A stretch of DNA of 37,901 nt from Ectothiorhodospiraceae bacterium WFHF3C12 (GTDB lineage Bacteria; Pseudomonadota; Gammaproteobacteria; Nitrococcales; Nitrococcaceae): the NCBI GenBank assembly GCA_013519935.1, contig JACDUA010000043.1:1-37901 (forward strand), given 5' to 3'. The notes beneath the pieces were generated by a model. It had not been told where the DNA came from. It saw nothing but the letters and a program-made list of their open reading frames with translations, and made no database searches. Below, one piece after another: positions 1 through 37,901 of the stretch. A program made the translations under genes and the position numbers. Numbering within the stretch: the stretch's first letter is position 1; every line of letters begins with the position of its first letter.

Positions 1-220
1 CATCTGCCGGGCCCGCCCCTCGGTAGGGCTGGCCGCGGCGCTGCCCGGGCTGCTCGCCGGCTCCGCCTGCTGCGGGCCCGTCGTACTGATCGCGCTCGGG
101 TTGCCGGTGACGGCAACGGTGATGGGGCTGTTCGGCTGGCTTCTTCCGGTCGCGGCAGGTCTGCTCGCGGCCGCCCTCGTATACAACTTTCGGCAGGTGC
201 GCGCCACGGAAGTGCGCTAG
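1..220 (+). CDS. Membrane protein, C-terminal fragment (5' end outside window)
   Basis: An open frame enters from the left edge (first full codon at base 2) and stops at 218-220. It encodes about 72 residues with two hydrophobic segments and a short basic tail. A vicinal cysteine pair (GSACCGP) opens the first segment. Such a CC pair in a membrane helix recalls MerT/MerF-like metal transporters, but the fragment is too short to assign and I only note the resemblance. It converges on the hydrolase-OsmC gene with 17 bases between the two stop codons, and no terminator is visible between them. Confidence 0.6.
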   Translation, partial: ICRARPSVGLAAALPGLLAGSACCGPVVLIALGLPVTATVMGLFGWLLPVAAGLLAAALVYNFRQVRATEVR

Positions 221-237
221 CGCGCTGAACCCGGCGA

Positions 238-1452
238 TCAGCCGTCGCCGGATTTCGTGACCACGTTGACCTCCGAGTGCAGGGTCCGGTGTACGGGGCA
301 CTTCTCCGCGATCTCCAGAAGCCTGCCGCGCTGCTCGTCCGTGAGATCGCCTTCCAGGTAGACCCGCCGGCTGATCCGATCGAGCTGGCCATGGCCCGTC
401 TCGCATTCCGCGCAGTCGGAGGCGTGGATTTTCTCGTGATCCAGGGCCACCCGCACGCGCGTCAGGTTGAGGCCCTTTTGCCGGGCGTACATCCGGATGG
501 TCATCGTGGTGCAGGCACCGAGACCTGCCAGCAGGTAATCGTAGGGGCTGGGCCCACTGTCCATGCCCCCCACCGACTCCGGCTCATCGGCGAGCAGGTG
601 GTGGCGTCCGGCGCGCACGCGTTGCTGAAAGCGCCCGTTGTTGGTCTCCTCCACGAGAACCTGATCATCGCCGTCCGTGGTGGCCTCGGCGCCGTCCGGC
701 AGATATCGGGCCGCCCATGACGCCAGCACCGTGGCGGCGTACTCGGCATCGTTGCGGTTGGACAGCAGGTGGTCTGCGTTGTCCAGCGAGACGAAGCTCT
801 TCGGGTGTTTGGCGGCCTGGAAGATGGCCCGGGCATTATCCACGTCGACCACCGTATCCCGCGGAGAATGAAGGACGAGTAACGGCTTGCGCATCGCCGC
901 GAGTCGTTCATCCGGGTCATGGGCCCGGGCATCCTCGACGAAAGAGCGACGGATGCGAAACGGCCTGCCCGCGAGGTCGACGGTGACCTCACCCTCGCGC
1001 TCTATGTCGTCCACCCGCTGGCCGAGTTGACGCAGGACATGCTCCGCCTGGTAGGGGGCGCCGATCACGGCCACCGCCCGTACCTCGGGAAGATGGCCGG
1101 CAGCGCTCAGGGCGGCGGCCCCGCCGAGGCTGTGACCGACGAGAACGGAGATGGGGCGGTCGGTGTCCGCCATGAAGCGCGCGGCGGCTATGAGATCCTC
1201 GACATTGGAGCTGAAGCCCGTGTTGGCGAAGTCGCCCTCGCTGCCGCCCAGACCGGTGAAGTCGAAGCGCAGGGTGGCGATGCCGGCACGCGCCAGCGCC
1301 GCGGCGATGCGACCGGCGGAGCGGATGTCCTTGCCGCAGGTAAAACAATGGGCGAACAGTGCATAGGCCCTGGGTTCGCCGACGGGCCCGTCCAGCCTGG
1401 CCGCGAGCCGCTGGCCCTGGGTCCCCTCGAATTGCAGTTTCTGGCTGTTCAT
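238..1452 (-). CDS. Bifunctional alpha/beta hydrolase / OsmC family protein
   Basis: The 404-residue protein joins two domains. Residues ~1-255 are an alpha/beta hydrolase with the nucleophile elbow VGHSLGG (Ser108), a late Asp in [10 protein letters not shown] and a His in DNADHLL. Residues ~265-400 are an OsmC/Ohr-like domain with both peroxidatic-type cysteines, in GACTTMTIR and in EKCPVHRTL. The fusion and its length match the known hydrolase/OsmC family, thought to act on organic peroxides or thioesters in the cytoplasm; the substrate is unknown. The start is set at the Met of [10 protein letters not shown] because a purine-rich AGGGGGAAA lies just upstream; an open frame continues 47 codons further but has no family-like sequence. 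It is divergent from the YiiX-like gene across 139 bases. Confidence 0.9.
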
Positions 1453-1591
1453 GCCGCTTTCCCCCTGATGCGAATCTTCACGCGGGCAGCATAGCGGGCC
1501 GGGCGTGGTGCTGGCCGTACGTAATCGCCGCAATGTCGCCGATGCGCCCGTTTGCCGATACTCGGGCTGAACTCGACGCTGGAGACGAGCC

Positions 1592-2365
1592 ATGTTGGGT
1601 AAAGTGGCAAGGCGCGTCGGGGGCGCGCTCGCCCGTTATCTGAGCTGCCCCCGGGATACCGGCGATTGGCCGAGCGTGCCGCCGGAATTGCTTGCCGCGA
1701 GCCTGCGGCCTGGCGACGTGCTGCTGGTGGACGGGTCCAGCCGCTTCAGTACCGCAATCAAGTACCTGACACAGTCCGGTTGGTCGCACGCGGCCCTTTG
1801 CGTGTCGGGGCAGAACGGCGCCGAGGCGCCCGTGCTGGTGGAGGCCGACGTGAACGAAGGCGTGCGCACGGTGGCGCTGAGCTTCTATGCTCAGAACCAC
1901 TGCCGCATCTGCCGGCCGCGGGGGTTGTCATCGTCCGACCTGGCGCGGGTAACCGGTTTCGCCCTCGCCCGCGTCGGCAATCAGTACGATTTACGCAACA
2001 TCGTTGACCTGGCCCGCTACCTGCTGCCGACGCCGCCCGTGCCCTCGCGCTGGCGCCGGCGCATGCTGGCCCTCGGCAGCGGCGACCCGACCCGGGCCAT
2101 CTGCTCGTCGCTGATCGCGCAGGCGTTCCAGTCGGTGCGGTATCCGATTCTCCCGGATCTCAGCCGGGCGTCCGGAACCGACCGCCGCAGTGGCGAATGC
2201 CGCCGCATGCTGCTGCAGATCCGGCATCACAGCCTGTTCACGCCACGCGACTTCGACGTCTCGCCGTATTTCGACGTCGTCAAGCCGATGCTGAGCGACG
2301 ATTTCGATCCCAAACGGCTGCGTTGGGCGGACGAGCCGACGGAGCATTCTGTTCCGGTTCAATGA
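1592..2365 (+). CDS. YiiX/YebB-like permuted papain-fold (NlpC/P60-type) protein
   Basis: The 257-residue protein shows the order of the permuted NlpC/P60 amidase fold: LRPGDVLLVDG opening the domain, His66 in GWSHAALCV, Glu84 in VEADVNEGV, and the putative nucleophile Cys171 in AICSSLIAQAF. Proteins of this kind (YiiX, YaeF and so-called lipo-like proteins) are predicted cysteine amidases or lipid-modifying hydrolases, with substrate usually unknown. No signal peptide is seen. GGAG stands about 8 bases before the ATG. A stop at 2363-2365 leads into a 388-base non-coding stretch. The family call is fairly safe, the activity is inferred. Confidence 0.8.
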   Translation: MLGKVARRVGGALARYLSCPRDTGDWPSVPPELLAASLRPGDVLLVDGSSRFSTAIKYLTQSGWSHAALCVSGQNGAEAPVLVEADVNEGVRTVALSFYAQNHCRICRPRGLSSSDLARVTGFALARVGNQYDLRNIVDLARYLLPTPPVPSRWRRRMLALGSGDPTRAICSSLIAQAFQSVRYPILPDLSRASGTDRRSGECRRMLLQIRHHSLFTPRDFDVSPYFDVVKPMLSDDFDPKRLRWADEPTEHSVPVQ

Positions 2366-2578
2366 TCCGTCGTCGAGGTGCCAGGGCTTTCACCCGCGCC
2401 CTCGGATCTGCGCCCGCCGGATCACGGCGCCGAATACGTGCAACTACGCATATCGGCAGGCATGGGGAGGATCTAGAGTAAGAAGCAGCTGGACGGGCCA
2501 GGGACCATGGAGCAGGTGCCACCGCCAGCGGATCGCGGTGCATGCCGTAAGCAAGCGATCCTCCCCGTAGTGTTGTTG

Positions 2579-2605
2579 GCGAGCGTCCCCCGCTCGCTTT
2601 TTTTT
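2579..2605 (+). terminator. Intrinsic terminator in the 2366-2753 gap
   Basis: A perfect 7-bp stem GCGAGCG / CGCTCGC with a 5-base loop is followed at once by eight T. This is a textbook Rho-independent terminator reading rightward. It lies about 215 bases past the YiiX-like stop, so it either ends a long 3' UTR or ends a separate short transcript from the gap. A second pairing, GGATCGC with GCGATCC, lies at about 2530-2561. Confidence 0.8.
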
Positions 2606-2658
2606 GTCTCGTGGTAACCCAAGTGCCGGCTCTCCGGCTGGTGCCAAACAAGTGTTAG

Positions 2659-2717
2659 ATACTTATAACAGGATAGTATTAAAAGTTTTCCAAGTATTCA
2701 TTTAGTATGCACATACT
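2659..2717 (+). promoter_or_regulatory. AT-rich promoter region with two dyads ahead of the sulfur operon
   Basis: This stretch is markedly AT-rich against its surroundings and directly precedes the rhodanese gene. It holds the perfect palindrome AGTATG-CA-CATACT at 2704-2717 and a second ATACT...AGTAT pair at 2659-2679, so four ATACT/AGTAT half-sites share one motif. This suits a dimeric repressor. Persulfide-sensing ArsR-type repressors (BigR/SqrR/YgaV) commonly guard rhodanese and YeeE operons, but no such gene is in the window and the link is inference. Confidence 0.45.
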
Positions 2718-2753
2718 CTCGCGTGTAGATGGGTAAACACCCCGGAGGCTCAA

Positions 2754-3710
2754 ATGAACACGCTCATCAGATTCGGTTTCTCGCTGCTGGCGGCGGTCAC
2801 GCTGGCGACGACCGCTGGCGCGGCCCCCGGGCCGCTGGTGGAAAGCGACTGGCTGAAGGACAATCTGCAGCGCGACGACCTTGTCGTCCTCGACGTGCGC
2901 AGCGCCATTGACGGCACGGATCGCGGCGGATTCGAGTCGGGTCATATTCCCGGCGCGGTGTATTCCAGCTATACGGGCGATCAGTGGCGTGTATCGGAAA
3001 ACGGCGTTCCGGGCAAGCTGCCGCCGGTGCAGTCCCTGGAGTCGCTGATCTCCGGGTTGGGTATCGACAACCAGGATACGGTGGTCGTGGTGCCCGCCGG
3101 CGTGGGCGAGACGGATTTCGGCAGCGCGGCCCGCGTGTACTGGACATTCAAGGTGCTCGGACACGACCGGGTGACCATCCTCAACGGCGGCCACGCCGGC
3201 TGGGTAGAGACCGGCGGTGAGATCGAGAAGGGTTGGAATGCGCCACAGAACGCGAGTTTCCAGGCCGATTTCCGCCCGGAGCTGCTGGCCACGCTGGAAG
3301 AGGTCAAACAGGCGGGCGACGGTTCGACCGCCCTCGTGGACGCCCGGCCCGAGCCCTTCTTCGAGGGTGACAAGAAGCACCCGGCGGCACGGGCGGCCGG
3401 CACCATCCCGGGCGCGGTGAATCTGCCCCACGAGGTCTTCGTGCAGAAGGGCACGGCCCGGTTCATTGATACCGCCGCCGTCGAGTCGCGGATCGCCGAG
3501 GCCGAGCTGGACAAGGACGCCTCCATCGTCAGCTTCTGCAACACCGGCCACTGGGCGGCCACCACCTGGTTCGCCCTCTCCGAGATCGGGGGCTACAGCA
3601 ACGTGACCCTCTACGACGGGTCCATGGTGGAGTGGAGCGCCGATGAGTCGCGGCCGCTGCAGGTGGCCAAGCGCGGGCTCTCCCGCATCCTCGACTACTT
3701 CACGAACTAG
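2754..3710 (+). CDS. Periplasmic sulfurtransferase with tandem rhodanese domains
   Basis: The 318-residue protein starts with a signal peptide (MNTLIRFGFS..., likely cleaved after TAGAA near residue 24), so it should act outside the cytoplasmic membrane. Residues ~30-155 form an inactive rhodanese domain without a loop cysteine. Residues ~175-310 form the catalytic domain with the active loop CNTGHW; Cys262 is the only cysteine in the protein. Thiosulfate or 3-mercaptopyruvate sulfurtransferases have this layout. A strong GGAGG precedes the ATG. The gene is 3 bases ahead of the YeeE-type transporter, so the pair probably forms an operon that produces and imports a sulfane sulfur or thiosulfate species. 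The donor cannot be read from sequence. Confidence 0.9.
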   Translation: MNTLIRFGFSLLAAVTLATTAGAAPGPLVESDWLKDNLQRDDLVVLDVRSAIDGTDRGGFESGHIPGAVYSSYTGDQWRVSENGVPGKLPPVQSLESLISGLGIDNQDTVVVVPAGVGETDFGSAARVYWTFKVLGHDRVTILNGGHAGWVETGGEIEKGWNAPQNASFQADFRPELLATLEEVKQAGDGSTALVDARPEPFFEGDKKHPAARAAGTIPGAVNLPHEVFVQKGTARFIDTAAVESRIAEAELDKDASIVSFCNTGHWAATTWFALSEIGGYSNVTLYDGSMVEWSADESRPLQVAKRGLSRILDYFTN

Positions 3711-3713
3711 GCC

Positions 3714-4946
3714 ATGGCCAGCACGACCCCCAACGCGGCGTATGGCGCCGAGAGTCCCACGGTCGACACCCCGCGTGTCGACCGTTTCATTGTAGGCCTG
3801 ACCCTGGCCTTCGCGGTCATCCTGGGCGGGCTGATCTACCTGGAGGCCCCCACGGACCGCGTCTGGCTGTTCCTGATCGGCGGGGGACTGGGTATCAGCC
3901 TGTACCACGCCGCCTTCGGATTCACCGCCGGCTGGCGCCGGTTCGTCGTCCACCGCCGCAGCGGCGGGCTGCGGGCGCAGCTGGTGTTGCTGGGCATTGC
4001 CACGGTGCTTTTCGTCCCGGTGCTGGGCAACCTGGAAGCCCTGGGCGTGGAGGCCAGCGGCGCGGTGGCGCCGGTGGGCCTGTCGCTGGTGGTTGGCTCC
4101 TTCATGTTCGGTTTCGGCATGCAGCTTGGCGGTGGCTGCGGGTCGGGGACCCTGTTCACCGTGGGGGCCGGCAACCGGCGCATGCTGATCACGCTGGCGT
4201 TTTTCATCGTGGGCTCGGTGTTGGGCACCTTTCATCTCCCCTGGTGGCTCGACCAGCCCGGGTTCGACCCGGTGAGCCTGTTGGCCCATCTGGGCGTGGG
4301 TGGTGCCGTCGCCGTGCAGCTGCTCGCCCTGGGCGCGCTGGCCTGGTGGTTGATGCGCCTGGAGCGCCGCCGCCACGGCGGCGTGGACCGGGTCCTTCTG
4401 AAGGGGCCGGACCGCTCGGTCGGCGCGACGCTTCTCACCGGGGGCTGGCCCCTGATGTGGGGCGCGGTGGCGCTAGCGTTGCTCAACCTGGCGACGCTGC
4501 TCATGGCCGGTTATCCCTGGGGCATCACTTTCGCGTTCGCCCTGTGGGGCGCCAAGGCGCTGGGTGCGGTCGGCGTGGATCTCTCACAGTGGGAGTTCTG
4601 GACCTGGGACTATCCCAGCCTGGCGCTGAGGGACAGCGTGCTGGTGAACGTGGTGTCCGTCATGGACTTCGGGTTGCTGCTGGGCGCGATGCTGGCGGCG
4701 GGGCTTGCCGGCCGGTTCAATCGTGCCAGCCGGAAGCCGCTGGATCTGGGCGGCGTCTCCAGCGCCGTGATCGGCGGCCTGGTGATGGGCTACGGGGCAC
4801 GGCTCGCCTTCGGCTGCAATATCGGCGCCATGTTCAGCGGCATCGCTTCGGCCAGCCTGCACGGCTGGATCTGGTTCGCCTGCGCCTTCGTTGGCTCGGC
4901 GCTCGCCATCCGGCTTCGCCCGCGCTTCGGGCTGGACAACGGTTAG
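3714..4946 (+). CDS. YeeE/YedE (TsuA-like) sulfur/thiosulfate transporter
   Basis: This is a 410-residue polytopic membrane protein with about ten hydrophobic segments. It carries the two signature repeats of the YeeE/YedE family: QLGGGCGSGTLFTVGAG (Cys near 142) and RLAFGCNIGAMFSGIAS (Cys near 368). In characterised TsuA these conserved cysteines relay thiosulfate through the membrane. The ATG follows the rhodanese stop by 3 bases, so translation is probably coupled. The partnership with a periplasmic rhodanese is common for this family. Substrate (thiosulfate, or another sulfur species) is inferred from family knowledge. Confidence 0.88.
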   Translation: MASTTPNAAYGAESPTVDTPRVDRFIVGLTLAFAVILGGLIYLEAPTDRVWLFLIGGGLGISLYHAAFGFTAGWRRFVVHRRSGGLRAQLVLLGIATVLFVPVLGNLEALGVEASGAVAPVGLSLVVGSFMFGFGMQLGGGCGSGTLFTVGAGNRRMLITLAFFIVGSVLGTFHLPWWLDQPGFDPVSLLAHLGVGGAVAVQLLALGALAWWLMRLERRRHGGVDRVLLKGPDRSVGATLLTGGWPLMWGAVALALLNLATLLMAGYPWGITFAFALWGAKALGAVGVDLSQWEFWTWDYPSLALRDSVLVNVVSVMDFGLLLGAMLAAGLAGRFNRASRKPLDLGGVSSAVIGGLVMGYGARLAFGCNIGAMFSGIASASLHGWIWFACAFVGSALAIRLRPRFGLDNG

Positions 4947-4955
4947 GTGAGTCCA

Positions 4956-5171
4956 ATGAACGCCATACGCGACTACAGCCGCTGGCGAATCATCGTGGTG
5001 CTGCTCGCCATGCTGGCCGCCATCCTGGTCGATCACCTCAACAGCAGCACTTTCGCCCGCAACAGCGGGCAGGCCGGGGTGCAGACCAGCTACTCCCAGC
5101 TGGACGACAGCGCCTGCGCCCCCTGCGGGGCGCCGTGCCCCTCCAGCCGGGAGCCGTCGCCCGGCCGTTAG
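4956..5171 (+). CDS. Small membrane-anchored cysteine-rich protein
   Basis: This is a 71-residue product with one hydrophobic N-terminal helix (RIIVVLLAMLAAILVDHL) and a short exported tail carrying a C-x2-C-x3-C cluster (ACAPCGAPC). The ATG at 4956 is preceded by AGGTGAG and follows the transporter stop by 9 bases, which suggests the third gene of the sulfur operon. I do not recognise a family. A sulfur-relay or metal-binding role next to rhodanese and TsuA is a guess from context. The last ~34 codons lie inside the duplicated block and recur at about 14149-14249 without a start or the membrane helix. Confidence 0.6.
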   Translation: MNAIRDYSRWRIIVVLLAMLAAILVDHLNSSTFARNSGQAGVQTSYSQLDDSACAPCGAPCPSSREPSPGR

Positions 5172-5336
5172 GCCGCGCGAACCGGACGTGCCCCAGCCAG
5201 CCGGGGCGGGGATTCGCGGGCCGGGCCCATTGCCGGGCCCGGCCGTTGCGGTAAGGTTATGCCCCGCCAGTCTCAGCGCAGGGCCAGCGCCGGGCGTCAG
5301 AAATCCAGTAGCTCCTTGGGCAGGCTCTTGTTTCGG
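5070..5336 (+). repeat. Direct repeat copy 1 flanking the aio island
   Basis: This block is near-identical to 14149-14420 in the same orientation. It holds the 3' half of the small cysteine-rich gene, a GC-rich palindrome and, read leftward, only the last ~10 codons of the zinc-ribbon gene (ending ELLDF in copy 2). Here the zinc-ribbon remnant breaks off at about 5336. Copy 2 has the opposite loss. The two copies bracket 8.8 kb containing the deacetylase and all aio genes. Confidence 0.85.
5219..5244. terminator. GC-rich palindrome, possible bidirectional terminator
   Basis: A perfect 10-bp inverted repeat (GGCCGGGCCC / GGGCCCGGCC) with a 6-base loop lies between the small cysteine-rich gene and the zinc-ribbon remnant. 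The second copy (14295-14320) has one change that keeps a G-U pair. There is no T tract, so termination is likely but not certain. Confidence 0.45.
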
Positions 5337-5421
5337 AATCGTTAGTGCGGGTGGGTCTACTGCAGCCTGCGCCAGACGCTGACTAACCTATTGCGCGCTT
5401 TGCCTTTGGACCGACCGGGCG

Positions 5422-6429
5422 TCAGCGATCCAGCCCGGAGAAGAACTGCCGGGTGTTCTCGGCCAGACTGTCCAGGTGATAGCCGCCTTCCTGGACCACC
5501 AGGACGGGCCAGGGCTGCTCGTGAAGGGCCCGGCCCAGGCGGTTGAAGCCCTCGGGGGTGACTGCGACCTTGGCCTGCGGGTCTTTTTCGTAGATATCGA
5601 ACCCGAGCGTGACGATGAGCACGTCGGGGCTGAACAGTCGGATGGCGTCCAGCGCCTCCCCGAGGCGCTCGAAGAACGCCGACTCCGGGGAGCCGTGGGG
5701 CATCGGCAGATTGATGTTGTAGCCCTCGCCGGGGCCGCTGCCGCGCTCATCCTCGAAACCGGTAACCACCGGGTAGAAATTGGTGGGATCGCCGTGAATG
5801 GAGACGTAGAGCACGTCGTCCCGCTCGTAGAAGATCTCCTGCACGCCCTGGCCGTGGTGCATGTCCGGGTCCAGGATAGCTACCCGCGGAAAGGTTGCCT
5901 GCAGCTCCATGGCCGCGATGGCGCCGTTGTTCAGGTAGCAAAAGCCGCCGGCGGCGTCATAGCGAGCATGGTGCCCCGGTGGCCGGCACAGGGCGTACGC
6001 CGCGGAAGCCCCGTCGATCAGCTCCCGGGCCGCCGAGACCGCCGTCTGGGCCGAGTAGTAGGCCGAGGACCAGGTATGCTCGCCGACGGGGCAGCTGCCA
6101 TCGGCCAGGTAGCGACCGGCCTCGGCCAGGATGCCGCGCAGCGGGTTCGGCGAACGCACGAAGATGTTGGACAGGACCTCCTTGCCCCAGTCCTGCGGCC
6201 AGCGGCGGTGAGCGGACTCCAGGAAGCGCAGATAGCCCAGGTCGTGCACCCGATTGATGGGCCGCATGCCGTGATCCGCCGGCTCGCTGACCGGAATGTC
6301 CAGGGATTCCAGACCTTCCATGATGCCCGAGCACCGGGCCGGTATTTCCTGGGGCTCGCGCATCTGACCCCGGTTCAGGTAGGTCAGGGGATGATGCTGG
6401 TCCTGCATGGAATGGAAATAGGCCTTCAT
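5422..6429 (-). CDS. Histone-deacetylase-family amidohydrolase (acetylpolyamine amidohydrolase-like)
   Basis: The 335-residue protein has all HDAC landmarks: RPPGHHA (His153-His154), GFCYLNN, the zinc-binding LDPDMHHGQG (Asp189, His191) and LGFDIYEKDP (third zinc ligand near 278). Length and the SIHGDP motif fit bacterial acetylpolyamine amidohydrolase or AcuC-like enzymes, which remove acyl groups from small amines or from proteins. The usual Asn of HHGNG is Gln here. I chose the ATG at 6427-6429; a TTG four codons earlier abuts the purine-rich AGAGG and is unlikely. The gene lies inside the repeat-bounded aio island and runs in the same direction as aioBA, but a repeat element separates them. 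No link of this enzyme to arsenic is known to me. Confidence 0.88.
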   Translation of the reverse strand: MKAYFHSMQDQHHPLTYLNRGQMREPQEIPARCSGIMEGLESLDIPVSEPADHGMRPINRVHDLGYLRFLESAHRRWPQDWGKEVLSNIFVRSPNPLRGILAEAGRYLADGSCPVGEHTWSSAYYSAQTAVSAARELIDGASAAYALCRPPGHHARYDAAGGFCYLNNGAIAAMELQATFPRVAILDPDMHHGQGVQEIFYERDDVLYVSIHGDPTNFYPVVTGFEDERGSGPGEGYNINLPMPHGSPESAFFERLGEALDAIRLFSPDVLIVTLGFDIYEKDPQAKVAVTPEGFNRLGRALHEQPWPVLVVQEGGYHLDSLAENTRQFFSGLDR

Positions 6430-6517
6430 GCCGTTCTTCAACCTCTGCTTTGCGGGCGCCGCCCCGGCGACAATGACCGCCCGCCGACTGCGACGGGCTG
6501 CCGCTTCAGCTTAACAG

Positions 6518-6703
6518 GCTAGCCCGCTTGTCTCACCGATACGCGAAGCGAGGGCGCGGAGATGGCGATCAAGACAAGGCACGGGAGAGTTCGGGCGCGC
6601 AGGCGTACTCGACAGTACGTCGAGCACCCGGACCGAGCGCAACGCAGCATTGACCGCCAGGTCCGCGGCCGCAGCCGTGAATCGGTGAGACAAGCGGGCT
6701 AGC
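6518..6703. repeat. 186-bp element with perfect 23-bp terminal inverted repeats (MITE/REP-like)
   Basis: The block begins GCTAGCCCGCTTGTCTCACC and ends with its exact reverse complement (6518-6540 against 6681-6703). The interior of 140 bases contains a further palindrome, CTCGAC-N5-GTCGAG at 6608-6624, and codes for nothing. Size and architecture fit a miniature inverted-repeat element or a chromosomal repeat family. It lies in the gap between aioA and the deacetylase gene. Confidence 0.8.
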
Positions 6704-6832
6704 TGGGTGAACGGCTTCCCCGGTGCCAAACGGGCCACGCCATCGCCAGGGAGCGTCGAAGGGTGCGGAGAGATCTCCCGGCACCGGAAATCCGGTGCGT
6801 CTGCAGGTGGAAGCGGGCGGAAGGGCTGGGCG

Positions 6833-6857
6833 GGAGCCGGCCGGAACGGCCGGCTCC
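6833..6857 (-). terminator. Stem-loop downstream of aioA
   Basis: A perfect 10-bp inverted repeat (GGAGCCGGCC / GGCCGGCTCC) with a 5-base loop begins 15 bases after the aioA stop. It lacks a T tract. A second small hairpin, GCACCGGA-AA-TCCGGTGC, is at 6781-6798. They probably end or protect the aioBA message. Confidence 0.5.
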
Positions 6858-6872
6858 ACCTTATACCGCCGG

Positions 6873-9365
6873 TTACACGTAACGACGCCGCTTGAAGCTT
6901 ACCCCTTCACTGAAGCGTTCGATGCGTCCGACGCGTCGCATGTCCGCCCATGTCCCCTTGTAATAGGGGATGATGTTGCGGTCCGTCCAGGGCGTTACCA
7001 GGTCGCCCATGATCGCGTTGAAGTACATCGCCTCCATGAACACGTGGCTACGGGTGATGTCGGGTTCCAGGTAGGCCATGGCGTAGGTGGCGCCGTAGTC
7101 GTTGTACAGCTCCACGATGTCTCCCGACTTGATGCCCAGCTCCTCGGCGTCGGCCGGATTGATCTCCAGCGGCGCCATGGGGTATCGGCCCCGGCGGAAC
7201 TCCACGTGCTGGTCGTGGTAGGCGGTCTGCCAGATCTGGTTGGTTCGCCCGTTGTTGATCCAGAACCGGTATTTCTCGCGCTGGCGCTCCACCGGCGCGG
7301 GGAATCCGTTCCACGGCGCGGCGAGGAACTTCGCCTTGCCGTTGTCGGTGTCGAAGTTGCCGTCCGTGTACAGCATGGGCGTGCCCACCAGGGTGTTGTC
7401 CCGGTATTCCCTGACCGGCAGCTGCACACCGTTGTTGCCGGCCGCACGCAGGCGTTCGTAGGTCACCAGATGCCCGGTATCTCCGCCCTGACTGTGGATG
7501 ACGCCCGCGCCAGGCTGGCCCGCGCGGCGGAAGCCGTCGTTAAAGGCGTCCTCCTCGCTGTCCCAGTTGAAGCCCGTGAACCGGTCGGCCATCGCGTCGT
7601 TGCCCTCCGCCCGGTAGAGCCGCTCCAGGGTCTTGCCCATGTCGGCGGCAATGAGGCAGTCGGGCTTGGCGACGCCAGGCGGGTCCATGAAGCGCTCTGC
7701 CAGGCGCATGCGCCGTTCCCCGTTCATGGAAGTCAGGTTCATCTCGCCGGTATGGGCCGCCGGCATTATCAGGTGGGCGGCCTCGGCGAACTTGGTCGGG
7801 TAGAGATCGATCAGGGTCACGAACAGGCCGCCGTCGTAGCGAACCGCCCGGTAGACCGCTTCGATCGTCTCCTCCATCGAAGCCCCGCGGAGCCGGCGTA
7901 GCGCCTGCTTGACGATGTCGCTGCGGCGCATGACCTCCTTGCGGTACTCCTCGGCGCTAAGCGTGGTCTGGAACGCATTGCAGGCCCAGACGGTCAGCAT
8001 GCGCCCATTGCCCCGGATGATCTCCTCGTCCACGTTCACCGCCGGTCGGCCGCCGGGATAGGGCGGGCGGCAGTAGCCTTCCTGGTGCCCGCCCATGCGC
8101 ACCACGCCCGTGCCCCGGCGCCCGACGTTGTGGGTCGCAAGCACCAGGTCGACCAGCGCCGACTGAATGCGGTAGTTGTCGTTGCCCCAGATGATGCCCT
8201 TCTCGTAGCCGTGCATCGTCCGGGGGCGGTGCCCCGAGGCCTTGGGCTTGTATGCCCATTCAGCGGCCTTGCGCAGGTCCGCTTCCGGGACGCCGGTGAC
8301 ACGGCTGCACTCGGCCAGGGTCATGCGATTGGCCTCCCGCGCCTGCTCGAAGCCTTCGGTGTGAGCCTCTATGAAGTCGGCATCGTGCCAACCCCGGTCC
8401 ACGGCGTAGCTCATCAGGCCGTTGAACAGCGCCGTGTCGGTGCCGGGCTTTAGCGCCAGATGAAGCACGTTCTCGGTGCCGGCCGCATGCTCGGCGATGG
8501 CCACGGTGAGCGAGCGCCGTGGGTCCACGAAAATGACGCGTGCTCTCCCGGCGGTCTCGCCGTTCTCGAAGAACTGTGTCTTCTTGTCGGTTGTGTTGCC
8601 CTGGAGGTTGGGCACCCAGTGCGCCAGGAAATAGTTGGTCTGGGTCTCGTAGGCGTTGGCGCCGACGGAAAAGATGCAGTCGGCGAGCTCGGCGTCCTCG
8701 TAGCCGTTGTTCAGCTCGGAGATGCCCATGTCCCGGCTGGCGTGGCATTCGGAGTTGTACGCCGGACGGTTGTGGATGCGCACCGTCTGTGTTCCGAGGC
8801 CGGAGAAGATCAGCTTGCCGGTGCCCCAGGTGTTCTCGAAACCGCCGCCGGCACCGCCATGGTCGAACAGGTTGAAGGCAAGCTGGTCCGGGCCCTCCTC
8901 GTCGAGGATTCGCTTGGTCAGCCCCGCCCACAGGGCGTGGGCGTGATCCCAGTTGGTATCCAGCCACTCATCACCTGCGTAGACGCGCGGATACTTCAGC
9001 CGGTTGGCGCCCACGGGCGTCTCCGGGTTGTACATGACCTGCGCCATCTGCCCGCCACGGGTGGAGGCGAGGCCGTCGTTCACGACGCACTCCTTGTCGG
9101 GGACGATCATGATGCGGTGGTAGCTGCCGTCCCGGTCCTGGATAACATTGGTCATGGCCTGGGTCATGGTCACCTGCATGGCGCCCACCTGATTACGGAA
9201 GTCCAGGCGCAGCGCGTTCTGCTCGGGTGCCCGGCCACCCTCCCGGTTGGCCGGCCATTTGTAGACGTGATATCCGCAGCCGACGATGCAGAAATGACAG
9301 GTCATCTGGGTCTTTTCCGCGTCGGCGGGCGGCAGTGCAATACGGTCGTCGCTGTACTCGTACAT
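6873..9365 (-). CDS. aioA: Arsenite oxidase large (molybdopterin) subunit AioA
   Basis: The 830-residue protein matches AioA in length (about 825) and in its hallmark N-terminal 3Fe-4S site, C23-x2-C26-x3-C30 within [17 protein letters not shown]. It has the full molybdopterin-oxidoreductase body, for example [15 protein letters not shown] and [10 protein letters not shown], and the C-terminal molydopterin-dinucleotide-binding region. It oxidises arsenite to arsenate in the periplasm and passes electrons to the Rieske subunit. It has no signal peptide, as expected, since AioA is carried out by the Tat signal on AioB. GGAGGG stands before the ATG and the gene is 12 bases behind aioB. No cytochrome c gene follows. 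Iodate reductase IdrA is a relative, but its IdrP1/P2 peroxidases are absent and aioXSR is next door. Confidence 0.96.
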
Positions 9366-9377
9366 GGCTTGCCCTCC

Positions 9378-9905
9378 TTACGCGGTCTCGAGCATGTTGG
9401 CCTGGCGGCCGTAGATCAGGCCCTCCACGCCAACGGCGTACACACTGTCATCCGCCGCGTCATGGCGCAGCAGCACCCGCGGGAGATTGACCGTGGCCTG
9501 GCCGCTGACCATCTGCCCGTTGCGCTCGGGGTCGAAGACGGTGAAGTGGCAGGGACACTTGAAGGTCTTCTCGGCATGGGAGTAGCTCACGGGACATCCC
9601 ATGTGCGTGCAAAGCTGTGAATAGGCGACGATGTCGCTGTCTGGGCCGACACCCAATGGGTTGGCTTCCCCCAGCCGTACCACCAGGCAGGGCGAGCGCT
9701 GGTCGGGGTAGAAGAAGGTCTTCGGTTGGCCCGGTTCCAGCGCCCCGGCCTTGCCCACGGCCACCTCGGGATAGGGCAGCGTGGCCTGACCCACGGTTGC
9801 GGGTGATTCCGCCTGCGCCTGGGCCGTGCTCCAGGGCGCGAGCGCGCCACCCACGGCGCCGGCGCCGGTGAGTTGCAGAAAGGTCCGTCGGGAAACTCCA
9901 CTCAT
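9378..9905 (-). CDS. aioB: Arsenite oxidase small (Rieske) subunit AioB
   Basis: The 175-residue protein starts with a Tat signal (SRRTFLQ at residues 5-11, hydrophobic core, AQA near 28-30). The 2Fe-2S site is Cys99-x-His101 ... Cys117-x2-His120, with the 15-residue spacing of AioB. The extra pair Cys104 and Cys119 should form the Rieske disulfide, as in the Alcaligenes enzyme. It receives electrons from AioA and brings the complex out through the Tat pore. GAGGAGG precedes the ATG. It is the first gene of aioBA and lies 58 bases from a sigma54 promoter. Confidence 0.96.
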
Positions 9906-9962
9906 GGTTCAACCTCCTCGGTCTCTTATTGGTCTGCGCCGGAGTCCGGCGTCTTGCCCAAC

Positions 9963-9977
9963 GCAAGAGACGGGCCA
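9963..9977 (-). promoter_or_regulatory. Sigma54 (-24/-12) promoter of aioBA
   Basis: Read on the minus strand the sequence is TGGCCC-GTCTC-TTGC. The GG and GC doublets are exactly 10 bases apart, matching the consensus TGGCAC-N5-TTGC. Transcription should begin near 9951, giving a ~46-base leader before aioB. This fits AioR being a sigma54 activator and matches known aio regulation. Confidence 0.8.
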
Positions 9978-10039
9978 GTCCGGCCATACCGCGCCGTGGG
10001 CGGCTGCGCGCCGTTGACGCTACGCGCGGACGTCACCCA

Positions 10040-10071
10040 CCGGTAACGGGTTCGCGCGACGGCGTTACCGG
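10040..10071. promoter_or_regulatory. Candidate AioR upstream activator site
   Basis: A perfect 9-bp inverted repeat, CCGGTAACG ... CGTTACCGG, has its GTAAC/GTTAC cores 21 bases apart, two helical turns. It is centred about 105 bases upstream of the predicted aioBA start, the normal place for a sigma54 enhancer. A third half-site, GGGTAAC, follows at 10073-10079. AioR binding is inferred from position. Confidence 0.55.
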
Positions 10072-10093
10072 CGGGTAACATTCAGGCTACACT
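10065..10093 (+). promoter_or_regulatory. Possible sigma70 promoter of aioXSR
   Basis: TTACCG at 10065-10070 and TACACT at 10088-10093 are separated by 17 bases and lie 54 bases before the aioX start. Match to consensus is only moderate. The -35 box overlaps the right half of the candidate AioR dyad, which would allow autoregulation. Confidence 0.35.
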
Positions 10094-10147
10094 GAGCAGT
10101 AAGCATCGAATCCGCTGTCGTAGAGGGCACGAGGAGAGGGTGAGCTC

Positions 10148-11038
10148 ATGGGCGGGACGCGGGCAGCAATACGGAGCGGCCCCCGGCCGCGGTACCGCCT
10201 CGCGGCCCTGGTGATCGGCCTTTGCCTCTGCACGGTGCTGACGTTGGCGTCGGCCTGGGCCGGGGAACCGATCCGGATCGGGTTGACCCCCGTGTTCCTG
10301 GACGATCAGGTGAGTCTCCTGCAACGCTGGCGGGGCTACCTGGAGGAGCACCTGGGGCGGCCGGTGCGTTTCGTCCAACGAACAACCTACAGCGAGATCA
10401 ACGACCTTCTGGCCCGCGGGCGCGTGGACGCCGCCTGGATATGCGGCGCCCCGTACCTGCGCCAGCGCGACGTCGTCGACCTCCTGGCCGTTCCGGTCTT
10501 TCACGGAGAGCCGCGCTACCGGTCCTATCTCATCGTGCCGGCGGACGACAACCGGACACAGGGCTGGACCGATCTTCGGGGCAAGGTTTTCGCGTATTCC
10601 GATCCCGATTCCAATTCAGGCTCGCTGTATCCGAAGACGGTCATGCGCCAAAAGGGCCTGGACCCGGATCGCCTTTTTCGCACCAGCTTCTTCGCGTGGG
10701 GGCATCGCAATGTCGTGGAGGCCGTTGCCAGCGGGCTGGCCGGGGCGGGGGCGGTGGACGGCTACGTATGGGAGACCCTGCGGCGCTTCGAACCCGGCCT
10801 CACGGCGCAGACACGGGTCGTCGAGCGTTCCCGAGAGTTCGGGTTCCCGCCGCTGGTGATCCGCGAGGGCGTCGCAGAATCCACCCGTGATGCCCTGCGG
10901 CGTGTTCTGATCCGAATGGGCGACGAGGAACGCGGCCGGGCATTGCTTGATGCGCTCAACCTGGACGGCTTCACGCGGGGGTCCCCGCAGCTGTACCAGG
11001 GTATCGGCGATATGATTCGGGCAGAGGGGCCGCAATGA
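10148..11038 (+). CDS. aioX: AioX-type periplasmic arsenite-binding sensor protein
   Basis: The 296-residue protein has an N-terminal signal (hydrophobic stretch ~18-36, AWAGE cleavage near 39) and a PhnD-like (phosphate/phosphonate) periplasmic binding fold: IRIGLTPVFLDDQ, GRVDAAWICGAPYL, YSDPDSNSGS. The mature protein has a single cysteine, Cys99, in the position expected for the arsenite-binding cysteine described in AioX of Agrobacterium. It should present arsenite to the sensor kinase AioS. GAGGAGAGGG precedes the ATG. Its stop overlaps the aioS start in ATGA, and it is divergent from aioBA across 242 bases. Confidence 0.88.
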   Translation: MGGTRAAIRSGPRPRYRLAALVIGLCLCTVLTLASAWAGEPIRIGLTPVFLDDQVSLLQRWRGYLEEHLGRPVRFVQRTTYSEINDLLARGRVDAAWICGAPYLRQRDVVDLLAVPVFHGEPRYRSYLIVPADDNRTQGWTDLRGKVFAYSDPDSNSGSLYPKTVMRQKGLDPDRLFRTSFFAWGHRNVVEAVASGLAGAGAVDGYVWETLRRFEPGLTAQTRVVERSREFGFPPLVIREGVAESTRDALRRVLIRMGDEERGRALLDALNLDGFTRGSPQLYQGIGDMIRAEGPQ

Positions 11039-12504
11039 GCCTCGGCCGCGCGCTCAGCAGCTACCGGCTGCGAATTCCCCTGAGCCTGGTCGCTGCCAGC
11101 GCGTTGACGGCGTTGGTGCTCGGGTCGGTGGTTGTCTTGCAGACCTGGCGCAACGTCGAACGGGACCTGGTGACCACGGGGCGCCAGCTTGGTGATGCGC
11201 TTGCCACGGCGGTCAAGCCAGCCCTACGTCATGATGACGTGTGGCGGGCCTTTGAAACCTTGCGCGCCAGTCAGGGCACGCTTTTCGACGACCGCACAGC
11301 CTTGATCGTTGTCGATGCGCGGTACCGCGTTTTCGCCGCCAACAAGCCGCGCCGTTTTCCGGTGGCGACGCCGCTGGCCGATGCCGGCGCGACGTACGCG
11401 GCACTCATCGATAAGCTGGGCGCTGCGCCGCCGGAGACATTCTCGGCCTTTCCCGACGCCTTGCCCGACCGATGGACGCTGCTCATACCGATTCGACAGG
11501 ACGGTGTGAGCATGGGCGCCTTGCTGCTGGTCTATCCGGACACATTGATGTGGCCGCGTTTCCAGGCCATTGTCGGTGACGCAGCGCTGTCCATCGCTTT
11601 GCTCATGGCCACGCTGGCCCCGTTGGGCTGGCTGTGGGGCAAGCGCATCACCCAGCCCATCCTGTCCCTGACACGCTCCATGTCGCGGGTGGGCCGCGAT
11701 CCTCCTGGCGATATACGCGCACCCATGGTCGACCGTGACGACGAGCTGGGGGCCCTGACCGCACAGTTCGGGAAGATGCTCGAGGCGCTCAAGGAAAAGG
11801 ATGCCCTGGAAGCGCGAATGGTGGAACAGGAGCGCCTCGCCACGGTCGGCGAGCTCGCCGGAGGCGTCGCCCACGAGATCAATAACCCACTGTACGGCCT
11901 GATGACGGCGGTGGACACGTTGCGCCGGGGCAGTGCAGATCCCCGCGTTCAGCGCAGTGCCGACCTGCTGGAGCGCGGTCTGAACCAGATTCGGGAAACC
12001 GTATCCGCCCTGCTGGTGGAGGCCCGCCTGGATGGTCATCCGCTGACCCGCCAGGACGTGGAGGACGTGCGTACCCTGGCAACGGCGCGCTATAGCAGTG
12101 GCGTACTCAGCTGGGACAACCGTCTTCAGGCCCCAGTCCCCGTGCCCGCCACGCCCATACGCCAGGTTCTCCTGAACCTGCTGCTCAATGCCCTCGAGGC
12201 CGCTGGCACGGCGGGCAACGTGGCGTGCCGGGTCGTGTTCGACGGCGAAACGCTGACGATCGCCGTTACCAACTCGGGCACCGCCATAACGCCCGAGGCG
12301 CAGGCGAAGATTTTCCGTCCGCCCCAGGAGACCGGCGGCAGCGGCGGCCTGGGCCTATGGGTCACCCACCAGATCATCCGCGGCATGCAGGGCCGAATCG
12401 AGGTCGACAGTGATGAGTCATCAGGCACCACATTTCGGGTCGAGCTCCCCGTATCGGGGGGGCAGTACCGGCCGGCGAACGCAGCTGGTTCTCATCGAGG
12501 ATGA
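11035..12504 (+). CDS. aioS: Arsenite-responsive sensor histidine kinase AioS
   Basis: The 489-residue inner-membrane kinase has TM1 (~15-36), a periplasmic sensor region (~37-175), TM2 (~180-203), a HAMP segment (~204-255), a dimerisation helix with phospho-acceptor His280 in GGVAHEINNP, and an ATPase domain with N box NLLLNALEAAG and G box GSGGLGLWVTHQI. Overlapping aioX by 4 bases and aioR by 92, it belongs to one tightly packed operon. It should sense arsenite-loaded AioX in the periplasm and phosphorylate AioR. Confidence 0.92.
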   Translation: MSLGRALSSYRLRIPLSLVAASALTALVLGSVVVLQTWRNVERDLVTTGRQLGDALATAVKPALRHDDVWRAFETLRASQGTLFDDRTALIVVDARYRVFAANKPRRFPVATPLADAGATYAALIDKLGAAPPETFSAFPDALPDRWTLLIPIRQDGVSMGALLLVYPDTLMWPRFQAIVGDAALSIALLMATLAPLGWLWGKRITQPILSLTRSMSRVGRDPPGDIRAPMVDRDDELGALTAQFGKMLEALKEKDALEARMVEQERLATVGELAGGVAHEINNPLYGLMTAVDTLRRGSADPRVQRSADLLERGLNQIRETVSALLVEARLDGHPLTRQDVEDVRTLATARYSSGVLSWDNRLQAPVPVPATPIRQVLLNLLLNALEAAGTAGNVACRVVFDGETLTIAVTNSGTAITPEAQAKIFRPPQETGGSGGLGLWVTHQIIRGMQGRIEVDSDESSGTTFRVELPVSGGQYRPANAAGSHRG

Positions 12505-13807
12505 CCCCACCCTGGGGGAGGCGCTCTCGGAGCGGCTGTCCCTGGAAGGTCTGGAGGTCGACTGGGTAACCACGGCCGAGGCGGGTTACGCCCGGATGGT
12601 CTCGGCGCCGGCGGACCTGCTGCTCTGCGACATGCGCTTACCGGACGGTGACGGCGGCGCGCTGTTCCGCCGTCTGCAGCAGGACGCACCGCAGGCGCTG
12701 CCACCGACGCTGTTCATCACCGCCCACGCCCGGGTCGAGGAAGCCGTGGACCTGCTCAAGTGCGGCGCCGCGGATTACCTGGTCAAGCCGGTTGACCCGC
12801 AGCAGCTCATAAGCCGGATTTTCGAGCTTTGTCGCTGCGAGGCGTGCGAGGACTGGCGGGAGCGGACGCCGCTGGGCGTGTCGCCGGCCATGCGCGAGCT
12901 CGAGCAACATCTCCACAGCGTAATTCGCCATCCCGATACCCCGGTGCTGCTGCTCGGCGAGACCGGCGTGGGCAAGGAGGTGGTCGCGCGGCGCCTGCAC
13001 GAGTTGCAGGGCGGTGAGGGACGGATGGTCGCGCTCAATTGTGCCGCTGTGCCGGAGGGGCTGATCGAGGCGGAGCTGTTCGGCCACCGCAGGGGTGCGT
13101 TCACCGGCGCGGACCGGGACCGAGCGGGGGTATTCGAACAGGCCGCCGGCGGCACGCTGTTACTCGACGAGATCGGCGATATGCCGGCGATGATGCAGGC
13201 CAAGCTGTTGCGCGCTCTGCAGGATCGCGCCGTCACCCCGGTCGGCGAGAGCGAGCCCGTGGCTATAAGGGCCCGACTGGTGTTCGCCACCCATCGCGAT
13301 CTACGCGAGGAAGTGACGATGGGGCGGTTCCGAGAGGACCTGTATTACCGGATCAACGTCGTCAGTCTGCGCATACCGCCGCTGCGCGAGCGCCGGGAGG
13401 ACATCATCTGGCTGGCGGAGCGTTTCCTGGCCGAGCAGGAACGGGCCCAGCCGTCGCAGCCGCGGCGGTTGTCCGAGGAGGCCCGCGAGGCGCTTCTGGC
13501 CCATGACTGGCCGGGTCAGGTGCGCGAGCTGCGCCATGCCATAGAGCGCGCCTGCGTGTTCGCGAATGGGCCGGTCATCGGTGCGGAGGATCTGCTGCCC
13601 GAGCAATACGCGCAGGTCCCCGAGGGCAGCGAATTCGAGCTCCAGCGCCACCTCGGCGCCGCCGAGCGCGAGCACCTTGAGCGCGCCCTGGTTGCCCACG
13701 ACTGGCACATTACCCGCACCGCCGAAAGCCTCGGTCTTTCGCGAAAAGGGCTGTGGCAGAAGATGCGCCGGCATGCCTTGCGGCGGCCCGGAGACGGCAG
13801 GAAATAA
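12413..13807 (+). CDS. aioR: Sigma54-dependent response regulator AioR
   Basis: The 464-residue protein has a receiver domain with acidic pair in IEDD and phospho-acceptor Asp73 in LLCDMRLPD, an AAA+ domain with Walker A GETGVGKE (182-189), the sigma54-contact loop GAFTGA (228-233) and Walker B LLLDEIGD (249-256), and a Fis-type helix-turn-helix at the end (TRTAESLGLSRKGLWQKM). It activates the -24/-12 promoter of aioBA. The start is uncertain: ATG at 12413 (after GTG at 12410) overlaps aioS by 92 bases and gives a 23-residue lead before the receiver, but no better start lies between. Confidence 0.92.
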   Translation: MSHQAPHFGSSSPYRGGSTGRRTQLVLIEDDPTLGEALSERLSLEGLEVDWVTTAEAGYARMVSAPADLLLCDMRLPDGDGGALFRRLQQDAPQALPPTLFITAHARVEEAVDLLKCGAADYLVKPVDPQQLISRIFELCRCEACEDWRERTPLGVSPAMRELEQHLHSVIRHPDTPVLLLGETGVGKEVVARRLHELQGGEGRMVALNCAAVPEGLIEAELFGHRRGAFTGADRDRAGVFEQAAGGTLLLDEIGDMPAMMQAKLLRALQDRAVTPVGESEPVAIRARLVFATHRDLREEVTMGRFREDLYYRINVVSLRIPPLRERREDIIWLAERFLAEQERAQPSQPRRLSEEAREALLAHDWPGQVRELRHAIERACVFANGPVIGAEDLLPEQYAQVPEGSEFELQRHLGAAEREHLERALVAHDWHITRTAESLGLSRKGLWQKMRRHALRRPGDGRK

Positions 13808-13849
13808 CCACGTGCGCCTGATGGGTGGAGCACCATTGTAGGCGGTGGA

Positions 13850-14150
13850 GACGCCCTCGACGATGCCCAGGGACGTTGTGCCGGTAGAGCACCGTCCAGA
13901 TGGCGCTGCCTATCACAGAGTTGGCGCCGTTCGAGAAGACGACCCCGGCGAAGGCCAGCGAGATGTATACCTTGCCCAGGGGAAGCGCCAGGGAGGCGAA
14001 GGCCGGCGCCGCCCAGAAGGCGGAACGTGCGAGCAGGGCGCAGCGGCGTTGAATCATTGCAATGGGTGCCGGCTCGGAATGTGGGGGGGTGCGCCAGTGC
14101 ACCGCTTTGCTCAACACCAGCAGCACGGGTGGCACGACGGCCGGGAGCAG
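13850..14150 (-). pseudogene. Remnant of a multi-pass permease (MFS-like), truncated by repeat junction
   Basis: A leftward frame without its own start encodes two or three clear hydrophobic segments (LLPAVVPPVLLVLSKAV; FWAAPAFASLALPLG; VYISLAFAGVVFSNGAN), then IWTVLYRHNVPGHRRG and loses coding character near 13855 with a likely frameshift. The motif resembles the helix-loop of MFS transporters of the EntS type. The recognisable part begins exactly at 14150, where repeat copy 2 ends, so the N-terminus was cut off by the recombination that made the repeat. The acceptor family is a weak call; decay is well supported. Confidence 0.6.
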
Positions 14151-14420
14151 GCCGGGGTGCAGACCAGCTACTCCCAGCTTGACGACAGCGCCTGCGCCCC
14201 CTGCGGGGCGCCGTGCCCCTCCAGCCGGGAGCCGTCGCCCGGCCGTTAGGCCGCGCGAACCGGACGTGCCAGTGTGTCGGGGCGGGGATTCGCGGGCCGG
14301 GCCCATTGCGGGGCCCGGTCGTTGCGGTAAGGTTATGCCCCGCCAGTCTCAGCGCAGGGCCAACGCCAACGCCGGGCCTCAGAAGTCCAGTAGCTCCTTG
14401 AGCAGGCTCTTCTTCTTCGG
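14149..14420 (+). repeat. Direct repeat copy 2 flanking the aio island
   Basis: This is the partner of 5070-5336. It keeps the last ~34 codons of the small cysteine-rich gene without start or membrane helix, the GC palindrome (14295-14320) and the complete 3' end of the zinc-ribbon gene, which here continues into an intact gene. Differences from copy 1 are scattered substitutions and a few short indels. Confidence 0.85.
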
Positions 14421-14621
14421 ATGTTTGCCCTGGTGATGGCCCCGGTGGTCCGGCTGGGTGCGGGGCGCCTGGGCGCCGCCGGCCTCCTGCATCGAGCGCT
14501 CGATGAGCTTGTCGAGCTCGCCCCGGTCCAGCCAGATGCCCCGGCATTGCGGGCAATAGTCGATCTCGATGCCCTGCCGGTCTGTCATTTGCAGGGTCAC
14601 GTCGCATACCGGGCATTGCAT
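14379..14621 (-). CDS. Zinc-ribbon (zf-TFIIB) protein
   Basis: The 80-residue protein begins MQCPVCDVTL and has two CxxC knuckles (Cys3/Cys6 and Cys23/Cys26) in the arrangement of the zf-TFIIB family, followed by RGIWLDRGELDKLIE and a His/Lys-rich tail. Function of these small proteins is unknown. AGGGAG stands 8 bases before the ATG. In copy 1 only its last codons remain, so this locus is the parental position. It probably faced the small cysteine-rich gene before the island inserted. Confidence 0.85.
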   Translation of the reverse strand: MQCPVCDVTLQMTDRQGIEIDYCPQCRGIWLDRGELDKLIERSMQEAGGAQAPRTQPDHRGHHQGKHPKKKSLLKELLDF

Positions 14622-15153
14622 ATTGGTCACTCCCTGGTTCCGCTTCCACTCCCGAACCAAGATGCGGGCGCGGTGGCGCCGGCACAACGCCGCTCAGGAC
14701 GCTTTTGGGCAAACACCCATATAGGTGGATCCAGACAGAGCGCAAATCAGATAGTTATAGGATGTTGCGGAAGCTTGTATTCGGATCTCTTAACCGATAA
14801 AACTGGATGTTTGCCAAGAATGAAGAATGAAGTTGGATTTTGAAAAAATCAGCAAGAACAGTAAGTTGCGTTTTCCGCGAGGGTCTTTAGAGTTTGGTCA
14901 GTGGAAGTGGGCGCAGCCGTTACACAGCTCCCGTCCTTCATATGGTAGTGAAGTGCCCCCGGTCTACGGTAAACCACCCGTTGTGAGTCAGAGCGCTTCG
15001 CCAGACCTCCTATGGCAAGTCACGACCCATTGCGGCCGTTCCTACTCGGAGGATTGAACGCAAAGAACAGCGCTTCGTCCGACACCCTGCCGGCATGCTA
15101 CCTTCAAGGGTCAAATAAGGTCGTACTTTGTGACGGTACCGCGGGGCTCGGGG
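14622..15153. other. Intergenic, left edge of low-GC patch
   Basis: The base composition drops here compared with the left 14 kb. Apart from the repeat at 14983-15036 I see no gene, RNA or strong hairpin. Short open frames present have no ribosome site or protein-like composition. Confidence 0.5.
14983..15036 (+). repeat. Imperfect direct repeat, copy A
   Basis: GTGAGTCA(G)AGCGCTTCG ... GGCAAGTCACGACCC is repeated at 18514-18566 in the same orientation with about 80 percent identity by eye. It ends in GCGG at both sites. The two copies bracket the three unknown genes at 15.1-18.5 kb. Confidence 0.6.
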
Positions 15154-15765
15154 ATGTTGCGACTGGCTCTGGTGATTTTCCTTTCCTACGCGCTCCTATC
15201 TGTGCCGGAAGGGTATGCGCTCGAAAACATGACAGCTACTCAAACGGATGGCAGTTGGAGTTCAGGTCTTGTGACTCGCCGTGAAGGCGGTGTGGAGTTT
15301 CGGGCTGCTCGCGCGATGCCACTCGACAAAGAGGATCGTGTTGGATTCGTCATTGACTTTCCGATTAACCGTTGCAGCGCAGTGAAGCCCGCCGTCGTAA
15401 TGGAAACTCCTGACTGGGAGTGGCTTGACGATCTGCTCGATTGGGATACGGCCGGCGTCTCGGCGGATGAAATCGCCGTACGAGTGAACGAGGGGGAACT
15501 CCTCGGTGGCTCTTCGATGGCGCTCGTTAGTCCTGGAGATTCATGGTTGCACTTTCGCGTCGCGGCAGAAAGTCCTGAGGAACTCCTTAAGGAATTGAAA
15601 CGCGGCTCAATAGTTCGGATTAAGTTCACTTACGAAGGGGTGGACTCATACTTCAGGTATTCGCTCACCGGTTCACGTGCTGCGCTGCGTCGGGCGAGGA
15701 AGCTCTGTCACGAGCCGAACAATCCCTCAGTCGGACATCCAGACAGCAAGTACTTCCCGGATTAG
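15154..15765 (+). CDS. Hypothetical secreted protein
   Basis: A 203-residue product begins with a signal peptide (MLRLALVIFLSYALLS..., cleavage near EGYA). The mature part has two well-separated cysteines (NRCSAVKP and ARKLCHEP) that could form a disulfide, with PEELLKELKRGSIVRIKF and YFRYSLTGSRAALRRARKLC near the end. This G...l...K/R...F.L.G...A....C layout resembles the first half of the 17369-18466 product. No family is recognised. A GTG eight codons earlier could also start it; the ATG gives a cleaner signal peptide. Codon use is less GC-rich than in the left region. Confidence 0.55.
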   Translation: MLRLALVIFLSYALLSVPEGYALENMTATQTDGSWSSGLVTRREGGVEFRAARAMPLDKEDRVGFVIDFPINRCSAVKPAVVMETPDWEWLDDLLDWDTAGVSADEIAVRVNEGELLGGSSMALVSPGDSWLHFRVAAESPEELLKELKRGSIVRIKFTYEGVDSYFRYSLTGSRAALRRARKLCHEPNNPSVGHPDSKYFPD

Positions 15766-16160
15766 TTACGGTTGCGCCGTCGATCTGTCGGCTCTCGGCC
15801 GTGGAACGTCGGTTGGCCGACGCTGATGGTCATACCCGCCGTCGCCAGAAGTGCAATGCTAGCCATCCATTCCTGCGTCGGATGTTGCAGTTCAAGACGT
15901 CAGCTCACTGGTCGACATGGGTATGGATCTCGGGTCCCTGCGCTAACGGCAATTCTTGTTCTAGCTTGTCTGAGTGCTGAGGACAGGCCGGTTGCATGCC
16001 AAGCGCGTTGGCGACCCCCTTCTCTGAGTCATGGTTAAGCCGCTTCTGCACCAGCGGGGCCACACGAGCGGACCATGGTTGAAACGACGTCGTGGGCTAT
16101 CCTTTTCCATTCCATCAGCCCCAACGCGGCGAGCTCGGCATCCGCCGGACGGAGACTAGG
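15766..16160. other. Gap without recognised feature
   Basis: About 395 bases between two unknown genes. An 88-codon frame at 15772-16038 starts without ATG or ribosome site and has arginine-rich, non-protein-like composition. Nothing else is seen. Confidence 0.4.
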
Positions 16161-16967
16161 ATGGACTGGAACCATACCGTCGCGCTTGCGACGCTGATCA
16201 TAGCGTTCTGTGCGCTCCTGGACTGGCTGGTTAGTCGCTCAGAGGAGGAGAGAGCCAAAGCGCGGCTGGCCGAGTGGTTCATCAAGCTGGACGATTACGA
16301 CTTTCGTGCGGCAACGAGAGGCTTTCATCAGCTCTTCAACCTCGTCTTCTCAGCCATTTATGGGGCGCGAGTGCGTTCCTGTCGATTCCTGGTCGCGTCG
16401 GCGATGTCCTCATATTTCGCGATCGGCGTAGTGGCCACGCTCTTCCTTGCCTCGGGCCAGTTCGGTGAGGAGGGCATAGCGAACGACGTGTTTGGAGCAA
16501 TGATCGGCATGTCGTTGTTCGTGAACGTGTGGGTGGACATAGCATCGCTGATAGAGACTCGGTGGGTCTTGCGGCAGGCTGAAGGACGCTCAATAGTTGG
16601 GCTGACCGGCCTGCTGGGACTCGATATCCTGTTCAGCGCCGCGGTGTACGTGGTTCCGTTGTATCTGCTGCTTTCGCTGGGGGAGGGAACGTGGGTGCCA
16701 ATTGGCGAGTTGGCACGTGACCTAATTAGTTGGTCCGAATCTACTGAGCCCCATATCCAGGTGATGTTCATATCCAGCTTCTTTACAAGCGCCATGTTTT
16801 ACCTGTTCATGATGTCGGTACTGCTGGGATGGATCTTAGGCCTAGCGAAATCACGGCTGCTGGTGGTGATTGAGAAGCTGGAAAGTTCGAACCACCTGTT
16901 TAAATCATTCGGCGGTCTTCTAGCTGCGTTTCTTGGGGTGGCAAAAGGGATTCACGAATTCCTTTAG
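16161..16967 (+). CDS. Hypothetical multi-pass membrane protein
   Basis: The 268-residue product has about five hydrophobic segments: ALATLIIAFCALLDWLV near the N-terminus, then after a ~60-residue polar stretch YFAIGVVATLFLAS, MSLFVNVWVDIASLI, LFSAAVYVVPLYLLLSL and FFTSAMFYLFMMSVLLGWIL, with a basic C-terminal tail. I do not recognise a family. GGAG about 7 bases upstream supports the ATG at 16161. An upstream in-frame GTG at 16092 would add 23 polar residues and has no ribosome site. It stands alone between two gaps. Confidence 0.6.
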   Translation: MDWNHTVALATLIIAFCALLDWLVSRSEEERAKARLAEWFIKLDDYDFRAATRGFHQLFNLVFSAIYGARVRSCRFLVASAMSSYFAIGVVATLFLASGQFGEEGIANDVFGAMIGMSLFVNVWVDIASLIETRWVLRQAEGRSIVGLTGLLGLDILFSAAVYVVPLYLLLSLGEGTWVPIGELARDLISWSESTEPHIQVMFISSFFTSAMFYLFMMSVLLGWILGLAKSRLLVVIEKLESSNHLFKSFGGLLAAFLGVAKGIHEFL

Positions 16968-17368
16968 GCAGTTCGGCGATGACGTAGGGGCGCTGTCGCA
17001 ATAGTTTTTTGCATAATGCACAGGACACATCGTGACAATTGACAGCGATCGCCCGCGGAGGTCGACATGCCAACAGCATTTGCCGCATGTTCGATCCCGT
17101 TTAGGGGTGAAGAGGTTTCGTCTTGATCTGCGACATCGTTCTGCCGACATCCTCAAGCAACATGTCCGCTCTTGACCGGGTCGAGTCTCAACACCCACCT
17201 ACAGTTCGGTGCAAGGCCGTGGTCGACCGGAAGCGGCAAATCGCCTCTACAGACCGGAAGACCCGAACCTTCTCATGTGGACCCAATCTGCGCGCTAGGA
17301 AGCTGCTGCGTAACTCCGTTCGCCACGGCCGGTGCTATCTTGGAGGCGAGAGGCAGGGGTAGCTCAGC
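16968..17368. other. Gap without recognised feature
   Basis: About 400 bases with several short, mutually overlapping open frames and no ribosome site, hairpin or repeat that I can support. Confidence 0.4.
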
Positions 17369-18466
17369 ATGGTTCGTTCGGTTTGTATGTTTATTGCTCT
17401 CTCGAGCTTGTGCTTCGCGATAGGGGTGCACGCCGGCGACTCCCGATCCTTTCGGGCTTGGACATATGCAAGCGAGGTCGATCCGATTACGGACGAGGTT
17501 ACGCATACAATCATGACGGGTGCCTCAAATAGCACCTTCCTTGACCTCGGATTGCTGGGGGTTCGCTGTGCGCCGAATGGCGCGGCGACGATCGTCTGGC
17601 TGCCTGGCGCGGTAAGCGGCGACCTGACCTCGACCGACCCTGCTCCGTCGCAGCGCACGACAGTAACCATCCGCTTTGATAAGCATGCGCCGAAAGAGCG
17701 GGAATGGTTGAGCGTCGAAACCGATTGGCTGACGGCACTCGTAGTTGACGATCCGAACGAAACGGAGTGGTTTGCGCGCCAAGCACGGGCAGGAACCAAG
17801 GTCGCCCTTCGCTCTGTCATCCATGGCAAGACATACACCAAAGTCTTTTCCCTGATGGGATTTACGCGGGCAGCGAATGCCGGAGGCTGTAAGACAGACC
17901 AGACGGCCATTCCGAACTCCACGGCATCTCAAGACCGCGGTGTTGCCCCTGACACTAGGCGCCGCGACGATGTGGTTCGGTTCATCGAACAGTTCCGTCA
18001 GAGTGAAATCGACAAGCTCCGCGACTCATTGGGCGCGTTCGACTCTGACTTCGCTGGTGGCGAAGACGAGCAGGAACCGTTGGAGACGGAGCGTCAGGCC
18101 GAGGAGGCCCGCAAGTCCCAGGCGGAGCGGGAGGCCCAGATGCGCGGCCAGCTGGAGGCGGAGGAGCGCCAGCGTCAGGTCCAGGCGGCCATGAACCAGC
18201 ACATCCCTGCGATCCGCCGGCGGGTGACCCAGAGCTGGCTGCGCCCGTCGGGCGTGCCGGAAGGCCTGGAGGTCACGATGCGCGTGCAGATGGCCGCCGC
18301 GGGCATGGTGCGCAACGTCTCCGTGGTCGACTCCAGCGGCAACGGCGCCTTCGACAACTCGGCCATTCGTGCGGTGGAGAAGGCCTCTCCGCTACCCGTG
18401 CCTAGCGATCCGGACATCGCCCGGCAATTCCGGGACATCACCTTCGTGTTCAAACCCGACGAATGA
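17369..18466 (+). CDS. Secreted protein with TolA-type C-terminal domain
   Basis: The 365-residue protein has a signal peptide (MVRSVCMFIALSSLCFAIGV, HAGDS cleavage), an unrecognised domain to about 175 that ends in MGFTRAANAGGC, a charged coiled-coil stretch (~215-275, rich in E/R/Q/A) and, from about 278 to the end, a clear TolA/TonB C-terminal fold: VTQSWLRPSGVPEGLEVTMR, VVDSSGNGAFDNSAIRAVEK, ASPLPVPSDP, ITFVFKP. Normal TolA is held in the inner membrane by an N-terminal helix; here that anchor is replaced by a secreted domain. The DNA becomes clearly more GC-rich from about 18060 on, so the gene looks like a chimera. It may bind Tol-Pal or outer-membrane partners. Confidence 0.75.
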   Translation: MVRSVCMFIALSSLCFAIGVHAGDSRSFRAWTYASEVDPITDEVTHTIMTGASNSTFLDLGLLGVRCAPNGAATIVWLPGAVSGDLTSTDPAPSQRTTVTIRFDKHAPKEREWLSVETDWLTALVVDDPNETEWFARQARAGTKVALRSVIHGKTYTKVFSLMGFTRAANAGGCKTDQTAIPNSTASQDRGVAPDTRRRDDVVRFIEQFRQSEIDKLRDSLGAFDSDFAGGEDEQEPLETERQAEEARKSQAEREAQMRGQLEAEERQRQVQAAMNQHIPAIRRRVTQSWLRPSGVPEGLEVTMRVQMAAAGMVRNVSVVDSSGNGAFDNSAIRAVEKASPLPVPSDPDIARQFRDITFVFKPDE

Positions 18467-19107
18467 TTTGGCCAACTGTTGAACCGCGCCGCTTCCTCCG
18501 GAGATCAGTTGTCGTGAGTCAAAGCGCTTCGGCCAATCTTCTGTGGCAAGTCACGACCCTAAGCGGACAACCCCGGTCTCGTTCTACAGCAAGTACGAAC
18601 GTCTGATTACACTAATCGGCACCCAAACATCATATCTCCATGAGGCGGCAGGCACGGAAAATTGGCCGGGAGGATTGCGGTCTTCGAAAGTGTGTGAACC
18701 ACTGGCCGGGTGGGCGGTTTTCTGACGGGCACTTTGCAAACCATTAAGCGCCGGTGGGAGCGCGTTGAAAACTATCAAGTCCCCACGCATGGCGGACTTG
18801 ATGTGCGCCATGATAGTACCAGGATGTACAATATTCGAGTGTGGGAAGACGGCTTGCTTGATCTATCAGAGGTCTATCATTGGAGAGGCAGTGCAGACGA
18901 AGGGGTAGGTAGGCGGGTCTACCGACGTACTGCCGTTCGAGCATTTGGCCGGGGTTTTCGACTTTTTTGCTTGTTAGACCATCATTGCCAGTGTAACTTT
19001 TTTGCTCTACGCGATACCACAAAGATTCTCTGAGATTGGTTTACGTTGAGCAGTTTCGTTTAATTATATCGTTCATGTCCAACCGGCGAAAGAGGTCGGC
19101 AGACTCC
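18467..19107. other. Long gap, AT-richer, no gene recognised
   Basis: 641 bases between the TolA-like gene and the converging regulator. It holds repeat copy B at 18514-18566. Open frames such as 18710-19033 lack a ribosome site and family likeness. I see no promoter for a neighbour, since both flanking genes end here. Confidence 0.45.
18514..18566 (+). repeat. Imperfect direct repeat, copy B
   Basis: This is the partner of 14983-15036: GTGAGTCAAAGCGCTTCGGC ... GGCAAGTCACGACCC ... GCGG. Confidence 0.6.
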
Positions 19108-21387
19108 CTACAGTGTCTCTATTCGTAGATCGTGCGCCTTAAGCGCGAGTTCGAGCAGGAGGCGATGCTCGTGAGACTTTAGGTCGAGGCCGGTGGCGAG
19201 TTCAATTTTTTCCAGTCTATAGGCGACAGTCTTTGGGTGAACTCCCAATGCTTCTGCTGTATTCCCTTGATGACAATTTAGCGATAGGAAGTAGTGTAGG
19301 GTCTCGCGCAATGTTCTCGCCTGCGGTTTGCTGTCGTCGGCCAGCTCCTTCAAAGTGTTTTTTGGCAGATCGCCAAAACTTGTGCCTTCCTGCAATCCCA
19401 TCATAATCCCGATAAGGCCTGTTTCCTCGAAGGCAACGGGACGTTTGCTACTGCTCATCTCGGCGACACGACTGGCCAACCTGGCCTGCCGCAGACACTC
19501 AACCAGTTTGAATGGGTCGTGGCATCTCGCACTGATCCCTGTGGAGCACTCGACGCCAGGCATGATCGCTGCCACTTGGTTCTCGATGTCCTCAGCGAGT
19601 TGTGCAGCTGCCCCGGGATCGGACCACGGCATTACAACTGCTATCTCGGTGCCGCGCATCGAAGCCAGCTTCGGCGCCTCATGTGCGCCGTGTTTCCGGG
19701 CTGACACGTCGCGAACAAGCCATCGATGAATATCAAGGTCTCGATCCGAGAGGGAGTCTGGCCCCGACGCAACGCCGCGCTGATGGATTCTGCAAAGGAC
19801 GACGCAACTCTCCCTGCTCATGTCAATCCCTAGTTCGCGCAGCCGATCAATCGCTAGTCGACGTACATTTTCCGGTGCATCAATTAAGTCCCAAAGAAGC
19901 GCAGAAGTCTTTTCGGATAATGCCGCAGCGCCGGCCTGAGACTTCATATCGTGCAGTGCGACGGTGATGGAAAAAGATGCGAGGGAGAGAAGGTTCCACT
20001 CTCGGTTACCAGAAGGGTTCAGTATCCCCACCCATCCAGATTGGCCTGAAACAGCGGAAATACGCTGAGTAATAACAGAAGAGCCTGTGCTTTCGAAAGA
20101 GAGTTCTATTGGCTCGGCATCGTCCGTAGGTGCCTTGGCGTATTCAACCTTCAAAGCGCCAATCTCGCGGCTTGTCAGTCGATTTGCGCCATACTGAGAT
20201 CGCATGCCAGTTTTTGTATCGAATACGAAGACTCCAGACTCTAGTGCTTCGCCTGCTGCTCGAGCAATTTCATCAAGACCGAGATTGTTCAAGACGCACT
20301 TCATTAATTGGTTCTGGAAGTCCACTGAGCTCTCTATAACTTGATAGCGCTGTCTGAGAGAATCGTTAGCGCTTTCCAGTTTGCGCATTGTTTGCTTCTG
20401 CTTAGCGATCAGGCTAGCGTTGGCAATAGCAATTGAGGCGAGGTCTGCTAACGTCTCCAGAGTAGTTACATCTTCATCGGAAAATGTTGAGGGCCTGCGT
20501 CGCCAGACCTCAAGAACACCGATGATTTGGTCCTTCGACTTCATCGGTGCGGCGAGGGCTGAGCGTACCTTCTCAACACGCGCTAGGCTGAAAAAGTGCT
20601 GGCTTATATGAGAGCTTTCAACGTAATTTTCTACGAAGCAGGGCTTTCCGGTTTCAAGGACGCGTCCGCCAATGCCCTGTCCTACAGCCATCTCTAACCT
20701 AGCAGTATCAGCCGACTCATTACCCACGCAGCGTTGCATCACAAGATGTTCGTCTTGGACTAACATAATTCCGGATATATCGGCGGCTAATTCGCTTTTC
20801 GCGACCTCGGTTATGTTGAAAAAAATTTCCGGAAGATCCTCGCTATGCAATACGGTGGTGGCAACGCGATGGAAAGCAGAAATTATATTCTGTCGAAGCG
20901 CCTCCATTGGCACGGCGCTTAACCCAGAAATGGCGGCTTCAAGGTATCTCGCAATTATGGCGAGTTCCTCGCTCGGTAAGGGGTATCCATTTAACGGAGA
21001 AACGGCAAGGCCGAGTTCGCCTGGGCGGATGATGAGTAACATCATCCCGTCCGGAAACATGATTTCATGTTCGTCGTCAGAGAAATCGCCGCCAGCCAGT
21101 GAGTCGAGGATACCTGCGCGGTTTGGCGTCGAGTCGTTCCAGAGGGTCCAGTCGCTCGCTTCTCTCACAACGAGCAGCACGTCGTGAACGTTCAGGTGTT
21201 GAGGGACGAGCTCTTCCACTGTCTGAAATAGCTGTTCGTGCCCACGCCGTGCGGCGTCGGAGAGGGCATTCAAGAGATGCAGAATGGCGCCATTGGATGC
21301 CGGCGGCGCGACGCCACCGGATCGATGGTCCTCACGACGGGGTGAGTATTCGGTTCGGCCCCCTTGCTTGGCAGCGCGTTCGGGCAA
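19108..21387 (-). CDS. GAF-domain, PucR/CdaR-type transcriptional regulator of the BMC locus
   Basis: The 759-residue regulator has an unrecognised N-terminal third (~30-160), a GAF sensor domain (~180-325: GQGIGGRVLETGKPCFVEN, SALAAPMKSKDQIIGVLEVW), a helical linker, a middle region (~370-600) and a C-terminal PucR-type helix-turn-helix (NTAEALGVHPKTVAYRLEKI near 715-740). Such regulators respond to a small molecule bound by GAF. The start is a TTG: GGGAGGG stands 8 bases ahead and no closer ATG keeps the N-terminus. It follows the alcohol dehydrogenase by 55 bases on the same strand, so it is probably the last gene of the minus arm and likely controls the divergent 27.4-kb promoter region. 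Confidence 0.82.
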   Translation of the reverse strand: MPERAAKQGGRTEYSPRREDHRSGGVAPPASNGAILHLLNALSDAARRGHEQLFQTVEELVPQHLNVHDVLLVVREASDWTLWNDSTPNRAGILDSLAGGDFSDDEHEIMFPDGMMLLIIRPGELGLAVSPLNGYPLPSEELAIIARYLEAAISGLSAVPMEALRQNIISAFHRVATTVLHSEDLPEIFFNITEVAKSELAADISGIMLVQDEHLVMQRCVGNESADTARLEMAVGQGIGGRVLETGKPCFVENYVESSHISQHFFSLARVEKVRSALAAPMKSKDQIIGVLEVWRRRPSTFSDEDVTTLETLADLASIAIANASLIAKQKQTMRKLESANDSLRQRYQVIESSVDFQNQLMKCVLNNLGLDEIARAAGEALESGVFVFDTKTGMRSQYGANRLTSREIGALKVEYAKAPTDDAEPIELSFESTGSSVITQRISAVSGQSGWVGILNPSGNREWNLLSLASFSITVALHDMKSQAGAAALSEKTSALLWDLIDAPENVRRLAIDRLRELGIDMSRESCVVLCRIHQRGVASGPDSLSDRDLDIHRWLVRDVSARKHGAHEAPKLASMRGTEIAVVMPWSDPGAAAQLAEDIENQVAAIMPGVECSTGISARCHDPFKLVECLRQARLASRVAEMSSSKRPVAFEETGLIGIMMGLQEGTSFGDLPKNTLKELADDSKPQARTLRETLHYFLSLNCHQGNTAEALGVHPKTVAYRLEKIELATGLDLKSHEHRLLLELALKAHDLRIETL

Positions 21388-21442
21388 CTCTGCGTCCCTC
21401 CCGCTTCATGGAAGCGTGTCTCGTCGACTCGGGCGAACTCAG

Positions 21443-22480
21443 TCAGAAGTTGACAATCGTCTTCAGGTCTTTCTGTTGCCTAAGGGCTTCGTATGCGCCT
21501 TCGATTCCATCGAGCCGGATCCGCCGATCGATCACTACGGTGGGATCCAGCATGCCTGTAACAATCATACGCAGAAGCCTTGGCCGCAGGCGAATGGAAT
21601 CGCCTATGGCGAAGCCGAGCGTGATCTCACGCCTGAAGCAATCTGCCAGGGGAATCGGCCATTCCCCGTCACTGTGAGCGCCGACGGACACCACCTGCCC
21701 GCGTCTCCTGACCAGATCAAAGGCGCCGGAAAGAGCCTTGGGTGAACCGACGGCCTCGACAACTAGGTCGGCGCCTTCGCCTTCGGTTAAGCGGTCGAGA
21801 ACGGCTCGCGCGGAGCCCGGATCCGAGGGAATCGCCCCATTCACCTGTGCAAACTCGCGCCGACTTCGAGTGGGCTCGATGAGTACCACGGCGCCGGCAC
21901 CAGCGGCTTGTGCGCTCAGGCTGGTCAGCTGTCCGACGGCGCCGCCCCCGAGTACCGCTACGATGTCACCGGGCAGCATTTGCCCTCTCTCGATCGCGGC
22001 CCAGCCCGTGGCGAGGTTGTCGGCGACGAGGATCGCCGCCTCATCTGAACAGCCTTCGGGGACACGGGAAAGCGTTGAGTCGGCGAAGGGCACGCGGACT
22101 ATCTCCGCCTGAGCGCCGGCAAGCGCTGGCCCGAATGCGGAGCCGGTACCGAAGAACTCGCGGTTATCACATTGCCAGTTATCGCCCCGGGCGCAGCGGG
22201 CACATCGGCCACAAGACGTGAAGTCTGACGACATCACGTGATCCCCGGTCTTAAGCGTTGTAACGGCGGCGCCAACCTCGATCACATCTCCCACGAATTC
22301 GTGCCCGACGATTGCGCCCTCCGACATACCTGGAAAATGCCCCGCCACAGCGTGGAGGTCGGTGCCGCAAATCCCCGCGGTGGTGACGCGCACCAGTGCA
22401 TCCGTTGGAGCCTGCAGAACAGGCGCGGGCACCTCCTTGACCGTGACCTTCCCTGGGCTGTGGTATACGACTGCACGCAT
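21443..22480 (-). CDS. Zinc-dependent alcohol dehydrogenase (MDR family)
   Basis: The 345-residue enzyme has the catalytic zinc site GICGTDLH and GHEFVG, the four-cysteine structural zinc loop CGRCARCARGDNWQC and the Rossmann motif VLGGGAVGQL. MDR alcohol dehydrogenases interconvert an alcohol and an aldehyde with NAD(P). In a metabolosome it would recycle NADH made by the acylating aldehyde dehydrogenase by reducing part of the aldehyde, or it would feed the pathway with aldehyde. The gene begins 3 bases after the malate-dehydrogenase-like stop. The real substrate cannot be read from sequence. Confidence 0.88.
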   Translation of the reverse strand: MRAVVYHSPGKVTVKEVPAPVLQAPTDALVRVTTAGICGTDLHAVAGHFPGMSEGAIVGHEFVGDVIEVGAAVTTLKTGDHVMSSDFTSCGRCARCARGDNWQCDNREFFGTGSAFGPALAGAQAEIVRVPFADSTLSRVPEGCSDEAAILVADNLATGWAAIERGQMLPGDIVAVLGGGAVGQLTSLSAQAAGAGAVVLIEPTRSRREFAQVNGAIPSDPGSARAVLDRLTEGEGADLVVEAVGSPKALSGAFDLVRRRGQVVSVGAHSDGEWPIPLADCFRREITLGFAIGDSIRLRPRLLRMIVTGMLDPTVVIDRRIRLDGIEGAYEALRQQKDLKTIVNF

Positions 22481-22483
22481 GTC

Positions 22484-23770
22484 CTACCCCAGTGCGTCGA
22501 CGCGCTCGGCGATACGGTTGGCCGCCTCCTGCAGCGCGGTCATCTCGTCAGCGCGCAGCGGCAGTTCGACGACCTCGGCCAGTCCATGGCGCCCCAATCT
22601 GACGGGCAGGCCCACACGCGTGTCCGCAAGACCGTAGACCCCTTTGGGTCGCACGCAGGCCGCGATGACACTGTTGTCGCCGGTCACCATCGCGCGGACC
22701 ATGGAGGCCGCCGATTCCCCGGGGGAATAGTATGCGCTGCCTTCCTTCAGGAGTCCGACCACCTCGGCCCCTGAATTGCGGGCGCGCTCGACTATCGCCT
22801 CGAGCTCATCCGCGGGTAGCTGATCCGCAAGCGGCCTTCCCCTGGCGGTGGCAAGGCTGAGCGGAATAACCATCTCGGGGCCGTGGCTACCAAGAGCGAG
22901 CGCTTCGACCTCACCAGGCTCGGCGATGCCGGTGAGCGCGACGAGCGAGCAGAACCGCGCGCTATCAAGAACGCCGGCCATTCCGATGACACGTTCGGGC
23001 TCAAAGCCTGTGCGCCGGGTCATCAGTTCGGTCATTTCCTCGAGAGGGTTGGTCACGACCACCACCACCGCGTTGGGCGCATATTCGCGGATCTTTTCAG
23101 CCACCGAGTGTATAATCTTGGCATTGACTTCGGTCAGGTCGGTTCGGGTCATACCGGGCTTGCGTGGCCGGCCCGCGGTCATGACGATGTAGTCGGCGTC
23201 GCGCAGCGAGTTGAGGTCGTCTGAACCGTGAACCCGCGAGGTAAATCCGCGCAGGCCGGCCGAGTGCCACATGTCGAGCGCGAGCCCCTCTGCAAGCCCC
23301 GGCACGATGTCGATCATTGTTACTGTGGAGAAGAGCGACGTCTCCACGAGGCGCAGGGCGGTGGTGGCACCGACATGCCCCGCACCGATGACGGCAACAC
23401 GCGGGCGGCTGTCGGCCACGGTTCCGCTGTCTGCCCGGGTATTCTCAGTTCCAGGACGAGGCTCCATGGGTCCCGGCAGGGGCGCGCCCCGGCGATAGAG
23501 CGCGCCGGAGAACGCGCCAAGTTGGGTAGGCGGGGAAGACGCGTTCCGAGCGTTCCCATGTGCGCCGCTTCGCGGCGCCGGGTTCTGCCCAGTGGGGATG
23601 TCGTTGCTCCGGGACGGAGCTGCGGATTTGGACTTGTCCGACGCCTCATAACGAATCTCAACTCCAAGCTCCCCCGCCCGGTCCCACGCGAGCGGCGTGA
23701 CGATGTCCTCTTTGCCGAGGCGCAGCTCGGGACCAGCGCCTTCGACGTCGTCGGCGGTAATGACACTCAT
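22484..23770 (-). CDS. Malate-dehydrogenase-like enzyme with EutQ-like N-terminal tag
   Basis: The 428-residue protein has an NAD-dependent malate/lactate dehydrogenase core from about residue 123: GxGxxG in IGAGHVG (129-134), the substrate loop PRKPGMTRTD of malate-type enzymes, VVVTNPLEEM, and the catalytic His in LGSHGPEM. Residues 1-45 are foreign to that family: ITADDVEG... VTPLAWDRAGELGVEI follows the pattern of the EutQ N-terminus (ITANDIR ... ITPEAREVA). A ~75-residue Pro/Ser/Arg-rich linker joins the two. The tag may anchor or direct the enzyme to the shell. It overlaps the BMC-T stop in ATGA. It probably cycles NAD inside the compartment; oxaloacetate/malate is the family default. 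Confidence 0.82.
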   Translation of the reverse strand: MSVITADDVEGAGPELRLGKEDIVTPLAWDRAGELGVEIRYEASDKSKSAAPSRSNDIPTGQNPAPRSGAHGNARNASSPPTQLGAFSGALYRRGAPLPGPMEPRPGTENTRADSGTVADSRPRVAVIGAGHVGATTALRLVETSLFSTVTMIDIVPGLAEGLALDMWHSAGLRGFTSRVHGSDDLNSLRDADYIVMTAGRPRKPGMTRTDLTEVNAKIIHSVAEKIREYAPNAVVVVVTNPLEEMTELMTRRTGFEPERVIGMAGVLDSARFCSLVALTGIAEPGEVEALALGSHGPEMVIPLSLATARGRPLADQLPADELEAIVERARNSGAEVVGLLKEGSAYYSPGESAASMVRAMVTGDNSVIAACVRPKGVYGLADTRVGLPVRLGRHGLAEVVELPLRADEMTALQEAANRIAERVDALG

Positions 23771-24387
23771 TGCTCACGCCCTTCCATTTGCTCGAGGCAG
23801 GCCACGGCAGCCTCCATCGCGGACTGCACCTCGGATTCACGGCCGCCAACGAAGATGCGTCCGAAGCGCCCTACAGCGCGAACCTCGACGATATTGATGT
23901 CGGCTGCCTTCTCCGCCTCGTTGGCGGCAAGGCTGACGTAGGCGGCAGGGCTGGCCTCTAGCACGAACATGCTCTGCTTGGGCAGGAGCAGCGTGCCTTT
24001 ACGCCATTTGTTGATCAGCTGCGCCTGATAGGCGTTGACGTTGGTGATCAGCTGCGTCGAGGCGACCTTCGGCTTGACCCGGTCGGCCTCGGTCAGTCCC
24101 AGAAACTCCAGCACAGCGTCGCCGGCGGCTAACACCTCTTCCTGCGTCTTTGAATGCACTTCCAACAAGCCGAACTCCCGTTCGATAATCTGCATGGCAG
24201 GCCGGACATCGGCGGCCTTAAGCGCGATGTCGGCAACACGGAAGATTGCATTGCCCGGCGCGACCTCGATGAATAGCTGTGACATTCCCGCCACGGGGAC
24301 GTCGCCCGGCGACGTTGCGGCGACGTGGGCAGCTGCTTGGGGCTGCATGCTGTCGATAAACGCGTAGGTACGAAGTTGAAAGCTCAT
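23767..24387 (-). CDS. BMC-T trimeric shell protein (tandem BMC domains)
   Basis: The 206-residue protein has two BMC folds in series (about 1-95 and 105-200). Recognisable pieces are LFIEVAPGNAIFRVADIALKA, GLLEVHSKTQEEVLAAGDAV in the first half and QSMFVLEASPAAYVSLAANE, INIVEVRAVGRFGRIFVGG, VQSAMEAAVACLEQ in the second. Tandem-domain proteins form pseudohexameric trimers in microcompartment facets, often with a larger gated pore that passes bulky substrates or cofactors. It starts 4 bases after the EutJ-like stop and overlaps the dehydrogenase by 4, so translation is coupled through three genes. Confidence 0.9.
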   Translation of the reverse strand: MSFQLRTYAFIDSMQPQAAAHVAATSPGDVPVAGMSQLFIEVAPGNAIFRVADIALKAADVRPAMQIIEREFGLLEVHSKTQEEVLAAGDAVLEFLGLTEADRVKPKVASTQLITNVNAYQAQLINKWRKGTLLLPKQSMFVLEASPAAYVSLAANEAEKAADINIVEVRAVGRFGRIFVGGRESEVQSAMEAAVACLEQMEGREQ

Positions 24388-24391
24388 GATT

Positions 24392-25186
24392 TCAGCTCAT
24401 TGCTATGCCAAAAGGTGTGACGAGTTCGGAATGCGGGTAGGCGATTGCCGCGATACCCAGATACTTCGAAATGATGTCATCCGATCCGGACACGCGGAGC
24501 GCGCCGCCGACCAGATGTACGGACTCTACCCGTCGGCCACTGATCTGCTGTTGTACGGACGCCGCGATGCGCTCGATGCCCGGTCGCAGGATCGGGGCGT
24601 GCTCCGCTGCGCCGTCCCGTTTCAGGCGTTCGGCGTCTTCTATCGGAATACCGAGTGAACCCGCCAGGATGAGGTCGAGATGCCAGCCGCCGCCTGAGCG
24701 GTCGTCAACGGCCACGATTCGGCCATCCTCCACGATCCCCACACCGGTGGACCCGCCGCCGACGTCTACCAGAGCACCTTCGCGCAGGCACAAAAGCGCC
24801 TGTGCCGCGCTAATTTCATCCACCAGATTCCGGCACTCGATTTCCGCCGTCTCTAGCACGAACTTGCAGGCGCGGGCGTCGGGCTTGGGAACGCCGGGCG
24901 GATGTGCCGTGGCTGCATCTTGGACCTGGATCCCTATGAGCTCTTCCGCCCGCCCTTTCAGCTCCGTAACGGCGGTGGCCGCGTCCGAGAAATTGACCAC
25001 TACGCCGTCCCGCACGGCGCCGCAGCGGACGAAGTCCCAGTAAACCGGCCGCCCGCTATCGTCCACGGCGCACAACACGACGGTTGCGGTACCGAGATCG
25101 ACGCCGAAATGCAGGTCTCCTGTGATGTCCGACGTGGGCTCTCGGAACCGCTCCACGGCGTCGGTCAGGAACGAGTTCGCGGTCAT
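24392..25186 (-). CDS. eutJ: EutJ-like actin-fold chaperone/ATPase
   Basis: The 264-residue protein has the actin/Hsp70-type phosphate motifs GVDLGTATVVLCAVD and VDVGGGSTGVGIVEDG, plus VRDGVVVNFSDAATAV, SFPP-like AHPPGVPK, GGWHLDLILAGSLGI and HLVGGALRV, in the same order as EutJ of ethanolamine operons. EutJ proteins are thought to help assemble or reactivate microcompartment enzymes. I start it at the ATG at 25184-25186, which has GAAGAGG six bases ahead; an upstream ATG at 25261 would overlap the aldehyde dehydrogenase gene and add residues not seen in EutJ. Symbol by similarity only, since no other Eut enzyme is present. Confidence 0.85.
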   Translation of the reverse strand: MTANSFLTDAVERFREPTSDITGDLHFGVDLGTATVVLCAVDDSGRPVYWDFVRCGAVRDGVVVNFSDAATAVTELKGRAEELIGIQVQDAATAHPPGVPKPDARACKFVLETAEIECRNLVDEISAAQALLCLREGALVDVGGGSTGVGIVEDGRIVAVDDRSGGGWHLDLILAGSLGIPIEDAERLKRDGAAEHAPILRPGIERIAASVQQQISGRRVESVHLVGGALRVSGSDDIISKYLGIAAIAYPHSELVTPFGIAMS

Positions 25187-25224
25187 GACCGCCTCTTCGT
25201 TTTGTGGATGGCACTGCAGCATCG

Positions 25225-26622
25225 TCACTGCCTCGGTGAGAGGTCGTACAGGGTTCGCCATGGCCGGATCTCATGCGCCACGCGCTTGATGTTGATGAGA
25301 TGCAGCGGCGTGACGTTGTCGCTTACGATGGAACCGCTCCAGGTCCCGGTCCCCAACATGAAGGAAGGATCGGTGGCACAGCTGTAGCCCATGCCGCCAA
25401 ATAGGGTCGGCGTGTTGATAACGACGCGTCCTGCGCGTAGGGATGAGAAACGGCCGATGACGCCGTCGTCCTCGCAGTGCAGACCGAGCGTGTGGCCTTC
25501 ACCGCCGAACGCGAGTATCTCGCGGCAGCGCTCGTAGCCGGCTTCGGCATTACGCGTCGTGAAGAACGACAGCACCGGCCCGAGTATCTCCGCCGAAAGC
25601 GGGTACTCGCGGCCTACCGCGCGGGGCTCAACCCCGAGCACACGGCAATTGTCCGGCGGTGTAATGCCGATCTTGTGGGCCAATGTCTTCGCCGACAGGC
25701 CGACCTCGCTGGGCCTCAGCCCACCGCTTTCGGTGAAGAGCAGCTGGGCCAGGCGGTCCTGCTCTTCGGGGCTCAGGAACAGCGTGCCTTGGGACTCGAA
25801 GGCGGCACGAACCTCGGCGGCAATCGGCTCGTCCAGAACGATGGACTGCTCGGCCACGCACGCCGTCCCGTTGTCGAAGGACTTCGATGTGATGCACATC
25901 AGGGCCGCCTCGCGCACGTCCTTCACCGAGCGGTGGATGTAGACCGGTACGTTGCCTGCGCCCACGGCGAGCGTCGGTTTGCCACTGGAATAGGCTGCCT
26001 GAACCATGCCGGGTCCGCCGGTCGCCATGATCAAGGAGACATCCCGGTGGCGCATCAGCTCCGCAGTGGAGTCCAAGGTGACGTTGGTCATGCACGAGAC
26101 GAGGCCGTCCGGCGCACCGGCCTTGATCGCCGCCTCAGCCATCACTTCGGCAGAGGCGGCACTGCTTCTGGCCGCGCGAGGATGGGGGGCGCAAACAATC
26201 GCATTGCCCGACTTGACCGCCGCAAGGCACTTGAAGAACACGGTCGAAGAGGGGTTTGTCACCGGAATAATCCCCGCGATGACCCCAACCGGGCTGCCGA
26301 TGGCGGTTACCCTGTTGGCCTCATCGACCCAGAGCACGCCGACGGTGCGCATCGGCATCATGGACTGAGCCACGAATTCCGTGTTGTAGAGGTTTTTGTA
26401 AATCTTGTCCTCGTAGACACCAAAGCCGGTCTCGTCGACGACCATGCGGGCGATCTTGTCGGCCGCGGCCGACCCTGCCTTGGCCATCGCCGCCACGATC
26501 TCGTCGAGTTTGCGTTGCTCCGTCCCCTCGAAGGCCTCAAACGCCCTCCGCGCCTTCTGGGCCAACCCCCTGGCCTCGGCCAAGGCCGTAAGGTCAGGGT
26601 CGAGATTTTGGGTCGCGCTCAT
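25225..26622 (-). CDS. CoA-acylating aldehyde dehydrogenase (EutE/PduP/SauS type)
   Basis: The 465-residue enzyme has the acylating branch motifs: IPVTNPSSTVFFKCLAA, the cysteine nucleophile in SFDNGTACVAEQS, and the AdhE-like tail GGMGYSCATDPSFMLGTGTW ... NVTPLHLINIKRVA. It turns an aldehyde, NAD and CoA into acyl-CoA and is the common core enzyme of metabolosomes. The first ~40 residues form a charged amphipathic stretch (ALAEARGLAQKARRAFEAF) that could serve in encapsulation. The aldehyde is unknown: acetaldehyde and sulfoacetaldehyde enzymes share these motifs. GGGGGAG precedes the ATG. It follows BMC-H by 56 bases containing a hairpin. Confidence 0.92.
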   Translation of the reverse strand: MSATQNLDPDLTALAEARGLAQKARRAFEAFEGTEQRKLDEIVAAMAKAGSAAADKIARMVVDETGFGVYEDKIYKNLYNTEFVAQSMMPMRTVGVLWVDEANRVTAIGSPVGVIAGIIPVTNPSSTVFFKCLAAVKSGNAIVCAPHPRAARSSAASAEVMAEAAIKAGAPDGLVSCMTNVTLDSTAELMRHRDVSLIMATGGPGMVQAAYSSGKPTLAVGAGNVPVYIHRSVKDVREAALMCITSKSFDNGTACVAEQSIVLDEPIAAEVRAAFESQGTLFLSPEEQDRLAQLLFTESGGLRPSEVGLSAKTLAHKIGITPPDNCRVLGVEPRAVGREYPLSAEILGPVLSFFTTRNAEAGYERCREILAFGGEGHTLGLHCEDDGVIGRFSSLRAGRVVINTPTLFGGMGYSCATDPSFMLGTGTWSGSIVSDNVTPLHLINIKRVAHEIRPWRTLYDLSPRQ

Positions 26623-26659
26623 AGTCGAATCTCCCCCTCTGGGTGAACCTATGCGGAGC

Positions 26660-26677
26660 CTCCCGCTTTCGCGGGAG
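26660..26677 (-). promoter_or_regulatory. GNRA-capped hairpin between BMC-H and aldehyde dehydrogenase genes
   Basis: On the minus-strand transcript the sequence is CTCCCGC-GAAA-GCGGGAG, a 7-bp perfect stem with a GAAA tetraloop, starting 1-2 bases after the BMC-H stop. No T tract follows. It probably protects the 3' end of the shell-gene message so that shell protein is made in excess over enzyme. Confidence 0.6.
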
Positions 26678-26678
26678 A

Positions 26679-26984
26679 TCAGCCCTTGCCCAGAATCGAT
26701 TCGACATCCTCGTGCGGGCGCGGAATCACGTGCACGGAAACGATCTCGCCGATCTTCCCGGCAGCCGCCGCACCTGCGTCGGTCGCGGCCTTCACGGCCC
26801 CAACGTCGCCGCGAACCATCACTGTGACCAGTCCGCCGCCGATCTGCTCACGGGCAATCAGCTGTACGTTGGCGGCCTTGACCATGGCATCCGCAGCCTC
26901 GATTGCGCCGACGAGGCCTTTTGTCTCGATCAGGCCGAGAGCCCCTTGCGGGCCAGATGTAGTAGTGGTGGTATTGGTTGCCAT
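26679..26984 (-). CDS. BMC-H hexameric shell protein
   Basis: This 101-residue single-domain BMC protein of the PduA/EutM/CcmK kind forms the hexagonal tiles of the shell. Typical elements are [39 protein letters not shown] and [15 protein letters not shown] threonine-rich N-terminal tail of about 10 residues precedes the fold. AAGGAG stands before the ATG. It is the second gene of the minus arm, 52 bases after BMC-P. It is a paralogue of the BMC-H that closes the plus arm. Confidence 0.95.
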
Positions 26985-27036
26985 TCTGCGTTCTCCTTAG
27001 CTTTTGCTGTTTCGTGTTGTGACTGAAAGCCACGTG

Positions 27037-27339
27037 TTAGCGTCGTTCAAAAACGTAAGAACCGCCGACCCGAACGGTATCGAGGATGGCCACGATGGCG
27101 GCATCGACGGGTGCTTCCAATGGCGTGGATGAGAGTCGCGCGGCGCTGCCGAATGCGACTAAGACGACCTCGCCGATGCCAGCGCCGACCGTGTCGATTG
27201 CCACGTAGTATTCCGCGCTCTCATCGGGTGTGGCATTCGGGTCCTCCTGGAAGTCTCTTACGAGCAAGAGCTTGTAAGACTCCAGGCCACTCGACTTGAC
27301 AGTCGCGACAGCCGTTCCGATAACCCGTCCCAGCTTCAC
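27037..27339 (-). CDS. BMC-P pentameric vertex protein (EutN/CcmL family)
   Basis: The 100-residue protein carries the EutN/CcmL signature: KLGRVIGTAVATVKSSGLE, KLLLVRDF, YYVAIDTVGAGIGEVVLVAFGSAAR and DAAIVAILDTV. Pentamers cap the corners of the shell. The start is a GTG with GGGAGGA six bases ahead. As the first gene of the minus arm it lies beside the divergent regulatory region. Its presence with BMC-H and BMC-T means the locus can build a closed shell. Confidence 0.95.
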   Translation of the reverse strand: MKLGRVIGTAVATVKSSGLESYKLLLVRDFQEDPNATPDESAEYYVAIDTVGAGIGEVVLVAFGSAARLSSTPLEAPVDAAIVAILDTVRVGGSYVFERR

Positions 27340-27407
27340 TTCGCATCCTCCCGTTCAGCCGCGGCCTTCAACTGTCTCGTACTCTAGGCACGACGCGGCG
27401 ACCCGTC

Positions 27408-27426
27408 TTTATCCTTACCGGATAAA
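27408..27426. promoter_or_regulatory. Dyad operator candidate in the divergent BMC promoter region
   Basis: TTTATCC-TTACC-GGATAAA is a perfect 7-bp inverted repeat in the 215-base gap between the two arms of the locus. A further TTATCC occurs at 27441-27446, and ACCCG/CGGGT flank the dyad at 27401-27405 and 27431-27435. The regulator encoded at 19108-21387 is the obvious candidate ligand, by inference only. I found no convincing sigma54 or sigma70 box pair. Confidence 0.5.
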
Positions 27427-27554
27427 AAATCGGGTCTTGGTTATCCCAATTGCCCATGGCTGAGAGCGCGGTCTGCAACGAGGCTATGTGAGAACGAAAA
27501 AAGGCGTATGTGGGTAATCCGCACAACCAAGGACGCAGGGGAGGAGTCAATGCG

Positions 27555-28565
27555 ATGATCAAAGACGAAGACGTCCATTTCCACGAAACCGATCCGGAGC
27601 ACGCCAATTGGGCCGAGACGAACTATTTCGGCTTCTTCAACGCTGAGGCGCCTCTCAACGTGGGTGTTTATGGGCTGTTCCGTCCGAACCTGGGAATCGT
27701 TGGATCAACTATCTGCATCAATTCCGGCTTCGCCAACGCCCCGTGGGAAGCCGACTTCGTTGATATGCAGGCTTCCCTTCCTATTCCCGACGATCTAGCG
27801 CACTACCGGCTAGCCAATGGGCTCGAGGTGAAGTGCACCTGCCCGAATATGGACTGGGTGATCCGCTATGACGATGGCGAGGGCACTCTGATTGACGTCG
27901 AATACAAGGCGATCATGCCGCCCTTCGACATACAGGATCCCGAGATGGATCCGATGAAGGCAAAGGCGCTGGCCGAGGCCGACAAGAGCGGGAACTTTGC
28001 TTGGGGCACTGCCTACAATGGGCATTTCGATCAATCAGGCCGCGTCCGGGGCCGGGTCGCCGTCCGTGGCAAGGAATACCCTATCGACTGTGTGTCGACC
28101 ATGGATCACAGCTGGGGGCCGCGTCCGGAACGAGGCGCGCCGAACATGTCCTGGCTGCACGCCCACTTCTCGGACGATCTGGCGATCCACGCGATTCTCG
28201 GCTTCGACGCCGAGACTAATGGCGCTGAACTTTCGCTGGCTCACGGCTATGTCGCCGAGAACGGCGAGATCTTCGGGTTAAAGGCAGGGCATGGCCGCAC
28301 GGTCCGTCGCATCGAGCGATACGCGGACAAGGTCGAGCTCTTTCTGACCGACTCGAAGGACCGCGAGTGGCGCCTAACGGGGCGGGGCCTGACCACGTTT
28401 CCGTGGATGTGCTGGCCTAACATGGTCGCCTTCAACGTACTGGCCGAGTGGAACCTACACGGTCAGATGGGTCACGGCGAGATCATGGACTTCTTCGAGT
28501 CGCCGCAGCTGACGCGGCTGAACGCGTCTGCGAAGACTCGCCGCCCGGTGGGTCGCGAGGGCTAA
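27555..28565 (+). CDS. CrtC/AttH-like (DUF7064/7065-type) lipocalin-fold protein
   Basis: The 336-residue protein opens with HFHETDPEHANWAETNYFGF and has VYGLFRPNLGIVGS, DVEYKAIMPPFDIQ, STMDHSWGPRPERGAPNMSW and GHGEIMDF. This style is that of the beta-barrel CrtC/AttH superfamily, whose members hydrate isoprenoids or have no known activity. I cannot assign a reaction. GGGGAGGAG stands 9 bases before the ATG; a frame beginning at 27510 has no ribosome site. It is the first gene of the plus arm and sits 3 bases ahead of the HAD gene, so it clearly belongs to the BMC operon. It could act on the substrate, or be the lyase/hydratase. Confidence 0.65.
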   Translation: MIKDEDVHFHETDPEHANWAETNYFGFFNAEAPLNVGVYGLFRPNLGIVGSTICINSGFANAPWEADFVDMQASLPIPDDLAHYRLANGLEVKCTCPNMDWVIRYDDGEGTLIDVEYKAIMPPFDIQDPEMDPMKAKALAEADKSGNFAWGTAYNGHFDQSGRVRGRVAVRGKEYPIDCVSTMDHSWGPRPERGAPNMSWLHAHFSDDLAIHAILGFDAETNGAELSLAHGYVAENGEIFGLKAGHGRTVRRIERYADKVELFLTDSKDREWRLTGRGLTTFPWMCWPNMVAFNVLAEWNLHGQMGHGEIMDFFESPQLTRLNASAKTRRPVGREG

Positions 28566-28568
28566 GAG

Positions 28569-29537
28569 ATGCCCAAGGCCATCCTGTTCGATCTCGACGG
28601 CACGTTGGTCCAGGCGCGCGAGTCGTCCTGGCGCGTCTTCGCTAAGACGAATGCGAAGTTCGGCCTGGGAATCGAGACGCAGGAGGAGTATTTCCGGTTG
28701 CTGGAAGGGAATCTGTTCGAGTCGCTCCGCCGCCTCGCAAATGATGAAGAGCGGGCGGCGGAGGCCTCTGCGCATTTCCTTGAGTTGCTCAAGGAGGAGT
28801 ACGACCCGCCCTTCGTTCCCGGCATGGTAGACGTGGTCAAGTGCATCGCGGGGGCGTGTGCCCTCGCGGTTGTCTCCTCGAACTCAATGTCCACTATCCG
28901 GCGCATTCTCACGAAGGCGGGTCTGCAGCATTGCTTCTCCCATGTTTTCGGCGGCGACGTCGAGCCGGACAAACGCACCTGCGTTCAAAGGTTTTTGGCT
29001 GATGCGGACTATTCGATCAACCGCCAGTGCGCGCCGGCCTACGTCGAAGACCACCGACCCGAGGACGTTTCCGAGCACCAAGTCGTTCTCGTGACGGACA
29101 CGGTTGGTGACGTCACCCACGCCGTCGAGTGCGGGATCCGTGCCGTCGGAGTCGCCTGGGGCATGCATTCAGAAGAGGCCCTGCGGGCGGCCGGCGCGGA
29201 ATTCGTCGCTGTCTGGCCACAGGAGCTGGTCTCGTATCTAGTTCCGGGTGGTGTCTCGAACGAGTCGTGCGCTTTCTCGGCGCCGCGTTTGGGAATGCCC
29301 ACAGAACACGGCGGTGAGTGCAGCTGCGGCGGCGACTGTAGCTGTTTCGACCACCGCGATCCAGATCTTGCCGCGGCATCCAGGCTACGGCGGGAACGGC
29401 GCCTGGCATCGTCCAGGAGCTTATTGGTCCGGCTGGTGGGTTCGGCGCAGCCGCCCCCTGACCGGCCATCCGACTGGAAGCCCACCGACGAGCTGCTGAT
29501 GGCGAGCCTGAGACGCATTCGTCGGTCCGGTGAATAA
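28569..29537 (+). CDS. HAD-superfamily phosphatase with CxCGGDCxC tail
   Basis: Residues 1-225 are a HAD phosphatase of the phosphoglycolate-phosphatase type: nucleophile Asp8 and Asp10 in FDLDGTLVQ, motif II VVSSNS, the Lys in EPDKRT and motif IV VTDTVGDV (Asp177, Asp181). Residues ~235-322 are an unusual extension with the cluster C251-x-C253-GGD-C257-x-C259 and a final amphipathic helix (TDELLMASLRRIRRSGE). Four close cysteines suggest a metal or Fe-S site; the last helix may be an encapsulation peptide. It starts 3 bases after the CrtC-like gene. A phosphatase in an operon with a phosphotransfer module hints at a phosphorylated intermediate. Confidence 0.78.
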   Translation: MPKAILFDLDGTLVQARESSWRVFAKTNAKFGLGIETQEEYFRLLEGNLFESLRRLANDEERAAEASAHFLELLKEEYDPPFVPGMVDVVKCIAGACALAVVSSNSMSTIRRILTKAGLQHCFSHVFGGDVEPDKRTCVQRFLADADYSINRQCAPAYVEDHRPEDVSEHQVVLVTDTVGDVTHAVECGIRAVGVAWGMHSEEALRAAGAEFVAVWPQELVSYLVPGGVSNESCAFSAPRLGMPTEHGGECSCGGDCSCFDHRDPDLAAASRLRRERRLASSRSLLVRLVGSAQPPPDRPSDWKPTDELLMASLRRIRRSGE

Positions 29538-29579
29538 GGGCAATTCCGAGTCCAACGCGTAGAGAAGAGGAGGAGTGCA

Positions 29580-29993
29580 ATGAGCGTCATTGCAGAAGGT
29601 ATGATCAGCTTCGCAACGAAGTCACGGGTTTCGGGGGTGGTGAAGTATTTGCCCGATCCGCAATCCGTTATGGACCTCATTCAGAGCGGCAAGCTGCAGG
29701 ATCACATCCTGCTGGTCCAGGGGGGAACGACCACCTTCTTGTCGCCGGCGCTGACTATGGGGGCAATCGGCGTGATCACCATGTCCGGCGCACCCGAATC
29801 CCATCTCGGCATCCTGTCGCGGGAATTTCAGATCCCGTGCGTCATGACCGCTTACCTCACGAACAGCGAATCCCGATATGCGCCCGGCGGGGACAATGAC
29901 GCCCACTTCAAGGAAGTTATTGAAGCACTCGACGGCAAAAAGGTCGAGATTGATGCCGACGATGACGAGACAGGGCGGATCATCGCTCTGTAA
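29580..29993 (+). CDS. Stand-alone PEP-utilising-enzyme swivel (phosphohistidine) domain
   Basis: The 137-residue protein consists only of the mobile domain found inside PEP synthase and PPDK. The core GVITMSGAPESHLGILSREF with PCVM matches the TxxGGxTSHxAIxxRxxxIPxV site, and His75 is the expected phosphohistidine. There is no ATP-grasp and no PEP barrel. It must therefore exchange phosphate with a partner; the PPDK-like protein three genes downstream is the natural donor. Subunit-split precedents are phenylphosphate synthase of Thauera. A strong GAGGAGG precedes the ATG, and the gap to the next gene is 60 bases. Confidence 0.82.
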   Translation: MSVIAEGMISFATKSRVSGVVKYLPDPQSVMDLIQSGKLQDHILLVQGGTTTFLSPALTMGAIGVITMSGAPESHLGILSREFQIPCVMTAYLTNSESRYAPGGDNDAHFKEVIEALDGKKVEIDADDDETGRIIAL

Positions 29994-30053
29994 TCGGAAG
30001 ATCATGCAGACGTCGCGGTCGAGCATCCGCACGAGAGTACCGGAGGAGAGACA

Positions 30054-31463
30054 ATGAGTAATTATAAGGATCGCTATCGGGAAGACGACGAGGGCCTTCG
30101 CTTTCAGGACCTTGAGTATATCGGTAATTTCAAGGATCTGCCGCCGGTCCCGGATGGAATCCTTGGTGACCGGATGATGCGACAACGTGCGAAATCCGGT
30201 GTCCTGGAAAAAGTTTCCAAGGAGCACGTACTGAACGATCAGTTCACGCTCGATGAGTTGAACGATCTGAACAATTATCTCGCCTGGAACATCTGGGACG
30301 TACTGGTGATGCGCGCTACCGAAGGCGAATCCGGCATGATTCCGCGCCAGCAGTACGAGATTCTCGCATTCATGCACGAGTTCCTGCGCTGGCCGGAGCT
30401 CCTCGACATGACGACGGCGGAGATCGGAGCGCAGGGCGTCATGGACATCGGTGCCACGGCGCGGCGGGAAATCGGCACGAAGGTCAACTGCGTGCACGAT
30501 TGGTGCATCGGCGCCGTCGGATTCGGCATGGGACGCTGCGGTCTGTTGGCACTCGAGGCGATTGAGCCTCGGGACTACGTCCGCGAGAGCAACTCCATAC
30601 TGAAGTTTTTCCAGCGCGTGAACTGGGCCAAACGGCAGAACGGCTACATCCTGAATTCTCAGGACCGGTATCGCTGCCAGATTCACGATCAGGACGTCAT
30701 CGACCAGATCACCGGCGAGATCGAGTATTTCGAACCGGACAGTGAAAGGGCGAGCTACTTCCAGCGATTCAACGCCGGGGCGGAATTGCTCTCCTTCTTG
30801 GTTCACTACGACTGCCGGCTCGGCCTGGGCGACACGGGTCCCTATGAACTCCCGGACGGCAAGCTACTCATCATTCGTGACCTGTTCACGAACGAGGACG
30901 CGTTCTACTGGAGCGACGTCTGTCAGCACGAGAATGTCCCCCACTGCTACACGGTCTGCATGGTCCTCGACCCCGAGCTGATGGACCTGCAAGAGATCCG
31001 CGTGAACGACATTTCGACGACGTTCACACGGCCGAAAAACTATATCGCGGCAGTGGTCGGCGGCGCGGTGTTCGTGCGCGAAAAGTGGGACACGCCGATG
31101 TCCGAGGTTTACCCCGTCAAGATCAACGACCTCAGCGATCGGTGGGAGGCGATCCAGCGGGCGACGATGAAGCTCTACACGAAGTTCTCGCGGATGCCCC
31201 GCCGGGTCTTGGTGGAAAACGGTCATTACGTCTACTACGTCGATATGATCCTCCCGCACCTTCGTCTGGCCGGGACCTATGACAAGGCCGTCAAGGACTA
31301 CAACCTCTGGGAGATCGACCGCCGGGTCGCCAACTACTACTACGAAATCGACAAGCGCGAGTTCGCGAGTGCTGTCGTGCCCCTCAAGATCTTCTCAGGA
31401 GAAGGGTACCTGCCGTTCCCCGAGGGAACCGATCTGACGCGCTCGAAGTACTTCGTGACGTAA
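30054..31463 (+). CDS. Unrecognised 469-residue protein, candidate signature enzyme of the BMC
   Basis: I do not recognise a family. The protein is soluble-looking, acidic and rich in aromatic residues, with no signal or membrane helix. A cysteine/glycine-rich patch, NCVHDWCIGAVGFGMGRCG (146-163), and QHENVPHCYTVC (291-302) are the most striking segments and could bind metal or cofactor. GGAGGAG precedes the ATG. It lies between the swivel-domain gene and the winged-helix-like gene in the plus arm. Because every other gene here has a service role (shell, redox, phosphotransfer), this is the most likely enzyme for the first committed step, or the acceptor subunit for the swivel domain. That is inference from context. 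Confidence 0.75.
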   Translation: MSNYKDRYREDDEGLRFQDLEYIGNFKDLPPVPDGILGDRMMRQRAKSGVLEKVSKEHVLNDQFTLDELNDLNNYLAWNIWDVLVMRATEGESGMIPRQQYEILAFMHEFLRWPELLDMTTAEIGAQGVMDIGATARREIGTKVNCVHDWCIGAVGFGMGRCGLLALEAIEPRDYVRESNSILKFFQRVNWAKRQNGYILNSQDRYRCQIHDQDVIDQITGEIEYFEPDSERASYFQRFNAGAELLSFLVHYDCRLGLGDTGPYELPDGKLLIIRDLFTNEDAFYWSDVCQHENVPHCYTVCMVLDPELMDLQEIRVNDISTTFTRPKNYIAAVVGGAVFVREKWDTPMSEVYPVKINDLSDRWEAIQRATMKLYTKFSRMPRRVLVENGHYVYYVDMILPHLRLAGTYDKAVKDYNLWEIDRRVANYYYEIDKREFASAVVPLKIFSGEGYLPFPEGTDLTRSKYFVT

Positions 31464-31480
31464 CTATCACCTCCACCTAC

Positions 31481-31513
31481 AGATCCTCGGCGCGTCTTGC
31501 GCCGAGGATCTGC
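31481..31513 (+). promoter_or_regulatory. Strong hairpin inside the plus-arm operon
   Basis: A perfect 14-bp stem (CAGATCCTCGGCGC / GCGCCGAGGATCTG) with a 5-base loop lies 18 bases after the stop of the 469-residue gene and ends just before GGGAGGAAA, the ribosome site of the next gene. There is no T run, so it is more likely an attenuator, processing site or 3'-end stabiliser than a simple terminator. Confidence 0.75.
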
Positions 31514-31529
31514 ACCGGGAGGAAACTGC

Positions 31530-32105
31530 ATGACTCCATTGAATGATACCGATTTTGCGGTCCTCAACGCTGCTCATCTGAATAAGATGGCCGGCCCCGC
31601 ATCCATTGCAGCGGCCACGCAGCTCGATCAGGGAACCGTCGACGAGGTTCTGGACCGCGCACAGCAAAACGGATTGGGGCAGAAGACGGGGAACCAGTTC
31701 CTTATTTTTCCGGATGGTTCGAAAGCCGTTCTGGAGTACTACGACCGGACCTATGGTGAGTTGCGGGATTCCGACGAGCTTGGCGCATGGTACGAGCGTT
31801 TCGAAACCGTGAACACGCAGTTCATTCAGCACATCACGGACTGGCAGAACACCGGGGGGGACGAGGGTGTTGAGGCAAAACTGATCAAGACGGTGAACCG
31901 GCACGTTCGGGCCGTCGAGAAACTCCTGCCGCAGATTCCGCGATATGAGCAATACGTTCGCCGGTTTCATGAGGCTATCTCCAAAGTCGATCGCGGCGAA
32001 ACTGACTTCGTCTGCAAACCGACCGTCGACTCGATCCACAATATCTGGTTCGAATTTCACGAAGACATCCTTTCCGTCCTCGGGCGTCCTCGCGATACGA
32101 CATGA
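31530..32105 (+). CDS. Small helical protein with N-terminal winged-helix-like region
   Basis: The 191-residue protein starts LNDTDFAVLNAAHLNKMAGP and continues ASIAAATQLDQGTVDEVLDRAQQNGLGQ, the helix pattern of a MarR-type winged helix (helix, recognition helix, then GNQFLIFPDG as wing). The rest (~70-185) is helical and charged. It may be an accessory subunit or a regulator. It overlaps the PPDK-like gene in ATGA, which points to a physical or stoichiometric link with that protein rather than with DNA. GGGAGGAAA supports the ATG at 31530. Function unknown. Confidence 0.65.
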   Translation: MTPLNDTDFAVLNAAHLNKMAGPASIAAATQLDQGTVDEVLDRAQQNGLGQKTGNQFLIFPDGSKAVLEYYDRTYGELRDSDELGAWYERFETVNTQFIQHITDWQNTGGDEGVEAKLIKTVNRHVRAVEKLLPQIPRYEQYVRRFHEAISKVDRGETDFVCKPTVDSIHNIWFEFHEDILSVLGRPRDTT

Positions 32106-34600
32106 CAAGGCTTCCTGAAATGGGTAACGATCACGATCAACAGCAGTTCGTGCGGACGATTCATGACATCGACCCTGAGAATGTGAAGGCCTATGGCGGC
32201 AAGGCCGTGGGCCTAGCCCGCATGGCGAGGAGCGGAGTGCCGATACCACCGGCTATCGTCATCGGCACCGATGGTTATCATGCGTTCCACGAGAACGGCG
32301 GAGTGATTCCCGGCGACATGATCGAACAGATCCATGCGGGCATCGGTTATCTGGAATCCCAGACCGGCCGGGAATTCGGCGGCCCCAAGTCGCCTCTGCT
32401 GGTCTCCGTGCGCTCGGGTGCCGCGATCAGCATGCCCGGCATGATGGACACCATTCTCAACCTCGGTTTGAACGCCGAGTCCGCATTTGAGTGGGCTGGC
32501 GCTATCGGCAATACCGGTTTCGTGCTCGACAGCTGGATACGGTTCTGGGGCATGTATGCCGAAACCGTCCTGGACATCGATGCCGACGAGTTGCTCGATG
32601 CCTTGAGCCGCGAGATTGCGGCCGTGGAGACGGCGGCGACGCTCGAGAGCTATGAGGCTCTCGAGCGCGCGGCTCTCGCGGCTATCGGGGAACAGGGCGC
32701 CGAGGCGACAGCTGACCCGCGAAAGCAGTTGATCAAGACCGTGGCCGCAGTGTTCGGCTCTTGGGACAGCCCGCGCGCCCAGGCCTATCGCCAGCATCAC
32801 GGCATTTCCGACGACATGGGGACGGCTGTCACGATTCAGGCGATGGTGTTCGGCAACATGGATGACGAATCCGGCACCGGCGTGGCCTTCACTCGTGACC
32901 CCAATGATGGCAGCAAGACGCTCTACGGCGAATTTCTCACCGGTCATCAAGGCGAAGACTTGGTTTCCGGTACGCATACACCGATCAAGCTGTCCGATCA
33001 CCGTATGCCGGACGACACCGCCATCGCGCTCGTCCAGCACGGAGAGACCCTTGAGCGAATCTACCGGGATGCCGTGGACATCGAGTTCACCGTTGAGTCG
33101 GGGACACTGTACTTCCTACAGGTCCGCGCGGCGAAGCGGACGGCAAGCGCGGCCGTCCGCATCGCCTGTGAGCTAGTCGATGAAGGGCTGATCTCGATGC
33201 CCGAGGCCATCAGCCGGGTCTCACTGGACCAGGTTGCCAACCTTTTGCGGCCTGGTTTCGACCCGGAAGCGCTCGAAAAGGCGACGTTGCTGACGAAGGG
33301 CCTCGGCTCCTCTCCCGGGCAGGCCGCCGGCGTGGCGATTCTGGATTCCGACATGGCTGCGGACCGGGCGGATCAGGGAGAGAACGTAATTCTCCTACGC
33401 CCGACCACGAGCCCCCAGGATATTCGCGGCATGCTCGCGTCGAACGGCATTGTTACAGCCAAGGGAGGGGCTCTCAGCCACGCGGCCGTAGTCTCGCGGG
33501 CACTAGACAAACCCTGCATCGTGGGCTGTGAGGAGATCGAGATTGACCTGGATGCGCGGACCTTCAGCGTCGGCGGTAAGACCTTTAACGAAGGGGTGTC
33601 CATCTCGATCGACGGCGCGGATGGACGGGTGCTTGAGGGCGTCGTGCCGATCAGCGCCGGCGTAGGCAGCGGCGAAGCACTTCGCGGGTTCCTCGATATG
33701 GCACGAGCGGTTTCAGGCGCCGAGATCTGGTCCGCCCCGCGCGGAGAAGTCGAGGCCGCACATGCGGTGGAGGCGAGCGCGGACGGCGTCGGGTTGGTCT
33801 CTTTGACCGATCTCGTGATGTCCCGCGGTGCGATGGGTCGCTTCACCCAGAGCATTTCCCAGTTAACCCGCGACGGCGTGGAACAAGAAACGCTGGAAGA
33901 GATATCCCAAGTCGTGCGTGATGCCTGTCTACCGCTGATCCGGGCAGCCATCGCCACGCCCGTTCACCTTCGGTTACCGCAGCTGCGCTCCGAGAGGGCA
34001 AGGGATCTGGTTGCGAACTGGGAAGACATCCCCGTGTGGCAGATCCTGCCGCTGGGGAGCCGCAACCTGATAGGCGCCATGCTGGACGGCATTGCTCGCG
34101 CTCAGAGTGATGCGGGGCACACCGACGTCAGCGTAGTTGCTGGGGGCATTACCGACCCCTCCGAATTTGAGGCGTTCGAGAGCGACGTCGCGCGAACCGC
34201 CGGCCTCGGAGCCGGCATGTTGGTTCAAAACGCCATCCTTCTGCAGCGGCTCGCGGAGCAGCCTTTGGAGGACAGATCGATCTGGATCGACGTGAACGAG
34301 ATCATCCGGACCGTACACGGGTTTCCCATGCGTGTAATGCACATGCCGTCGGTTCTGGACGACTACTGCAAGCAAGGCCTCATCCGGGCCAATCCATTTC
34401 GGGATCCGGGCAGCTTCCTGACCAAGCTGTTGCAGTCGGTTGGCCGATTTGCAGGCGATAGGTTCGGAGTGACCGACGCCGGTGTGTTCGGGGACGAGCT
34501 ATTGTCCTTGCTCTACGCAGCTGGTTTTCGTCGGTTCTCGTCATCCACGGCGGCAGGCGGGATCGTAAGAATCAAGCTGGCTCGACTCGCGGAGGAGTAA
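32102..34600 (+). CDS. PPDK-like phosphotransferase with degenerate pyruvate/PEP barrel
   Basis: Residues 1-345 are a PPDK ATP-grasp domain (GGKAVGLARM, VSVRSGAAISMPGMMDTILN, FGNMDDESGTGVAFTRDP, DIEFTV...YFLQVRAAKRTA). Residues ~395-515 are the swivel domain with phosphohistidine His460 in TAKGGALSHAAVVSR. Both are near-canonical. The C-terminal region (~525-832) aligns in outline with the PEP/pyruvate barrel but RTEHMF-type, GTNDLTQ and CGEHGG motifs of PPDK are not there; at those places stand LVSLTDLVM (565-573) and TDAGVFGDEL (791-800), so the catalytic cysteine is missing. It should still autophosphorylate from ATP but probably not with pyruvate as acceptor. Total length is ~40-50 shorter than PPDK. 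It starts in ATGA overlap with the gene before and ends 3 bases ahead of BMC-H. Confidence 0.85.
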   Translation: MTRLPEMGNDHDQQQFVRTIHDIDPENVKAYGGKAVGLARMARSGVPIPPAIVIGTDGYHAFHENGGVIPGDMIEQIHAGIGYLESQTGREFGGPKSPLLVSVRSGAAISMPGMMDTILNLGLNAESAFEWAGAIGNTGFVLDSWIRFWGMYAETVLDIDADELLDALSREIAAVETAATLESYEALERAALAAIGEQGAEATADPRKQLIKTVAAVFGSWDSPRAQAYRQHHGISDDMGTAVTIQAMVFGNMDDESGTGVAFTRDPNDGSKTLYGEFLTGHQGEDLVSGTHTPIKLSDHRMPDDTAIALVQHGETLERIYRDAVDIEFTVESGTLYFLQVRAAKRTASAAVRIACELVDEGLISMPEAISRVSLDQVANLLRPGFDPEALEKATLLTKGLGSSPGQAAGVAILDSDMAADRADQGENVILLRPTTSPQDIRGMLASNGIVTAKGGALSHAAVVSRALDKPCIVGCEEIEIDLDARTFSVGGKTFNEGVSISIDGADGRVLEGVVPISAGVGSGEALRGFLDMARAVSGAEIWSAPRGEVEAAHAVEASADGVGLVSLTDLVMSRGAMGRFTQSISQLTRDGVEQETLEEISQVVRDACLPLIRAAIATPVHLRLPQLRSERARDLVANWEDIPVWQILPLGSRNLIGAMLDGIARAQSDAGHTDVSVVAGGITDPSEFEAFESDVARTAGLGAGMLVQNAILLQRLAEQPLEDRSIWIDVNEIIRTVHGFPMRVMHMPSVLDDYCKQGLIRANPFRDPGSFLTKLLQSVGRFAGDRFGVTDAGVFGDELLSLLYAAGFRRFSSSTAAGGIVRIKLARLAEE

Positions 34601-34603
34601 ACC

Positions 34604-34894
34604 ATGGCCAAGACATCCCAAGCCCTCGGGTTCGTGGAGACGAAGGGTCTAACCGCGGCGACCGAAGCGGCCGATGCAATGGTGAAGGCAGCGAGCGTAC
34701 GCATTGTGACGAAGCAGCGCCCAGGCGGCGGCCTGGTTGCCATAATCATCGAGGGTGACGTGGGTGCCGTGAAGGCCGCCGTGGACGCCGGCCGGGCGGC
34801 TGCTGATGCGGTGGGTGAGGTTCATTCGGCCCACATCATTCCGCGCCCGCACGAGGATATCGCCGGAATTCTGGAACGCCCGCCAGTCCGCTAG
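34604..34894 (+). CDS. BMC-H hexameric shell protein, second copy
   Basis: This 96-residue single-domain shell protein has [40 protein letters not shown] and [14 protein letters not shown]. It is clearly paralogous to the BMC-H at 26679-26984 but has a shorter N-terminus and a basic tail (ERPPVR). A second hexamer type usually changes pore chemistry or packing. GGAGGAG spans the PPDK-like stop and serves its ATG. As the last gene of the plus arm it ties the phosphotransfer genes to the compartment. Confidence 0.95.
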
Positions 34895-34933
34895 TTCGTA
34901 TTGTGCGCTGGTTCGTGAAGCCGTTGATCTTTG

Positions 34934-34959
34934 ACCGCGGTTGCAGCTGAGCCCGCGGT
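34934..34959 (+). terminator. Weak hairpin after the plus-arm operon
   Basis: ACCGCGG and CCGCGGT form a 7-bp stem with a 12-base loop, 39 bases after the BMC-H stop. No T tract follows, so termination is doubtful. Confidence 0.3.
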
Positions 34960-35029
34960 GGAAATGAAGGCGTAACCTCATCAAGCCCATGACGAGGATA
35001 TCGCGGTGTCCGAGCGAGGAGTGTGATCA

Positions 35030-35626
35030 ATGCCGGTTCGCGTGGAAGTTTTGGAACGCCAAAGATTACACGACGGATTCATCTCTGTGGAACGATTGAG
35101 GCTGCGTCACGCACTGTTCGGCGGCGGCTTAAGCGACGTGCTCATACGGGAGGTCTATGCAAACCGACGCGGTGTGGGTGTCCTCCCCTACGACCCGCAA
35201 CATGATGCGGTGATCTTAGTCGAACAGTTCCGTATTGGTGCCTTGGATATGCCCTCCGGCCCCTGGCTGATCGAATTAATCGCCGGCATGGTGGAGCCTG
35301 GGGAGACAGACGAGGTGGTAGCTCATCGCGAGTCCGCTGAGGAGGCGGACTGCCGCCTCGATGTACTGTGGCCAATATGTGAATACGTCTCAACGCCAGG
35401 CGTGAGCGCGGAAACGGTGCAGCTTTACTGCGCTAGGACCGACAGCGCCGGACTGGGTGGCATACATGGTGAGCCGAAGGAAGGCGAGGACATCCGGGTT
35501 CATGTCGTTTCAATGGGTGAAGCGCTGGAGATGATGAGCAATGGTGTTATTCAATCGGCGATGCCCATCATCGCACTGCAGTGGATGGCCCTGAATCGGC
35601 AGCGCATCCGCGACGCTTGGCTGTGA
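35030..35626 (+). CDS. Nudix hydrolase (ADP-ribose pyrophosphatase / NudF-like)
   Basis: The 198-residue protein has the Nudix box Gly86-x5-Glu92-x7-Arg100-Glu101-x2-Glu104-Glu105 in AGMVEPGE...REESAEE-like order (observed HRESAEEAD). The usual Gly near the end of the box is Asp107. The N-terminal half (VLPYDPQHDAVILVEQFRIG) and IELIAGMVEPGE match the ADP-ribose pyrophosphatase group, which cleaves ADP-ribose or similar nucleotide-sugar diphosphates. AGGAG stands about 9 bases upstream. It lies 135 bases after the BMC arm and may or may not be part of that transcript; housekeeping of NAD breakdown products near three NAD enzymes would make sense but is a guess. Confidence 0.85.
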   Translation: MPVRVEVLERQRLHDGFISVERLRLRHALFGGGLSDVLIREVYANRRGVGVLPYDPQHDAVILVEQFRIGALDMPSGPWLIELIAGMVEPGETDEVVAHRESAEEADCRLDVLWPICEYVSTPGVSAETVQLYCARTDSAGLGGIHGEPKEGEDIRVHVVSMGEALEMMSNGVIQSAMPIIALQWMALNRQRIRDAWL

Positions 35627-36076
35627 ATTGAGTGCAGGGCATGCATGGCAGCAGATTGCGTCTCTTCGGCTTCATAGGCCGGGTAACTAGCGCAAGACCA
35701 GCTATCCAACGTGAACCGGTAACGGGTGCGCGGCACTGCTCTTGACTGCCGGCTTCATTGTCGCACTCAGTCAACAGTGGGTCCCCTAGGGCGTTACCCC
35801 TAGCCATCGGTTCAAGCGGTCATTTGACATAGTGGTACGTCCCAGACTCGTAGGCACCCTCGAACGTATTCTGAGAATGGGAAGATCCTCTTGCGGCAAG
35901 CGGTACATGGAGGAACTCAAGACGAGTCGATCAAGCAGTCCATCAAGCGAGGTAATCATTGGCGGTGGTGTCACCGCTAATTCTGCTCCTGCCGAGGCTT
36001 CGGGCAATGCGTATGTACTCCACATCGCGGATGGTCGGTTGCCCCGGCCAGAGCGCAGCTCATCGGCCACCTAACG
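35627..36076. other. Gap without recognised gene
   Basis: About 450 bases. The only structured site I see is the dyad at 35786-35803. An 80-codon frame at 35832-36074 has serine-rich low-complexity composition and no ribosome site, so I do not call it. Confidence 0.4.
35786..35803. promoter_or_regulatory. Short dyad upstream of the MerR gene
   Basis: CTAGGG-CGTTAC-CCCTAG is a perfect 6-bp inverted repeat about 280 bases before the MerR-type gene. MerR proteins bind such short dyads in 19-20-bp spacers, but I find no matching -35/-10 pair. Binding is speculative. Confidence 0.25.
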
Positions 36077-36529
36077 ATGCCCCGTGCCCATTCACGTCTA
36101 CTGAGGTCAACCACTTTGAGTGCGCTGGATATCGGTGAGGTCGCAAAGAGGACAGGCGTCCCCGCATATACATTGCGATTTTATGAGGAGAAGGGCCTGA
36201 TCGAGCCAATCGGCAGGCGAGGGCTCCGTCGCCAATACGACAGCAGTGTTCTGCAGCGGCTTGCTCTGATTGCGCTGGGCCGCGCCGCGGGCTTCTCGCT
36301 CGACGAAATTGGGCAGCTGTTCGACTCTGAATGTGAACCCCAGGTAGGTCGCGGCAGGCTAGCTGCCAAGGCAGACGAGCTAGAGGACAAGATACGCGAC
36401 CTGACGGCAATGCGTGACGGCTTGCGTCACGCAGCTGACTGCCCTGCGTCTAGTCACATGGCGTGCCCTAGCTTTCAACGGTTGCTGCGAGCGGCTGGCG
36501 CCGGAGCGTTGAGACGCCAACAGGGCTGA
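36077..36529 (+). CDS. MerR-family transcriptional regulator
   Basis: The 150-residue protein has the MerR helix-turn-helix and wing (DIGEVAKRTGVPAYTLRFYE, GLIEPIGRRGLRRQYD), a second helical pair and a long dimerisation helix (~92-118). Its C-terminus has two cysteines with a histidine in DCPASSHMACPSF (Cys122, Cys130), plus Cys86, so metal or thiol sensing is possible. Start is uncertain: ATG at 36077 gives 150 residues, while TTG at 36116 has TGAGG upstream and would start right before the DNA-binding domain. No target gene is obvious; the IS element now lies downstream. Confidence 0.8.
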   Translation: MPRAHSRLLRSTTLSALDIGEVAKRTGVPAYTLRFYEEKGLIEPIGRRGLRRQYDSSVLQRLALIALGRAAGFSLDEIGQLFDSECEPQVGRGRLAAKADELEDKIRDLTAMRDGLRHAADCPASSHMACPSFQRLLRAAGAGALRRQQG

Positions 36530-36739
36530 GGAATTGACCTCGGCGTTGCTAAGCACTCTCTCTGTCTAGGTCAAACGCGCCACCTAATCACATCCCTGAC
36601 ACCAAGCGGAGTCGCTACGTGCGACTCACGCCGGAACGAGATGGCACCCTTCGGCCCAGAGGCGACGGTCAGCGCGTGGGTTCTGCCCCGATTTCACGGA
36701 CACATCCATTAAGGCCCATACTGGGCGAGGAGGTGTCCG

Positions 36740-37027
36740 ATGGCAAAGCGCAAGCGCTACACACAGGAGTTCAAGCAGGAGGCGGTGCGGCTGGCCCGCT
36801 CGAGCTCGGACTCGGTGAGCAAGATCGCCCGGGATCTGGGGCTGAACCCAAACATGTTGAGCCGCTGGTGCCGGGAGCTGGAGGCCGACGGGGCCAAGGC
36901 CTTCCGCGGTCAGGGCAATGCTCGGGATGAGGAGGTGGCACGGCTGCGCCGGGAGCTCGCCCAGGTCAAGCAGGAACGGGATTTTTTAAAGGACGCGGCA
37001 GCGTACTTCGCCAAAGAGTCGAAGTAA
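36740..37027 (+). CDS. IS3-family transposase OrfA
   Basis: The 95-residue protein has the helix-turn-helix of IS3/IS911 OrfA (YTQEFKQEAVRLARSS, SKIARDLGLNPNMLSRWCRE) and a leucine-zipper-like tail (EVARLRRELAQVKQERDFLK). It binds the IS ends and limits transposition. GAGGAGG precedes the ATG. The reading frame contains a -1 slippery heptamer at 36982-36988. Confidence 0.92.
   Translation: MAKRKRYTQEFKQEAVRLARSSSDSVSKIARDLGLNPNMLSRWCRELEADGAKAFRGQGNARDEEVARLRRELAQVKQERDFLKDAAAYFAKESK
36982..36988 (+). promoter_or_regulatory. Programmed -1 frameshift heptamer T_TTT_TTA
   Basis: In the OrfA frame the sequence reads GA-T_TTT_TTA-AAG, a canonical X_XXY_YYZ slippery site. After a -1 shift the frame runs without stop into OrfB. 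This is the usual way IS3 elements make the OrfAB transposase, though A_AAA_AAG is the commoner heptamer. Confidence 0.75.
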
Positions 37028-37035
37028 GGTACGGC

Positions 37036-37896
37036 GTGATAGCACGCTGCCGCGAGCAGTATCCGATCAAGCTGATGTGCCGGTGTCTGAACGTCTCCCG
37101 CAGCGGCTACTACGCCTGGCAGCGGCGCGGTCCCTCGCGCCGGGCCCGGGCCAATGCCCGGTTGCTGGAGCAGATCCAGGACAAGCACGACGACAGCGAC
37201 CAGGTCCTGGGGGCAGCGGGCATTCGCGATGCGCTGTGCTACGAGGGCGAGCGGTGCAGCGTTAACCGTGTTGCACGGCTAATGCGCCAGGCGGGACTGC
37301 GCGGCATCCCGGCGAAGCGGCGCTGGCGCTCAAAGTCCAGCGGTCAACGCCCCGATGGGATCGACAACGAGCTCGAACGGGACTTTCTGGCCGAGGCGCC
37401 GAACACCAAGTGGGTCACCGATATCACCTATCTGCGCACCGCTGAAGGCTGGTTGTACCTGTGTGCCGTGCTCGATCTGTGGCAAGGGTTGGTGGTCGGC
37501 TGGTCGATGAGCCACCGTCAGGACAGTCACCTAGTGCTCCAGGCCGTGCTGATGGCGCTGTGGCAGCGTGAGCACAAGGCGCCGGTGATTTTGCACTCCG
37601 ACCGTGGCACGCAGTTCACCAGCGACGAATACCAGCAGTTCCTCAGCGACCATGACCTGGTATGCAGCATGAGCGCGGTCGGCAGCTGTGCCGACAACGC
37701 CGCCGCCGAAGGCTTCTTCGGCATGCTCAAGCGTGAGCGGGTCAACCGCCGCCGGTATCAGACCCGGGCCGAGGCACGCACGGATGTGTTCGACTACATC
37801 GAGCGCTTCTACAATCCGAGAATACGTCGGCGGCTACAAATACAGGATCAACAGCAGGCGCAACCCTTAACCCAACCGTCCGTGGAAACGGGGTAG
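37036..37896 (+). CDS. IS3-family transposase OrfB (DDE catalytic part)
   Basis: The 286-residue frame carries an HTH_21-type region (CRCLNVSRSGYYAWQRRG) and the rve DDE domain: first Asp in WVTDITYL, second in LHSDRGTQF and the Glu in NAAAEGFFGMLKRE. A GTG could start it, but expression is probably as OrfAB through the slippery site at 36982. The last ~25 residues (RIRRRLQIQDQQQAQPLTQ...) lack the usual LGYxSP motif after the FYNPR element, so the tail may have a small deletion or shift; activity is uncertain. Confidence 0.9.
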   Translation: MIARCREQYPIKLMCRCLNVSRSGYYAWQRRGPSRRARANARLLEQIQDKHDDSDQVLGAAGIRDALCYEGERCSVNRVARLMRQAGLRGIPAKRRWRSKSSGQRPDGIDNELERDFLAEAPNTKWVTDITYLRTAEGWLYLCAVLDLWQGLVVGWSMSHRQDSHLVLQAVLMALWQREHKAPVILHSDRGTQFTSDEYQQFLSDHDLVCSMSAVGSCADNAAAEGFFGMLKRERVNRRRYQTRAEARTDVFDYIERFYNPRIRRRLQIQDQQQAQPLTQPSVETG

Positions 37897-37901
37897 AACC
37901 C

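Follow-up and report, generated by a model that had tools for sequence, protein, structure and literature searches.

The putative kinase gene row and its conservation

What would a phosphotransfer system be doing in a microcompartment (BMC) locus? The window, by which we mean the whole stretch of 37,901 nucleotides analyzed, raises this question through four genes on the plus strand, for which open reading frames and a Pfam profile scan confirmed the order given in a preliminary description of the sequence: free swivel, P469, P202 and PPDK-like protein. We give a probability of roughly 0.6 to the reading that this split dikinase starts a pathway in which ATP is spent to turn 2-methyl-3-buten-2-ol (MBO) into prenol, with prenal and 3-methylcrotonyl-CoA to follow. 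The swivel, a stand-alone phosphohistidine domain of 137 aa (29580..29993; PF00391 at 31.7 bits, cut-off 23.1), precedes P469 (30054..31463; 469 aa), a putative substrate-binding or acceptor subunit, and the two add up to the 606 residues estimated earlier. P202 (31497..32105), a winged-helix plus helical-bundle subunit, has 202 aa when read from a TTG, with the ATG at 31530 as the likelier start. Its gene overlaps by 4 bases that of the PPDK-like protein (32102..34600; 832 aa), a predicted phosphoryl donor that combines an ATP-grasp part with a swivel of its own (PPDK_N and PEP-utilizers mobile domain) and that was correctly placed downstream of the free swivel.

The row was compared with a full set of 80 related loci, which leaves out 34 further relatives that had been found, and with a close-relative set of 66 loci whose P469 is at least 60% identical. 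Among the close relatives, the swivel lies at most 700 bases from P469 in 65 of 66 loci, the sole exception (L077) having broken genes. Where there was enough flank, P202 was present near P469 at 60 of 61 loci and a PPDK gene within 2.5 kb of it at 59 of 61. The arrangement cannot be put down to chance, and it bears out the co-occurrence of the four genes outside this strain on which the preliminary description had staked its proposal. That description had also looked to genomes with swivel and 469-residue genes fused or always adjacent: across the full set, the swivel is fused to P469 or within 700 bases of it in 79 of 80 loci, with 12 fused proteins in 11 loci, all carrying the swivel at the N-terminus. 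Fusions that add P202 behind P469 were found in 10 related proteins. Given the 79 adjacent or fused cases and these three-part fusions, there is strong support for regarding the four genes as one split PEP-synthase/PPDK-type phosphotransfer unit, that is, a kinase. The kinase family is wider than the proposed pathway, since a distant, mostly fused lineage had a DUF7064, HAD or shell gene within reach in 0 of 10 cases at the thresholds used.

One fused relative of 768 residues was modelled with high confidence. In this model, the P202-like part opens with a pair of short helices and a pair of short strands, behind which comes a helical bundle, consistent with the earlier label 'winged-helix-like' for the third subunit. 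P202 itself matched no Pfam family in the profile scan. A regulatory, PTS-like phosphorelay, in which P202 would bind DNA and the swivel would signal the state of ATP or metabolites to the BMC operon, could draw on the winged-helix-like element at the start of P202 and on a Methylibium homologue annotated as MarR family. We nevertheless find it scarcely credible: swivel, P469 and P202 form one chain in the 10 proteins mentioned, at loci that showed no shell gene, and the window has a separate GAF/PucR-type HTH regulator (19108..21387, minus strand; PF13556, PF13185), a homologue of which adjoins many related loci. Within a dikinase, P202 would be a structural or docking subunit.

Two phosphohistidines and a putative separate acceptor

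The free swivel carries His75 (codon 29802-29804) within the sequence TMSGAPESHLGI. This residue, singled out from the start, is the putative catalytic phosphohistidine. Of 87 related swivel segments, 86 keep it; the one that does not is a fragment ORF from the broken gene in L077. The residues leading up to it read T-M-S-G-A-P-E-S-H, with Ala for the second Gly of T/SxxGGxxxH, the motif before the catalytic His in HpeHI-type dikinases (PMC12167813). For the swivel domain of the fused relative, two solved proteins tied as best match: the His domain of rifampin phosphotransferase (RPH; Z 10.2-10.3, 28-29% identity) and pyruvate kinase (Z 10.5-10.6). P469 fell into no Pfam family in the profile scan, and neither the protein nor its profile found anything credible among PDB sequences, where the hits (elongation factor Tu or a long-chain-base protein) had E values no better than 0.046. 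HpeHI-type acceptor domains are homologous to the rifampin-binding domain of RPH; in a fold search with the 768-residue model, the listed matches all fell on the swivel or on the helical tail.

What the preliminary description did not mention is a further swivel on the PPDK-like protein, again with a conserved histidine. This residue, His460 (codon 33479-33481), is present in all 68 aligned relatives, and the ATP-site residues K34, R104, E328 and Q340 are each found in 67 of the 68. The protein scored 508 bits against NF004531 (cut-off 456) and 554.6 bits against the PPDK profile TIGR01828 (residues 15-625; below the cut-off of 843), as against 87.6 bits for PEP_synth. At the N-terminus it resembles pyruvate phosphate dikinase, with an ATP-grasp part and a swivel that conserve the ATP-site residues and the His; it differs in the C-terminal pyruvate-binding part, which is degenerate and lacks the pyruvate site. 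The aligned position that we take to be the catalytic pyruvate-site Arg of PPDK is Ser in the window and Arg in 5 of 68 relatives, no C-terminal PEP-utilizers family was found with Pfam at E ≤ 0.1, and the alignment to the best solved PPDK stops at residue 580. In the fused lineage, several donors stop shortly past the swivel. That the donor retains His460 suggests a His-to-His relay: the PPDK-like protein would load His460 from ATP, the phosphoryl group would pass to His75, and the free swivel would bring it to P469 and the alcohol bound there.

As in HpeHI of Rhodococcus, CreHI and PpsAB, the ATP-grasp donor sits on a chain separate from swivel and acceptor, and an organic hydroxyl would be phosphorylated to start catabolism. 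However, HpeH has its swivel at the C-terminus of the acceptor chain, whereas that of the window is free and N-terminal in fusions; the donors of HpeHI and PpsAB are nearer PEP synthase and lack a swivel of their own, whereas the one studied here is PPDK-type with its own phosphohistidine; P202 is an extra subunit; and no sequence similarity of P469 to any known acceptor domain was detected. The phenylphosphate-synthase logic proposed earlier thus survives as a phosphohistidine kinase for an organic hydroxyl but not as membership of that type, from which His460 on the donor and the N-terminal swivel of the fusions set it apart. RPH shares the logic of ATP-grasp, substrate domain and swivel, and its His domain is among the best swivel matches; it is one chain with a single C-terminal swivel, in contrast to four chains and two swivels here.

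A phenol kinase of the phenylphosphate-synthase/HpeHI type, priming an aromatic for carboxylation or cleavage, would account for a phosphohistidine swivel and an ATP-grasp donor on separate chains. One related locus, moreover, comes from Rhodococcus oxybenzonivorans, a species name that refers to the aromatic oxybenzone. HpeHI, CreHI and PpsAB do act on phenols (PMC12167813), but the substrate here would be an aliphatic tertiary alcohol. We consider a phenol kinase quite unlikely, given a PPDK-like donor with its own His, unlike HpeI, a genome whose only UbiD match is on another contig, and orthologue neighbours that are C5 acyl-CoA genes. The preliminary description had suggested that the system primes an alcohol, enol or phenol for the microcompartment pathway; an organic hydroxyl would fit, but the phenol is unsupported, with UbiD elsewhere and neighbours pointing to a tertiary C5 alcohol.

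A putative phosphate lyase, a phosphatase and the shell

Upstream of the swivel, on the plus strand, lies a DUF7064/DUF7065 protein (27555..28565; Pfam), a putative phosphate lyase/allylic isomerase acting on a tertiary phosphoester. Its AF2 model (pLDDT 92.8) best matched 25-phosphosteroid lyase (25-PSL) both in Foldseek (9g4c, E 3.0e-14) and in VIA-align (9g2i, Z 23.8, rmsd 2.9, 269 aligned), where AttH 2ich ties with it at Z 23.6. The fold is also common to [4+2] cyclases (Z 1-2 lower) and kievitone hydratase (Z 3 lower), and the DUF7064 profile gave no useful match among PDB sequences. On the strength of the model, we regard the protein as a putative phosphate lyase of 25-PSL fold. In sterol degradation, 25-PSL removes the phosphate after a tertiary alcohol has been phosphorylated (PMC8449060, PMC11061730). 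Since the DUF7064/65 protein is frequent (present in 45 of the 51 loci of close relatives that span at least 15 kb) and 25-PSL is its best structural match, there are good grounds for a tertiary alcohol as the substrate of the unit. Weak DUF7064-like ORFs (23-30%) were also seen in L082 and L088 of the distant lineage.

The closest parallel in sequence of steps would be the 25-hydroxysteroid kinase (25-HSK)/25-PSL pair of anaerobic cholesterol degradation, in which a tertiary alcohol is phosphorylated and a lyase of the same fold then removes the phosphate. By description, 25-HSK differs in being a single kinase with a sequential mechanism (PMC8449060) rather than a phosphohistidine dikinase, and the pair acts on a sterol, whereas the window would combine a C5 substrate with an allylic shift. 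Known 25-PSL catalyzes plain elimination with no allylic shift, which on MBO would yield isoprene. In our proposal, the DUF7064/7065 protein would ionise the tertiary phosphoester, and capture at the primary carbon would give dimethylallyl phosphate, or prenol directly. An adjoining HAD phosphatase (28569..29537, plus strand; PF13419), the putative alcohol-releasing step, would then free prenol. Its C-terminal tail (29253..29534, plus strand) is a putative encapsulation peptide that tracks shell genes across loci, measuring 67-156 aa in all 44 loci showing a shell gene and 0-38 aa in 10 of the 11 showing none; the eleventh, L063, has a tail of 125 aa and a contig that begins at the HAD gene. 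The tail is consistent with a location of the phosphatase inside the shell.

The other BMC genes form an aldehyde-type set with hexamer, pentamer and trimer shell proteins, an acylating aldehyde dehydrogenase and an alcohol dehydrogenase. One BMC-H protein (34604..34894; PF00936, 94.4 bits) is encoded on the plus strand behind the donor. On the minus strand are a BMC-P (EutN/CcmL) vertex protein (27037..27339; PF03319, 89.2 bits), a second BMC-H protein (26679..26984; PF00936, EutM-like at 127.5 bits, cut-off 133), a CoA-acylating type aldehyde dehydrogenase (25225..26622; TIGR02518, acetylating acetaldehyde dehydrogenase, 482.2 bits, below the cut-off of 620.1), an EutJ-like protein (24392..25261; NF011660, 286.6 bits, cut-off 182), a CcmP-like BMC-T protein (23767..24387; PF00936, NF053796 at 257.9 bits, cut-off 340), a malate-dehydrogenase-like protein with a 120-residue N-terminal extension (22484..23770; NF004863, 323 bits, cut-off 283), possibly for cofactor recycling, and a zinc alcohol dehydrogenase (21443..22480; PF08240, PF00107). 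No phosphotransacylase (PduL or Pta) was seen among the window proteins scanned for families. The two dehydrogenases would take prenol through prenal to 3-methylcrotonyl-CoA, which would enter the leucine route. BMC-H, BMC-P, BMC-T, EutJ and the alcohol and acylating aldehyde dehydrogenases are shared with aldehyde-type BMCs (EUT/PDU and the unknown-function types of PMC8217296), but the source of the aldehyde would differ, being a phosphorylation/lyase/phosphatase module; neither 'dikinase' nor 'PEP-utilizing' occurs in the main text of that catalogue.

A salvage kinase making dimethylallyl or related phosphates from prenol-type alcohols for isoprenoid biosynthesis would also take in a C5 alcohol and give out a C5 phosphate. 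With a phosphatase in the same gene row and clusters that look catabolic (acylating aldehyde dehydrogenase, shell and MCC genes), such a role is very unlikely.

Orthologue neighbours and the substrate

The window's own pathway genes are the BMC set only, and it is the neighbours of orthologues that point to the tertiary allylic alcohol MBO as the most likely substrate. A Zn-ADH, an aldehyde dehydrogenase and a CoA ligase of one kind accompany the kinase in 8 of the 11 no-shell loci, and in three shell loci as well (L009, L053 and L054). Only 2 of the 80 loci have MCC genes next to it; one further locus is flanked by HMG-CoA lyase without them, on the opposite strand. In Pseudomonas NFACC02 (L078), MCC-beta, a hydratase, MCC-alpha and HMG-CoA lyase follow directly downstream, with no LiuA-like homologue at the locus; a second MCC-beta elsewhere, 90% identical to the first, adjoins an acyl-CoA dehydrogenase. 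In Endobacter (L033/L107), ADH, ligase, AldDH, MCC-beta, BioB, MCC-alpha, hydratase, lyase and CoA-transferase lie directly upstream, here too with no LiuA-like acyl-CoA dehydrogenase. The Pseudomonas MCC-beta scored 1065 bits to solved MCC versus 480 to geranyl-CoA carboxylase. The Endobacter carboxylase is, judged by sequence, less clearly an MCC: among solved structures it matched AccD1 and a carboxyltransferase without a name best, MCC followed at 750 bits, no more than 20 bits behind, and geranyl-CoA carboxylase scored 447.

Three other substrates were considered and set aside. Monoterpenols, as in linalool to geraniol, do not fit a carboxylase that resembles MCC much more than geranyl-CoA carboxylase in L078 and, less sharply, in L033; the NCBIfam name gamma-carboxygeranoyl-CoA hydratase of the orthologue-locus hydratase denotes the LiuC/GnyH family and was not counted as geranyl-CoA evidence. 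Isoamyl alcohol via isovaleryl-CoA was rejected because no homologue of the L102 acyl-CoA dehydrogenase was found at E ≤ 1e-12 in L078, L106, L033 or L107. Conversion of tert-butanol to isobutene would need neither alcohol and aldehyde dehydrogenases nor MCC.

Further neighbours bear on MBO itself. A Rieske protein 62% identical to MPE_RS22205 of Methylibium PM1 lies two genes past P469 in L042, and another, 59% identical, directly past P202 in L056 (both MAGs); by sequence, these are MdpJ-like, putative tertiary-alcohol oxygenases. L042 has neither P202 nor PPDK within reach, and L056 neither PPDK nor the dehydrogenase/ligase set. MPE_RS22205 corresponds by gene order to Mpe_B0555 of PMC4517660. 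PM1 has its own PPDK gene two annotated genes away; its P469 reaches no more than 30% identity, and its HAD gene seems to be a fragment. MdpJ-like genes are rare: in the class to which the window belongs, 4 of 274 genomes gave a match at E ≤ 1e-60, and none of these exceeded 47% identity. In the genome that holds the window, no MdpJ homologue reached E ≤ 1e-60, so MBO would need to be supplied. Plants emit MBO, which also arises as a metabolite when fuel oxygenates are degraded.

Another tertiary C5 alcohol, such as 3-methylbutane-1,3-diol or 3-hydroxy-3-methylbutyrate (HMB), might instead be the substrate of this split kinase and lyase. Plain elimination, the exact chemistry of 25-PSL, would then yield prenol or 3-methylcrotonate directly, with no allylic shift, and likewise end at 3-methylcrotonyl-CoA. 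We hold this to be doubtful: the HAD phosphatase would be left without a task, the alcohol and aldehyde dehydrogenases would be superfluous for HMB, and the MdpJ-like neighbours point to MBO.

For MBO, the proposed outcome resembles, by description, that of linalool isomerase and linalool dehydratase-isomerase, which convert a tertiary to a primary allylic alcohol; for these, however, the accessible part of PMC4791888 describes no ATP or phosphoester. The same part calls the MBO-to-prenol enzyme of PM1 uncharacterised. The fuller claim, that a four-chain dikinase with two phosphohistidines (ATP to His460 to His75 to MBO), a 25-PSL-like lyase/isomerase and a phosphatase act in a BMC as an ATP-driven tertiary-to-primary allylic alcohol isomerase, supplying the missing MBO-to-prenol step as the entry module of a hemiterpene-degrading BMC, strikes us as an even bet. 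If true, this step would gain genes in Actinomycetota and Pseudomonadota, a microcompartment locus would be offered a substrate, and dikinases would be shown to work with a second phosphohistidine swivel and with the acceptor as a free subunit. It would also suggest that activation of tertiary alcohols for elimination is not confined to 25-HSK but extends to phosphohistidine kinases. Among the paper titles listed, none links microcompartments to MBO or prenol; the words 'microcompartment' and 'prenol' both occur in one listed paper, PMC10397142, which concerns organelle lipids.

Conservation of the four-gene set

On the plus strand, genes for a DUF7064/7065 protein and a HAD protein precede a set of four: a free swivel (phosphohistidine) domain (29580–29993, Pfam PF00391), the putative acceptor subunit P469 (30054–31463) and the winged-helix subunit P202 (31497–32105, with the likelier ATG at 31530), neither in a Pfam family, and a PPDK-like protein (32102–34600) with PPDK_N and a second PF00391 domain. 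These positions agree with those of the preliminary description. A BMC-H gene follows, and the minus strand encodes BMC-P, BMC-H, an aldehyde dehydrogenase of the CoA-acylating type, EutJ-like and CcmP-like BMC-T proteins, a malate-dehydrogenase-like protein, a zinc alcohol dehydrogenase and a GAF/PucR regulator. The set sits inside a bacterial microcompartment (BMC) locus, and all three PF00936 matches in the genome fall within the window. Near this locus, at the window end (36740–37896), ORFs resemble an IS3-type transposase pair by eye. Elsewhere, 6873–14000 encodes a molybdopterin oxidoreductase with a Rieske_3 domain and, after it, a PhnD-like periplasmic protein, an ORF that by eye resembles a sensor kinase, and a sigma-54 response regulator; the oxidoreductase is presumably arsenite-oxidase-like, its neighbours resembling AioXSR.

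Using a five-sequence alignment, we scanned GTDB contigs once and obtained 147 matching stretches, of which 114 were relatives; the best 80 of these 114 form our loci set, and locus counts exclude plasmid loci. Where P469 was at least 60% identical, the swivel lay within 700 bases of it in 65 of 66 loci; given enough flank, 60 of 61 loci had P202 at most 900 bases away and 59 of 61 had PPDK at most 2.5 kb away. The 14 more distant loci all had the swivel (11 fused), with P202 in 10 of 13 (nine fused) and PPDK close by in 4 of 12. Separate swivel genes preceded P469 in 67 loci and followed it in two (L081, L085). Twelve fused proteins were found over 11 loci, and ten of the proteins hold swivel, P469 and P202 together. 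Swivel, P469, P202 and PPDK are one unit; the conserved adjacency or fusion proposed as a check in the preliminary description is borne out by these counts. The swivel and P469 frames of L077 (Actinomycetospora cinnamomea, 7651–10873) are broken, the P469 match lying in two pieces ∼1.3 kb apart, and L074 (10867–14605), with neither DUF7064 nor a shell gene within reach, has its PPDK frame split over three overlapping ORFs, perhaps through a broken gene or a sequencing error.

Searching plasmids with P469 (tblastn, E ≤ 1e-3) returned eight records. Rhodococcus oxybenzonivorans pRB98 (P469 identity 70%) carries the same four genes and a nearly identical BMC set, the stretch fetched from Paraburkholderia PGU19 (69%) holds DUF7064, HAD, swivel, P469, P202 and PPDK but lacks shell genes, and a single 809-residue ORF in Rhodococcus opacus B4 joins swivel, P469 and P202.

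Phosphotransfer chemistry

By alignment, His75 of the swivel was kept in 86 of 87 segments (the exception being a fragment ORF in L077) and His460 of the PPDK-like protein in 68 of 68 sequences. Its ATP-site residues were kept in 67 of 68, whereas the pyruvate-site Arg position is Ser here, 5 of 68 sequences having Arg and nine a gap at this place; we assume for these residues their roles in PPDK. The system thus retains its ATP site and the two phosphohistidines but has lost the pyruvate site. The alignment, from which a short PPDK ORF and a swivel ORF were left out, superseded a cruder pattern search (His motif in 58 of 69 PPDK and 85 of 88 swivel ORFs). The phosphoryl group would pass from ATP to His460, then to His75 and the substrate. 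Given the conserved unit, the two histidines and the ATP site, we keep the earlier proposal of a split phosphotransfer system, at a probability of about 0.85 that it is a split kinase acting on an organic hydroxyl. In a model of the fused relative L090 (pLDDT 93.1, pTM 0.87), fold comparison, whose matches cover the swivel and the helical tail, gave two tied best matches for the swivel: pyruvate kinase (Z 10.5–10.6) and the His domain of rifampin phosphotransferase (RPH; Z 10.2–10.3, 103–107 residues, 28–29% identity).

The likeness to phenylphosphate synthase drawn in the preliminary description held for the mode of action only: the system would work like that enzyme and HpeHI, but departs from several of their defining features (motif, domain order, donor type and the single swivel). 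HpeHI, PpsAB and RPH are each described with one swivel in the portion of PMC12167813 drawn on here. The working also resembles that of the 25-hydroxysteroid kinase/25-phosphosteroid lyase (25-HSK/25-PSL) pair, but the kinase differs. No dikinase is mentioned in the main-text sections and term search of a BMC catalogue (PMC8217296). A family of small kinase-like genes is common to the fused loci L010, L084, L088 and L094, and two R. opacus genes in L010 belong to the EcKL/APH family; any connection with 25-HSK is speculative.

Substrate and product

For the DUF7064/7065 model (pLDDT 92.8), the top five Foldseek matches were 25-PSL chains (named from PDB titles; E = 3.0e-14 to 1.8e-12), followed by kievitone hydratase (5.1e-8). 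VIA-align also placed 25-PSL first (9g2i; Z 23.8, rmsd 2.9, 269 aligned, 19% identity), in a tie with AttH (2ich, Z 23.6) and ahead of [4+2] cyclases (21.7–22.6) and kievitone hydratase (20.6–20.9). According to the parts of PMC8449060 and PMC11061730 used here, anaerobic degradation of cholesterol uses a kinase that adds phosphate to the tertiary alcohol at C25 and a lyase that takes it off again, leaving an alkene; the lyase gene was unknown or putative at the time. The occurrence here of a kinase beside a 25-PSL-like protein suggests activation of a tertiary alcohol, which we consider the likely substrate, although such a modelled fold is by itself no proof of activity. The partner is a feature of the close group, because DUF7064 was above threshold in none of ten loci of at least 15 kb from the distant, mostly fused lineage (L082 and L088 have weak matches, 23–30%).

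Of 11 listed loci with no shell gene in reach, eight (L012, L024, L028, L033 with L107, L055, L057, L062 and L078) share the same kinds of zinc alcohol dehydrogenase, aldehyde dehydrogenase and AMP-forming CoA ligase; the set is absent from the sequence of L056, L063 and L065, and accompanies shell genes in L009, L053 and L054. Its net task is that of the BMC pair, from primary alcohol to acyl-CoA. The Pseudomonas NFACC02 cluster (L078) continues with an outer-membrane protein, the β subunit of 3-methylcrotonyl-CoA carboxylase (MCC), a hydratase (above the NF004227 cut-off), MCC-α and HMG-CoA lyase. Its MCC-β scored 1065 bits against solved methylcrotonyl-CoA carboxylase and 480 against geranyl-CoA carboxylase. 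A second, 90% identical MCC-β in this genome adjoins an acyl-CoA dehydrogenase (LiuA by position), of which no homologue was found in L078 or ∼10 kb beyond, or likewise in the Endobacter cluster. There the order is alcohol dehydrogenase, ligase, aldehyde dehydrogenase, MCC-β, biotin synthase, MCC-α, hydratase, lyase, CoA-transferase subunit, DUF7064, HAD, swivel, P469, P202, PPDK and regulator; hydratase and lyase are assigned, with scores under the cut-off, to the RipB and RipC/CitE families. No second MCC-β turned up in that genome at E ≤ 1e-100. Among solved structures, this MCC-β best matched AccD1 and an unnamed carboxyltransferase; MCC was at most 20 bits behind and geranyl-CoA carboxylase far lower. 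Because both clusters hold MCC genes without that dehydrogenase, their pathway would enter at 3-methylcrotonyl-CoA, bypassing isovaleryl-CoA. Overall, 2 of the 80 loci have MCC as a neighbour. If the chance per genome that a particular gene falls within 10 kb is about 0.6%, two such cases in the eight loci of at least 15 kb with DUF7064 and no shell gene would, as a rough estimate, be about a one-in-a-thousand event. In Xanthobacter L028 the opposite strand encodes an HMG-CoA lyase, and the window's genome has MCC with an acyl-CoA dehydrogenase on contig C132.

In Methylibium PM1, DUF7064, a fragmentary-looking HAD gene, P469 (30%), swivel and P202 shortly precede the 2-hydroxyisobutyryl-CoA mutase genes; PPDK lies elsewhere on the plasmid, separated by two annotated genes from a Rieske oxygenase gene. 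By gene order this is Mpe_B0555, which we take to be MdpJ. A table in PMC4517660, the part used, gives Mpe_B0555 as tert-butyl alcohol hydroxylase, and PM1 may convert the tertiary alcohol 2-methyl-3-buten-2-ol (MBO) to prenol by enzymes not characterised, according to the passage used from PMC4791888. Two MAG loci carry Rieske proteins similar to that of PM1: L042, with shell genes (62% identical, a BMC-H and a GntR-type gene separating it from P469), and L056 (59%, directly after P202). The next best plasmid match was 44%, and 4 of 274 genomes of the window's class had homologues at E ≤ 1e-60 (maximum 47% identity), with none in the window's genome. MBO unites the evidence on tertiary alcohol, substrate and product: it is itself a tertiary alcohol with five carbons, and its allylic isomer, prenol, needs two oxidations to become 3-methylcrotonyl-CoA. 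We therefore lean towards a pathway from MBO to prenol; an allylic shift combined with the His-to-His relay has even odds. A carboxylesterase follows the MdpJ-like gene of L042 (14666–16300), and in Rhodococcus L009 (5035–7875) an FMO-like monooxygenase and a LipP1-type lipase precede the kinase cluster; an ester or ketone could possibly supply the alcohol in these loci.

HAD tails and distribution

A C-terminal HAD tail of 67–156 residues was present in all 44 loci showing a shell gene, against 0–38 residues in 10 of the 11 without; in the remaining one, L063 (125 residues), the contig starts at the HAD gene. Tail length is the clearer mark, because a simple hydrophobic-helix pattern, sought in the final 30 residues, occurs in 26 of 44 shell loci (versus 1 of 11). 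The tail looks as an encapsulation peptide would, which suggests that the phosphatase may free the alcohol inside the shell and the kinase act outside. In a quick tree, the L078/L033/L028/L024 group stood beside the window/Roseiarcus/Bradyrhizobium group (support 94, mark 95). No-shell loci fell in three places among shell loci, so one kinase type seems to serve both settings.

The window's genome was the sole match among 23 of its family and NFACC02 among 298 Pseudomonadaceae genomes (both E ≤ 1e-50), and class-wide 3 of 274 genomes matched at E ≤ 0.001, two distantly only; this patchiness suggests horizontal transfer. A contig labelled as a Klebsiella pneumoniae MAG (L065) has the cluster but lacks shell genes. 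In the tree it stands with a gammaproteobacterial MAG; its label could stem from faulty binning or naming. A Rhodococcus pyridinivorans P23 plasmid (L014) bears several divergent swivel/P469 pairs, one fused, with AMP-ligase, P202 homologue and PPDK nearby; the family thus extends beyond clusters of the MBO type. Several kinase clusters have a tyrosine-phosphatase-like gene close by (L035, L036, L037, L051 and Methylibium L095:13446–14297, by blastp; PF13350 confirmed in L035 and PM1 only), possibly a second phosphatase for organic phosphates.
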